Assembly (NCBI GenBank): GCA_003141195.1
Contig: PLLC01000104.1
Coordinates: 1 to 50,566 of the forward strand
DNA: 50,566 nucleotides
Reading direction: 5' to 3'
Source: Syntrophaceae bacterium
Lineage (GTDB): Bacteria > Desulfobacterota > Syntrophia > Syntrophales > UBA5619
The notes beneath the pieces were generated by a model that was given only the letters and a program-made list of their open reading frames with translations, did no database searches and was not told the DNA's origin. Shown piece after piece: positions 1 through 50,566 of the stretch (position 1 is its first letter; the number at the start of each line of letters is the position of its first letter). The position numbers and the translations under genes are program-made.

Positions 1-2
1 GC

Positions 3-68
3 CTCCGGAAGCGGGATCTCGACGCCCAGACCCGGATGGCCCACTACCGGGAGGAGAAGTGGTCCTAA
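3..68 (+). CDS. C-terminal end of an unidentified protein (partial)
   Basis: An open frame enters from the left edge and stops at TAA (66-68), giving 21 residues that end in HYREEKWS. The tail is charged and hydrophilic. A good intrinsic terminator follows 40 bases later, which supports this being the real end of a plus-strand gene. The fragment is too short to name. Confidence 0.55.
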   Translation, partial: LRKRDLDAQTRMAHYREEKWS

Positions 69-107
69 GCCCCCGCCCGGTGATCGCACCGCACAAGCCG
101 GATTTTG

Positions 108-138
108 CCCGACGGAGGTGTTTCTCCGCCGGGTTTTT
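108..138 (+). terminator. Rho-independent terminator
   Basis: A 10-position stem (108-117 with 124-133, one A-C mismatch) with a six-base loop is followed by five T residues (134-138). It ends the upstream gene and separates it from pcnB. Confidence 0.8.
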
Positions 139-185
139 CTTTGCGTTGATTTTGTTTTTTGACCGGGTGTGTTATGGTGCAGACC

Positions 186-1502
186 ATGCAACCACGCATC
201 ATTCCCCGGAAGGAACACAGTATATCCCGAAAGCAGGTGAGCCCGAATGCCCTGCGGACGCTCTACCGGCTCCATGACAACGGTTTCATTGCGTACCTGG
301 TGGGTGGGTGTGTCCGCGACCTGCTCCTGAAGAGAACCCCCAAGGACTTCGACATCGCGACCGATGCGGCGCCCGGTCAGATCAAGCGGCTCTTTCGCAA
401 CTGCCGTCTCGTAGGCCGCCGTTTCCGATTGGCCCATCTCCACTTTCAGGACGAAATTCTGGAAGTCTCCACCTTCCGGGCGGCTGTCCCCTCCAATGAA
501 GCGGACACGGAAGAGACGGACCACAATGACCGCCCGCCCCGTCACCTCAAGGACGAGGATGGAATGGTCCTGCGCGACAACATCTTTGGTACGCCGGAGG
601 AGGATGCCCTCCGCCGTGACTTCACCATCAACGCCCTTGCCTACAATATCGCAGACGCTTCCGTGATCGACTACAGCACCGGCCTGAGCGACATCAAGCA
701 GCGTCTGATTCGTCCCATCGGCGACCCTTTGGTCCGGTTTACGGAAGACCCGGTGCGAATGATCCGTGCCGTTCGTTTTGCGGCATCCCATAACCTCGTC
801 ATCGAACCGGCGACCTGGGAGACGCTCTGCGAACTCTCTTCCACCATTTCCCGCGCTGCGCCGGCCAGGCTCTACGAAGAGATGCTGAAACTCTTCCTGC
901 TCGGATCCGCGCGACCGGTTTTCACCCTCCTGGACACCAGCGGACTTCTTGCCGCCCTTTTCCCGGGGCTGAGTCGGTGGCTTGATGGAAACGGCGATAA
1001 CCGGGCAGTACTGCACACCAACCTGGAATGCCTCGACCGGCTGTGTCGAAGCGGGTTGCCCCCGTCTCCGGCGCTCTTTCTCGCCGCACTCTTCGGCCCC
1101 GGCCTGGAGGAGGAGACGCTTGCACGCCATCGTGACGGCATCCCCCACCTGCAGGCGCTCCATGCCGCATGTGCTGTTTTTATGGAAGAGTTCTGCAAGA
1201 CCGTGTGCATTCCGGGACGGGTCGGGGGTCAACTGCGCGGGATCCTCGCATTGCAGCCCTCGCTGCACCGAATGCCGCCGCGACGTCCCACCTCCCTGGT
1301 CGGCAGGCCCGACTTTACGGATGCCATGTCCTACCTCTGTCTCATCGCCAAGACCGGGGCAGAAAACAGGACCGCACGGGAATGGTGGGAGGCCTTTCTG
1401 GAGACCCTCTCCGCAAGCGTTTCGGCGCCGCCGACCGATGAAGCCCCTGCAAAACGAAGAAGAAAGAGGCCCCGCCGCCCTGCCGAGGCGGCCGCCGGTT
1501 GA
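186..1502 (+). CDS. pcnB: Poly(A) polymerase I / CCA-adding-like nucleotidyltransferase
   Basis: Class II nucleotidyltransferase that adds A residues to RNA 3' ends. The N-terminus has the family signature: IIPRKEHSISR, then YLVGGCVRDLLL and the catalytic pair in KDFDIATDA, followed by NCRLVGRRFRLAH. The middle holds the RNA and neck region (FTEDPVRMIRAVRFAA). The C-terminus ends in a strongly basic tail (KRRRKRPRR), typical of PcnB rather than of CCA-adding enzymes. At 438 residues it is close to family length. I chose ATG 186 because homologous PcnB proteins begin just before IIPR; an ATG at 159 in frame would add nine atypical residues. It is convergent with the acyl-CoA synthetase gene and there is no clear terminator between them. 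Confidence 0.9.
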   Translation: MQPRIIPRKEHSISRKQVSPNALRTLYRLHDNGFIAYLVGGCVRDLLLKRTPKDFDIATDAAPGQIKRLFRNCRLVGRRFRLAHLHFQDEILEVSTFRAAVPSNEADTEETDHNDRPPRHLKDEDGMVLRDNIFGTPEEDALRRDFTINALAYNIADASVIDYSTGLSDIKQRLIRPIGDPLVRFTEDPVRMIRAVRFAASHNLVIEPATWETLCELSSTISRAAPARLYEEMLKLFLLGSARPVFTLLDTSGLLAALFPGLSRWLDGNGDNRAVLHTNLECLDRLCRSGLPPSPALFLAALFGPGLEEETLARHRDGIPHLQALHAACAVFMEEFCKTVCIPGRVGGQLRGILALQPSLHRMPPRRPTSLVGRPDFTDAMSYLCLIAKTGAENRTAREWWEAFLETLSASVSAPPTDEAPAKRRRKRPRRPAEAAAG

Positions 1503-1581
1503 ACGCTGAGCGTGGAAAACTGGAAAATGGCACAGCACCCACGGGGGTTTTACGGGACGTTTCCTGGCCCCGGCAGTTTGA

Positions 1582-3285
1582 TCACCCCCGGTCCCATTTC
1601 CCTTCGGCGCGCAGTTCCCGGACCGCGGCCGCCGCCCTTTCCCGGAGGTTGAGGTAATCGGTCTTGGCGACGCGGTTCAGCGGAATCTCGCCCGCCTTGA
1701 GGATCACCACATGCGATGGCCGTGAATAGGCGGAGATGTCGTTGCAGGCGGCCAGGACCTCCGCGGGGGTGATCGTCTTTCCATCCTGGCACTCCACGAA
1801 GGCCATGATCCCCTCGCTGAAGATCTCATGCTCGACGCCGACAATGGCAATCATGCCGGCCCGCTCCTTGAGCTTCTCATGGATGTGGCTCTCCACGTCC
1901 TCCGGGAAGACCTGGTACCCCTTCGGCTTGATGACGAGCTTGGCCCGGCCGGAGAAATGGAGCCCCTTTTCGTCGTAATAACCGACATCGCCCGTGTAGC
2001 AGACGCCGTCCCGGGAGATCGTCTTGGCCGTGTTTTCCGGATCGCCCAGGTAACCCAGAAAGACCTGGGGACCGGAAAAACAGATCTCCCCGCCCTCGCC
2101 CTTCGGCTTTTCCGCCCCGGCGGCGCCGTCTTCCCTCATGAAATCGCGGATCGTGATCGGGCACAGGGGTGAGTCGTAGCCGATCCCCTGGGCGAGCTCG
2201 TCCACGTCGGCGTCCACGTTGGTATAGGTGCAGAAGCCGGCCGTTTCCGTGAGCCCCAGCCCCGTCCCGATCCGGGGCGCCATCGCCTTCATCTTCACCA
2301 GGAATTCCCGGGGTACGGCCTGACCGCCGTAGATCGCAAAACGGAGGCTCTTGAGGTCGTATTTCCCGTAATCGGGGAGGCGCCATTCCATATTGAACAG
2401 GGCCGGGATCTGGCCGATGACGGTCACCTTGTGCTTTTCGATCGCCTCCAGGGAGAGCTTCGGATCGAAGATGTGGAGGATCACCGCGACCCCGCCGCCG
2501 AAGAGGACCGTCCCCAACTGCTCCGTCGTGCAGCCCACGTGGGAGGGGGGCAGGTTGATCAGCATCCGGTCGGACTTCTCCAGCTCGAAGCCCACGCACA
2601 GGGCGATATTCTGGATCAGGATGTTCTCGTGGCACAGGAGCGCCGGTTTCGGGGAGCCGGTGGAGCCGGTCGTGAAGATGATCAGGCAGGCGTCCCGCTT
2701 TCCGACAAGGCTGCGGGCTTTCTTCACACGGCCCGTAATGAGATTGAAGAGATAAACCTTCTTGATGTTCTTTACGAAATCAGCAATTCCCACGGCGCCT
2801 TCCATGATCAGGTCGGCCTCTTTCTGGAACTGCACCCAATGCCGGATATAGGGGCAGGCCGCCATCACCTCCCGGATGAGGGGACGGAAATCGGCGACCG
2901 GCGTCTTGCCCAGGAAGAAAAAGGCCTTCGGCTTCATCTTCTCCATGCAGACGATGAGCTCCTTGGCCTTCAGGCGCAGGTCCAGCGGGGCGACGATCAC
3001 CCCGATCCGATAGCAGGCGTAGATCAGATAGACGTGTTCCTTCAGCAGCGGCAGGCTCGTGGCGACGATGTCCCCTTTGACGAGGCCGATGGAGAGCAGC
3101 TTGGCGGCGAAGGCGGTGACGGAGGTGTCGAACTGCTTCCAGGTCACCGTTTCGCCGGTGTTGTGCTCGATGATCGCCGTCTCTTTCGGACGCTCTTTGG
3201 CATAGCGGGTCACGTAATCGGCGATGTTCGGGAGGAGATCTTGAAACATCAGGCGGCAGCGTTCGTCTTTCTGTTGGTCCTTCAT
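1582..3285 (-). CDS. AMP-dependent acyl-CoA synthetase/ligase
   Basis: Member of the ANL superfamily, which activates a carboxylic acid to an acyl-adenylate and then to acyl-CoA. Visible motifs are the phosphate-binding loop IIFTTGSTGSPKPALL, the YGGQAVP and GLTETAGF region, YTGDVGYYDEKG, and the hinge GRAKLVIKPKGYQVFPEDVE. The C-terminal NRVAKTDYLNLR carries the usual catalytic lysine position. The 567-residue length fits the family. Start 3285 is preceded by GAGAGG. The open frame extends 151 codons further upstream, but that part lies antisense-shifted over the DUF1232 gene and lacks domain similarity. The substrate cannot be told; a medium or long-chain acid is likely. The DUF1232 gene lies 92 bases upstream on the same strand. 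Confidence 0.88.
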   Translation of the reverse strand: MKDQQKDERCRLMFQDLLPNIADYVTRYAKERPKETAIIEHNTGETVTWKQFDTSVTAFAAKLLSIGLVKGDIVATSLPLLKEHVYLIYACYRIGVIVAPLDLRLKAKELIVCMEKMKPKAFFFLGKTPVADFRPLIREVMAACPYIRHWVQFQKEADLIMEGAVGIADFVKNIKKVYLFNLITGRVKKARSLVGKRDACLIIFTTGSTGSPKPALLCHENILIQNIALCVGFELEKSDRMLINLPPSHVGCTTEQLGTVLFGGGVAVILHIFDPKLSLEAIEKHKVTVIGQIPALFNMEWRLPDYGKYDLKSLRFAIYGGQAVPREFLVKMKAMAPRIGTGLGLTETAGFCTYTNVDADVDELAQGIGYDSPLCPITIRDFMREDGAAGAEKPKGEGGEICFSGPQVFLGYLGDPENTAKTISRDGVCYTGDVGYYDEKGLHFSGRAKLVIKPKGYQVFPEDVESHIHEKLKERAGMIAIVGVEHEIFSEGIMAFVECQDGKTITPAEVLAACNDISAYSRPSHVVILKAGEIPLNRVAKTDYLNLRERAAAAVRELRAEGKWDRG

Positions 3286-3377
3286 AGCGGTTGCCTCTCT
3301 ATGTTTGGGGGAATGGTGCTGACGTGGGCCGCACACTACCGGAAAGGTAGTTCGGGTGTCAAGAAATATGAAGGTTT

Positions 3378-3764
3378 TTACAGAAGCAGGCGGACGACGA
3401 GCGCCGCCGTGAGGATCCAGATCACGACGATCACCCCGGCCGCGATCTTCCCCGCCCGGGTCGCTCTTCCGACGATTTCCTCCGATTTCTGACGGCATTC
3501 CGCGAGGACCTCCGCAGGGATGAGACGGATCACGAGCATGAGACCGAGCGGGATGAGGACCAGGTCGTCCAAGTATCCGAGAACCGGTATGAAGTCCGGG
3601 ATCAGATCGATCGGACTCAATGCGTAGGCGACGACGATCAGGGCGAGGAGCTTCGCGTACCAGGGGACGCGGGGGTGGCGGCAGGCCAGGTAGAGGGTGA
3701 AGGTCTCTCGCTTCAGGGCCTTGACGCGATCTTTCCATGAACCGAGTGATATCATTTTGTCCAT
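3378..3764 (-). CDS. DUF1232 (YkvA-type) small membrane protein
   Basis: 128 residues. The DUF1232 signature [18 protein letters not shown] lies near the middle and is followed by [10 protein letters not shown]. Hydrophobic segments precede ([15 protein letters not shown]) and follow it, and a C-terminal membrane helix ([18 protein letters not shown]) ends the protein. The function of this family is unknown. It probably shares a transcript with the acyl-CoA synthetase downstream. An in-frame ATG three codons later (MISLGSW) is an alternative start. Confidence 0.82.
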
Positions 3765-3851
3765 TTCATCTCTTCGCGGCCGGGGTTTGATTTGCCTGCA
3801 GAATTGCAGAGCATCCGGCCTTTGTCAAGCCGGATGCGGAATGGAAGCACA

Positions 3852-4034
3852 TTGGCGACGCAAACGGGTATGACCAACGATTGGCTCAAGGATCAAGGGC
3901 TGCTGTCTGTCAAAGAGCTGTGGGTACACATTCACTACCCGGCTACGGCCCGGTAATCTCTGTGAACCGCCCGGTGCGGACCCGCATGCCGGGTGGTGTG
4001 GGGGCCGGGGGAGAACCCCCCCCGGCTACCCGAT
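3852..4034 (+). mobile_element. Group II intron 3' remnant (copy 1)
   Basis: Bases 3852-3956 encode the last 34 residues of a group II intron reverse transcriptase/maturase (TQTGMTNDWLKDQG, then SVKELWVHIHYPATAR and stop). They are followed by a domain V hairpin: 3967-3974 pairs with 3989-3996, with an inner TGCG/CGCA stem, a GACC loop and a 2-nt bulge on the 3' side. A GC-rich domain VI-like hairpin then ends in CTACCCGAT at 4034. Everything upstream of the last RT segment is missing, so the element is dead. A second, more decayed copy in the same orientation lies about 2 kb away. Confidence 0.8.
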
Positions 4035-4090
4035 TGGGCATCTTATAACGCCAGCATTCGGTGTTGTTTTAGGCAGTTCACATCTTCGCA

Positions 4091-4672
4091 CTATGGCTCA
4101 ATCTTCGTTCCCAGCACTTGCAGGAATTTGGCGAGCCAATCAGGATGAGCAGGCCAGGCCGGCGCGGTCACCAACTTGCCGTCCACGTGGGCCTTGTCCA
4201 CTGGAATATCTACATACTTGCCGCCCGCGCAAGTTACATCTGGCCCCACCGCCGGATAAGCGGAGCAGGCTTTGCCCTTAATGACTCCGGCTGCGGCCAG
4301 CACCTGTGCGCCGTGGCAGATGGATGCAATGGGTTTGTTTGCTTGCGAAAAGTGCCGCACCATCTTCAGCACTGTCTCGTTCATGCGAATGTATTCCGGT
4401 GCGCGCCCACCGGGGATGACCAGCGCGTCGTAGTCTTCGGCCTTGACCTCTGCAAAAGTAGCATTCAGCACAAAGTTGTGACCGGGTTTTTCACTGTAGG
4501 TCTGGTCTCCCTCGAAATCGTGTACCGCGGTGCGCACCTTATCGCCTGCCTTTTTGTCGGGACAGACCGCATGAACTGTATGCCCCACCATCAAAAGTGC
4601 CTGGAAGGGCACCATTACCTCATAGTCTTCCACGTAGTCGCCGACGAGCATCAATATTTTCTTTACACTCAT
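4091..4672 (-). CDS. DJ-1/PfpI family protein
   Basis: 193 residues of the class I glutamine-amidotransferase-like fold. The nucleophile elbow SICHGAQVL holds the conserved Cys, and VGDYVEDYE near the N-terminus supplies the usual acidic residue. [14 protein letters not shown] and the C-terminal [16 protein letters not shown] also match PfpI-like proteins. Family members are proteases, deglycases or stress proteins; this one cannot be assigned further. The start has a good Shine-Dalgarno (AAAGGAG). The gene sits alone between two group II intron remnants together with toxin-antitoxin genes, and its base composition is lower in GC than the neighbouring backbone, which suggests acquisition. Confidence 0.88.
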
Positions 4673-4834
4673 AGTGAACTCCTTTCTGTTGTCTTGCGTT
4701 TTGCGAACGGTCGATGTCTTTGGACAATTCTCCGGGATGGAGTCTATATAGTAAGGAACAACGTGCTTTTCACCTCCTTTCTTGCCGTTCTTATAGGCAT
4801 TGTATCCAACTCTCTGTGGCGATGGGCCGCGGGG

Positions 4835-5020
4835 CTAAACATGAACAGGCTCGAAACGATGAATGCGCGACAAAACATCAGAGAGGGCGTCTTTGGCTTG
4901 CGCCGTATCGTAATCGGTCTGCAAGCCGACCCAGAAACCGTCGCTGGTACCGAAGAAGCGAGACAGGTATAAGCCGGTATCGGCGGTCACGGCCCGCTTG
5001 CCCGCGACGATCTCAACATT
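4835..5020 (-). pseudogene. HigA-type antitoxin, N-terminally truncated
   Basis: The minus strand encodes about 60 residues with the core of a HigA/XRE antitoxin: IVAGKRAVTADTGLYLSRFFG, then GFWVGLQTDYD, ending at TAG (4835-4837). The first half, including most of the helix-turn-helix, is missing. The break lies exactly at the 3' end of the vapC gene, whose last codons run into it in another frame. No HigB toxin gene is nearby. It is a leftover of a second toxin-antitoxin locus. Confidence 0.7.
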
Positions 5021-5420
5021 GCAGTTTTTCCATTTTTATCCCCGGGATCTTCTCGAAATCCCGGATATTGACCGTGGCGACGGTGTAATCCAGGGAAATG
5101 GCGGTGGCGGCGATGATGAGGTCGTGGGCGCGCACGGTCCACCCCTTTCGGGCGACGGCGGCCCAGATGCGGGCGTAGATCCGGCCGATCATCAGATCGA
5201 AGGGGAAAACCGGAAAGGATTCGATCACATTCTCCACAAAGGCCTGCCGCCTGAGTTTCCTCTCTTCCGTATCAGCCCGCTCGACGCCGTGCAGAAGTTC
5301 GGCCGCCGTGACGACGCTGATGCCGAAAGGCTCTTCTTCCCGCCCGGCGATGAGGGCGTCGAGAGATTCATGACCGCGTTCGATGCCGATGATCGCCGAT
5401 GTGTCGAAGATTATGCCCAT
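5013..5420 (-). CDS. vapC: VapC-type PIN-domain toxin (RNase)
   Basis: 135 residues of the PIN fold. The acidic active-site residues are visible: Asp in FDTSAI at the N-terminus, Glu in VVTAAELLHGVERA, and Asp in VRAHDLIIAATA near residue 100, followed by YTVATVNIRDFEKIPGI. VapC toxins cleave tRNA or rRNA. The start overlaps the end of the antitoxin gene by 10 bases, the usual translational coupling. The 3' end runs into the truncated HigA remnant. Confidence 0.9.
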   Translation of the reverse strand: MGIIFDTSAIIGIERGHESLDALIAGREEEPFGISVVTAAELLHGVERADTEERKLRRQAFVENVIESFPVFPFDLMIGRIYARIWAAVARKGWTVRAHDLIIAATAISLDYTVATVNIRDFEKIPGIKMEKLQC

Positions 5421-5692
5421 GGATTTCCCTCCCCGACGGGCGGCTGCACCATGATGGCCTGCGCAATATCTCTCGCGAAGGCCTCTCCATCGTCTTCGAG
5501 CCGGGGAAGGTTGCGCATGATGTCTTTGAGGTCGGACAGTTTCCGTTCTTTCACGGAACCCGCCGCCGGTCCGATGGTCGCCGCCGGCTTTCCCCCCTTC
5601 AGGATCGTGTACCGTTCTCCCCGGTAACGGATGTTGTTGAGCAGTTCCGAGAAGTTCCGGACCGCGTCGGTGACGGTAATGGTCTGGATCAT
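5411..5692 (-). CDS. Phd/YefM-type antitoxin of the VapBC pair
   Basis: 93 residues. The N-terminus (ITVTDAVRNFSELLNNIRY, then GERYTILKGGKPAATIGP) is the Phd/YefM fold used by many antitoxins to bind operator DNA; the C-terminal half would wrap the toxin. Start ATG 5692 has a strong AGGAGG 6 bases upstream, better supported than an in-frame ATG 45 bases earlier. It is the first gene of the pair and probably represses its own promoter, which would lie in the AT-rich stretch 5700-5745. Confidence 0.87.
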   Translation of the reverse strand: MIQTITVTDAVRNFSELLNNIRYRGERYTILKGGKPAATIGPAAGSVKERKLSDLKDIMRNLPRLEDDGEAFARDIAQAIMVQPPVGEGNPWA

Positions 5693-5779
5693 CGCTTCCT
5701 CCTGTAAAATATGATTATCTGATTTAATGATAATCATGAATGAAAAGCAAGTCCTATTCTACACCGACCTCAAAAAACA

Positions 5780-6058
5780 AAGGTGCGGAAACTTCGCAAA
5801 CTGGGAACGTCGCTCCAGGCGGCCATCTCTGTGGCCAACAAACCCGCAAAGGGCCGTGGCGACTATCCCGGACGCCGGCAACGCAAACGGGCATGAGCAA
5901 CAGATTGGCTTAAGGATCAAGCGCTTATATCCGTCAAAGAGCTGTGGGTGAACATCCACTACCCGGCTACGGCCCGGACATCTCTGTGAACCGCCCGGTG
6001 CGGACCCGCATGCCGGGAGCTGTGGAGGCCGGGGGAGAAACCCCCCCGGCTACCCGAT
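5780..6058 (+). mobile_element. Group II intron 3' remnant (copy 2, decayed)
   Basis: Similar to copy 1 but starting further upstream in the reverse transcriptase: KVRKLRKLGTSLQAAISVA, then GPWRLSRTPATQTGMSN and SVKELWVNIHYPATAR in three different frames. At least two frameshifts are present (around 5853 and at an extra A near 5902). The domain V outer stem has lost pairs (3' strand CCGGGAGC instead of CCGGGTGG), so it cannot be catalytic. It ends in CTACCCGAT at 6058, like copy 1. Confidence 0.75.
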
Positions 6059-6077
6059 TAGGCAACTCTATAATATC

Positions 6078-6368
6078 CTAGAATGTCGGCAATGGACGAG
6101 CCCCAAATTTACTTTTACCTAAATATAGAATGATTTCACCATCCTCTGTCTTATATAAGCCATTAACTACTAATAAGGTCTGTTCAGATTGTGATATTTT
6201 ATGCATAGTTCCCTTGGAAATGATCATAACCTCTCCGGTTTTCCCATCCAAACGATATACATTGCCATCAGTTGAAGCCATGATCTGATATTTGTTTCCA
6301 GAACAAATCCATGTATCACTACACCCAACAAAAGTTATAGCCATTAGAGTTATTAATAAATATCGCAT
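6078..6368 (-). CDS. Small putative lipoprotein
   Basis: 96 residues from ATG 6368, which follows a GGGGGGAAAG Shine-Dalgarno. The N-terminus is a lipoprotein signal (MRYLLITLMAITFVGC) with the lipobox Cys at residue 16. The mature part is short and hydrophilic with no family I recognise. The sequence is AT-rich compared with the backbone. An upstream in-frame start at 6404 would put charged residues before the signal and is less likely. Confidence 0.6.
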   Translation of the reverse strand: MRYLLITLMAITFVGCSDTWICSGNKYQIMASTDGNVYRLDGKTGEVMIISKGTMHKISQSEQTLLVVNGLYKTEDGEIILYLGKSKFGARPLPTF

Positions 6369-6458
6369 CTTTCCCCCCCATTTATTCATGTGGCTCAACA
6401 CCAAGGATCAATGGTCGGTTACTTGCACCGCCACTGTAATCGCTAATTGGATTGGAAT

Positions 6459-6797
6459 TTATTTTATCCACAATGACCATATATACTGAGAAAGTAATGT
6501 ACTTAATATCCCGAGCAGAGCACCTAATATCACTAATAGAAATTGATTCTTACGATTTGTCTTGGAATCCTTTAACAATTCTATGTGGCGCTGTTCTTTA
6601 CTTTCCTCATCCTTAAGTCTGTTGGCTAAATCAATTTTGTCTTTTTTAGATAATCCACTTCTTGTTTCTTCCCAGTTACTACAACCTTCCGTACTATCTG
6701 CACGTCCCTCATTATCGAATGCACAGAGCACATTAATACCTGATTTCCCCGCTTCACAATCAAACCCAAAGATACATGTACCACATACTTTTTTCAT
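6459..6797 (-). CDS. Small cysteine-rich protein with C-terminal membrane anchor
   Basis: 112 residues. The first 40 contain five Cys (CGTCIFGFDC, then C at about 25 and 39), a pattern suggesting a metal site, then a charged helical middle, then one membrane helix (FLLVILGALLGILSTLL) near the C-terminus. I do not recognise the family. Shine-Dalgarno support is weak. It is AT-rich and lies between other orphan genes. Confidence 0.5.
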   Translation of the reverse strand: MKKVCGTCIFGFDCEAGKSGINVLCAFDNEGRADSTEGCSNWEETRSGLSKKDKIDLANRLKDEESKEQRHIELLKDSKTNRKNQFLLVILGALLGILSTLLSQYIWSLWIK

Positions 6798-6811
6798 ATA
6801 TTCATGTCACC

Positions 6812-6866
6812 CCAAAACGTAGAAATCAGCCGGAGCGTAGCGATCGGCTGATTTGACTTGTTATGC
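6812..6866. repeat. attC-like hairpin between two orphan genes
   Basis: A perfect 10-bp inverted repeat (6823-6832 AAATCAGCCG with 6845-6854) is flanked by CCAAAAC on the left and GTTATGC on the right, with about 5-6 bases between stem and outer boxes. The layout resembles an integron attC site, but the left outer box does not fit the RYYYAAC consensus well and no integrase gene is present. It may simply be a terminator-like hairpin. Confidence 0.3.
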
Positions 6867-6959
6867 CGTTTTCAACCTAGGGTATCTGATGCCCCCCTTT
6901 TTATCGGCAACAACTGCATAAATCACCTCAAAATAAGCGTCGAGGATCTTCCTGATTTC

Positions 6960-7604
6960 CTAATTCTTCCGTTTGATAGTCACGCTGTAATCTTTTCTTG
7001 TATTTCTATAGGCTGAATCATAAAGGGTTTTCATTAGAGGAATTTTATTGGGACCATGATTGATAAGTTCCAAGGTTGTGAGTCTGTCGAGGTTTTCATC
7101 GGTAAATCTGGTGCTGTGGACGTGTGTACCTCTGGCATCGATAACCCCTTTGAGGGACTTTTGAACGATGTCAGAAAGGCTCTTCATGGTCTTCTTCAGA
7201 TCCTTAAGATACTGATCCTTCCTATACAAACGGTCAACTATGGTGCAGTAGGAAATCAGACGCACTTTTAGGATGTAGACTTCATTCAAGTAGTTCTCCA
7301 TGTGATAGGCGAGATACCTTGTCTTGGAGACCCTCGTTTTATGATAGGGAAACCTATGGAGATACACCTCGATGTCCAACAATGAATAATAAGAGTTATA
7401 AATCTCTGTAAAGCCAGCGAAGAGTTTTGAAAAAATGATATCGGTTGGCGTCATTTTTCTGGTGATCCGCTTTGGACCGCTCGAGCCAAGTAGCTGATTC
7501 TTTAAGACCTCACGGTATTCAGGGTTATTTGTGAGGTCTTCTTTCTCAATCAGTTCTTTTGTTCGGTGGATAAATATCTCAGAATATTTGTCAAAAACTG
7601 TCAT
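6960..7604 (-). CDS. Hypothetical protein, mostly helical
   Basis: 214 residues, AT-rich coding, no signal peptide or membrane segment. The composition is rich in Lys, Tyr and Leu. A motif RGTHVHSTRF near residue 158 resembles the R-x4-H-type motif of HEPN ribonuclease-like helical proteins, but the match is short and I would not assign it. It stands alone in an accessory stretch with orphan genes on one side and 590 bases without genes on the other. Confidence 0.55.
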   Translation of the reverse strand: MTVFDKYSEIFIHRTKELIEKEDLTNNPEYREVLKNQLLGSSGPKRITRKMTPTDIIFSKLFAGFTEIYNSYYSLLDIEVYLHRFPYHKTRVSKTRYLAYHMENYLNEVYILKVRLISYCTIVDRLYRKDQYLKDLKKTMKSLSDIVQKSLKGVIDARGTHVHSTRFTDENLDRLTTLELINHGPNKIPLMKTLYDSAYRNTRKDYSVTIKRKN

Positions 7605-8197
7605 TTATCATTCCAAGACATAACAAGTTATTCTAAAGTTTCTGGATATCTCCGCATTTACGTTTGCCCGACAAGCCCTGTGCATGACCGATCTTTTCTC
7701 TATTATACCCGCTGTTGCTTGCTGACTTCTCGGACAACATTCAGCTCATTAATTCTCGGGCATAATATCTTGATAACTTCCTACAACGATTGATTCGCAG
7801 CAATTCCTTCTTTCCGTATAGCTTGTCATTTTTTGTGAATATGCAGAAATACGAGAGCCACATATCGGTTATCCTTTTTGCATCAAAGCCCTGATTTACT
7901 CAACATTTACGAAATGATAACACCCCACCCTGTTGTGGTGTGCGTGATGACCACCGGCCTGGAAACATAGGTCTGAAAAAAACTTCCACGCGTGGAAGTA
8001 TGTTAACTATTTATTATCATTTATTATACTCCGACTCACCTCTCGATTTTTTTCTAATCGCCTTTTTTTGTCAATTTTCAACAAAAATATCGATTTTAGC
8101 GTTGTTATGACTTGAAACCTTTCATCTACCGCCTTTTCAATCCGAACATCCGGGCGGCGGTGGTCCATCCGGCCGATCGGTCAGCGGCCGGTCACAA
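7605..8197. other. 590-bp AT-rich stretch without a recognisable gene
   Basis: No convincing coding frame on either strand. It includes runs of T and TTATTAT-type sequence around 8005-8100 and one long palindrome (listed separately). It lies between an orphan gene and a truncated parB, so it may be the decayed part of a plasmid or integrated element. Confidence 0.5.
7982..7999. repeat. 18-nt perfect palindrome
   Basis: ACTTCCACGCGTGGAAGT reads the same on both strands. The core CACGCGTG is reminiscent of the chromosomal parS core CACGTG, and a truncated parB-like gene begins about 200 bases away. It could equally be an operator for a lost regulator. Confidence 0.6.
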
Positions 8198-8482
8198 TCA
8201 CCACGAAAAGTGGGAGAGAAACTCGTTTCGATTTACGAGAGAATTTTCGGTTTCGTCTCCGGAGGCGGCGTGGCTTCCGACGATGCAGCGCCGCTCGCCG
8301 GCGATGCCGTTCTCCACCCGGAAGAGGATCGGGGCGACCACATTCTGCTGTTTAACGGATTCGGTGAGTTCGTCGAGGGCCGCCGGATTGAGGTATTTCC
8401 GGGGCTGGTTGGGGTCCGGCTGCAAATCGGCCAGGGGCATCTCGTAAAGCCGGCCGGGCACGAATGTTTCAGTTGTTGCCAT
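8198..8482 (-). pseudogene. ParB/Spo0J-like N-terminal fragment
   Basis: From ATG 8482 (Shine-Dalgarno AAAGGGG) the protein starts with the ParB nuclease-like domain: LADLQPDPNQPRKYLNPAAL, then DELTESVKQQNVVAPILFR. After VENG it jumps to GERRCIVGSHAA, the equivalent of the conserved GERR box, but about ten residues are missing in between and the rest is unrelated and stops at 94 residues. Full ParB proteins have about 280. The gene was truncated by deletion. Confidence 0.65.
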
Positions 8483-8696
8483 AACGTTCCCCTTTCCGCT
8501 GTGAGAAAAGATCAACGCCTGATGGAACCAACCAAACGACGCGCTGCAAGTGCTTTGTCTGTGTTGACGCTACATGAATTATTCCGGGTGAGCAAGAAAA
8601 ATTGTCACAAATTTCATCCCGGTGAAATCGGATCAGGAGAACGTCCCCAAGGGTTTTCCGGAGGGAGGGTGCAAAAGGACTTTTATTGGGATCCGC

Positions 8697-10340
8697 TCAG
8701 TTGTGTTCGCGTGTCTTGCGGAAAGCGATGTCGGGCCACTCTTCCATGATGAAGCCGAGGCGCCACTCGCTCGTCGCCAAGTAGGTCAGGTGGCCGTCCG
8801 CGTCCCAGGCGAGGTTCGCCGGGCATTTCTTCTCGAATTCCGCCAACCGCTTTTTGTCGTCGCATTCGATCCAGCGGGCCGCCGCGTAGTCGATCTGTTC
8901 ATAGGAGGCGTCCACGCCGTACTCGGTCTTGAGGCGCGCCATCGTCACGTCGAACTGGAGGACGCCGACCGCGCCCAAAATGTAGTCGTTGCCGAAGAGC
9001 GGCCGGAAGACCTGGACCGCTCCCTCCTCGGAGAGCTGGGCGAGCCCCTTCCGGAGCTGCTTGATCTTGAGCGAGTTCTTGACCCGGACCCGCCGGAAGT
9101 GCTCCGGGGCGAAATTGGGAATCCCGGTGAACTGGAGCGGCTCCCCCTCGGAGAAGGTGTCGCCGATCCGGATCGTTCCGTGGTTGTGGATCCCGATGAT
9201 GTCGCCCGGCCAGGCCTCCTCCACGTTCGTCCGATCCTGGGCCATGAAAATCGTCGCATTGGAGATAACGATCTCCCGGCCGATTCGGTGGTGGAACACC
9301 TTCATCCCCCGGGTGAACTTCCCCGAGCAGATCCGGAAGAAGGCGATCCGGTCGCGGTGGGCGAGGTCCATGTTCGCCTGGATCTTGAAGACGAAGCCGG
9401 AGAAGGCCTCCTCCAGCGGCGAGACCATCCGGGTGACCGTGGGCCGCGGGCCGGGGGCGGGGGCCATCTCCACGAAGGCGTCCAGGAGTTCCCGAACGCC
9501 GAAGTTGTTGATCGCACTACCGAAAAAGACGGGGGTCTGGTTGCCCTTGAGATACTCCTCGTGGCTGAAGGGGCTGGCCGCCCCCTCGATGAGGGCGATC
9601 TCCTCCCGGAGCCGTTTCGCCTGGCTCCCGAGGAGCTCGTCCAGACGGGGATCGGCAAGGTCGGTGATCGTGATCCCCTTCTCCTTCCGGCTGTCTTTCC
9701 CCGGGGTGAAGAGGTGGAGGGATCTCTGGTAGAGGTTGTAAACCCCCTTGAAATCCTTCCCCATGCCGATCGGCCAGGAGAGCGGGGCGCACTCGATCTG
9801 GAGATTCTCCTCGATGTTGGAGAGGATCTCCATCGGCGCCATTCCGTCCCGGTCGAGCTTGTTGATGAAGGTCATGATCGGGGTGTTCCGCATCCGGCAG
9901 ACCTCCATGAGCTTCTCCGTCTGGGGCTCGACCCCTTTGCCGCTGTCGATGACCATGAGCGCACTGTCCACGGCGGTGAGGACCCGGTAGGTGTCCTCGG
10001 AGAAGTCCTGGTGGCCGGGGGTGTCGAGGAGGTTGATCTCGAAATCCCGGTAGTGGAACTTCATGACGGAGGTCGTGACGGAGATCCCCCGCTCCTTTTC
10101 GATCGCCATCCAGTCGCTCATCGCGTGCCGGCCGGCCTTCCGGGCCTTGACGGCGCCGGCGAGCTGGATCGCCCCGCCGAAGAGGAGAAGCTTCTCGGTG
10201 AGCGTTGTTTTCCCCGCGTCCGGGTGGCTGATGATGCCGAAGGTCCGGCGCTGATCGATTTCCTGCTGCTGACGGCGGTCCACCTTGAGGACCGCAGCCG
10301 GCGCCTGCGGTTCCGCAAGGCTGGCTGGTTGAAGACCCAT
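8697..10340 (-). CDS. prfC: Peptide chain release factor 3
   Basis: Translational GTPase that recycles RF1 and RF2 from the ribosome. G1 is [17 protein letters not shown]2 lies in [12 protein letters not shown]3 is [17 protein letters not shown]4 is FINKLDRDG, and G5 lies in [11 protein letters not shown]. The C-terminal domains carry the RF3-specific [16 protein letters not shown]. Starting at ATG 10340 gives 547 residues, near family length, with AGGA eight bases upstream; ATG 10364 or 10346 is possible. The N-terminal 30 residues before DQRRTFG are longer than in E. coli RF3. A terminator-like hairpin sits in its leader. Confidence 0.92.
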
Positions 10341-10368
10341 GATCATTTCCTGTTCCGCTTCCATGATG

Positions 10369-10401
10369 AAAAAAATCCCCAACAGCCTCAAGGCTCCGGG
10401 G
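10369..10401 (-). terminator. Terminator-like hairpin in the prfC leader
   Basis: On the minus strand CCCC, then AGCC-TTGA-GGCT, then GGGG form a stem (10398-10401 with 10377-10380; inner 10391-10395 with 10384-10388) followed by seven T residues, just upstream of the prfC start. No minus-strand gene lies upstream for it to end, so it may be an attenuator of prfC. Confidence 0.5.
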
Positions 10402-10717
10402 ACAGATACCTGCTAAAAGCGCGACTTCCTTACGTCATCGGGAGCGGTTTGTCAAGCGAAATCATCTCTTCGTCCGAAAATGGGGGATCGATATCAGCCG
10501 ACAGCCGCACAGTCGCCGCCCCCAAAGAGCGCTTGATAAGTTTCAAAAGTTGCGATAGAAAACCACAAGTCAGACGATATACGGAAGGGTATATGCAATG
10601 TTGGATATACGGTCCTGGTTCAACATTACAACGCGATAGGGAGCTGCTTCCGCCCCCAAACCAACGTTCATCCGTTCGCAGCAGGAGAAGGGCGAACCGG
10701 ACCTCTGGAGGTAAGAT
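10402..10717. promoter_or_regulatory. Region upstream of sucCD with a repeated 9-mer
   Basis: This 316-bp stretch must carry the promoters for prfC (left) and sucC (right). The 9-mer GATATACGG occurs twice (10576-10584 and 10604-10612), 28 bases apart, and could be a binding site on one face of the helix. No clear -35/-10 pair was identified. The sucC Shine-Dalgarno (GGAGGT) is at its right end. Confidence 0.35.
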
Positions 10718-11881
10718 ATGAAGATTCATGAGTATCAGGCAAAGGAACTGTTGCGCGGCTACGGGATTCCGGTTCCCCGCGGGAAGGCGGCCGCGACCCC
10801 GGACGAGGCGCGCGAGGCGGCCGAAGAGCTCCAGGGAAAAACCGTCGTCAAGGCGCAGATCCACGCGGGAGGCCGGGGAAAGGGCGGAGGCGTCAAGCCT
10901 GCCGCGTCGCCGGACGAGGCCTTTGCGGCCGCCCGGGCGATCCTCGGGATGCAGCTCGTGACACACCAGACGGGCCCGGAGGGAAAAAAGGTGCGCAGCG
11001 TTCTCGTGGAGGAGGCGTCCGCCATCCGGAAGGAGCTCTACCTGAGCTTGGTGGTGGACCGCTCCAAAGGCAGGGAGTGCGTGGTGTTCATGGCCTCGGA
11101 GGCGGGTGGCATGGACATCGAGCAGGTGGTGGCGACGGCCCCGGAGAAGATCGTCAAATGCGCGGTCCATCCCGCCGTGGGGTTCAGTCCGTTTCAGGCG
11201 CGCAAGCTCTCCGCCGCTCTGGGGCTGAATGCGGAGCAGCAAAAACCGTTTGCGGAGATCGTCCGGAACCTGTACCGGCTGTTTCTGGAGAAGGACTGCT
11301 CGCTTCTGGAGATCAACCCGCTGGCAATCACGGAAGATGGCCGGCTGCTCGCCCTCGACACGAAGATCAATTTCGACGATGACGGGCTGTACCGCCATCC
11401 CGAGATCCGGGAACTGCGGGACCCGGACGAGGAGGACCCGTTGGAGGTCGCCGCCAAGAATGCCGCCGTGAACTACATCAAGCTGGACGGAAACGTCGGC
11501 TGCATGGTCAACGGGGCGGGGCTGGCGATGACGACGATGGACATGATCAAGATGGCGGGAGGAGAGCCCGCGAACTTCCTCGACGTGGGGGGGGGCGCAT
11601 CGGCGGAGCAGATCGAGAAGGCGTTTCGCATCCTGACGTCCGACCCGAACGTGAAGTGCATCCTCGTCAACATCTTCGGCGGGATCCTCCGGTGCGACCG
11701 CGTATCCGCCGGGCTGATCCAGGCGGCGAAGAACATCGAGATGAAACTGCCGATGGTGGTGCGGCTTCAGGGGACCAATGTGGAGGAGGGGCGGCGGATG
11801 CTGCAGGAATCGGGGCTCCGGTTCACGGTGGCGGACGGTTTGTACGAGGCGGCCGAGAAGGCCGTGTCTCTGACGAGATAA
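10718..11881 (+). CDS. sucC: Succinyl-CoA ligase, beta subunit (ATP-grasp)
   Basis: 387 residues. Begins MKIHEYQAKELLRGYGIPVPRG, the family start, followed by VVKAQIHAGGRGKGGGVK (ATP-grasp nucleotide binding), LLEINPLAITEDG and DTKINFDDD. The C-terminal part has NFLDVGGGA and ILVNIFGGILRCD. With SucD it interconverts succinyl-CoA and succinate with formation of ATP or GTP. GGAGGT lies 7 bases before ATG. sucD follows after 27 bases. Confidence 0.96.
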   Translation: MKIHEYQAKELLRGYGIPVPRGKAAATPDEAREAAEELQGKTVVKAQIHAGGRGKGGGVKPAASPDEAFAAARAILGMQLVTHQTGPEGKKVRSVLVEEASAIRKELYLSLVVDRSKGRECVVFMASEAGGMDIEQVVATAPEKIVKCAVHPAVGFSPFQARKLSAALGLNAEQQKPFAEIVRNLYRLFLEKDCSLLEINPLAITEDGRLLALDTKINFDDDGLYRHPEIRELRDPDEEDPLEVAAKNAAVNYIKLDGNVGCMVNGAGLAMTTMDMIKMAGGEPANFLDVGGGASAEQIEKAFRILTSDPNVKCILVNIFGGILRCDRVSAGLIQAAKNIEMKLPMVVRLQGTNVEEGRRMLQESGLRFTVADGLYEAAEKAVSLTR

Positions 11882-11908
11882 CGGGCGTAAGCAAGAGGAG
11901 AAATTCCG

Positions 11909-12796
11909 ATGGCCATATTGTTTGATCACAAATCACGCGTCGTCGTTCAGGGGATAACGGGTTCGGAGGGGAGCTTTCACACCCGGGAGTCGGTGAAGCT
12001 GAGAACGAAGGTCGTGGCCGGGGTCACGCCCGGCAAGGGGGGAACGGAGATAGACGGCATTCCCGTCTACGACCGCGTCGGCGACGCCGTCGAAAAGCAG
12101 CAGGCCAATGTTTCCGGAATCTATACGCCGGCGGCGTTCACGCCGGATGCGATATTCGAGGCGATCGAGGCGGGGGTCGGCCTGATCGTGTGCATGACGG
12201 AGGGGATTCCGGTCGCGGAGATGATCCGGGTGAAGCAGGCGCTGAAGGGATCGGGCACGCGGATGATCGGGCCCAACTGTCCGGGGATCACGACCCCCGG
12301 CGCGGGAAAGGTCGGCTTCATGCCTAACTTCATTCACAAACAGGGGAACGTAGGCGTCGTATCCCGCAGCGGAACCCTCACCTACGAGATGATCTGGCAG
12401 TTGACAGGCCTCGGGATCGGCCAATCCACCTCCGTCGGGATCGGCGGAGATCCGATCGTGGGTTCGGGCTTCATCGATATCTTGGAGCGGTTCGAGGCAG
12501 ATCCGCAGACGGAAGCGATCGTGATGATCGGCGAGATCGGGGGAACGGCGGAAGAGGAGGCGGCCGAGTTCATCCGGGGGCAGGTGACAAAACCGGTGGT
12601 CTCCTTCATCGCGGGGCGGACGGCCCCCCCGGGACGGCGGATGGGGCACGCCGGTGCGATCATCTCGGGGGGAAAGGGCACGGCCGAAGAGAAATTCATG
12701 GCCCTCGAGCGGGCGGGAGTCCTGGTCGAAAAGAATCCCGCCGAGATCGGCCGGCGTGTCCAGGAGATATTGAAAGCGAGGGGTTCTGCTTCTTGA
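11909..12796 (+). CDS. sucD: Succinyl-CoA ligase, alpha subunit
   Basis: 295 residues. The CoA-binding domain carries [14 protein letters not shown] near the N-terminus and TPGKGG; the ligase domain has [16 protein letters not shown] and [12 protein letters not shown]. The phosphorylated His is in [10 protein letters not shown] near residue 248. Shine-Dalgarno AGAGGAG precedes ATG. Forms the SucCD heteromer with the gene upstream. Confidence 0.96.
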
Positions 12797-12815
12797 CGGG
12801 GGCCGGCTGAAATAG

Positions 12816-12838
12816 CCCTCCGACGGAGGCCCGCTTTT
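12816..12838 (+). terminator. Weak terminator after sucD
   Basis: A 5-bp stem CCTCC-GAC-GGAGG is followed, after four bases, by TTTT. It lies in the short space between the convergent sucD and ybaK genes. The short stem and T-run make it marginal. Confidence 0.4.
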
Positions 12839-12852
12839 CCGGTAAAAGCAAG

Positions 12853-13344
12853 TCAATGAGATTGTATGGCCACCTTCACGGCGACGGGTTTCAAGACCCG
12901 GATCAGTTCCACCGGCGACATCTCGGCGAGCAGCCCCCGACTGCCGGCGTTGATCATGATCCTGGGCAGATCGGCGATGCCTCCCTCCATGAAAACCCGG
13001 AGGCTTTTCCGGGTCCCGAAGGGAGACGTGCCCCCCACACGGTATCCGGTGTGCTTCTCCGCGACATGGGGATCGCAGGGGGTTACGGCCTTGACTCCGA
13101 GAAGCCGGGCCAAGGCTTTCGTGGAGACCTGCCGGTCCCCGTGCATGAGGATGATGAGCGGCTCTCCCCGGTCGTCCTCCATGACGAGGGTCTTGATCAC
13201 GAGGTGCTCTTCCACCCCCAGCTCCCGCGCCGACACCCGCGTACCGCCGTGTTCTTCGTAGCGATAGGGGCGCAAGGTAAAGGCCATCTTGTTTTTCTTC
13301 ATGAAGAGGATGGCGGGGGTGACTGGTATCCGTTCCTTGGCCAT
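12853..13344 (-). CDS. ybaK: YbaK/EbsC-type Cys-tRNA(Pro) deacylase
   Basis: 163 residues. The YbaK fold is shown by TPAILFMKKNKMAFTLRPY at the N-terminus, EEHLVIKTLV with the conserved Lys, then GYRVGGTSPFGTRKSLRVF and INAGSRGLLAEMSP. The enzyme hydrolyses Cys mischarged on tRNA(Pro). ATG 13344 follows AGGGGA. The long leader carries a MITE-like repeat between the promoter at 13552-13579 and the gene. Confidence 0.9.
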   Translation of the reverse strand: MAKERIPVTPAILFMKKNKMAFTLRPYRYEEHGGTRVSARELGVEEHLVIKTLVMEDDRGEPLIILMHGDRQVSTKALARLLGVKAVTPCDPHVAEKHTGYRVGGTSPFGTRKSLRVFMEGGIADLPRIMINAGSRGLLAEMSPVELIRVLKPVAVKVAIQSH

Positions 13345-13389
13345 GTTTGACGATCCCCTAAAAAGTCTTAAAAGTCGAAAAAATGGGAC

Positions 13390-13508
13390 GGCTTCGTAAA
13401 AAGGCCGCAGGCAAGGCGCCGAATCCTGAGGAATGAGGCGTACTGTGGCGTACGCCGCAATGACGAGGGATGAAGCTTGAACGCAGCATCCGGACTTTTT
13501 ACGAAGCC
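13390..13508. repeat. MITE-like palindromic element (copy A)
   Basis: 119 bp bounded by 13-bp terminal inverted repeats GGCTTCGTAAAAA (13390-13402 and 13496-13508). The inside has a second palindrome around GGCGTAC. Internal sequence is related to the element at 29496-29620 in the opposite orientation and to the fragment at the right end of the window. It lies in the ybaK leader. Confidence 0.75.
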
Positions 13509-13551
13509 GCCATGTTTCTCCCCTCAATGAGACCAATCTTCCGACAGCTAT

Positions 13552-13579
13552 AGTATAACATGGAACCGCGGAAGGTCAA
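13552..13579 (-). promoter_or_regulatory. Probable sigma-70 promoter of ybaK
   Basis: On the minus strand TTGACC (13579-13574), a 16-bp spacer, and TATACT (13557-13552). It overlaps the stop codon of mutY, which lies upstream on the same strand, so ybaK can be transcribed separately. The transcript would run through the MITE-like repeat. Confidence 0.6.
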
Positions 13580-14664
13580 TGACCTAGCGGAGGGGCGACG
13601 GAACGGGCGATCCGACGGTCCGCACTGGAAAAGGGCAACGCCTCTGATTCGCCGGTGCCGGCCCACCGCCACTGCGGGCCGGCAGGGGATCCTTCTAACA
13701 GGGTGCAGGAAAAGGCGGTGAGTGTGATGCGGAAATGGGTGTAGGCGTGTTTCACCGCGGCGAGCGGCGATCCGACGCCGATTCCGATGCCCAACTCGTC
13801 CCGGACGATCCGTTTAAGGCCCTCTTCCCGCGCTTCCCGGGGATTTAGTATCCCTCCGGGAAATTTCCAGAGCGACCCGAGGAGACCGCAGGCCGGCCGC
13901 TGGACGATGAGAATCCGCCCTTTTCCATCGCTGATGACCGCGGCGACGACCTCCCGGTGGGGGACGGTTTTTTTCTTTCCCCGGACGGGCAGGCGGTGCG
14001 CGAGGCCCTGCGCCCGCGCCCGGCAGTCGTCTTGAAGAGGGCAGGCGGGGCAGGATGGGGACTTCGGCGTGCAGCGGACCGCCCCCAGTTCCATGAGGGC
14101 CTGGTTGAAACGGCCGGGATCCCGCTTCGGGACCAGGGTTTGGACCAGCGCTTCGATCCGTTCACGGGTTTCCTCGTCATCGACCGATTCCGTGATCTCA
14201 AACAGACGGCTGATCACGCGGCGGACGTTGCCGTCTACGGCGGGAACGACCCGGCCGAAGGCGATGCTGAGAATCGCCCCCGCAGTGTAACGACCGATCC
14301 CCGGAAGCCGGGTGATCTCCTCCCGGTTATCGGGGATCCGCCCCCCGTGTTGCTCCGCGATTTCCCCGGCCGCTTTATGGAGGTTCCTCACCCGGGCGTA
14401 GTAGCCTAAGTTTTCCCAAGTTTTAAGGACCTCGCCGAGCGGGGCGTGCGCCAGCGTTTCAACGGTCGGGAACCTTTCGAGAAACCGCAGATAGTAGGGG
14501 ACGACTGTCTTCACCTGCGTCTGCTGGAGCATGATCTCGGAGATCCAGATCGCATAGGGATCCCGCGTCTCCCGCCATGGAAGGCGACGCCGGTGCCCAT
14601 CATACCATCCGAGGAGCTTCCGGCGGATCCGCTTCGGATCTGGGAAAATCTCTTTTGCCTTCAA
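13576..14664 (-). CDS. mutY: A/G-specific adenine glycosylase
   Basis: 362 residues. Base-excision repair enzyme that removes A opposite 8-oxoG. Domain order is HhH-GPD (MLQQTQV, then LPGIGRYTAGAI and AVDGNVRRV with the catalytic Asp), a 4Fe-4S cluster loop with Cys spacing C-x6-C-x2-C-x5-C around CTPKSPSCPACPL, and a C-terminal NUDIX-like 8-oxoG recognition domain (LLGSLWKFPGG). Full length for the family. Confidence 0.95.
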   Translation of the reverse strand: MKAKEIFPDPKRIRRKLLGWYDGHRRRLPWRETRDPYAIWISEIMLQQTQVKTVVPYYLRFLERFPTVETLAHAPLGEVLKTWENLGYYARVRNLHKAAGEIAEQHGGRIPDNREEITRLPGIGRYTAGAILSIAFGRVVPAVDGNVRRVISRLFEITESVDDEETRERIEALVQTLVPKRDPGRFNQALMELGAVRCTPKSPSCPACPLQDDCRARAQGLAHRLPVRGKKKTVPHREVVAAVISDGKGRILIVQRPACGLLGSLWKFPGGILNPREAREEGLKRIVRDELGIGIGVGSPLAAVKHAYTHFRITLTAFSCTLLEGSPAGPQWRWAGTGESEALPFSSADRRIARSVAPPLGH

Positions 14665-14849
14665 ATTCCGCTGTCCTCACAAATGCTCTTCCCGCCCGCG
14701 CAGAGCCAGTCCTCGATTTCAGGCAGAAACCATTTCCGGACCGGTTCTACAACGAACGGAAAATGATTTCAAAAAAATGTTGATCCAAGTTCAGGATCAA
14801 ATGATTCCTTTCGGGCTGTACACCCGGCAGCTCCTGATGGACCTGAGCG

Positions 14850-14914
14850 GTTACAGATTATTATCGATGATATGACTATTATTATTTTGACTTATATTGC
14901 GAATTGTATAGATA
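14850..14914 (+). promoter_or_regulatory. Promoter with shared upstream operator box (ald)
   Basis: A 15-nt box at 14850-14864 (GTTACAGATTATTAT) lies 22 bases upstream of TTGACT (14887-14892). It is followed by a 16-bp spacer and TAGATA (14909-14914). The stretch ATTATTATTTTGACTTATAT is almost identical in the promoters at 20301-20365 and 43347-43412, with the same 22-base spacing. The rest of 14665-14849 has no other feature I can name. Confidence 0.7.
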
Positions 14915-14970
14915 TATATACATGATCATTATCAAAAGGATTTCCTTGAATCTTTATACAGGGGGACAAC

Positions 14971-16083
14971 ATGATTACAGGGATTCTGAAGGAGATCAAG
15001 ACCGAGGAAAACCGTGTCTCCATGACGCCGACCGGCGTCGAGGTGATGAAGACCCATGGTCATACGGTCCTTGTCGAGAAAAACGCGGGGGTCGGGAGCG
15101 GCTTCGAAGATAAGGCCTATGCGGCTGCCGGCGCGGAGATCGTCAAGACCGCGAAGGAAATCTATGACCGCTCCGACATGGTGATGCATGTCAAGGAGCC
15201 GATGCCATCCGAATACGGCATGATCCGCAAGGATCAGATCGTTTTCACCTACCTCCATCTGGCCGCGAATGAGGCACTGACGAAGGCAATGATTGCAACC
15301 CAGTCCATCGATATCGCCTATGAGACGATCCAGAAGGCGGACGGGTCGCTTCCCCTGCTCATCCCCATGAGCGAGGTCGCGGGCCGGATGGCGATCCAGG
15401 AGGGCGCGAAGTACCTGGAGATGGAATACGGTGGAGAGGGTGTCCTCCTCGGCGGCGTCCCCGGTGTTGAAGCGGCGACGGTGCTGGTCATCGGCGCGGG
15501 AACGGTCGGCGCCCAGGCTGCAAAGATGGCGTGCGGGCTCGGCGCCAAGGTGTATGTGGTCGATTCCGACCTGCCGAGACTCCGTTATCTCAATGACGTC
15601 ATGCCGCAGAACTGCTTTACGCTGATCTCCTCCCCGGCGACGATCCGCAGGCTGATCCGGGAGGCGGATCTCGTCATCGGTTCTGTCCTTATTCCCGGCG
15701 CGAAGGCCCCCAAGCTCGTCACGCGCGACATGCTCAAGACCATGAAGAAGGGCGCTGTCATGGTGGACGTGGCCATCGATCAGGGCGGTTGCTTTGAAAC
15801 ATCGAAGGCCACGACGCACAAGGATCCGATCTATACGATCGACGGCATCATCCATTACAGTGTAGGAAACATGCCGGGCGCCGTGGCGAAAACCTCCACG
15901 CTGGCCCTGACGAACGCCACTCTCCCGTACGCGGTCGAGATCGCGGACAAGGGCTGGAAAAAGGCGATGAAGGAAAATCCCGAAATCAAAAAGGGCGCCA
16001 ATGTGATCCAGGGTCAGATCACCTTCAAAGGCGTGGCCGATGCCTTCGGCATGAAACTCACGTCGGTGGACAAGCTTCTGTAG
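14971..16083 (+). CDS. ald: Alanine dehydrogenase
   Basis: 370 residues. NAD-dependent oxidative deamination of L-alanine to pyruvate and ammonia, or the reverse. Family signature at the start (GILKEIKTEENRVSMTP), substrate-binding FTYLHLAANE, the dinucleotide motif VLVIGAGTVGAQAA, and the C-terminal IDGIIHYSVGNMPGAVAKTS. The start is preceded by CAGGGGGAC. In this setting it most likely recycles alanine formed by a pyruvate-dependent transaminase, as in taurine catabolism. It has its own promoter of the shared type and is convergent with the ABC transporter operon. Confidence 0.95.
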   Translation: MITGILKEIKTEENRVSMTPTGVEVMKTHGHTVLVEKNAGVGSGFEDKAYAAAGAEIVKTAKEIYDRSDMVMHVKEPMPSEYGMIRKDQIVFTYLHLAANEALTKAMIATQSIDIAYETIQKADGSLPLLIPMSEVAGRMAIQEGAKYLEMEYGGEGVLLGGVPGVEAATVLVIGAGTVGAQAAKMACGLGAKVYVVDSDLPRLRYLNDVMPQNCFTLISSPATIRRLIREADLVIGSVLIPGAKAPKLVTRDMLKTMKKGAVMVDVAIDQGGCFETSKATTHKDPIYTIDGIIHYSVGNMPGAVAKTSTLALTNATLPYAVEIADKGWKKAMKENPEIKKGANVIQGQITFKGVADAFGMKLTSVDKLL

Positions 16084-16154
16084 TTTCAATCCATCATTGT
16101 AAAACCTCGCCGACCGGTTCCCGATCTGGGGGAAACCGGTCCGTTCAAGCCTGC

Positions 16155-16189
16155 AAAAAAGGCCGGCCACCCCTGCGGGCGACCGGCCT
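16155..16189. terminator. Bidirectional terminator between ald and the ABC operon
   Basis: Stem AGGCCGG (16160-16166) with CCGGCCT (16183-16189). On the minus strand the stem is followed by six T residues (16160-16155), so it mainly ends the ABC transporter transcript; the plus-strand tail ATATGTTTT is weaker. Confidence 0.7.
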
Positions 16190-16214
16190 ATATGTTTTGC
16201 AATCCGGATTGCGG

Positions 16215-17342
16215 TTACTTCTTTTTCAGAAGATGGACGCTCCGAGGGATCTCGACCTCAACCCTGTCGGCATGTTGGAATTGCTGCGCATCCCGCGGGT
16301 TGTACTGGTCGATGATCATGGTCCTGTCACCGATCGTCACCGTACATTTTGCAATCGATCCTGCATACATATAGGATTTCAATGCGCCGCAGAGAACATT
16401 CTGACTTTTATCTCCGCAGTCCAGCGAGAGGGAAACGCTCTCCGGTCTGATGACCATGAGAACGTCATCGCCGGTTTTGACATCGTCCTGTTCGAGCGTA
16501 ATCTCCAGCCTGCCATATTCCGTATTGACCACGGTGTTGCATGTGGTTTCATCGATCGATTCGATCCGACCCTCCATGAAATTGACGTAGCCCACGAATC
16601 CCGCGATGAACTCATTCGCCGGCCGCTCGTAGATCTCGATCGGCGTGCCGACCTGCTCGATCAGGCCATCCTTCATGACGACCAGGCGGTCGGAAATCGC
16701 CATTGCCTCAAACTGATCGTGCGTCACGAAGACCGTCGTAATGTGCAGCCTTTCCTGGAGTTTGCGGATCTCTTCGCGCATGACGAGTCTCAGGTTCGCA
16801 TCGAGGTTGGAGAGGGGTTCGTCGAGCAGCAGGACCTTCGGTTCGAGGCTGAGCGCCCGCGCGAAGGCTACGCGCTGCTGCTGACCGCCGGAGAGCTTGT
16901 CGATCATCCGGTCTCCGAATGTGTCCAATTCGACCATCTCGAGCAGTTCCCTGACCCTCGCAGCGGTCTTGTCCTTGGGCCACTTGTTGATCTTTAATCC
17001 GTATCCGACGTTTTCCGCCACGGTCATATGGGGAAAGAGAGCGTAGTTCTGAAAGCAGATCCTCGTATCCCGGAGGTTTGGGGGAAGGTCGTTGATCCGC
17101 TGGCCGTCGAGGATGATGTCCCCCGCGCTGATATCGGTGAAGCCGCCGATCAGTCTCAGAAGAGTCGTCTTGCCACAGCCGCTGGGTCCGACAAACGTAA
17201 CCAGCTCTCCCCTTCTGACCTCCAGCGATACGCCTTTGAGCACCTCGTTGTTTCCATAAAATTTGTGGATATCCTTCAAAATCAACATCGGTTTTTCGTT
17301 TTCTTTCCTGTCCATATCCCCAGTGACCCCTTTCGTTGTCAT
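16215..17342 (-). CDS. ABC transporter ATP-binding protein (Fe3+/2-aminoethylphosphonate/polyamine type)
   Basis: 375 residues. Walker A GPSGCGKTT, Q-loop ICFQNYALFPHMTV, signature LSGGQQQR, Walker B VLLLDEPLSNLD, H-loop VTHDQ. After residue 240 comes a TOBE-like regulatory domain (VMVIRPESVSL). The family is the FbpC/PotA/PhnT group (CUT1-like importers). ATG 17342 overlaps the permease stop by four bases (ATGA); an internal ATG nine codons later also has a purine-rich leader. Substrate is inferred only from neighbours. Confidence 0.9.
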   Translation of the reverse strand: MTTKGVTGDMDRKENEKPMLILKDIHKFYGNNEVLKGVSLEVRRGELVTFVGPSGCGKTTLLRLIGGFTDISAGDIILDGQRINDLPPNLRDTRICFQNYALFPHMTVAENVGYGLKINKWPKDKTAARVRELLEMVELDTFGDRMIDKLSGGQQQRVAFARALSLEPKVLLLDEPLSNLDANLRLVMREEIRKLQERLHITTVFVTHDQFEAMAISDRLVVMKDGLIEQVGTPIEIYERPANEFIAGFVGYVNFMEGRIESIDETTCNTVVNTEYGRLEITLEQDDVKTGDDVLMVIRPESVSLSLDCGDKSQNVLCGALKSYMYAGSIAKCTVTIGDRTMIIDQYNPRDAQQFQHADRVEVEIPRSVHLLKKK

Positions 17343-19033
17343 ACTGCCGCCGACTTTTTCATGCTGCTGCCCAGCCTGGTTTTATTGCTGATGAAATTCA
17401 GGATCAGCATACAGATCATGACGATCAGGACCAGTTTCATCGTCGTGGCGGAGGCGATGCCGATTTCACCATATACGGCGGCGTCGAAGATCTTTACCGC
17501 AGCCAGATCGAATCCCGGACTGACGAGGAAGACGACGGCGCTCAAGGAGACGATCGCCGTCATGAAGGTATAGATGAACCCCGCAATGAAGGCGGGAAAC
17601 ATGATCGGCAGAACGATCTTGTAGAAGGTGGTCAGGAAGCTGGCGCCCAGGTCCGCGGAGGCCTCCTCGATCTCGATATGGATCTGATGCAGTTTGCTGA
17701 TCCCCGCTTCCACGCCGACGGCAAGGAAACGGAAGACGCAGTTCAAGGCCAGGATCATGATCCCGCCTGTCAGTTTAAGCGGCGGGGCGCTGAAGGCAAG
17801 CAGATAACCAATGCCGAGGACCGTCCCGGGAAGGGCGAATCCGGAGAGGGAAACCATCTCAATGAACGTGCGGCCGAAGAATTTCCCCCGGACGATCACG
17901 TATGCCAGCAGGACGCCGATGATGGCGCCGATGACGGCCGCCACGAAACTCACGCGGATGCTGTTGTATATCGCCTGATTGGATGTGAAATCCAGATAGT
18001 TGGACAGAACGATGTTGTGGGTGACCCCGAGGATCTTGTAAAAGGAGGCCGCAAATACCACGGCGAAACAGACGAAGATCGCGCCGGCGGCGACCGTGGT
18101 GATGATCATGAACGGCACCTGGATCAGCGGGGTGATCTTCCTCGGCTCCGAAGCAACCGGTTTTCCGCCAATCGTGGTGAACTGCTTTCCCTCCAGCAGA
18201 TAATTGTGAATGAAGAAGATCAGGATGCAGGGGGCGATCATAACGACCGAGAGGACGCTTCCCATGTTGAAATCGGACTCCCCGGTGATCATCGTGTAGG
18301 TGTCCGGGGCCAGGAAGGGGGTTCGGCCGCCCAGGATGGCGGCGTTGCCGAACTCGGCGATCGTCATGACGAAGATCAGGAGCGCCGCCTTGAGAAGCCC
18401 CGGCGCCAGAAGCGGGATGGTGATCGTCCGGAGGATGGTCGCCTCCGACGCCCCCATGTCATAGGCGCTCTCTTCGAGATTAGGGTTGAGCGACATCAAT
18501 GTGTTTTCGATCATCATGTAGGCGAGCGGGATGAAGGCCAGCGTCTGGGAGATGACGACGCCGCCGAAGCCGTAAAGCTGCCAGTGGAGGTCGAACATCT
18601 TGGTAATAAGTCCGTTACGGCCGAACAGGATGATGAGCGAAAGGGCAAACAGGTATGGCGGGGCGATCAATGGAACGAGGGAGATGATCTTCAGCGGTTT
18701 TCTCAGGATCCAGGGTCCCCGCGTCGTCATGTAGGCGAGACAGAAACCGATGACGAGGCAGACCACGGTATTGATCACCCCGAGGAGAAGCGTGTTGTAC
18801 AGGGACTGATAATAGTAATTTTTACTGAAAAAATTCTGATAATATTGCAGCGTGAATCCCGACGGTCCCCGGAAGCTCTTCAGGAGAACCGCGATGATGG
18901 GGTAGAGGAGAAAGAAGGCAAGCAGCAGGAATAAAAATGCGGCCAGGATGTTGATCAGGTTTGCATTCAGGAAATCCTTTATCTTGCTTCCACTGCTCGC
19001 CTGCAGTTTCAAAGACAATTCTACTGTCGCCAT
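17339..19033 (-). CDS. ABC transporter permease, two fused membrane domains
   Basis: 564 residues with about twelve hydrophobic helices and two EAA loops (ESAYDMGASEATILRTITIP and EASADLGASFLTTFYKIVLP). The fused layout is that of FbpB and of the predicted 2-aminoethylphosphonate permeases (PhnU2/AepW). ATG 19033 has GGAGGAG five bases upstream, better than an ATG eight codons earlier. It forms an inner-membrane importer with the ATPase and the binding protein. Confidence 0.9.
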   Translation of the reverse strand: MATVELSLKLQASSGSKIKDFLNANLINILAAFLFLLLAFFLLYPIIAVLLKSFRGPSGFTLQYYQNFFSKNYYYQSLYNTLLLGVINTVVCLVIGFCLAYMTTRGPWILRKPLKIISLVPLIAPPYLFALSLIILFGRNGLITKMFDLHWQLYGFGGVVISQTLAFIPLAYMMIENTLMSLNPNLEESAYDMGASEATILRTITIPLLAPGLLKAALLIFVMTIAEFGNAAILGGRTPFLAPDTYTMITGESDFNMGSVLSVVMIAPCILIFFIHNYLLEGKQFTTIGGKPVASEPRKITPLIQVPFMIITTVAAGAIFVCFAVVFAASFYKILGVTHNIVLSNYLDFTSNQAIYNSIRVSFVAAVIGAIIGVLLAYVIVRGKFFGRTFIEMVSLSGFALPGTVLGIGYLLAFSAPPLKLTGGIMILALNCVFRFLAVGVEAGISKLHQIHIEIEEASADLGASFLTTFYKIVLPIMFPAFIAGFIYTFMTAIVSLSAVVFLVSPGFDLAAVKIFDAAVYGEIGIASATTMKLVLIVMICMLILNFISNKTRLGSSMKKSAAV

Positions 19034-19069
19034 CTTTCTCCTCCGGGAGACGCCCATGATCGAACAAGC

Positions 19070-20062
19070 TTATTTGAAATCGGTTCTCAACTTCTGCTTC
19101 CAGATATCGTTGTTCTTCGCTTTGTCGTCTGACGCCTTGCCCAGATCCAGTTTGATGTATTTGGGCAGGGTCTTTCCATAGAGGGCGTTCGGCGCCGGCC
19201 GGGGTGTCACATAACCGATGGCCGCCATGAGTTCGCTGAATTCGGGGGTGCCCAGCAGGTCGATGATCTTTTTGCAGGCGTCGAGTTTCTTCGTTCCCTT
19301 GAGGATCAGGGCGAAGGTGCCGTCATAGCCGGTCCCTTCCTTGGGAATGGTCCAGATCAGCGGATAGCCGTCATCGAGGCGCTTCTTGACGTTCTCGTCC
19401 GAGGTGAGGCCCAGCATGAATTCACCCCTGCCGACGAGATCCGTCGGGGCATTGCCGCTGCGGGTGTAATACGCGATGTTCTTGTCCAGGGCTTCGAGAA
19501 ATTTCCAACCTTCATCGTCCCCGTAGAGGGCCAGGAAGGAGAACCGCATCTGGTTCGCCGTACCCGAACTCAGCGGAGAGGGCATGAGGATCTCACCCTT
19601 CCATTTCGGATCCAGCAGGTCCTTCCAGCTCGTGGGCATGGCGTAGCCGGCCTTGGCCAGGCGGTCCTTGTTGCCGACCAGGACGAAGGAGAAGTTGGAG
19701 AAGTTGTACCAGTTGCCCTGCGGGTCCAAAAATACTTCCGGCACACCCTTCCAGGCCGGGGAGACATAGGGAACGGTCCAGCCGCTCTTCTTGGCGAGGA
19801 AGCCCGTGGACGAGCCGCAGCCGATGGTCATGTCCGCGTTAAAATTCGGGGCCTCGGCCTTCATGCGGGCTTCGATTTCTCCGAAGGACTGGAAGGTCTG
19901 GTTGACGGTGATGCCTGTTTTATCCTTGATGAACTGGGCGATCTTGGCATTGTTGTCGGGAGAGGTGCCCATGTAGGCGTTGATCTCTTCCGCCATGGCA
20001 CTGCCGGCGAGCAGGACCGAGAAGATCGCTGCGACTACGAATGCGATTAACTTTCTTTTCAT
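19070..20062 (-). CDS. ABC transporter periplasmic substrate-binding protein
   Basis: 330 residues with a Sec signal peptide (KRK then a hydrophobic run, cleavage after SAMA). Mature sequence has the type 2 binding-protein pattern of the Fe3+/AEP/spermidine family: INAYMGTSPDNNAKI, then PTSWKDLLDPKWKGEILMP, SSGTANQMRF, and TIPKEGTGYDGTFALILKG. Iron-binding members normally have a pair of adjacent Tyr; I do not see that here, which argues for an organic substrate. First gene of a three-gene operon under the promoter at 20301-20365. Confidence 0.9.
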   Translation of the reverse strand: MKRKLIAFVVAAIFSVLLAGSAMAEEINAYMGTSPDNNAKIAQFIKDKTGITVNQTFQSFGEIEARMKAEAPNFNADMTIGCGSSTGFLAKKSGWTVPYVSPAWKGVPEVFLDPQGNWYNFSNFSFVLVGNKDRLAKAGYAMPTSWKDLLDPKWKGEILMPSPLSSGTANQMRFSFLALYGDDEGWKFLEALDKNIAYYTRSGNAPTDLVGRGEFMLGLTSDENVKKRLDDGYPLIWTIPKEGTGYDGTFALILKGTKKLDACKKIIDLLGTPEFSELMAAIGYVTPRPAPNALYGKTLPKYIKLDLGKASDDKAKNNDIWKQKLRTDFK

Positions 20063-20300
20063 GATTTCCCTCCAATTAAATTTAAAGGTAAATGTTAATT
20101 TTCAGAAACGCCAGCCGGTGCTCTGTCACCCCCTTTCCTGATCCGATCCTGGCCTGAATGACCCAACAATCCATTATCTCCCTGAAGGAGCTGGAATCGA
20201 CTAAGTCATAACAAATTCACCAAGGCCTGTCAATGAAAAGAGGCGAAACGGCCCGGCCGGCAGGGCCTCCACACACGGCTTTTCAGAAAGTCTGACGCCG
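20063..20300. other. Leader of the ABC transporter operon
   Basis: About 240 bases between the promoter at 20301-20365 and the binding-protein start. No gene seen. The binding-protein Shine-Dalgarno (GGAGGGAAATC) is at its left end. A short palindromic GGCCCGGCCGG sequence lies near 20250. It may form leader structure, but I see no known riboswitch. Confidence 0.3.
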
Positions 20301-20365
20301 TTCTTATACGATTCGAGATATAAGGCAAAATAATAATAATCATATAATGGATAATCAATGGTTAT
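20301..20365 (-). promoter_or_regulatory. Promoter with shared upstream operator box (ABC transporter)
   Basis: Read on the minus strand: box ATAACCATTGATTAT (20365-20351), 22 bases, TTGCCT (20328-20323), 16-bp spacer, TAAGAA (20306-20301). The box is nearly palindromic and fits the T-N11-A form bound by LysR regulators. It matches the sequence over the LysR start codon at 32314-32328 in 14 of 15 positions (same orientation as the plus strand ATAATCAATGGTTAT). Confidence 0.7.
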
Positions 20366-20432
20366 CCCCTGCCCGGAGGAAAGAGAACCTGCCCGGGGAC
20401 GGAAGCGTCCGTTTACACGAGAATGAAAAGGG

Positions 20433-21188
20433 TTAAAAATATTGAGACTGGGTGATCGTCTCACCCGGTTGCAGATGGAGAAATTCCTCGGTTTTGTAAG
20501 GACCGCGGATGATTTTCTCAAAGTAGGAAAGATTCCCCTCAATCTCGATATAGGTCATATTGAGAAACTCCGCATTTTCAAGCGCCCGACGGCGCAGCGC
20601 CTCGCTTTCGGGCATTCCCGAGTTGATCAGGGCAATATGGGTAAAGTTTTTCAAACTCTCCCTGATCGCCCAGAGGGCCACTTTCTTCCCATACCTGGGC
20701 AGATACTCCACCTGGTAGGTACCCAGGGGATCATTGTTATGCTTCACCCACCCCGGTGTGAGATAAAAGGTCCCTGGATGATCGCGGAAGACCGCATCAT
20801 ACCGTGCCGGCGAACCCAGAAAAAGGGAAATGCAGTCATGACAGCGGGGAACAATCAGTTTCTGGCGACGCGCCGTGACCCCGACCAAGCCGTTGGAACA
20901 AAGACCGTAACCCAGAACAATGACAGTCGCATAGGACGCCGCCTGATCGATTCGCTCCTGGATGATCTCGGGAAGCTTTTTCGGCGTCCGATGCAGTCCC
21001 TGTTCAAGATAGATGATCTCAACCGCCTGAGAGCCGGCGCGCGCAGCCTCGAGCTCAGGTTCCATTACCCGGCAGGCAATAATCACCGGTCTTTTTAGTG
21101 TCTGCAGATGTTTTATAGATTCCATACAAGACCGCCCCCGTAATTCATCGTCGAAGAGACGGGTCGCCCTTCTATAAACCTCCTCCAC
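20433..21188 (-). CDS. DUF1638 protein (corrinoid methyltransferase neighbour)
   Basis: 251 residues. DUF1638 features: IIACRVMEPEL, VIVLGYGLCSNGLVGV, PRCHDCISLFLGS and GTFYLTPGW, with conserved Cys in the second and third blocks that could bind metal or a cofactor. The biochemical role is unknown, but the family is often found beside mttB/mtmB-type methyltransferase genes. The start may be GTG 21188 (AAAGG upstream) or ATG 21125. Last gene of the methyltransferase operon. Confidence 0.8.
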   Translation of the reverse strand: MEEVYRRATRLFDDELRGRSCMESIKHLQTLKRPVIIACRVMEPELEAARAGSQAVEIIYLEQGLHRTPKKLPEIIQERIDQAASYATVIVLGYGLCSNGLVGVTARRQKLIVPRCHDCISLFLGSPARYDAVFRDHPGTFYLTPGWVKHNNDPLGTYQVEYLPRYGKKVALWAIRESLKNFTHIALINSGMPESEALRRRALENAEFLNMTYIEIEGNLSYFEKIIRGPYKTEEFLHLQPGETITQSQYF

Positions 21189-21269
21189 CGGAATACCTTT
21201 AAGAGCTCCAGACTTCTCAAGACTTTCGTCATTTCTTCCACTTTCCGATCTTTCCCGCCATCCCGATCT

Positions 21270-22823
21270 TCATCGTTCTTCAGGCTTCTGAATGCCGAAC
21301 CTTCCGGCCGAATGATCCCGCCCCAGATAGAAATTGATCCAGGAAGAGGTCTGATAGAAGTCCCAGTTGCAGGGCGCAACTGTGTAGGTGTCCAGATTTT
21401 CTTCCTCTCGGTAGTTCTTCAGGCGGGCATAGGCCTTCACATACACGCAGCGCCTTTTCCCGGGATAAACCTCGCACCAGCCCTCATAACTACCGCCGCA
21501 GGCCCCGTTGCGCTGGTTTTTCGGGCACTGGGACATGGGACAGATGTACGCCACATCGGTCAGGGCGCAATCACCGCAATCCCGGCAGTCGTACAGGAGA
21601 ACCTTGGCCAAATGCTCCAGTTTGTGAAAGGTTTTCTCCCCGGCGGTACCATCCACGACCCGAGAAAACGAGCGCATGAAACCGAAAAGATTCCGGCCCG
21701 GTTCGAACATCAGTTGATGGAAAATCCGGGACAAACGGTAGACAAAGCCGACCGGGGCATCCAACGGTCTATTTTCCCGACGGACCGGCGTTTCCCGGTT
21801 CAGACCGGTTGCCTCGTCCTGCTCATAGAGGTAGAATCCTCCGGGTTGCGGGTAATCAAACTCGCGCACCAGCTCCTGCCAGTTCACGCTGAGTTCTTCA
21901 CCCTTCTCAATGATGAAAAGGACCTGTTCGTATTTCACGCCATGGCCGCCGATATGAACCCCGCTGAATCCCATCCCCTTCATGAAGGCGTACATCTTGG
22001 CCGCCCGGAGCAACCTAACTTCCACGCCTTTATCCGGAGACTGGCGCTCCCGGTCTAAATCCGCCAGGAGCTTGTCTGTGACGACACACCCGGGAATCTT
22101 GTTTTGGTTCATGAGTTTGCCTGCGCCGTACGGCAGGATGAAGATATTTCCCACCACCGGCACGTGCAGACCATTCTGGTCCATAAAGAGAATCAGTTCA
22201 TGGAATTTCCTGGCATCATAGCCGAGCTGCGTCACCACAAACCGCGCGCCGGCGGCGATTTTTTTCTTCAGCTTGAAATACTGGACTCTCTGCTCCGCTT
22301 CCATCGCCTTGAACGGCGATACGGCGACCCCGGCAAAGAAATTCGACGGCTGATTCCGAATAATCCCTTTCGGCCCCGGATAGGCCAATCCCCGGTTCAT
22401 CTCGCCGATCAGATGAAGCACATGGCCGGGATCAAGGTCAAAGACCGGCGACGGCCTTCCCTGAAACCCGGTCACGGGATAATCCCCCGTCATCACCAGC
22501 AGATTCCGCACCTGCGCCCTGTCCAGCGCATAGAGCTGGCTTTCAATCTGATTGCGGTTCCGGTCCTTGCAGGTGAAATGCACCAGCGGTTCCACTCCCA
22601 GCTTCAGAATCTCCTGGCCCAGACAGTCGGCCAGGATCGCAGGATTGCCGCCGGGATTGTCCGTAATCGTCACCGCATCGATCCGCCCCCCTTTCGCCGC
22701 CTGTTCCGCCGCCATGAGGGCGCCTTCCTGGAGCTTCTCCCGGGCGCCCCTGCCGGGAATCAACTCCCAGGTCACCGCCATTCTGTCCGGGTCCGTCAAG
22801 GACGTTTGAAAGCGATTTTCCAT
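21270..22823 (-). CDS. metF: Methylenetetrahydrofolate reductase fused to MTHFR C-terminal domain
   Basis: 517 residues. The first 290 form the MetF TIM barrel (VTWELIPGRG, DAVTITDNPGGNP, VHFTCKDRNRNQIES, LLVMTGDYP, FVVTQLGYD). The last 190 are the MTHFR_C/MetV-type domain with a dense Cys cluster (CRDCGDCALTDVAYICPMSQ and further Cys), expected to bind zinc or FeS. Such fusions occur in acetogens and anaerobic methyl-oxidisers, where the enzyme interconverts methyl- and methylene-THF. ATG 22823 has GGGGG five bases upstream and lies right after the stop of the folD remnant. Confidence 0.9.
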   Translation of the reverse strand: MENRFQTSLTDPDRMAVTWELIPGRGAREKLQEGALMAAEQAAKGGRIDAVTITDNPGGNPAILADCLGQEILKLGVEPLVHFTCKDRNRNQIESQLYALDRAQVRNLLVMTGDYPVTGFQGRPSPVFDLDPGHVLHLIGEMNRGLAYPGPKGIIRNQPSNFFAGVAVSPFKAMEAEQRVQYFKLKKKIAAGARFVVTQLGYDARKFHELILFMDQNGLHVPVVGNIFILPYGAGKLMNQNKIPGCVVTDKLLADLDRERQSPDKGVEVRLLRAAKMYAFMKGMGFSGVHIGGHGVKYEQVLFIIEKGEELSVNWQELVREFDYPQPGGFYLYEQDEATGLNRETPVRRENRPLDAPVGFVYRLSRIFHQLMFEPGRNLFGFMRSFSRVVDGTAGEKTFHKLEHLAKVLLYDCRDCGDCALTDVAYICPMSQCPKNQRNGACGGSYEGWCEVYPGKRRCVYVKAYARLKNYREEENLDTYTVAPCNWDFYQTSSWINFYLGRDHSAGRFGIQKPEER

Positions 22824-22824
22824 T

Positions 22825-22984
22825 TCATCCCCCATATGACCTGATCCCTGCGGACGGTTTCGCCGCTTTTACGGTATTCATCATCAGCATGGCAATCGTG
22901 ATCGGAGCCACCCCGCTGGGAACCGGCGTGATCGGGACAGCCTTCTCTTTCACGCCGCCGGTCTTTACCCCGGAGCGGAAATAC
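22825..22984 (-). pseudogene. folD C-terminal remnant
   Basis: About 50 codons in frame encode the typical FolD end: KAVPITPVPSGVAPITIAML followed by MNTVKAA, ending at TGA (22827-22825) two bases before the metF start. Everything upstream of the last helix is gone. The break is at a single MITE-like end (AACAGGCTGCTAAAA, 22990-23004). A complete folD here would have supplied methylene-THF dehydrogenase/cyclohydrolase for methyl oxidation. Confidence 0.8.
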
Positions 22985-22998
22985 TCCCTAACAGGCTG

Positions 22999-23796
22999 CT
23001 AAAATTCAAACTTTTTGGCACGGTGGGCCTTCATGAAATTCATGCAGAAATTATCCCGTCCGGCCAACGCTTCCGCTGCGATGATGTTGGCCATCATCCG
23101 TTTGTCCAGGGGATTGATGATGGCGCCGTCCAGACCCAGTGCGACGGCCATGGACATGAAGGTCTGATTCACGAAGGGCCTGCCTGGCAATCCATAGGAT
23201 ACATTGGAAAGACCGCACATGGCGTGCACGCCGACGAATTTTTCCTTGATCAGCGCAATCGCCTTGAGAAATTCAATGCCGAACGTCCTGTCCACGGAAA
23301 TCGGCTGCACCAGGGGATCCACATAAATATTCTCCAGCGGAATCCGGTTCTGCACAAGCCCGTTGATCAGCTTATCGGCAACCCGCAGCCGATCTTCCGC
23401 TGTCTTGGGCATCCCTTCATCACTCATGCACAGGGCCACAATCCGGCAATCCGTTCCGGCAAGCAACGGAATCATCTTGTTATACCGGTCGGACTCCAGA
23501 GAAATGGAATTGATCATGGGCGTCCCCTGATGCACCGAAAGACCGGCCTCGATGGCCTTGGGATTCGGAGTGTCGATGGAACAGGGACCTTCCACGACGG
23601 CCTGCACCGTCTGGACAAGCCAGCGGATATAATCCTCTTCCTCCTCCAGAAAGATCCCTGCATTGACATCAATATAGTGTGCGCCGGCTTCATGTTCCTG
23701 ACACGCCACCGCCTGAATCGCCTCGACATCCCTGTTCTTGATTGCCTCCGTGATCGCCTTGCGGCTGGCATTAATGAGCTCTCCTACAATGATCAT
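22999..23796 (-). CDS. Methyltetrahydrofolate:corrinoid methyltransferase (MtgA-like)
   Basis: 265 residues of the pterin-binding (DHPS-like) TIM barrel: IIVGELINASRKAITEAI at the start, YIDVNAG, SIDTPNPKAIEAGL, INSISLE and VHAMCGLSNVSYGLPGR. These match MtgA, AcsE and related enzymes that move a methyl group between a corrinoid protein and THF. Placed after the corrinoid protein gene in the operon, it should accept the methyl group taken by the MtmB-like enzyme. It ends with TAG inside a MITE-end-like sequence. 153 bases separate it from the corrinoid protein gene. Confidence 0.88.
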   Translation of the reverse strand: MIIVGELINASRKAITEAIKNRDVEAIQAVACQEHEAGAHYIDVNAGIFLEEEEDYIRWLVQTVQAVVEGPCSIDTPNPKAIEAGLSVHQGTPMINSISLESDRYNKMIPLLAGTDCRIVALCMSDEGMPKTAEDRLRVADKLINGLVQNRIPLENIYVDPLVQPISVDRTFGIEFLKAIALIKEKFVGVHAMCGLSNVSYGLPGRPFVNQTFMSMAVALGLDGAIINPLDKRMMANIIAAEALAGRDNFCMNFMKAHRAKKFEF

Positions 23797-23949
23797 TTTG
23801 ACCTCCTCGATTCATTACGTCTTAAGAGTTTCTTCGCGAAACGGATCCCGGACGTGGTGGCCAGAAACCCCAATACGCACCGGCATGCCTCTCGTCCATG
23901 TCGAAACCGTTCCTGCCGCATCGGCATGGACGAAAGGCGTCAAAGCCGA

Positions 23950-24606
23950 TTACTTCTTTTTGGCCATCAAGCCCTTCACAAGCGCTACGGCATCGATGGC
24001 AGACTTGCCGTATCCATCGGCGCCGATCCTATCGGCCCACTCCGGATTGACGGGTCCGCCGCCGATAATGACAAAATATTTCTGACGGATACCCATCTCC
24101 TTGAGCGTATCGATGACTTCCTTCTGGGCCGGCATCGTGGTGGTCATCACCGAGGAAAGGGCGATCACGTCCGCCTGGATTTTCTCTGCTTGCTGAATGA
24201 TGTTCAGAGAGGGGTTGTCCACACCCATATCCACCACGTCAAAACCGCTGGTATCCAGCACGGAGGCCACAATGTCTTTACCGATCGAATGCACGTCGCC
24301 TTTGACCGTCCCGATCAGGACCTTGCCCAACTTGACGAGCTGCTTCTTCTGAGCCTCAATCTCCGGTTTCAGAACGGCCATGGCCGCGTTGAAGCTGGCG
24401 GCCGCCATGAGCAATTCCGGCAAATAGGCCTCCCCACGCTCAAATCTACCGCCAATGATTTCCATCCCTTTCGACAAACCCTGCTCAATGGCTTCGAGGG
24501 GATCGATTTTGTTCGCCACCACAGCCTGGGCGAGCACCTTCGCCTCGTCCTCCGTTCCATCCATGACTACCGCCGCCAATTTTTCCAAAATCTGATTTTT
24601 ATCCAT
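23950..24606 (-). CDS. Corrinoid protein (MtmC/MttC-like)
   Basis: 218 residues. N-terminal four-helix cap (residues 1-90, with the ERGEAYLPELLMAA block) followed by a B12-binding Rossmann domain: GDVHSIGKDIV with the cobalt-ligating His in DxHxxG, then SSVMTTTMP and IIGGGPV. It carries the methyl group as methylcobamide between the methyltransferase and the MtgA-like enzyme. Only 17 bases downstream of mtmB. No RamA-type reactivator is encoded in the window, so reactivation must come from elsewhere. Confidence 0.93.
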   Translation of the reverse strand: MDKNQILEKLAAVVMDGTEDEAKVLAQAVVANKIDPLEAIEQGLSKGMEIIGGRFERGEAYLPELLMAAASFNAAMAVLKPEIEAQKKQLVKLGKVLIGTVKGDVHSIGKDIVASVLDTSGFDVVDMGVDNPSLNIIQQAEKIQADVIALSSVMTTTMPAQKEVIDTLKEMGIRQKYFVIIGGGPVNPEWADRIGADGYGKSAIDAVALVKGLMAKKK

Positions 24607-24623
24607 TCCCTTAGCCTCCCTCT

Positions 24624-25997
24624 CTACGCAAATGATGTACCCATCCCGGACAGCTCTTCCTTCACCTCCTTCACCAGACGTACATAAGCTTCAGACGGCT
24701 TGCCTGTAGTCACATTGTAACAATCCTGATAACGGTCTCCCGACGGGGCCTTGTCGATCTGGGACTCGTATTTTTCGAGAAGTTTCTTCACCAGATGATT
24801 GGCCTGTTGCCGGTCACATTTGGCTGCTGCCTTGGCCATATCGACACCGAACTGGCACTCCATCGGGGTGAATCCGTCAATCTTGACCGCTTTGGCCGAA
24901 TGAGGCGTCTGTACCGACGGGGCGCCGGAAGCCGTGGCGGCAAGCAGCCAGGCAGCCGACTCATAAAAATACATCTTTGTGTTGGGACCGCCGGCCATGT
25001 AACCCAGCCAGATCACCGGCATGGGAACATTGCGGCTTGCAGCCTGACAGCTCGCGGAAACTACCCAAAGGACATCGCGGGTGGTGGAGCAGCCATATTT
25101 GAAATGAACGGGAAAATGGAGCTGATAACTCCCTTTGAGGGCCAAGATGCCGATCATAATATAGGCCGTGCTGACGATGGCCGTGCCGGCCGGACCGCCG
25201 CAATAGCCGCCCAGAATGGGGGCTGTCTCGGCGCCCACATTGGCGCCCCAGTTAAGCAGATAGGCGATTTTGTTCATGGTCCCATATTCCAGTTTATTCT
25301 CGGCAACGGTCCCGCAGAGCCAGCCGTCGGTGGGACGGAGTCCGAACTGGGGAGCGCTGGCAGCGATCGTCGTAACCGCGGACGCGGCCGTCGCAACGAG
25401 GTTGCAGATGGGCAGCCCCGGCCGGCCGGCCCGGATCAGGGCATCGCGACCGATCTTCACGCTCCGGATGGCCGCGTAAAGCTCCACCGGAGACCCGGCC
25501 GCCACGGGAATCCCCCGAATGCTGTCCAAAGCCGGAATGCTGATGGAGTCCACCTCTGGAATCGACGCATAGGCCTCGATTTTGTTCGTGATCATCTCTT
25601 CCGTCGTCGACACGATCCCGGAACCCACATGCAACCAGGGAATCTTCTGATCATCGGGTTTTCGCATGCCGAATACCTTGGCATCCTTGCCCTCCCCCAG
25701 ATGACACTGGCCGGGCGCCTTGGCAATACCATCGAGGATTTCTTCTTTTGTGAACTGAATCAGACGATTCGTGTCCTGACAGTAAATACCCACGGACGCC
25801 AGAAATTCAAGAGCGGCTTGGAAAAGATTGTCCGCCGCCTGGTCATCGCAGGGAACGGGGTTTTCCCTGTCATACTGGATGCCGTACTTTCGAACCAGTT
25901 CATTGAGCTTAGGCATGAAGACCTTCATGTCAAAGTCCCTTTCGCTCATGATCGGTCCATGGATCGCCTTTTCACAGATATCCAAAAAATTCGTCAT
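24624..25997 (-). CDS. Non-pyrrolysine MtmB-family methylamine:corrinoid methyltransferase
   Basis: 457 residues, almost the exact length of archaeal MtmB (458). Similarity to MtmB as I recall it runs end to end: KYGIQYD, LASVGIYCQDTNRLIQFT, AGRPGLPIC, ILGGYCGGPAGTAIV, FPVHFKYGCSTTRD and the C-terminal APSGDRYQDCYNVTTGKP. In MtmB the pyrrolysine sits in AGRPGMGV-Pyl; here the aligned residue is Cys198 (TGC, 25406-25404) and the frame has no TAG. It is therefore not MttB-like and not a Pyl enzyme. The substrate is unknown: an N-methyl amine or amino acid is expected from the fold. ATG 25997 follows GGGGGGAG. First intact gene of the operon. Confidence 0.85.
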   Translation of the reverse strand: MTNFLDICEKAIHGPIMSERDFDMKVFMPKLNELVRKYGIQYDRENPVPCDDQAADNLFQAALEFLASVGIYCQDTNRLIQFTKEEILDGIAKAPGQCHLGEGKDAKVFGMRKPDDQKIPWLHVGSGIVSTTEEMITNKIEAYASIPEVDSISIPALDSIRGIPVAAGSPVELYAAIRSVKIGRDALIRAGRPGLPICNLVATAASAVTTIAASAPQFGLRPTDGWLCGTVAENKLEYGTMNKIAYLLNWGANVGAETAPILGGYCGGPAGTAIVSTAYIMIGILALKGSYQLHFPVHFKYGCSTTRDVLWVVSASCQAASRNVPMPVIWLGYMAGGPNTKMYFYESAAWLLAATASGAPSVQTPHSAKAVKIDGFTPMECQFGVDMAKAAAKCDRQQANHLVKKLLEKYESQIDKAPSGDRYQDCYNVTTGKPSEAYVRLVKEVKEELSGMGTSFA

Positions 25998-26181
25998 GCT
26001 TTCTCCCCCCTGTGGAATGTCTTGTTGTCTCTCAGCCTTGGATCCTCAAAAACCTTCTTACAACGACCAGCTATCCCTACGGCGGTGCGCCTCCCCTCCG
26101 GAAGGGGAACCTCCATCCGTCCCAGCGTAAAACCAAACAGACAAGACCAACCTTGGCTAAACACTTACCCGTAACGGTCTT

Positions 26182-26298
26182 TTATATTTCAAGCCCCATT
26201 CCGGCAATCTCCTCGCAGACGCGGTCGTAGAGGGCCACGTAGGTCTCGCGGGGACGCCGGGTCTTCAGGTCGCAGCGCGGACACCTGCAGGGGGGAAA
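26182..26298 (-). pseudogene. C-terminal remnant of a second mtmB-like gene
   Basis: About 35 codons (CPRCDLKTRRPRETYVALYD, then RVCEEIAGMGLEI and stop TAA 26184-26182) align with the last residues of the intact neighbour (CYNVTTGKPSEAYVRLVKEV, then KEELSGMG). The rest of the gene is missing upstream of 26298. It lies directly upstream of mtmB on the same strand, so the locus once held two tandem copies. Confidence 0.65.
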
Positions 26299-26323
26299 AC
26301 GCACTTAGAAACATTTTGTTATT

Positions 26324-26389
26324 GATGTACCAACGCTGTACGTTCCTGTCAAATTTATTATTCAAATGATGTCTATAGGATGAAGCTAT
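26324..26389 (-). promoter_or_regulatory. Candidate promoter of the methyltransferase operon
   Basis: On the minus strand TTGACA (26352-26347), 17-bp spacer, TACATC (26329-26324). A 15-nt dyad ATAGCTTCATCCTAT (26389-26375) lies 22 bases upstream of the -35, the same spacing as in the three shared promoters, although the box matches them only weakly. The transcript would pass through the mtmB remnant before reaching mtmB at 25997. The surrounding 26390-26507 also holds a 12-bp palindrome GGAGAATTCTCC and no gene. Confidence 0.4.
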
Positions 26390-26507
26390 AGGAACCCGCC
26401 GCGGAGAATTCTCCGGGGGAGGTTGGCGTAACCGGGATCGCGGAGGGATGAAGCGCAACGCCGAATGCGTGTTTTGCAAGGTCTTCCAGAAGTATGGAAC
26501 ACGACGG

Positions 26508-27899
26508 TCAGTAATTCGAGCCCCGCTCCACCTCGCCGATCGCCTCCTCGATCACATCGAGGGCCCCATCCATCTCCTCCTGCGTGATCACGAGGGCCGG
26601 CCGGAGGGTGATCATGTTGCCGTCGATCGTCTTGAAGGCCACACCCTTTTCCATGCACTTGAACAGGATCATCTCCGCCTCCCGGGTCGCCTTCTCCTTG
26701 GTTTTCCGGTCCCGGACGAGGTCGATGCCGATGTGGAGTCCGATCCCCATGACGCAGCCGATGAGGGGATGCCGGTCCGCCATCCCGTGCAGGCGTTCCA
26801 GCGCATGGACGCCCAGGCGCGCCGCATGGTCGCAGAGGTTCCCCTTCTCGATCACCTCAATCGCGGCCAGACCGGCCGCCGCCGCCAAGGCATTCTTTTC
26901 GTGGGTGTAATGGCCAATGGAGCGGTCTCCGCAGGTGTTGTACTCCTCCCGGGTCACAATCCCCGCCAGCGGGACAATCCCGCCGCCGAGCGATTTGCCA
27001 AGGACCAGGATGTCCGGCGTCAGATAATGTTCGCTCGCGAACATCTTTCCCGTCCGCCCGAAGCCTTCAATAATCTCATCGAAGATCAGCAGCGCTCCGT
27101 ACTGGCGGCACAAATCCCGGACCCCTTCCCAGTACCTTTTACTGGGGATGACGGGGTTCGCGGAGACCGGCTCCCCGATCACCGCCGCCATTTCCGGCTC
27201 GCGCCGCAGGACCAGTTCGATCTGCCGGAGACATTCGGCATCGACGTCGTCCGGGTTCGTGAACCCCCAGGGATTGCGGTAATAATTGGGGAATTCCACA
27301 TGATACGCCCCGGGAACGAGCGGGCCGATGCCGCCGTGAAAGTGCTCCTCGCCCCCCACGCCCGCTGCCCCGAAACCGGCCCCGTGGAAGGAATCCCAAA
27401 ACGAGATCGTCTTGAAACGGCCGGTCACCAGTTTCGCCAGCTTCAGGGCCATCTCGATCGCGTCCGTCCCCCCCGGGCAGAAGAGGGTTCGACAGAGGTC
27501 GCCGGGGGTGATCTCCGCCAGTTTCTTTGCCAGTCGGACGGCCGGGATGTTCGTATAGCGGCGGGGGCAGAAGGTGAGCGATTCGTCTAACTGTCTCCGG
27601 ACCGCCTGGACCACTTCGGGATGGTTGAAGCCGGTGTTGTGCACCCCATTGCCGTGCATGTCGATGTACTTCCGGCCCGCCAGGTCTTCGATATAGATGC
27701 CCTGTGCATGGGCGATCACATTGAGGACGGGGGTGGAGAGGCTTTGATGGAGAAAATACCTCGCATCCTCCTCGAACCAGCCCCGCGCCTTGCCGGACAG
27801 GTTCCGCTCCCAGTACCTCTGTCGCTCCGGCGTGGTGTTGACATCCCCCTGTTCCGTTTCTGTCTGTCCGCCCTGCCTTCCGAACCCCTGTTTTGCCAT
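26508..27899 (-). CDS. Class III PLP enzyme (aminotransferase or ammonia-lyase), copy 1
   Basis: 463 residues. Fold-type I class III aminotransferase family: YIDMHGNGVHNTGFNHPEV, CPGGTDAIEMALKLAK, SFWDSFHGAGFG, LIFDEIIEGFGRTGKMF, and the PLP Lys302 in LGKSLGGG. The GHYTHEKNALA block is unlike ordinary class III transaminases (which have a TFGGNP-type block) and resembles PbfA-type (R)-1-hydroxy-2-aminoethylphosphonate ammonia-lyases and relatives. ATG 27899 follows GAGAGGGGGG; a start 25 codons earlier is possible. Divergent from a paralogue at 28137. Confidence 0.85.
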   Translation of the reverse strand: MAKQGFGRQGGQTETEQGDVNTTPERQRYWERNLSGKARGWFEEDARYFLHQSLSTPVLNVIAHAQGIYIEDLAGRKYIDMHGNGVHNTGFNHPEVVQAVRRQLDESLTFCPRRYTNIPAVRLAKKLAEITPGDLCRTLFCPGGTDAIEMALKLAKLVTGRFKTISFWDSFHGAGFGAAGVGGEEHFHGGIGPLVPGAYHVEFPNYYRNPWGFTNPDDVDAECLRQIELVLRREPEMAAVIGEPVSANPVIPSKRYWEGVRDLCRQYGALLIFDEIIEGFGRTGKMFASEHYLTPDILVLGKSLGGGIVPLAGIVTREEYNTCGDRSIGHYTHEKNALAAAAGLAAIEVIEKGNLCDHAARLGVHALERLHGMADRHPLIGCVMGIGLHIGIDLVRDRKTKEKATREAEMILFKCMEKGVAFKTIDGNMITLRPALVITQEEMDGALDVIEEAIGEVERGSNY

Positions 27900-28136
27900 G
27901 CTGACCCCCCTCTCGATTCCTCCAGCCGCACCCCGAAAAAGGCGGTTCAAACCCAGACCGGTTGCCTTACCCATACCACTTTTTACTGAATTTTCTTATG
28001 GATTATCCCTGTGGAAGAGGTCCGGATCAAGGGAAAAAAAGTGATTGAACCCATGACAAAAGAAGATTTGACTTCACCGGGGTGGGGATGTTACGGAAAA
28101 CAGGTAGAATTTCATTCCGGAGGGAGGACAGAAGGC
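27900..28136. promoter_or_regulatory. Divergent intergenic region between two PLP enzyme genes
   Basis: 237 bp that must drive both genes. It contains GGATAATCCATAAG (minus strand, 28008-27995), sharing the half-site GGATAATC with the LysR-type boxes at 20351 and 32314, but the second half is not conserved. No good -35/-10 pair was found. Confidence 0.35.
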
Positions 28137-29495
28137 ATGGGAAAACTTCACCGATCGGAAGGCGATATCAATATTTCCCCGCGCCGGCAGAAGTGGCAGG
28201 AGGAAAACCTGGATGAAGAGACGCGGGCGCTCCTCGCGGAGGACGAAAAATACTTCCTCAAACAGTCCCTTTCCACCCCCTGCCTGAACGCCATGCGCGC
28301 CTGCGACGGGATCTGGATCGAAGACCTCCAGGGCAGGCGGTACATGGATTTCCACGGGAACAACGTCCATCAGGTCGGCTTCGCCAACCCAGCGGTCATC
28401 ACCGCAATCAAGGAACAGTTGGACCGGCTCCCCTTCTGCACCCGGCGCTATACGAACCGGGTCGCCGTCGATCTCGCAAAAAAGCTCACCGAGGTCGCCC
28501 CGGGGGACTTGAACCGTGTCCTCTTCTGTCCCGGCGGGGCCGAGGCGATCGGCATGGCCCTGAAGCTCGCCCGAATCGCGACCGGTCGCCACAAGACGAT
28601 CTCCATGTGGGATTCGTTTCACGGGGCCTCCCTGGACGCGATCTCGATCGGCGGCGAGGCGATCTTCCGGCAGGACATGGGCCCGCTGCTGCCCGGAACG
28701 GAACATGTGCCGCCACCCGACGAATACCGCTGCATCTACGAATGCCGCGGCCGCGGGGGCTGCGACATGATGTGCGCCCGTTACGTGGAATACGTTCTGG
28801 AGAAGGAAGGGGATATCGCCGCGGTGATCGCCGAACCGATCCGGAGCACCCCCTACATCCCGAAGCCCGAATACTGGCAGATCATCCGGAAGGCCTGTGA
28901 CCGTCACGGGGCGCTCCTCATCTTCGACGAGATCCCCCACGCTCTCGGCCGGACGGGCCGGATGTTCACCTGTGAGAATTTTGACGTGGTCCCCGACATG
29001 CTGGTCATCGGCAAGGGGCTGGGCGGCGGCGTCCTGCCCCTTGCGGCCCTGATCGCCCGGGAGGGCCTCGACGTCGCGGGTAACCGCGCCCTGGGCCACT
29101 ACACCCACGAAAAGAGCCCCGTCGCCTGCGCCGCGGCGCTGGCCACAATCCGTTTCATCGAGGAAAACCGCCTGGCGGAACATGCCCGGGAACTCGGGCA
29201 GCACGCCCTCGGGCGGATGGCGGGGATGATGGAACGTCATCCGCTGATCGGCGACGTCCGCGGCCTGGGGCTCTTTTTAGGGATTGAACTGGTCAAGGAT
29301 CGGACGACCGGCGAGCGGGCGACGGAGGAAGCGGAGGCGGTGATGTACGCCGCCCTCAGCCGAGGGCTCAGTTTCAAGCTCACGATGGGGAATATCCTCA
29401 CGCTGACGCCGGCCCTGACGATCACCCGGGAGGAGATGGACCAGGCGCTGGACATCATCGAGGCGTGTTTGACGAAGGTCGAACAGGGCGCCTGA
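28137..29495 (+). CDS. Class III PLP enzyme (PbfA-like), copy 2
   Basis: 452 residues. YMDFHGNNVHQVGFANPAV, LPFCTRRYTNRVAVDLAKK, LFCPGGAEAIGMALKLAR, SMWDSFHGASLDAISIGGEA, PLLPGTEHVPPPDEYRC, LIFDEIPHALGRTGRMF, PLP Lys293 in IGKGLGGG, and GHYTHEKSPVACAAAL. To my recollection these blocks are those of the PbfA family, which eliminates ammonia from hydroxy-aminoethylphosphonate, but relatives in other settings are uncharacterised. No phosphonatase gene is present. An insertion with four Cys (CIYECRGRGGCDMMC) near residue 200 is absent from copy 1. ATG 28137 follows GGAGGGAGGACAGAAGG. Confidence 0.85.
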   Translation: MGKLHRSEGDINISPRRQKWQEENLDEETRALLAEDEKYFLKQSLSTPCLNAMRACDGIWIEDLQGRRYMDFHGNNVHQVGFANPAVITAIKEQLDRLPFCTRRYTNRVAVDLAKKLTEVAPGDLNRVLFCPGGAEAIGMALKLARIATGRHKTISMWDSFHGASLDAISIGGEAIFRQDMGPLLPGTEHVPPPDEYRCIYECRGRGGCDMMCARYVEYVLEKEGDIAAVIAEPIRSTPYIPKPEYWQIIRKACDRHGALLIFDEIPHALGRTGRMFTCENFDVVPDMLVIGKGLGGGVLPLAALIAREGLDVAGNRALGHYTHEKSPVACAAALATIRFIEENRLAEHARELGQHALGRMAGMMERHPLIGDVRGLGLFLGIELVKDRTTGERATEEAEAVMYAALSRGLSFKLTMGNILTLTPALTITREEMDQALDIIEACLTKVEQGA

Positions 29496-29620
29496 CAGGC
29501 TGTTGAAAAACGCCCATCTGCTCAAGTTTCCCTCATCCTTCGCCGTTCAACGTACCCGTCAGTACGCCTCACGGCTCAGGATTTCGGGGGCCTTGCATCT
29601 GGGCATTTTTGAACAGCCTG
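29496..29620. repeat. MITE-like palindromic element (copy B)
   Basis: 125 bp with 21-bp imperfect terminal inverted repeats (29496-29516 and 29600-29620, two mismatches; CAGGCTGTTGAAAAACGCCC on the left). It starts right after the stop codon of the PLP enzyme gene. Internal sequence around GTACGCCTCA corresponds to the interior of copy A on the opposite strand, though the ends have diverged. Confidence 0.7.
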
Positions 29621-29646
29621 CTGATGCCGTCCGTCAATATCCCGGA

Positions 29647-29682
29647 TAAAAAACAGGCGCATGCCGCGGCACGCGCCTGTTT
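29647..29682 (-). terminator. Terminator after the biotinyl carrier gene
   Basis: A perfect 10-bp stem (29651-29660 with 29673-29682, GCGCCTGTTT on the plus strand) with a 12-base loop. On the minus strand it continues into TTTTTTT. The plus strand also has TTTCGTTTT, so it may act both ways. Confidence 0.75.
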
Positions 29683-29721
29683 CGTTTTCGTTCATCCGGA
29701 AAATGTCCTGGAACGGAGTGG

Positions 29722-29937
29722 CTACCCGATGATGATCATCACCTGTTCCGTCTCGACACTGTCGTTGGCCTTGACCTTGATCTCCTTTACGGTCCCGCCG
29801 GCGGGGGCGTAAATCGGATTTTCCATCTTCATGGCCTCGAGCATGACGACCTCATCGTCTTCCTTCACCTGATCGCCGATCTTGACCAGAACTTCCAGGA
29901 TCTTCCCCGGCATCGGGGCTTTCACCTCTACACTCAT
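29722..29937 (-). CDS. Stand-alone biotinyl (or lipoyl) carrier protein
   Basis: 71 residues covering just the swinging-arm domain: VKAPMPGKILEVLVKIGDQV, then VVMLEAMKMENPIYAPAGG with the modified Lys in EAMKMEN, the biotin-type motif. Such small carriers serve acyl-CoA carboxylases or decarboxylases, but no carboxylase subunit is in the window. ATG 29937 has GGAGGT upstream. Monocistronic between its own promoter candidate and terminator. Confidence 0.9.
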   Translation of the reverse strand: MSVEVKAPMPGKILEVLVKIGDQVKEDDEVVMLEAMKMENPIYAPAGGTVKEIKVKANDSVETEQVMIIIG

Positions 29938-30087
29938 TCCCTTTACCTCCGTAGTATGATGAACTTTTTTAACTTCCTTGCAGCTTCCGTCCCGCTGCAA
30001 GCCGCTCTTCCTCTACAATCGATCACCGGGATGAAGTTTCCCCCGCGGACGATGAGTCTGGTCCTGAAACGGCATAAGAAGGCTCCC

Positions 30088-30114
30088 TTTATACTTCCCC
30101 GTCCAGCCTGTCAA
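30088..30114 (-). promoter_or_regulatory. Candidate promoter of the biotinyl carrier gene
   Basis: TTGACA (30114-30109) and TATAAA (30093-30088) on the minus strand with a 15-bp spacer, which is short. About 150 bases upstream of the start codon. Confidence 0.4.
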
Positions 30115-30154
30115 GACGAAATTGCAGGGACCATCCATACCCGTTTCGCCCGCA

Positions 30155-30425
30155 CTATTCGGTCGCCCGGATCAGGCGGTAGACATAGTCCAGAGCGGCC
30201 GTAATTTTATCGTTTTACTCCTTGTCTCCCGGCTTCATCCTCCACTCCGGGGAGAGTTCCGCCAACGCCTTCTCGATCTGCCAGCGGTGTTCAAATGTTT
30301 ATCCCCACAGCTTCTGTAACGCCCTCTTCTGTTCATCCTTGAGGGTGGATCCATTGGCCCGGTTGACCGACTGGCTCGTCACCATCGTCCGGTCGATCTC
30401 CGTTCCCACCCCATTGGAAAGATCC
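30155..30425 (-). pseudogene. Decayed gene of unknown function
   Basis: One minus-strand frame stays coding-like across two in-frame stops: GSTLKDEQKRALQKLWG, TAA, TFEHRWQIEKALAELSPEWR plus MKPGDKE, TAA, NDKITAALDYVYRLIRATE, TAG. The amphipathic, charged segments look like a real protein end, but I do not recognise the family. It is divergent from the gene starting at 30431. Confidence 0.45.
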
Positions 30426-30430
30426 GCAAA

Positions 30431-31951
30431 ATGTATTATTGTCGTACAAAAAAGGACGGAAAGACCGTGGAAACAGCCCCCCGGATGGACGCCGCTGTCA
30501 CCATCCACGACGATTATCAGATCGAATTGAAGCTCAACTACCCCCTGCCGAGGGGATCCACAAAGACCTTCTACGAGGTCGGGCTTTTCGTTTTTGCCCC
30601 CCTGAGCCTGGGCATCAATCCCGCGACCTATTCCAAGCAGCAATTCTACACAGATCTGCAGACCTACATTCGCATCAAGACGCCGTCGATTCCCCTGAAC
30701 CGCCTCGCCGACGGGGAGACGAGCCCCATAGGAAGGCTCCGCGCCGTGATTGAGGCGATGGTGCGTCAGCCCTCGAAGGAGCCTCCAGAGAATTATGAAA
30801 GCCAGATCAAGCTGTTCTGCTGCATCCTGAAGAGCGCCGTCCGCGATTTCGTGGCCTATGTCTCTGAAACGGCCATCACAGATGATCGGGAGCGCCTGGT
30901 GGACAACTACCTCCGGGATATCCGGCGAATCGCCGCAGAATACCGGGATCTTCGGAACATGATCCAGGTCCCTGGATTGGCTAAGCGCACGGCTAACATT
31001 TATCTTTTCGGCGACGAATACATCAGCCTCCTGATCGAGGATTACACATACCATCTGGTCGAGGAGCTGCTGGGCCGCGGGGCGGGGCTGTCCCAGGAAA
31101 AACAGAAAGAGCTCCTGGCGATGATCGATGACGAGGTCTAGTACCGCGGCAAGCGGGGCTACCTCTCAATCCCCGACGAGAAGAAGGACAACGAAACACT
31201 CGTCTTTCGTCGGAGCGTCCTGAAAAAGTACATGGCCACGGTGCTGTTTCTGGACTCCGAGGTCAAAAAAGGCGGCTTCATCATGGAACAGACCCTCTTC
31301 GGGATGGCCGCGGGCCTGGCGATGCTCTTCGCCACAACGGTGGCCTTCGTTTCGCAGTCGATCTACGGCAACCTCACCCTTCCTTTTTTCGTCGCCCTGG
31401 TCGTCAGCTACATCTTCAAGGACCGGATCAAGGATCTCCTGCGGTTCTATCTCTCCCGGAATATGACGCGGTCCATCTTCGACTATAAAACACAGCTTTA
31501 CAATGTCACCCGCCATATTGTCGGCGTTTGCCGGGAGAGCTTCGAATTCATCCGGAGGCAGAAGCTCGCCCCGGAGATCCGGGAGATCCGCAACAGCGAT
31601 CACATCACCGAGATCGAAAACGGCTGGGTCGGCGAGCAGACCTTTCTCTATCGAAAGCGGATCAGGTTCCACCCCGACTGGAAGGGAAGTATCTTCTCGG
31701 AGTACGAAATCGACGGCGTCAATGACATCATGCGCTTTAACATCCAGGATTTCCTCCGCAAGATGGACGACCCAAACAAGGAGCTCTTCGTCATGAACGA
31801 CGAGGGCTACCACCGCGTCACGGGGGCGAGGGTCTATCACCTCAACCTGATCATCAAACTGATCTGCGACAAACACCAGTCCTACACACGATATCGGGTG
31901 ATTTTGAACCGAAAAGGGATCAAACGGATCGAAAAGGTGCGGACGATCTGA
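30431..31951 (+). pseudogene. Unknown membrane protein interrupted by an in-frame TAG
   Basis: A single frame runs from ATG 30431 to TGA 31949-31951 with one TAG at 31139-31141. The residues around it (LLAMIDDEV, stop, YRGKRGYLSIPDEKKDNETL) read smoothly, so this was one protein of about 506 residues. The first 236 are soluble and rich in charged helix. After the stop come two membrane segments (LFGMAAGLAMLFATTVAFV and LTLPFFVALVVSYIF), then a soluble domain rich in basic residues. No family recognised. TAG also ends ordinary genes here (for example ald), so a nonsense mutation is the simplest reading. If the stop is real, the products are 30431-31141 and a possible restart at 31232. Confidence 0.7.
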
Positions 31952-31955
31952 CAGG

Positions 31956-32087
31956 ATGAATGACAAAGGCATCGAGATAAACCCGAAATTTGTTCCATGG
32001 GGTTACGTCAATTCTGTCGTCTCGCTAGAATCGGCAGCAGGTGAGCCCATCCGTTACTTTGTTTCGATCCGTAATCCTCAGTTTTGA
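31956..32087 (+). CDS. Possible 43-residue ORF
   Basis: Starts four bases after the preceding stop and encodes a peptide with protein-like composition (PKFVPWGYVNSVV, then EPIRYFVSIRNPQF). There is no clear Shine-Dalgarno. It could be a real small protein coupled to the gene before it or the end of a lost gene. Confidence 0.3.
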   Translation: MNDKGIEINPKFVPWGYVNSVVSLESAAGEPIRYFVSIRNPQF

Positions 32088-32254
32088 TGAATGACTACTG
32101 CTGAGCAGTAGGTAGGTGAACGAGAGAGAAGTATGCAAAAACCGGATGAACCTCTTTTTCGATCCCCATCTTTCTCTTCAGTATGCTCTCTACCATTTTC
32201 CGTTCCCCTTTCGACCTTGATCTGGTGGTTCCGTTATTTGCATCAACACAAGTC
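32088..32254. other. Upstream region of the lysR gene, with a 17-nt palindrome
   Basis: Contains CTACTGCTGAGCAGTAG (32095-32111), a perfect inverted repeat around a central G, and otherwise nothing recognisable. The palindrome could be an operator or part of a transcription stop for the preceding gene; no T-run follows. Confidence 0.35.
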
Positions 32255-32328
32255 TTGACAAACGTTTAAAGATCGGCTTAGATTCGGACAAGCTAATTAA
32301 TTTCACCCCATGGATAATCAAAGGTTAT
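32255..32328 (+). promoter_or_regulatory. Promoter and putative autoregulatory box of the LysR gene
   Basis: TTGACA (32255-32260), 17-bp spacer, TTAGAT (32278-32283). Downstream, ATAATCAAAGGTTAT (32314-32328) overlaps both the Shine-Dalgarno (AAAGG) and the ATG (32327). It differs by one base from the box of the ABC transporter promoter, so a regulator bound here could block its own transcription or translation start region. Confidence 0.65.
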
Positions 32329-33232
32329 GAATCTAAATCAACTGAAGGTTTTCTACCTTACGGCAAAGCACGGCAGCCTGAGCGCCGCCGCGGAGTCCCT
32401 CTACATCACCCAGCCCGCCGTCACAAAAGGCATCCAGCGTCTCCAGGAGCACTACGAGATCAAGCTCTTCAACCGCTTCGGGAAGAAGATGGCCCTGACG
32501 GACGCGGGGGAGGTCCTCTACGGGATCGCCGAATCGATCTTCGAGATGGAGAACCAGGCGGAGGAGAGCCTCCGGGATTTCCAGCAGCGGAAGCGGGGTT
32601 TCATCCGGATCCTCTCGAGCGAGAGTTTTGGCGCCTACTATCTCCCCTTCATCCTCGACCGTTTCAGCCGGGTGAATCCCAAGGTCCGGGTGTCGATGGA
32701 AATCCTGCCGACGGAACTGATCGTGGAAAAGACCGCGACGCTCGCCAACGACATCGGCTTCATCTCCTATTCCGTCCCCCACAAGAAACTCGTCGCGCGG
32801 GAAATCCTGGAGGACAGCTACCAGATCATCGTCCCCCCGGGACACCCCTTCGCGGCGAAATCGTTCATTGAGCCGGAGGATCTTGCAGGACACTCCCTCA
32901 TCGTCCATGAAAAAGGATCGGCGCCCCGCCGAAGCACCGAGGAGTACATCCGGAGACACAACATCAGCGTCTCCATCCCCCTGGAATTGTCCAACAACGA
33001 GGCTGTCAAGACCGCCGTGGAGGAGGGACTGGGCGTCGCCGTCATCACGCGGCGGGTCGTCAGCAAGGAAATCGGAATGGGAAGCCTCAAGGCGATTCCC
33101 CTCTCCGATCCGGCCATGACGCGGAAATTCTACCTGATCCACCATAAGGACAAATACATCTCCCGGTCCCTCCAGAGCCTGATCGACATGGTCGATCAGT
33201 GGGTCGAGGAATACCGCCTTGGGCTCCATTGA
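32327..33232 (+). CDS. LysR-family transcriptional regulator
   Basis: 301 residues. N-terminal winged helix-turn-helix: MNLNQLKVFYLTAKHGSLSA, then AESLYITQPAVTKGIQRLQE and LFNRFGKKMALTDAGE. The remaining 210 residues form the type 2 periplasmic-binding-like effector domain (FIRILSSESFGAYYLPFIL and following). It is the only regulator in the catabolic region and its start overlaps a copy of the shared box, so it is the best candidate to control ald, the importer and the citrate-synthase-like operon. The effector is unknown. Confidence 0.93.
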   Translation: MNLNQLKVFYLTAKHGSLSAAAESLYITQPAVTKGIQRLQEHYEIKLFNRFGKKMALTDAGEVLYGIAESIFEMENQAEESLRDFQQRKRGFIRILSSESFGAYYLPFILDRFSRVNPKVRVSMEILPTELIVEKTATLANDIGFISYSVPHKKLVAREILEDSYQIIVPPGHPFAAKSFIEPEDLAGHSLIVHEKGSAPRRSTEEYIRRHNISVSIPLELSNNEAVKTAVEEGLGVAVITRRVVSKEIGMGSLKAIPLSDPAMTRKFYLIHHKDKYISRSLQSLIDMVDQWVEEYRLGLH

Positions 33233-33262
33233 CAGATCTTATTCCCCTTCGAGGTCTTCACC

Positions 33263-36200
33263 ATGCAACATTTTTTTTCGAAACTTCTCTTCGACGGAAA
33301 AGATCATGAACTTCTCCGGATGGTGGAGGATGTCCTCAGCCGGGAGGACTCCCGGAAGAAATTCAAGGAGCTGCTCAACCCCTATCTGCATCCCCACGGC
33401 ATCAAGGAGATGGCCGCATCCCAGGGATTCCGCATCGCCTACGCGATGATCAACCTGCTCCGCTCCCTGGAGATCGGGAAGGCCGATGACCGTCTGCGCG
33501 CCCTCCGCGCCCTCCGCGATGAGGTGATGAACATCACCCACAGTTCGCTCCGCCGGAATACGGCGAGGGTCCTCCTCCAGATCATGAAGGAGCTGGTCCG
33601 GATGCAGGGGGATCACGCCCGGCAGTTGGAGCTGGCGCACGACTTCCGCATGGCCGCATCGGGGAAACCGCGCACCGTCCGTCAGGAACTGCGGCGGCAT
33701 CACCTCCTGGAGATGCCGGAGGAGTGGAACCAGATCGCCTTCGACGACCATGTCCACGACGCCAACACGAAAGGGCGCAAGACCCCGACCCATCTCATCA
33801 TGGACGCGTGGATCAAGGGGATCCGCCGCCTGACCGTGATCTATTACAATTATGTGCCGCCCGAAGCCGCCGCCGAACTCTTAGAGGCCGGCGAGATCAT
33901 GGAGATTACCATCCGCATCGGGGTCTCCGTCGGGGCGCAGTTCCGGGGGCGGAACGTCCGTTTCATCTGGGTGCCCCGTGGTTTCGCAGACGCCCGGGAT
34001 TTTCTCTCCTTCCTCTCCGATCCGCCCGTGCGGGCCTTCCTCGACGATGGCCGCCGGGTTTCCGAATACCAGAAGAGCCATGTGCTTGCAGTTCTCGGGG
34101 AATTCAACGAAAGGCATCGTCTCGCGATCAACGACGCCCTCGGCACCGCCCTCGCGCCGCTCGACCCGGCCGACTTCCTCGCCTTCGTTGCCGGTGGCCA
34201 GGCGTCGATCCTCCATCTGGGCGAATTCATCCATGCCCGTCTCCTGCCGTTCCTGGAGATCCGGGTGAACGGGCTTCGCAGCCGTTACGTCAAAGCGGCG
34301 CCCGAGGAACGCCTCCGGATGGAGGGCCTCGTGGATAGAATGCGCGAACTCGACTCGGAGTCGATCGTCGACCATTACCTGAGACCGGAGCGGAATCCCT
34401 CCCTTCCCGATCCGAACGTTTATCGTGATGGGGAGGATGTGCCGCAGCTTCTCAGGATCACCCCGCGGGAACTCATGGAGCGTCTGGATCAGCTCCATGC
34501 GGGATACCGGACATGCCTCAACCTCAGCAATCTTTCCGTCGAGGACGTCCTGGAGATGCTCTATGACTGCAAGGGGATGATCACCCACCTGGAAATCTTC
34601 AACCTCAAGGACCACGTGGACGGAAAGGCGATCCACTATCCGGAGATCAGCGAGCTGCAGATCGCGCTCAACGAGGGCAATGTCATCACGCTGAAGCGTC
34701 TCATCCGCGGGATGCTCCAGCGGCTCGAACATTTCCCTTCCCCGGATCGCGGGGACCGGATCGAAAAGATGACCGAGATTCTCCGCAACATCCCGGTTCT
34801 CCAGTCCCATTACCGGATCGTCCCCCTCAAGGCGTACATCGGCAGCGATTCCACCGGCCGGTCTCTACACCATTACGGGATGGGTCTGATCATCCGGGAA
34901 ACATTAACCCGGCGGGCCCGAAAGGCGATCCGGCATACCATGTTTCCGACCGTCTTCACCCTTCCCGTCCGGATGACGGCCTACCTGCGGACGACATACG
35001 TTCCCAATTCCGCTTGGGGGGGCAAGTGGCTCCGCCCTCTCTTCCGTCTTCTGCCGGATTTGCGGCGCCTGGGGGAGGAGCACCGGCAGGACTGGGAGAT
35101 CCTGGACGATGCGACACGGATGGCAACGCCGGGAAACATCATCCCCTTGGGAGGGCTTCACGAGGAGGGGGGAAACGATCTCCGGCTGGAGGAGAAAACA
35201 TCCCGGACAGAACGCGGAATCTCTTGGAGATACCTCAACAGCGGCGTCAAGAACGCCATAAAGGTTCTGATCGGTTTCATCCCGGCGTTTCTGACCTTCG
35301 TCCTGACGAAGGACTGGTGGCTGCTGGCCTACGGCGGGGCCTTCATCTGGTTTGGAATCACGGGGCTCCGGAACATCCTCCAGTCGGTCCTCGGCGGGGG
35401 CGGCATCCGCCGTTCCCCCCTGTTGCGCTGGAACGACTACGTGAGCTGGGGACGGCTGACCGATTCGCTGCTGTTCACCGGGTTTTCAGTGCCCCTGCTC
35501 GATTATATCGTTAAGACGGTCCTTCTCGACCGGATGTTCGGCGTCACGACAACCACGAACCCGTCGCTCCTCTACACCGTCATGGCCCTGACCAACGGCC
35601 TCTATCTCTCCAGCCACAACGCCTTCCGGGGGCTTCCGAAAGGGGCGATTTTCGGGAACATTTTTCGCAGCGTCCTGTCGATCCCGCTCGCCATCGCCTT
35701 CAATGCAACGATCGGCGGCATCCTCTTCGAAGCGGGGATCCCGGGAATCAACGACGTCCTCCAGAAGTGGGCGGCGGTGATCTCCAAGGCGGCCTCCGAC
35801 TGCGTCGCGGGCGTCATCGAGGGCCTTGCCGACCGGTATGAAAATATCCGTATGCGGGCGCGGGACTACAGCGCAAAGCTCCGCCAGCTCTTCGACACCT
35901 ACGCCCGCCTCGAGATCCTGTTTCCCGAGATGGACGTTCTGGAGATGCTCGAGTCCCCGAAGAAATTCATGCAGACAATCAACGCCGAGGCCCGGGATCT
36001 GGAGAGGATCATCATCATCAACGCCCTCGATCTCCTCTACTTCTGGATGTACCAGCCCCGCTCCCGGAGCGTCCTGAAGGCCCGCATTCGGACCATGTCG
36101 GAGGAGGAGCGGCAGATTTTCGTCCGTTCGCAGTGGATCCTGCAGCGCGAGCGGGAGATCAGCCAGCTTTTCCTGGACTGGATTATTGGCAGGGACTTTT

Positions 36201-36310
36201 CCAAGGGGCTGGCCTTCTATCTGGACCGTTACCCGGCATACCTGGAGGCCCTGGGGCAGATCGCCTTGAGGGATTACGCCGCCCCGACGGCCGCGACCAT
36301 CGAGAGCTGA
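33263..36310 (+). CDS. Large membrane-associated protein with PHP/amidohydrolase-like motif
   Basis: 1015 residues, starting 30 bases after lysR and probably cotranscribed. Residues 160-190 read FDDHVHDANTKGRKTPTHLI, the HxH-type start of PHP or amidohydrolase-like metal domains, followed by WIKGIRRLTVIYYNYV. Residues 200-640 are soluble with many charged helices. Hydrophobic segments appear near 660-710 (LIGFIPAFLTFVLTKDWWLL), 735-760 and 805-830, then a helical C-terminus. I do not know a characterised homologue. A role in signalling or turnover linked to the regulon is only a guess. Confidence 0.8.
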   Translation: MQHFFSKLLFDGKDHELLRMVEDVLSREDSRKKFKELLNPYLHPHGIKEMAASQGFRIAYAMINLLRSLEIGKADDRLRALRALRDEVMNITHSSLRRNTARVLLQIMKELVRMQGDHARQLELAHDFRMAASGKPRTVRQELRRHHLLEMPEEWNQIAFDDHVHDANTKGRKTPTHLIMDAWIKGIRRLTVIYYNYVPPEAAAELLEAGEIMEITIRIGVSVGAQFRGRNVRFIWVPRGFADARDFLSFLSDPPVRAFLDDGRRVSEYQKSHVLAVLGEFNERHRLAINDALGTALAPLDPADFLAFVAGGQASILHLGEFIHARLLPFLEIRVNGLRSRYVKAAPEERLRMEGLVDRMRELDSESIVDHYLRPERNPSLPDPNVYRDGEDVPQLLRITPRELMERLDQLHAGYRTCLNLSNLSVEDVLEMLYDCKGMITHLEIFNLKDHVDGKAIHYPEISELQIALNEGNVITLKRLIRGMLQRLEHFPSPDRGDRIEKMTEILRNIPVLQSHYRIVPLKAYIGSDSTGRSLHHYGMGLIIRETLTRRARKAIRHTMFPTVFTLPVRMTAYLRTTYVPNSAWGGKWLRPLFRLLPDLRRLGEEHRQDWEILDDATRMATPGNIIPLGGLHEEGGNDLRLEEKTSRTERGISWRYLNSGVKNAIKVLIGFIPAFLTFVLTKDWWLLAYGGAFIWFGITGLRNILQSVLGGGGIRRSPLLRWNDYVSWGRLTDSLLFTGFSVPLLDYIVKTVLLDRMFGVTTTTNPSLLYTVMALTNGLYLSSHNAFRGLPKGAIFGNIFRSVLSIPLAIAFNATIGGILFEAGIPGINDVLQKWAAVISKAASDCVAGVIEGLADRYENIRMRARDYSAKLRQLFDTYARLEILFPEMDVLEMLESPKKFMQTINAEARDLERIIIINALDLLYFWMYQPRSRSVLKARIRTMSEEERQIFVRSQWILQREREISQLFLDWIIGRDFSKGLAFYLDRYPAYLEALGQIALRDYAAPTAATIES

Positions 36311-36656
36311 TTTTCCGGTCGGAAAGGTCCGCCCGGAGAGGCCAGGCGATGATCATTTATGGGGAGAAAAGGCCGATTCCTTTACCGCAACAAGAAAATT
36401 TTTCACCATGTTCAGGCTTCGCCTCTCTTTGAGAAAATTCCCGAATATCCATTCAGAGCGGTGATCCCTTCCTGGATGCGCGCACCGCCGGAATCATTTC
36501 TACCCGTTCGCCGATCTTTTCTGCCGTCGTTTTCTCCATAATCTCGCAAGCTCCTATTTCTGTTTTGATTCTGATCATCTCTTCCGATGAAAGTTCATCA
36601 TCATGAAAACTACGCAGAATACACCATCCCGTGAATGGGGATGAATTTCGATCGAT
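36311..36656. other. 346-bp stretch without a gene; contains a short hairpin repeat
   Basis: Between the ends of two convergent genes. No convincing frame. GCAGAATACACCATCCC and GGGGATGAATTTCG (36615-36650) form a hairpin (36625-36630 with 36638-36643) that resembles the hairpin at 46387-46420 (GCAGAATACCCCGTCC and GGACGGGGATGAATGC), suggesting a shared small mobile-element end. Confidence 0.4.
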
Positions 36657-38051
36657 TTACAACGGCCGGTTTATGGCCTGGGAACAGCGCACCATAATGG
36701 AGAGCACCTCGAAGGGCTGCTCGATTTCCTGAAAGGTCGGCACCCCCTTCGGCTCCAGAGCGGCCTTGTATTCGTCCATGCATTCCTTGGCGCCGCTGAA
36801 GGTGACCAGGATCGGTTTCGTGGGGTACTTCTTCGCCAGATCCACAATGAATGCGGGATCAGGGACTCCCGACTCACGGGTCAACATCATCACGGGCACC
36901 ACGGCGTTCACGGCCGGGTCCTTCAAAACGATCTCCATTCCCTCGCGATAGGCAAATTCGACCCCCGTTGCAATGGCCGCGGGCCAGATATCCACGGGAT
37001 TGCGCATGCGGATATAGGAAGGACTGATGTCCTGGAGGCGCTGGACCGTATCGGGTTCCATGGGCGGAACATGAAGTCCCAGCCGGTCGCAGAAATCCGA
37101 GAGCGTCGTCAGCATGGCGCCGGAAGGGGCGAGGAAGCTGACGCCGTTTCCCGTAGGCAGCGGCAGCATGGAAAAGGCCTTGCCCGCCAGGATGAGATGG
37201 GTATAATCCAGGATGCGGACCACCCCGGCCTGGCGAAGCATCCCTTCCACAATGCGATCCGGCGATGCCATGGCCGCCGTATGGGCCATCGCCGCCTGCC
37301 TTCCCGCTTCCGTAGCCCCGCTCTTGAGCAGGACGACCGGCTTCCTACGGGTGACCTCCCGGGCCACCTCCAGAAAACGCAAAGGTCTCTTGAAACTTTC
37401 GATATAGATGAGGATGGCGCTCGTTTCAGGATCATTTCCCAGATATTCCAGGGCATCCGTCTCGTCGAGACCGACCTTGTTCCCCAGACCCACAACGCGG
37501 GCGACGCCGAAACATTCGCCGGTCATGATGTATTTCAGGGTATGGGTGCCGAAATTTCCCGTCTGTGCGATGTAGGATACCCGGCCGCGCCGAATCTTGC
37601 CCTGAGGGAAAAAGGTTGACGTGAACCCCTGCGGAGTCGAGGTATGGCCGGAGGTGTTGGGCCCCAGAACCTTGAGGTCCTTTTCGCGGACGATACGGAC
37701 GATCTCCTCCTGAATCCGTGCCCCGGCCTCATCCACCTCGGCGAAGCCGCCGGAGGAGAGGACGAAATGGCGGATCCCCTGATCGGCACATTCCCGGAGG
37801 GCCTGGGCCGTCGCGCCTGCAGGCAGGATAATCACGGCCACATCCACATCCCGGGGCAGGCTCGCGATGGAGGACAGGACATCCACGCCCAGGATTTTGC
37901 CTCCCTTGGGATTGACCGGATAAAGTTTGCCCGTATAACCATTGTCCAGAATATTTTTGATCACTTCGTGACCCGGTTTTCCGGAAACGGCCGAGGCGCC
38001 GATAATGGCCACACTGCGCGGTTCAAAGAAGGGAACCAATGTCTCTTTCAT
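36657..38051 (-). CDS. ADP-forming acyl-CoA synthetase, alpha (CoA-binding/ligase) subunit
   Basis: 464 residues. CoA-binding Rossmann domain (FFEPRSVAIIGASAVSGKPG, YPVNPKG, VIILPAGAT) followed by the two succinyl-CoA-ligase-like domains (VLGPNTSG, SYIAQTGNFG, and MAHTAAMASPDRI with the His expected to be phosphorylated). Converts acyl-CoA, ADP and phosphate to acid, CoA and ATP, or the reverse. ATG 38051 follows GGAGA. The ATP-grasp subunit is encoded 46 bases upstream. The two-gene form recalls SqwKL (sulfoacetate-CoA ligase), which also partners an acylating aldehyde dehydrogenase. Confidence 0.9.
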   Translation of the reverse strand: MKETLVPFFEPRSVAIIGASAVSGKPGHEVIKNILDNGYTGKLYPVNPKGGKILGVDVLSSIASLPRDVDVAVIILPAGATAQALRECADQGIRHFVLSSGGFAEVDEAGARIQEEIVRIVREKDLKVLGPNTSGHTSTPQGFTSTFFPQGKIRRGRVSYIAQTGNFGTHTLKYIMTGECFGVARVVGLGNKVGLDETDALEYLGNDPETSAILIYIESFKRPLRFLEVAREVTRRKPVVLLKSGATEAGRQAAMAHTAAMASPDRIVEGMLRQAGVVRILDYTHLILAGKAFSMLPLPTGNGVSFLAPSGAMLTTLSDFCDRLGLHVPPMEPDTVQRLQDISPSYIRMRNPVDIWPAAIATGVEFAYREGMEIVLKDPAVNAVVPVMMLTRESGVPDPAFIVDLAKKYPTKPILVTFSGAKECMDEYKAALEPKGVPTFQEIEQPFEVLSIMVRCSQAINRPL

Positions 38052-38097
38052 CGTTTTTCTCCAGGGGATAATAGTGTTTCGCTCGGGAATGATCACA

Positions 38098-38796
38098 TCA
38101 TGGACGGACACCGGAGGCCTTCGCCTGAATCGTCACGAGGGCGTCGACCGCCACAAGGGAGCCGTCTCTGCGGACCTTGATGGGGTTAATATCGATTTCC
38201 CGGACATTTTCATATTGACAGCCGATCTCCCCCACGGCCACAATGATCCGTGCCAGGGCCTCCCGATCGACGGGCGCCTGGCCGCGAAAGGCCTGCAGGA
38301 TCTTGGCCGTTCTGATGTCTTCCATCATTCTCAGGGCTTCAGCCGTTGTAATCGGGGCCATACGGAAGACCGCATCATCGATGAGTTCGGTGAAGATTCC
38401 GCCGAGTCCAAACATGACGCAGGGACCGAATTGGGCGTCACGGGTGAGGCCGCAGACCAGCTCCCGGTCTCCCTTGACCATTTCCTGAACGAGCAGGCCT
38501 TCGCAATCCGCGATGGCGAGCAGACGCCGGGCCTCCTCACGGATTTCCCCTTCCGACTTCAGATTCAGGGCAACCGCCCCCAGCTCTGTCTTATGTTGAA
38601 GATGTTCACCGGTTGCCTTCAAAACCACCGGATAACCGAGATCACACGCCGCTTTGACCGCTTTTTCACCATCCGGGACAAACATCTCCCTGTTTACCGG
38701 AATTCCGAAACCCTCCAGAAAACGCTTGGCTTCGTACTCATTCAGCGCTGTTTTTCCCGCTTTGACAGCATCAGCAATCCAATTCATCAGGGCCAT
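38098..38796 (-). CDS. ADP-forming acyl-CoA synthetase, beta (ATP-grasp) subunit
   Basis: 232 residues. ATP-grasp domain: LNEYEAKRFLEGFGIPV, YPVVLKATGEHLQHKTELG, GLLVQEMVKGDRELVCGL, MFGLGGIFTEL and VREIDINPIKV. Start chosen at ATG 38796 after AAAGGGGG; ATG 38787 has better spacing and an upstream TTG is possible. Pairs with the alpha subunit downstream to form the functional ligase. Confidence 0.9.
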   Translation of the reverse strand: MALMNWIADAVKAGKTALNEYEAKRFLEGFGIPVNREMFVPDGEKAVKAACDLGYPVVLKATGEHLQHKTELGAVALNLKSEGEIREEARRLLAIADCEGLLVQEMVKGDRELVCGLTRDAQFGPCVMFGLGGIFTELIDDAVFRMAPITTAEALRMMEDIRTAKILQAFRGQAPVDREALARIIVAVGEIGCQYENVREIDINPIKVRRDGSLVAVDALVTIQAKASGVRP

Positions 38797-38937
38797 GCCC
38801 CCTTTCTTCAATTCTTCGATAGTTCACGAAAGCCCCATGCCCCCTGAGGCACCGGGGAGCATGAAAATCATTTTTATCTGTAACTCCCCTTCCCATCCAT
38901 TGGCGACATTCTGAACCCCATCGTATCACCCGTGTGG

Positions 38938-39654
38938 TCATTTCTTCCCCCTCAGGATCAGGCCCTCGACGTCGAGCAGGCGCTCCAGGCCGTCGATCAC
39001 CGGCGCCGAGGTTTCCACCACGGGCCAGCGCCTCTGCACCAGACGGTGTTGAAGCCAGACGGGATGCATCCCCACGGCCTCCGAACCGCAGACGTCGATC
39101 CGCCAGTCGTCGCCCACATAGGCCGACTCGCCCGGTGCGATCCCCAACTTTTCGAGGCAGAGGCGAAAGGGGAGCGGATCGGGTTTCGCCGGGATCCCAC
39201 TCTCGCCGGCCACAACGATCACCTCGAAGAACCTCTCCAACTCAGGATAGTTGCCCAGACGGTACTTCCCCTCCTCCGTCTGTCCCTGGGCGTTGGTGAT
39301 CAGGGCCAGACGGTACCGAACCCGCAGGGCCGTCAACACCGCCTCCGTTCCCGGAAAAATTCTGGTCGTCGCCTTGATCCGCTCCCAGTACTCGGTTTCC
39401 CACTGTCCGAGAAGCGCGGAATCGGACTCCCGGCCGTAATGCCGGAACACCGCCTCCAGGATCCTCTTGCGGGAAAAATCGGAGCGGGCGTGGAATCGGG
39501 AGCGGATCCCCCGGTAGACCTCCAGAAATTCGTCCCAGGCCACCGGACCGAGGGCCGCAAAGGCCTTCCGCTGCGTCTCTTTTTCCGCCGTCCGGAAACC
39601 GTCCGCCGAATCGACCAGCGTCTGACCGAAATCAAAAACAATCGCCCGGATCAT
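38938..39654 (-). CDS. HAD-superfamily hydrolase
   Basis: 238 residues. Motif I MIRAIVFDFGQTLVD (note Q where many have G/Y before T), motif II LALITNAQ, motif III Lys in GIPAKPDP, and motif IV YVGDDWRIDV. A phosphatase or dehalogenase-like enzyme of unknown substrate. ATG 39654 follows GGAAATCAC. It is separated from the aldehyde dehydrogenase by a strong terminator, so it likely starts a transcript with the CoA ligase genes. Confidence 0.88.
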   Translation of the reverse strand: MIRAIVFDFGQTLVDSADGFRTAEKETQRKAFAALGPVAWDEFLEVYRGIRSRFHARSDFSRKRILEAVFRHYGRESDSALLGQWETEYWERIKATTRIFPGTEAVLTALRVRYRLALITNAQGQTEEGKYRLGNYPELERFFEVIVVAGESGIPAKPDPLPFRLCLEKLGIAPGESAYVGDDWRIDVCGSEAVGMHPVWLQHRLVQRRWPVVETSAPVIDGLERLLDVEGLILRGKK

Positions 39655-39667
39655 GTGATTTCCATCC

Positions 39668-39707
39668 ATAAAACAAAGGACGGCCGCCCTTTCGCCGGCG
39701 GCCGTCC
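39668..39707 (-). terminator. Strong terminator after the aldehyde dehydrogenase gene
   Basis: An 11-bp perfect stem (39678-39688 with 39697-39707, GGACGGCCGCC) with an 8-base loop. On the minus strand it is followed by TTTGTTTT. It ends the citrate-synthase-like/aldehyde dehydrogenase operon. Confidence 0.85.
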
Positions 39708-39764
39708 ACAACATCCGTTCCCAGACGTTCTGCAAAGGGGGATCAGAAAATGGAGATCAGAACA

Positions 39765-41153
39765 TTAACTCTTACCATACTTCTTCAGATAGCTGCCGAA
39801 GAGCACATCATCCGACGGTTGGTAATCCGCAATCGGTGTCGCAACGCGCGTGTACATGATGAACTGCCGCCAGTTGATGTTCTCGCAGCTGATGTTTCCA
39901 GCCCACGTCCCGCAACCCAGCGTGTCTGTGAACCCCAGGCAGCTTGTCCACCCGCCGCTGTTCGCTTCCGTATGCCCCATGTTGCAGACAATACGGCTGA
40001 CGTTCGCACGAAGACCAATCTTGTGAATCCGCTCGTCGATCTTCGTCTGGATGTTCACCGAATGGCCCTCGCCCGAAAATTTCAAAATCTTTTCCATGCG
40101 GTCGAGCATCTCGTCAAAATCCGTCCACTTCCAGACCGTCAGAACCGGCGAAAGCTTCTCGCCCGAAAACCGGTCTTCACGACCGATCTTCTCGCCCATG
40201 ACCATCAGGATTTTCGTATCCCGGGGAACCTTCAGACCGGCCAATTCCGCGATATAGACGGCTGATTTCGCCACGATGTCCCGATTGAGCGTGTGACCGT
40301 CCGGCCACATCGTCTTTCTCAGGATCTCGCGCTCCTCGGTGCTGCACATATAACCGCCCTCGGCCTTGAGGGCCGCAATCATCTTGTCGAAGATGCACTC
40401 TTCAATCGCAATGGCGTTCTCCGAAGAACACGATGCCGCATTGTTGGCAATCTTCGATTTCTTGAGCTTGGCCGCCACCGTCGGAATATCAACCGTCGAA
40501 TCCACGATGGAGATGACGTTTCCGGCGCCCACCGTCTGCGCCGGAACTCCCGCCGCATAAACAACCTTCACCAGCGCCGCGCCGCCCGTGGCTACCGCGT
40601 AATCGCAGTTTGCCATCAACTCCTGCGTCTTCTCATTGCTGGTGTGACGAATGCACTGAACCAGATCCACCGGCGCGCCTACCTTCACCAGCGCCTTCCG
40701 GATGTGTTCCACCGTCGTGTAGGTGGCAAGCTCCGTACGGGGGTGCGGCGAACAGATGATCGCATTGCGCGTCTTCAACGTGCCCAGAGCGATGCAACAG
40801 ACCGTCGATTCAGGGTTCGTACACGGAACCACGTTCGCAATCACCCCGATCGGCTTCGCATACGTCCGGATCCCCTTCGCCTTGTCCTCGCTCACCAGAC
40901 CACACGTCTTGACACCAATCTGATCGAAGAGCGTACCGCGGACCTTCGTCCCGATCTTGTGAACCTTGTCTTCATAGACGCCGATCCCCGATCCCTCGAC
41001 GGCCAGACGGGCCAGCTCCTCAGCCGTCTCCTTTTTCTGAAGTTCCCAGCCTACCGCCAGCACCATCTCATTGACCTTCTCCTGCGGCCAGAACTCGACG
41101 ATCTTAAACGCCGCCCTCGCCTTCTCGTACATTTCACGAATATTGTCTTCCAT
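39765..41153 (-). CDS. Acylating (CoA-dependent) aldehyde dehydrogenase
   Basis: 462 residues. Family of PduP/EutE/SauS enzymes that turn an aldehyde, CoA and NAD(P) into acyl-CoA. Seen: ANVVPCTNPESTVCCIALGT, RNAIICSPHPRT, VATGGAALVKVVYAAG, GAGNVISIVDSTVD, the catalytic Cys in NNAASCSSENAIA, and the C-terminal GTWAGNISCENINWRQFI. The overall look, with the ending PSDDVLFGSYLKKYG, suggests a SauS-type sulfoacetaldehyde dehydrogenase relative, but this is not certain. ATG 41153 follows GGGAGAG. Last gene of an operon with two citrate-synthase-like genes. Confidence 0.9.
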   Translation of the reverse strand: MEDNIREMYEKARAAFKIVEFWPQEKVNEMVLAVGWELQKKETAEELARLAVEGSGIGVYEDKVHKIGTKVRGTLFDQIGVKTCGLVSEDKAKGIRTYAKPIGVIANVVPCTNPESTVCCIALGTLKTRNAIICSPHPRTELATYTTVEHIRKALVKVGAPVDLVQCIRHTSNEKTQELMANCDYAVATGGAALVKVVYAAGVPAQTVGAGNVISIVDSTVDIPTVAAKLKKSKIANNAASCSSENAIAIEECIFDKMIAALKAEGGYMCSTEEREILRKTMWPDGHTLNRDIVAKSAVYIAELAGLKVPRDTKILMVMGEKIGREDRFSGEKLSPVLTVWKWTDFDEMLDRMEKILKFSGEGHSVNIQTKIDERIHKIGLRANVSRIVCNMGHTEANSGGWTSCLGFTDTLGCGTWAGNISCENINWRQFIMYTRVATPIADYQPSDDVLFGSYLKKYGKS

Positions 41154-41304
41154 ATTCAAAATCTCTCCCTTCAATTCTATTGCTTAGGATCCATTTTATC
41201 CATGATCCGCCTGCAAAAACCCTCATACCCGCCCGGAAGATTCGAGGCCGTCCCTCCCTTCCCGCGGAGGATAGAAACTTTTCAGGACCTTACCCCTTCT
41301 CCCA

Positions 41305-42300
41305 TCAGATCTTCCTGCGGGGATCGTCGATCTCCTCCACGATGGCCCAGCCGGACCCCATGATCTTCTGCCGCTCGAGGAAGGTCTGCTTCCACTCCTC
41401 GGGCGTCTGCGCCTCCATCGCCTTGGCGACCTTCTTTCTCTCTTCCAGCGTCGGTACCGGCCGGTCTTCCGGCCCGTCGTACCACTCCTTCGGCGTCAGG
41501 GTCTGGCCGAGGCGGACCGGCGCCTCCCGCTCGATCTCTTCGCAGTAATGGGCGCCGGTTGCGAAGGCGCGGGTTACCGCAAGAATCCCCCAGGTTGCCT
41601 CGGGGGTAAAGCCGAGGTCAAACATCACGGCGCCCGTGGCGCCCAGAAGATCGATGTCAACCGGATCCTTGCTCAGTTTCTGCGCCGCCTTCGCGATCTC
41701 CTTCATCAATGAAACGTACTGGCCCGCCACACCTGACTTTTCGGCCCGGGCGATCATCCGCTTCGCCATCGGGTCCTTCAGCATCAGTCCGGAGACGCCC
41801 AGCGCGGGGTCGTTCAGTCTCGTTTTGACCACCGCTTCGACCATCTCGGCCAGCGGTTTGCCCTCCTTCGCCTGCCTGGCCAGGATGCCGTCCATCATTT
41901 TCCCGATTTCCTGGTAGGCTCCATAGGCGTGGCCGAAGGCGAGGATGGAGGAACCGGCGGCCTGGGTCAGTATGGTCTTGCCGCCTGCGACAATCCGCGA
42001 GATGTTGGCCGGCGAGGAGAGGCCGTCCTCCAGCATGCACACCATGACGTAGTTGAGCATCTTGTCTTCCTCGAGCAGAGGAATCCGCGACTGGAAATCG
42101 ATGAACAGGACGTCCGTCAAACCGTACCCCTGCTCCACAAGCTCCGTTGTGTCGTATCCCCGGGTTACGATGCGGTGGACGTTCTTGTATGCAACCTCGG
42201 AAACCCACTGGAACCGGTCCCTCTCGGTATCCATCGGAACCGTACCGCGCTCCCTTGTTCGGTAATCAAAATTGAGTCTCGGATCGTCTAAATGGTCCAT
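41305..42300 (-). CDS. Citrate-synthase-like protein, active site degenerate (B)
   Basis: 331 residues. The fold is recognised from VTRGYDTTELVEQGYGLTDV and LGATGAVMFDLGFTPEATWG, as in citryl-CoA lyase-like proteins. The first catalytic His block (usually HGG or similar) reads FGHAYGAYQ; the second, usually GFGHP before DPRA, reads GVSGLMLKDPMA with no His; the Asp position of the third block is Leu. So it is unlikely to be an ordinary citrate synthase. ATG 42300 overlaps the 3' end of the paralogous gene by 13 bases, implying coupled translation and a heteromer. Confidence 0.82.
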   Translation of the reverse strand: MDHLDDPRLNFDYRTRERGTVPMDTERDRFQWVSEVAYKNVHRIVTRGYDTTELVEQGYGLTDVLFIDFQSRIPLLEEDKMLNYVMVCMLEDGLSSPANISRIVAGGKTILTQAAGSSILAFGHAYGAYQEIGKMMDGILARQAKEGKPLAEMVEAVVKTRLNDPALGVSGLMLKDPMAKRMIARAEKSGVAGQYVSLMKEIAKAAQKLSKDPVDIDLLGATGAVMFDLGFTPEATWGILAVTRAFATGAHYCEEIEREAPVRLGQTLTPKEWYDGPEDRPVPTLEERKKVAKAMEAQTPEEWKQTFLERQKIMGSGWAIVEEIDDPRRKI

Positions 42301-43181
42301 TTTTTGTATTCTCCTTCCTCTTTCTGCTTTCTGGCATATTCCTGTCTCTCGGCCTGGCTGGGGACTTCCCGGTCGGCGGGGCCCTTGTATTTGATCATGG
42401 ACAAATCCAACATCTGGACCATGGGCTCGCGCTTCGAGGCCGCCCAGGCACGACCCTTTTTCATCGTGTAGGTGGCATGCGCCGCACAGCTGAAACCGCG
42501 GCAGACGCACCCGATGCACCAAGCCGCATTGGGGGAGAAACCCAGCTCGGCAAGGGCCGTGTTGCCGGCGCCGATCATGTTCACCGCCACAAACGCCTTG
42601 CCTTCCTTCTTCCGGCGTGCATTGAAATGCTTCTCGATGGAGCGCTGGAGCGCAAGATAAACGCCGCTGCAGAGCTGCTCATGCTTGATGTGCGTCGGTT
42701 CGGCGCGCGGATCCCCGTCGAGGTGCTGCGGCTGCCCCATTCCCATGACGGCCAGCCCCGCATCCATGTATTCATCCACCAGGATCTTGCCCATCTCTTC
42801 AAGGGTCTTACCCTCCACACGGGCCCGCTCGATGTACTTGTGCATCATGTAGCCGTGCGCCGCTCCAGGACCGTGCGCCGACCCGAAGGTCATGACCGCC
42901 GCGGCGATGGCGGCGGGGAGGTTGGGCCGGCCGCCGATCACGGCGATGGCCGACGCTGCCGACGGCGACATGGAGTGTTCCAGAAACTCGCCCGTCTCAT
43001 ACCGCAGCATGTCCGCTTCGTTCTCTGCAGGAATCCGGTCCTGAAAGATAATGAACAGCATGTCATAAAACGTGTAACCCGCCTCCGCCAGATCACTGAC
43101 GCTGTAGCCCCTTACAACGGTCTTTTCTTCCGTCTTGTACGAAATGGCCGTCTTTCTCTTAATTAACGGTTGTCTGTCCAT
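42288..43181 (-). CDS. Citrate-synthase-like protein, partly degenerate (A)
   Basis: 297 residues. VVRGYSVSDLAEAGYTFYDM, FGSAHGPGAAHGYMMHKYIE (first His retained), GMGQPQHLDGDPRAE (Gln where GFGHP has His), and IGAGNTALAELGFSP (no Asp at the usual place). The family includes citryl-CoA lyase-like and citrate synthase proteins. A Cys-rich block CIGCVCRGFSCAAHA follows. ATG 43181 follows GGAGGGAG. First gene of the operon with protein B and the acylating aldehyde dehydrogenase, under the shared promoter type. Confidence 0.85.
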   Translation of the reverse strand: MDRQPLIKRKTAISYKTEEKTVVRGYSVSDLAEAGYTFYDMLFIIFQDRIPAENEADMLRYETGEFLEHSMSPSAASAIAVIGGRPNLPAAIAAAVMTFGSAHGPGAAHGYMMHKYIERARVEGKTLEEMGKILVDEYMDAGLAVMGMGQPQHLDGDPRAEPTHIKHEQLCSGVYLALQRSIEKHFNARRKKEGKAFVAVNMIGAGNTALAELGFSPNAAWCIGCVCRGFSCAAHATYTMKKGRAWAASKREPMVQMLDLSMIKYKGPADREVPSQAERQEYARKQKEEGEYKKWTI

Positions 43182-43346
43182 TGAATCTCCCTCCAATAAG
43201 TTTTTACGATGGCTTCCGTCCTTCAAACGCATTTCATCCGCGCTCATTTCCGCCGGTTCTCTTCGCTCTCCTTCCGGCGCGGGAACCGCCCGTAAAACAG
43301 CCCTTCTCGGCGGACGATCCTGACGGCAGAGTAAGAAAACGGCGGG

Positions 43347-43412
43347 ATTATAGAAAGGTGTTTAATATAAGTCAAAATAATAATAATTATATTTTTGATA
43401 ACAATTAATCAT
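43347..43412 (-). promoter_or_regulatory. Promoter with shared upstream operator box (citrate-synthase-like operon)
   Basis: Read on the minus strand: box ATGATTAATTGTTAT (43412-43398), 22 bases, TTGACT (43375-43370), 17-bp spacer, TATAAT (43352-43347). The -35/-10 pair is nearly consensus. The bases just before the -35 (ATTATTATTATTTTGACT) match the ald and ABC transporter promoters. Confidence 0.75.
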
Positions 43413-43442
43413 TTTATGGTCCGTTTCCCTGCCGGGGAACCG

Positions 43443-44315
43443 CTACCGGCTCAGGCCGATGGCGACCACCCCCAGGGTGATCAGCACGGCGCCGAACAGT
43501 TTCTGCCGCCCGTGTTTCTCCCCCAGATAGACGATGCCGAAGTAGGCCGACAGGACGATGCTGACCTCGCGGACCGCCGCCACATAGCTGACCTTGCTCA
43601 TCGTGAGGGCGAAGAGGATCATCAGGTAGGTGAATCCGCTGAGGAACCCAACGACCATAATGGCGCCTTTGTGGCGCCTCCATTCCGACTTCAACCCATG
43701 CCTTTCCCGGATCAGCACCCACGGGGTGATCACCAGCCAGGTGATCAGCATCATGACGTAGATGTAGACGGGCGGATAGACCAACCCCACTCCGACCTTG
43801 TCCACGAGCGAATAGAAGGCGATGGCGAGCCCCGTGCAGAGCGCCCAGAGGGAGGCGCCGCCCCGCAGGGCGCGGAAAGGCTCCAGAAAAGCGGCGCCGT
43901 CGAAGGAGCGGAGGTGAACGCAGTAGATGCCGCCGATGATGAACAGGATCCCGATCCCGCCGAGCAGGGCGATCTTCTCCCCCAGCAGGACCACGGCAAA
44001 CATGGGGACAAACAGGGGGCCCGATCCCCGGGCCAGCGGATAGACCAGGGAAAGGTCGCCCCGCTGATAGGCGCCCCCCATGCACCCGAAATAGACCCCG
44101 TGGATGAGGCCGCTGGCAACGATGCAGAACCATCCTTCCGTCGGGATGGAGACCCCCGGCAAGCAGTAAAGGAACATAGGGAGATAGATGATCGCAGACA
44201 TCAGCAGGAACCACCAGATGAAAACGATCTTCCGGTCGCTCTTCTTGAGAAGGTAGTTCCAGCCCGCATGTAGAAAGGCGGAGGCGAGGACAATGACCAG
44301 GGCCGTACCGTTCAT
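43443..44315 (-). CDS. EamA/DMT-family transporter
   Basis: 290 residues with about ten membrane helices in two EamA repeats: FLHAGWNYLLKKSDRK at the start, YPLARGSGPLFVPMFAVVLLGEK in the first half, SYVAAVREVSIVLSAYFG and YLGEKHGRQKLFGAVLI in the second. Drug/metabolite transporters usually export small molecules; here it may export a product of the regulon or import a substrate. Its ATG overlaps the stop of a small upstream gene by four bases. It lies upstream of the citrate-synthase-like operon on the same strand. Confidence 0.9.
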   Translation of the reverse strand: MNGTALVIVLASAFLHAGWNYLLKKSDRKIVFIWWFLLMSAIIYLPMFLYCLPGVSIPTEGWFCIVASGLIHGVYFGCMGGAYQRGDLSLVYPLARGSGPLFVPMFAVVLLGEKIALLGGIGILFIIGGIYCVHLRSFDGAAFLEPFRALRGGASLWALCTGLAIAFYSLVDKVGVGLVYPPVYIYVMMLITWLVITPWVLIRERHGLKSEWRRHKGAIMVVGFLSGFTYLMILFALTMSKVSYVAAVREVSIVLSAYFGIVYLGEKHGRQKLFGAVLITLGVVAIGLSR

Positions 44316-44458
44316 CGCACCGCCCCGAGCGCTGCCGCCGCCCGAAGGGCCGTTTCCCTTTCCAGGCCGAACTCCGCGCCCCAGGTGGAGAGGACCGCCT
44401 GCGAACAGTTGAACCCCTCCCGGAAACAGGCCACCGCCGCCTCAGCCTTTTCGCTCAT
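44312..44458 (-). CDS. Truncated C-GCAxxG-C-C-type redox protein
   Basis: 48 residues: EAAVACFREGFNCSQAVLST, then EFGLERETALRAAAALGAVR and stop. This is the N-terminal part of the C-GCAxxG-C-C family, which normally goes on for another 80 or so residues with more Cys. ATG 44458 follows GGGAGGGG. The stop overlaps the EamA start (ATGA). It may be a shortened gene kept for coupling or a remnant. Confidence 0.6.
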   Translation of the reverse strand: MSEKAEAAVACFREGFNCSQAVLSTWGAEFGLERETALRAAAALGAVR

Positions 44459-45142
44459 GACACCCCTCCCATCCGTTTTCCGTCCGGTGCGATCCGGCCG
44501 CTCCTTCCCGAAAAACCTAAAATAGCCCCTGGCCGCAACAGGAAGAAGGCAAGGGAACCTTGATGTTACGAGTCCTTCATAATATGGATCGGCGCCCTCG
44601 TCAAATGCAAATCCGCCTCCTCTCGGGGCGGATACAGGATCCGGGTGCCCCGCGCTCGAATCGCGCCGATGGTCCCCTAATAAATCGGTGAGTTAGCTAA
44701 TTCAAGGTTATCCCCCCCTTTCCTTTGTTTGGTGATTCTGTCCCCACTCTGTCCCCACTTTTCTTTTTTCTGCCCCTCAATCACATGCTCATTATTTTGA
44801 ATGTTAGAAGATGAAATATTATGTATGGACAGGGCAGGGGGGTAGCTCCCCACCCCATCGTATGGGTACCCTTTTCTGACTATCACTAATAGCTCAGTTC
44901 ACACGTTAGGTAAAATTGGAAACGAAAATAGAAGGCACCGCCGTTGCGATAAAGTGTCATGACAAATATTTGCCTTTGCAAACACCGTCAAATTAAATCT
45001 CGTTTCTTTTAACGAGTTCACCTACAACTGCTTAGTGGTGGGCATTTGTCAGAATTGCGCATTACGGATGGAAACAGAGTAACGACTAAGATCAGTCGCT
45101 GCCGCAGGCTGTTGGTTTGGGAGCGCATTGTTGGACATCAAT
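44459..45142. other. About 680 bp without a convincing gene
   Basis: A minus-strand fragment at about 44571-44678 (GTIGAIRARGTRILYPPREE, then ADLHLTRAPIHIMKDS and stop) reads like the end of a lost gene, with a TAG immediately before it. The rest is AT-rich; a 69-codon minus-strand frame at 44677-44886 has low-complexity composition and no Shine-Dalgarno. No RNA gene seen. Confidence 0.4.
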
Positions 45143-45835
45143 TTAATGATCTGAAACTGCGCATGTCCCGTTCTCACAGACGACTTGAGCATCCATTTTT
45201 AATTTCGGTATCCACTCCATAACTTTGCGCCGAATTTCGTCACGGCGTTGGGGTAACAACCCCCGAATATATATTTCGTCGGCTTTAAGCCACAGCGCCT
45301 TATAGCGACTCATTTCCTCAATAGCTTCCTCATTACTTACACCTTCAACAAGTACTCTGTAAGCGGCAACCATTACACCAGTCCGATTCTCTCCGTAGCG
45401 ACAGTGGACTTAGACCGGTTTCGGCTGCTGGCTCACAATCGCGAGGAAATGGGCGACGTGATCGTCTACAACCGATGGTGCCAATATACGGAGCGGCTCC
45501 CAATCATGTATACGAAAATAACGCACCTCGTAGTAATTAGCGTCCTCGACAGTGGCGTCACCAAAGGCGCGCTTATCATCAAGGATTAGCTCAAGGTTAA
45601 CAATTGTTCGAACGCCGTGCTGAATGAGCCACGCGGCATCGTCTTTGTCAGGTTTGGCCCCACGCCAAAGAACATTTGGTGTTACTACACAGAAATTTTT
45701 GATTGCAGAGCCGAGATTGTTCGGGCACGCGCCAGCGACACTTTGCTTTGACGCAGATGCACAACTACACATCGAGAACACAAGCAGGAGAATGAAGGTG
45801 AGACTATATATATGAGCGCGGCTACTCTGTTCCAT
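45143..45835 (-). pseudogene. Dual-specificity phosphatase-like lipoprotein with an in-frame TAA
   Basis: From ATG 45835 (AGGAAGAGG upstream) a signal with lipobox-like FSMCSCAS leads to a phosphatase domain (LWRGAKPDKDDAAWLIQHGV, RTIVNLE, YFRIHDWEP). At 45412-45410 a TAA interrupts just before the P-loop; the same frame continues VHCRYGENRTGVMVAAYRVL, the CxxxxxR active site, to 45143. Homologues have a Tyr or similar residue where the stop lies (KPV-x-VHC). One base change would restore it. The upstream part alone would be inactive. Confidence 0.8.
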
Positions 45836-45878
45836 GAATCCTCTTCCTGGGTGCACATATCGGAAATGGATGTTTCTT

Positions 45879-46265
45879 TTATACTCTGCCGATAACTGTT
45901 TTCAGCTTATTGCTGATTTCGGTAGCAATCTCCTTTAACGCAGGATTTTCGACTGCCTGCATGGAAGCCAATGGGTCGATGGCTGTGACCTCAACCTGTC
46001 CGTCTGAAATCTCTTGCACAATTACATTGCAGGGAAGCATGGTGCCTATTTTATCCTCTGCCTGCAATGCCTTGTATGCAAAAGGTGGGTTGCATGCGCC
46101 GAGAATCCTGTATCTTCTGAATTCGACATCGAGTTTCTTTTTCAACGTGGCCTTCACGTCTATGTCAGTCAAGATACCGAATCCTTCCTTTTTAAGTTCT
46201 TCCGTCACTCCGGCAATCGCCTTATCAAAGGACAGATTCAACGTCTTAGTGAAATAGTAACTCAT
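45879..46265 (-). CDS. DUF302 family protein
   Basis: 128 residues. DUF302 pattern: LSFDKAIAGVTEELKKEGFG, ILTDIDVKATLKKKL, YRILGACNPPFAYKAL, TMLPCNVIVQE. The family is found in bacteria and archaea and is of unknown function, often near cytochromes or stress genes. Shine-Dalgarno AGGAGGAG. In a run of minus-strand genes with a small membrane protein and a c-type cytochrome. Confidence 0.9.
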   Translation of the reverse strand: MSYYFTKTLNLSFDKAIAGVTEELKKEGFGILTDIDVKATLKKKLDVEFRRYRILGACNPPFAYKALQAEDKIGTMLPCNVIVQEISDGQVEVTAIDPLASMQAVENPALKEIATEISNKLKTVIGRV

Positions 46266-46393
46266 AATAATCTCCTCCTATTACCTATGTTGATGTGGGT
46301 CAGTCTTGGTGGGCTCTATTTGGCTCTTTGCCCTCAACTTATTTCTATGTTGCCCCGCTCTTTCAGATTTTTATGAAACCTTCCCGCAGAATA

Positions 46394-46490
46394 CCCCGTC
46401 CTGTGGACGGGGATGAATGCGGTGCGGGGGGAAGGGGGATGCAATCCCCCTCATCCAGTTTCTTAAGATGCCCCGCCCTGTGGGCGGGGC
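46394..46490. repeat. Cluster of three GC-rich hairpins
   Basis: CCCCGTCC-tgt-GGACGGGG (46394-46412), a GGGGGA/TCCCCC hairpin around 46435-46451, and GCCCCGCCC-tgt-GGGCGGGGC (46470-46490). The outer two look like ends of IS200/IS605-type or related palindrome-associated elements; no transposase is present. The last also lies just behind the gene at 46494. Confidence 0.55.
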
Positions 46491-46493
46491 AAT

Positions 46494-46685
46494 TCACTTT
46501 CTTTTCATCATATAAACGATACCAAAAATAACGAGAATCGCGATAATGATCCCGAAACCCCATCCATAGCCCATCCCCCACCCCCAACCACCACCCATCA
46601 TGCCACCTTGACCGGTGCCCATCTGCGCAAATGCTGAAACACTAAAAAAAAACACAACCGTGAAAACAATCATTAACTTTTTCAT
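46494..46685 (-). CDS. Small exported/membrane protein, Gly-rich
   Basis: 63 residues. Signal-like N-terminus (KKLMIVFTVVFFFSVSAFA), a Gly/Met/Trp-rich stretch (GGMMGGGWGWGMGYGWGFG), one membrane helix (IIIAILVIFGIVYMM) and a basic end KRK. Similar small SHOCT-like membrane proteins accompany heavy-metal or redox genes. ATG 46685 follows GGAGG. Confidence 0.65.
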   Translation of the reverse strand: MKKLMIVFTVVFFFSVSAFAQMGTGQGGMMGGGWGWGMGYGWGFGIIIAILVIFGIVYMMKRK

Positions 46686-46792
46686 ATTCGTCCTCCTGTC
46701 AAAGTTTAAACATTTGCAAATGAACCTACCCACAGCAAGCTACGGGGCACACCAAAAACGCTTTTGCTCCTTGCTCGGACCTTGCTCTAAAC

Positions 46793-47305
46793 TTAAGGTA
46801 GTGTTTTGAGGAAAGCGATCAGGTCAGCCAGATCCTCGTTGCTGATATTCCAGCGCGGCATGTCCGGTTTCAACTGTGTGCCATCGGGATCTTGACCTTT
46901 TACAACCGCAAGTCGAAATTTTTCGGCATCGAATTCGGGTTGCAAAACTTTCCAGCGTATGTCTTTGGCATCCATCACCTGTGTCATGCCCATGTTGTGC
47001 TTGCCACCTCGCCCATTCGGGCCGTGGCACGAAACGCATGCCTGTTGCCCCCCCATCATCATCCAACCACTCGATGATGGACCACCCGCGTAGGTGATTG
47101 ACGTACCGCGCTCACTCGTAGCGGTGAAATAGATACGTTCGCCATTAGAACGAAAGGCTCCCGTTCCCCACGCCGTTCCGCCGCTCATCATACCCTGTCC
47201 TGTGTCAGAGCCTGTTCCGGACCCCTTTTGAGTGTTTGTATCACAGGAAATAAGTGCAACACCCATAACGATAGCAAAAATTGAAACCGTTATTGATCTT
47301 TTCAT
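46793..47305 (-). CDS. c-type cytochrome lipoprotein (monohaem)
   Basis: 170 residues. Lipoprotein signal with lipobox Cys (VMGVALISC), a Gly-rich linker, then a single haem-binding CVSCHGPNGRGG and a distal Met region (LKPDMPRWNISNEDLADLIAF). Ends in the typical cytochrome c helix FLKTLP. It should carry electrons on the outer face of the membrane. Confidence 0.9.
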   Translation of the reverse strand: MKRSITVSIFAIVMGVALISCDTNTQKGSGTGSDTGQGMMSGGTAWGTGAFRSNGERIYFTATSERGTSITYAGGPSSSGWMMMGGQQACVSCHGPNGRGGKHNMGMTQVMDAKDIRWKVLQPEFDAEKFRLAVVKGQDPDGTQLKPDMPRWNISNEDLADLIAFLKTLP

Positions 47306-47604
47306 TGTATCACCCCCCCTTTAAACTATTTGAATGGTGTCATCTTCAATCTTCATGTTTTTGATCTTATCTGATTGTTCATACTCCTTTGCCATCAGAC
47401 GCTACCGGATACCAGCCATCAAAGGTCCAACAGGCTATATGGTCTTGAACCAAAACTACTTTATGTAACTATTCTTCCATTATCAGTTTATGTGCCATAA
47501 AGGAAAATTGGCAATGATATTTAGCTGGGCGTTTAATGACAGGTAAAGCCTATTGAATACCGTTTGAAATTTAGCATCCTAATCACGTTTCAAGAATTAT
47601 TGAG
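47306..47604. other. Intergenic stretch without a gene
   Basis: AT-rich, no coding frame of note on either strand. It holds the probable promoter of the cytochrome gene near its left end (not resolved). Confidence 0.4.
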
Positions 47605-47734
47605 TTCAGGAAGTCACAAATACCGCCGATCAGTGGAAAAAGCAATCTCCAGTCATTCCGCCTTTCAACCCGCATTCAACGGTCTTGTGCGATCACCCCA
47701 CCTCTCGCTTTGTATTTGAAACGTTCCTTTGAAA
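47605..47734. repeat. Degenerate repeat, left copy
   Basis: Contains AGGAAGTCACAAATACCG and, about 85 bases on, CTCGCTTTGTATTTGAAACG. The region 49661-49780 has AGGAAGACACAAATGACCG and CTCGCTTTGTATTTGAACG in the same order and orientation. The pair flanks the HAD and kinase genes. Confidence 0.5.
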
Positions 47735-48457
47735 TTATGTTAATGCTTTTAAACCGTTGATGACTTCATCAAAACGATGGGCGATATAGTCGGGTGACAC
47801 GTTTTCATAGTACTTGTCTCCCTGGTTGGAATCGAAAAAGATGGTCTTGATGCCCAGTCGCTTCGCTCCGTGGATGTCCCGGTACATATCGTTCCCTACG
47901 AAAATCACCTCTGCATGCTTGAGTTTCATGGTATCGAGAGCCTTCTCAATGATCCTCCGGTCAGGTTTCCTGAATCCGTAATATCCGGAAATGACGATGG
48001 GATCGAAGTAGCCGTTCAGTCCCACGGCCTGCATTTCTGGTAGCGCAAAACAGGGCTGGGCGTCGGAAACAAGACCCAAAGCGTAGGCTGGACTCAGTTC
48101 ATCCAGCACCCGTTTCACATCGGGGTAGAGCTGGAGCTTTTTTCGGGAGATGCCCCGGTAGATCTCGGCAAGGGTTAGGGCCAGCGATCGGCGTTCAGGC
48201 CCTTCTTGAATTCCGTTCTGTTTGAGGAAGGCCCTCCAGATGGCCTCCACGTCTATTTCCGGGTATTCCTCGCCGCGTACTTCTTTTTGCTCCTTCATGA
48301 TTTGGTAGTAATGGTCCCGCACCTCCCACCGGTGTAAATGTATCCCGTGATAGGTAAGATAATGGGCGATCCCACGGTATATCTCTTCTATGGATTCGTC
48401 TGTCTCGATATCAATCAATGTTCCATAGAGATCAAACAGGATTCCTTTTATGGTCAT
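47735..48457 (-). CDS. HAD-superfamily hydrolase
   Basis: 240 residues. Motif I GILFDLYGTLID, motif II LGLVSDAQ, Lys in YYGFRKPDRRI, motif IV FVGNDMYRDIHGAK. C1-type cap between. Phosphatase with unknown substrate. It starts seven bases after the kinase-like gene stop, so the two should be cotranscribed and may act on the same metabolite. Confidence 0.9.
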   Translation of the reverse strand: MTIKGILFDLYGTLIDIETDESIEEIYRGIAHYLTYHGIHLHRWEVRDHYYQIMKEQKEVRGEEYPEIDVEAIWRAFLKQNGIQEGPERRSLALTLAEIYRGISRKKLQLYPDVKRVLDELSPAYALGLVSDAQPCFALPEMQAVGLNGYFDPIVISGYYGFRKPDRRIIEKALDTMKLKHAEVIFVGNDMYRDIHGAKRLGIKTIFFDSNQGDKYYENVSPDYIAHRFDEVINGLKALT

Positions 48458-48464
48458 CGGATTA

Positions 48465-49463
48465 CTACCTCAATGTTTCCCAGGCTTCGTCCAATAACTG
48501 CCTGCGGTATGCTCCGGTAATCCAGGAATTACGGGCTATGCGGAGGAGGGTTATTCCCATATGAAACGGAACGCGGCGAACGAGAGACCGAAAGGCTCTT
48601 TCGCGGTCGGGGAAGTGGCAGGCATACTCCCAGAGGAAGTGCCCGATGAAGGGTTCCGCCAGCCACTTATTGCCGGCGTACTGCATAAAAAAATGCTTGA
48701 TCTCGGCTACCACTCGGCCGACGTCGAAGACCCGGTCAGCGATTTTCATCCTCTCCAAGTCGATGGCGATCACCCAGAGACCGTCGCCGAAAAGGACATT
48801 AGTAGGAGTCATGTCGCCGTGGACGAGAACCTGATTGTCCTCCCACATAAACTCCTTCCCCCGCCACTGTTCTTTAAGTCGGTGGAAGTTCTCGGCCTCG
48901 TCCCATCCAATATACCCCCGGTTCTTCAACTGATCCATAATCCGGTCGAAGTAGGAGCAGTCCGCATTCATGTCTCCCCGCACCCCGGTGGCAGTCCGAT
49001 TATGAATGGTGGCAAGAAAATATGCCAGTGCTGTAAGTTTCTGAAAGAGAGCGTCCCGCGCTCCTTCCCGGATTGCCTTGACGATAAAGTCGTCGAGCGA
49101 TATACCGTAGCAAAACTCCTCTACCAGAATACAGTTGAGGCCTGCATTGCGGCCAATTGGGCGGGCAATGTAATGGGGGTAGCCGGTAAAGCCGATGCTG
49201 CGAAGATGGTTAAGGTTGTTGAATTCCCGTTCCATGTAATGGAAGGAGCCCTCCGGCGATCGATTTGCGACACCAATGAAAAATTTTCCAATGAGACGCG
49301 TCCGGCTGACTTGATCTTCATAGAGATAGACGTGGTTGGAGGCTTGGAGCTGATACACCCGGAAGTCGGGGGAGGGGCCATGGACACCGACCTGAGGAAG
49401 GATGTCATAGCTCAGATATCCATAGAGAGGGTCTTTTCTGGAAAGATGTCCGAGATATTTCAT
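48465..49463 (-). CDS. Aminoglycoside-phosphotransferase/choline-kinase-like protein
   Basis: 332 residues. The catalytic loop VLVHGDMTPTNVLFGDG (HGDxxxxN) and the metal-binding IDLERMKIADRVFDVGRV are those of the APH/choline kinase fold. N-terminal lobe has GKFFIGVA and the ILVEEFCYG hinge. It phosphorylates a small molecule hydroxyl; given the neighbouring CDP-alcohol phosphatidyltransferase, a lipid head-group alcohol is a reasonable guess. Confidence 0.85.
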   Translation of the reverse strand: MKYLGHLSRKDPLYGYLSYDILPQVGVHGPSPDFRVYQLQASNHVYLYEDQVSRTRLIGKFFIGVANRSPEGSFHYMEREFNNLNHLRSIGFTGYPHYIARPIGRNAGLNCILVEEFCYGISLDDFIVKAIREGARDALFQKLTALAYFLATIHNRTATGVRGDMNADCSYFDRIMDQLKNRGYIGWDEAENFHRLKEQWRGKEFMWEDNQVLVHGDMTPTNVLFGDGLWVIAIDLERMKIADRVFDVGRVVAEIKHFFMQYAGNKWLAEPFIGHFLWEYACHFPDRERAFRSLVRRVPFHMGITLLRIARNSWITGAYRRQLLDEAWETLR

Positions 49464-49651
49464 GAGAGCTCAATTGGTTTTGGAGAGGCATCATTCGAGT
49501 ATGAAGGTTAATTGCTTTTAGTCGAGGAAACTGGTTTCTCCCGATATGCAGGGTGACGTTTGTTTTCTCCGTTTACCGCCTGACTTACCGGCGGTGCCAC
49601 AGTACTTCTAAAGATTATCGTTTGTATTCTCGCATGGTTCTCGAAATCCGT

Positions 49652-49790
49652 CAATCATTTAGTACAGGAAGACACAAATGACCGGGGCAGTCAGAACAAT
49701 TGGTTGTCAGCAATGTGCGCCTTTCCTCCCGAATTCATTGCGTTGACGGGGTCACCCAAACACTCGCTTTGTATTTGAACGAGGTGAGCT
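49652..49790. repeat. Degenerate repeat, right copy
   Basis: Second copy of the motif pair described at 47605-47734. Together with it, the stretch 49464-49838 has no gene. The frame at 49691-49882 on the minus strand has no support. Confidence 0.45.
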
Positions 49791-49838
49791 CGGTTAATGA
49801 AACATGACATGCTCTGGACCTTGACGGCCAACTTCAGG

Positions 49839-50480
49839 TCAAGGGTTTGCCACCTTAGCCTGTGGCTTTCCGCCTGGTTCAAGCAGATCCCTTGCCCGGA
49901 GCATACGCCGCCCGACTGTGACTGCCGTCAGACCCAGGTACACTAAAGCCCCTGCCCACAGTAGCGTTCCGCCGGCAGACGGCAATGCGGCTAGGGCCAA
50001 GGTCCAGACCAGCAGGTAGACGATGCGGGCAGCCCGTTCCATCAGGCCGCCGTCCATGGCCACCCCCAAGCTTTCAGCCCGGGACTTGGTGTAACTGACC
50101 AGGAAGGTGGCCACCAAGCAGGCAGCCATCAGCAATCCCCCCGCCAAGGGATAGTGATCGGGCCAGAACAGGACCCAGATACCCATCAGGTAACAACCGT
50201 CCGAAATCCGGTCCATGCAGGAGTCGAGAAAAGCCCCGTAGGCCGAAGACTGTTGCCGGCTGCGGGCCAGCAGGCCGTCCATCGAGTCGGCAAGGCCTGA
50301 GGCCAGGATTAGCCCTGCCCCAGCCAAGGGATGTAGCAGGTAGCCGGCTGGTACCAGGATGGCTGCGGCCAATCCCAGCACCGTCGTTTGGTTGGGGGTC
50401 AGGCCGGCCCAGTCGGCAAGGGGTATCAGCCATCGATCAATCAACCGGTAGTAGCTACGCCCCATCCCCGTGTTGCGCAT
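49839..50480 (-). CDS. CDP-alcohol phosphatidyltransferase family protein
   Basis: 213 residues. The full CDP-OH-P motif D-x2-D-G-x2-A-R-x8-G-x3-D-x3-D is present (DSMDGLLAR, eight residues, GAFLDSCMD). About six membrane helices. The enzyme transfers a phosphoalcohol from CDP-diacylglycerol or CDP-alcohol in the membrane; inositol phosphate or glycerol phosphate are common acceptors. ATG 50480 follows GGGAGAG. The open frame reaches to 50546, but those first residues come from repeat sequence. Confidence 0.88.
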   Translation of the reverse strand: MRNTGMGRSYYRLIDRWLIPLADWAGLTPNQTTVLGLAAAILVPAGYLLHPLAGAGLILASGLADSMDGLLARSRQQSSAYGAFLDSCMDRISDGCYLMGIWVLFWPDHYPLAGGLLMAACLVATFLVSYTKSRAESLGVAMDGGLMERAARIVYLLVWTLALAALPSAGGTLLWAGALVYLGLTAVTVGRRMLRARDLLEPGGKPQAKVANP

Positions 50481-50519
50481 CTCTCCCACGTCAACGTTCC
50501 TCGATTTGTATCCTGCCCC

Positions 50520-50566
50520 AAGGTTGATGAACTCGTAAAAAGTCAAAATTTGCCAAGCGCCGCTTT
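50520..50566. repeat. End of a third MITE-like element (cut by window edge)
   Basis: GATGAACTCGTAAAAAGTC followed by AAAATTTGCCAAGCGCCGC resembles the left end of copy A (GGCTTCGTAAAAAGGCCGC, then GGCAAGGCGCC). The element continues beyond the window. Confidence 0.5.

Follow-up and report, generated by a model that had tools for sequence, protein, structure and literature searches.

A pyrrolysine-free MtmB-family methyltransferase gene in a Syntrophaceae genome, its corrinoid operon and its phosphonate-type neighbours

The window analysed here is the whole 50,566-nucleotide stretch of contig PLLC01000104.1 from a Syntrophaceae bacterium, and our interest is in a genuine minus-strand open reading frame which begins with an ATG at 25997, ends at 24624 and encodes 457 amino acids (the plus-strand reading of the same coordinates contains no MtmB). 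Downstream of this gene, referred to here as mtmB, lie genes for a corrinoid protein, a methyltetrahydrofolate:corrinoid methyltransferase (MeTr), a methylenetetrahydrofolate reductase (MTHFR) and a DUF1638 protein, followed by an ABC transporter, and upstream lie two PbfA-like genes, the second of them divergent (Table 1). The corrinoid protein gene starts 17 bases after mtmB, whereas 510 bases separate mtmB from the nearer PbfA-like gene, and co-transcription of those two is therefore uncertain.

Table 1. Genes and features of the window discussed in the text, with scores given as bits found / cut-off where the match falls below it.
Feature	Coordinates	Strand	Evidence
MtmB-family methyltransferase lacking pyrrolysine, 457 aa, C198 at the Pyl202 position	24624..25997	-	PF05369 313.8 bits; fold Z 56.4 to 1NTH; residues
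Cognate corrinoid protein, DVHSIG motif	23950..24606	-	B12-binding domains; pyl_corrinoid TIGR02370 205/215 bits
Methyltetrahydrofolate:corrinoid methyltransferase, MtgA/MeTr type	22999..23796	-	NF005719 340 bits, cut-off 259
Methylenetetrahydrofolate reductase, DUF5981 C-terminal domain	21270..22835	-	PF02219 + PF12225
DUF1638 protein	20433..21188	-	PF07796 147 bits
ABC substrate-binding protein, PhnS2-like, below cut-off	19070..20062	-	TIGR03261 158/393 bits; 70% identical in L072
ABC permease, PhnU2-like, below cut-off	17339..19057	-	TIGR03262 290/593 bits
ABC ATPase, PotA/PhnT2-like, below cut-off	16215..17342	-	TIGR03265 371/458 bits
First PbfA-like class III PLP enzyme, lying upstream of mtmB	26508..27974	-	NF049939 655 bits, cut-off 525
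Second PbfA-like class III PLP enzyme, divergently oriented	28011..29495	+	NF049939 723 bits, cut-off 525
LysR-type regulator, common to orthologous loci (57–59%)	32327..33232	+	homology
CoA-acylating aldehyde dehydrogenase, SauS-like below cut-off; presumed link to the system	39765..41174	-	NF047625 484/600 bits
EamA transporter, phn_DUF6-like below cut-off; presumed link to the system	43443..44315	-	TIGR03340 162/288 bits
Alanine dehydrogenase; link to the system only possible	14971..16083	+	TIGR00518 494 bits, cut-off 392

Archaea demethylate methylamine with MtmB, an enzyme containing pyrrolysine (Pyl), the 22nd amino acid. The only Pfam family found in the window protein is MtmB (PF05369, cut-off 25 bits), with residues 5–453 aligned to positions 4–449 of the model (446 of its 450 positions), and NCBIfam returned no match. 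A phmmer search of the PDB retrieved MtmB1 (1L2Q, E 5.6e-58), in which C198 lies opposite Pyl202 in an alignment that is ungapped from AGRPG to the site, and the protein is 31% identical to Methanosarcina barkeri MtmB. The AlphaFold2 model, for which 26 relatives were used (pLDDT 94.4, pTM 0.93), superimposes on M. barkeri MtmB (1NTH) at 1.6 Å over 453 residues with Z 56.4, against only Z 23–24 for MttB and MtgB. The MtmB assignment is thus not a chance match and bears out the first-pass annotation, which had recognised by eye a full-length MtmB homologue with AGRPG before the Pyl site. Membership of the MttB family was rejected on the much weaker fold match and on the lack of any MttB match in Pfam or NCBIfam, and nothing in the alignment displaces Cys198 from the Pyl position.

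Codon 198 is TGC and the gene has no in-frame TAG, in agreement with the Cys and the lack of an amber codon which that annotation had stated. No PylS turned up in the window's genome (best match 30 bits, cut-off 178), whereas the same search gave 330–342 bits for PylS in three relatives (G534, G279 and G355). G355 also has an MtmB gene with an internal TAG, so the search is able to pick up genes of this kind; a missed amber codon or overlooked Pyl machinery in the window's genome was considered and rejected, as neither was found. We note that L006 (1501–2313) and L021 (G355:C233) show a Pyl-type MtmB with an internal TAG and the frame split into two pieces, at 53–63% to M. barkeri and from a bacterium of the window's phylum which has PylS.

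Relatives were gathered by PF05369 searches of 395 genomes from the phylum, 155 from the order and a further two phyla, since a scan of genome contigs had given four close relatives, and these searches yielded about 50 distinct proteins. The resulting tree places the window protein in a clade of seven members (SH-aLRT 100) which extends beyond the window's phylum, with submitters' titles naming Thermodesulfobacteriota, Spirochaetota and Chloroflexota. Two or three tandem MtmB-like paralogues, from this clade and its sister clade, are found at L071, L073, L074 and L075 (Chloroflexota, Spirochaetota and Desulfobacterales MAGs), and at L073 and L074 MttB-like genes lie beside them.

Within the clade the residues opposite Pyl202 are C, M, M, M, M, L and M, so that the six orthologues of the window protein (62–75% identity, from several phyla) have Met in five cases and Leu in one. 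Across 56 non-Pyl rows, a count which includes the window protein and retains near-identical rows, the column holds eleven residue types (L 13, M 11, G 7, V 6, I 6, T 4, H 3, C 2, N 2, Y 1 and A 1). On this alignment the site is an ordinary pocket position with Met or Leu as the default, and the Cys is a private change of the window protein. A chemical role for Cys198 is unlikely because the residue is not conserved, and we rejected a catalytic Cys on the same ground; the earlier suggestion that the Cys itself carries meaning is not sustained. The accompanying suggestion of a different substrate fares better, and a substrate other than that of MtmB is probable given that Pyl is missing from a full-length homologue. 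With an ordinary residue in the Pyl site, the substrate would have to position its own methylated nitrogen rather than be presented by Pyl.

The pocket has changed in other ways as well. Where MtmB has H228, E229, N332 and T223, the clade has W226, L227, W330 and R221 respectively, while it keeps E257 (MtmB E259) and Y333 (MtmB Y335); in the window protein MtmB E229 and Q333 are both Leu. E229, E259 and Q333 are the residues which we take to surround Pyl in MtmB. C303 is conserved in the clade, and W330 and E257 separate it from the sister clade, which has small residues and Thr or Ala at these positions. Judged by residue type, an acidic side chain together with aromatics would suit a cationic methylated nitrogen.

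The operon combines a corrinoid protein with a DxHxxG motif and a tetrahydrofolate (THF):corrinoid methyltransferase, and DUF1638 has been tied, along with RamA-like proteins, to the reactivation of cobalamin (corrinoid) (PMC5764234, PMC12478193). On this gene content mtmB very probably encodes the first methyltransferase of a THF-linked, Pyl-free and corrinoid-dependent N-demethylase.

Others among the neighbours are of the kind found in phosphonate clusters. PbfA, a phosphonate lyase, forms phosphonoacetaldehyde from (R)-1-hydroxy-2-aminoethylphosphonate and is described as highly specific (PMC8154272), and both PbfA-like genes of the window score above the cut-off for this model. The transporter genes fall short of the PhnS2, PhnU2 and PhnT2 cut-offs that would mark them as an aminoethylphosphonate (AEP) transporter, and the aldehyde dehydrogenase, which is 61% identical to those in L072 and L114, scores best with the sulfoacetaldehyde enzyme SauS but below its cut-off. 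PhnX, a PhnX-like HAD protein and the C–P lyase PhnJ were not found in the window's genome, which is 96% complete. A HAD gene at 47735–48457 was rejected as a phosphonatase, being an ordinary TIGR02253-type match. Another at 38938–39735 (minus strand) is flanked by the genes for the aldehyde dehydrogenase and the acyl-CoA ligase, has DFGQT in place of DxDxT and no evident PhnX cap lysine, and could be an unusual hydrolase. Next to the SauS-like dehydrogenase the window also contains a pair of neighbouring citryl-CoA-lyase/citrate-synthase-like genes (41305–43247, minus strand), a 46% relative of which adjoins the SauS-like dehydrogenase in L114, as well as a 1015-residue open reading frame with no Pfam match (33263–36310, plus strand) and a 92-residue biotinyl/lipoyl carrier-like protein that stands alone (29722–30000, minus strand).

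Comparison with other genomes indicates what the PbfA model means in this phylum. It exceeded its cut-off in just three of the 395 phylum genomes, the window's and two of a single genus, and in the latter two PbfA is preceded by a homologous ABC transporter and by a true PhnX, which scores 323 and 322 bits against a cut-off of 220; within the phylum the PbfA model therefore marks phosphonate clusters. At L126, one of these two, the transporter exceeds the PhnS2 and PhnU2 cut-offs (452 and 692 bits) and is followed by an EamA gene. A PbfA-like gene (719 bits) also occurs near the 72% identical MtmB of L073, a Chloroflexota MAG. At the orthologous loci L072 and L070 (MtmB 75% and 70% identical) a class III transaminase of another subfamily stands next to a HAD protein which in the PDB matches phosphonoacetaldehyde hydrolase best (E 1.9e-16); the lysine of its MGTNK motif lies opposite the PhnX Schiff-base lysine in the alignment, and DxAGT reads as DLSGT. 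The window and L072 have in common the transporter (64–74%), the LysR regulator (57%) and the CoA-acylating aldehyde dehydrogenase (61%), the SauS-like gene thus being present in L072 too.

An MtmB-family gene is present in five of the eight phylum genomes which have PbfA or the L072-type HAD, against 13 of 395 overall (hypergeometric 9e-7, a value that ignores relatedness), and in G355 and G374 the MtmB gene is on another contig and belongs to another clade. The transaminase, HAD and transporter recur in G237, where MtmB is absent, which would be expected if demethylation were an add-on widening the intake of a phosphonate pathway, and which also shows that one can occur apart from the other. 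Among the seven clade members, three have no phosphonate gene within the stretches examined. It should be noted that a saccharopine-dehydrogenase-like reductase is encoded at L071 (348–1511), L073 (10619–11776) and L115 (7630–8787), adjoins MtmB genes in two loci and occupies the slot after the transporter in G237; none was found in the window.

We infer from these observations a reaction, a direction, pocket roles and a substrate class. A methylated amine would bind in a pocket at the base of the MtmB barrel, with a plain residue (Met or Leu in the orthologues, Cys here), the aromatic W226, W330 and Y333, and E257 taking the place of Pyl. The methyl group would pass to the Co(I) of the adjacent corrinoid protein, which DUF1638 may help to keep active, and MeTr would move it to tetrahydrofolate and on through MTHFR. 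The demethylated primary amine would then be taken up by the neighbouring PbfA-type PLP enzymes, or in the orthologous loci by the class III transaminase and phosphonatase-like HAD. As the amine product would go to such enzymes, the likeliest class of substrate is N-methylated AEP (mono- to trimethyl-AEP or the 1-hydroxy forms), and N-methyl-2-aminoethylphosphonate, which the first-pass annotation had listed among its candidates, would fit the neighbourhood well. The MtmB fold, the folate and corrinoid genes in line and the two above-cut-off PbfA-like genes next to mtmB all argue for Pyl-independent, corrinoid-dependent N-demethylation feeding aminophosphonate catabolism, a reading to which we would give not quite an even chance as a whole. 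We propose the phosphonate class itself tentatively because no PhnX, PhnX-like HAD or PhnJ was found in the window's genome, the transporter is below the cut-offs, the dehydrogenase is SauS-like and three clade members show no phosphonate gene in the stretches examined.

The enzyme might instead be a quaternary-amine methyltransferase like MtqB, acting on choline, tetramethylammonium or another betaine, with an aromatic pocket holding the trimethylammonium head where the Pyl–ammonium adduct would sit and with the PLP and transporter genes as incidental neighbours. MtqB is itself a non-Pyl MtmB homologue with this activity and has aromatic and sulfur residues around its ligand (PMC13044021), and the clade has W226, W330, Y333 and the conserved C303, yet the transporter and PLP genes are common to phosphonate-type clusters and we consider this alternative unlikely. 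A similar standing is given to some other N-methylated amine or amino acid, such as a methylated β-alanine, whose amine product would be used by the class III PLP enzymes. These enzymes act on many ω-amines, the tandem paralogues of L073–L075 suggest varied substrates in the family and saccharopine-dehydrogenase-like reductases adjoin some of its members, but PbfA and the phosphonatase-like neighbours point to phosphonates and make this option improbable as well.

N-methylated taurine stays in play because the aldehyde dehydrogenase scores best with SauS. Demethylation would be followed by class III transamination, with recycling through alanine dehydrogenase, and by oxidation of sulfoacetaldehyde, in which the SauS-like dehydrogenase would form sulfoacetyl-CoA for release by an acyl-CoA ligase. 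The window does have the dehydrogenase, acetate–CoA ligase-like subunits and an alanine dehydrogenase, and L072 again has the SauS-like gene; against this, the PLP genes score as PbfA above the cut-off, SauS remains below its own and the orthologous loci have a phosphonatase-like HAD, so that the taurine route is quite unlikely. Least probable by far is that Cys198 takes over the role of Pyl and the enzyme demethylates methylamine itself: the position of C198, the full-length fold match and the retention of MtmB E259 as E257 would agree with this, but in the orthologues Met or Leu occupies this position, and MtmB E229 and Q333 are both Leu here.

Among characterised systems, M. barkeri MtmB (1NTH, 1L2Q) shares with the window protein its full-length family and fold, AGRPG, E259 and an adjacent corrinoid protein. 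In contrast, the window protein has Cys at 202 in place of Pyl, in a genome in which PylS was not found, and has Leu for E229 and Q333 and the added W226 and W330, and by gene content its system would send the methyl group to THF and not to coenzyme M (CoM). The first-pass annotation held that no substrate had been established for non-Pyl homologues of MtmB, which was true until recently, but in 2026 MtqB of Methanococcoides methylutens Q3c was found to demethylate tetramethylammonium and choline, a result described as the first function of a non-Pyl MtmB, and a tree of 1,061 MtmB sequences published with it consists in the majority of non-Pyl proteins of unknown function (PMC13044021). MtqB resembles the window protein in being a non-Pyl family member with its own corrinoid protein, but, compared by description only, it is archaeal and CoM-linked while the window protein has phosphonate-type neighbours. 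Another bacterial non-Pyl MtmB is strongly induced on dichloromethane (PMC9768040). The glycine betaine system MtgB–MtgC–MtgA of Desulfitobacterium is similar in having a non-Pyl first methyltransferase, a corrinoid protein and a THF methyltransferase in one operon, but MtgB belongs to the MttB family and the first enzyme here to the MtmB family (Z 23.7 against 56.4).

The likeness to hydrolytic AEP clusters with PbfA (PhnSTU2, PhnX, PbfA and EamA, as in L126) lies in PbfA above the cut-off and the homologous transporter and EamA genes, and at the orthologous mtmB loci in the transaminase and phosphonatase-like HAD; the difference is the PhnX that was not found in the window's genome. N-methylated AEPs are natural products, and elsewhere they are dealt with by FAD oxidoreductases or oxygenases and not by corrinoid enzymes: N-methyl-AEP is degraded by FAD oxidoreductases, and two iron-dependent oxygenases form the only route described in the same paper for trimethyl-AEP (PMC10590968). 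Our search of the open-access literature turned up no publication dealing with a corrinoid pathway for methylated phosphonates, nor a description of an oxygen-free route for demethylating N-methylated aminophosphonates.

The neighbourhood of mtmB offers a concrete and testable substrate class for one clade that spans several phyla, a proposal which is specific but not proven. It is possible, if somewhat doubtful, that the operon encodes an oxygen-free N-demethylase which opens mono-, di- and trimethyl-AEP (or their hydroxy forms) to use, with folate receiving the methyl groups and phosphonate catabolism the amine. Such an anaerobic corrinoid route to N-methylated AEP would, if true, be new; it would assign a role to a bacterial non-Pyl MtmB and connect methylotrophy with phosphorus cycling. 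The clade is relevant, too, to the question of how the MtmB fold gained or lost pyrrolysine.
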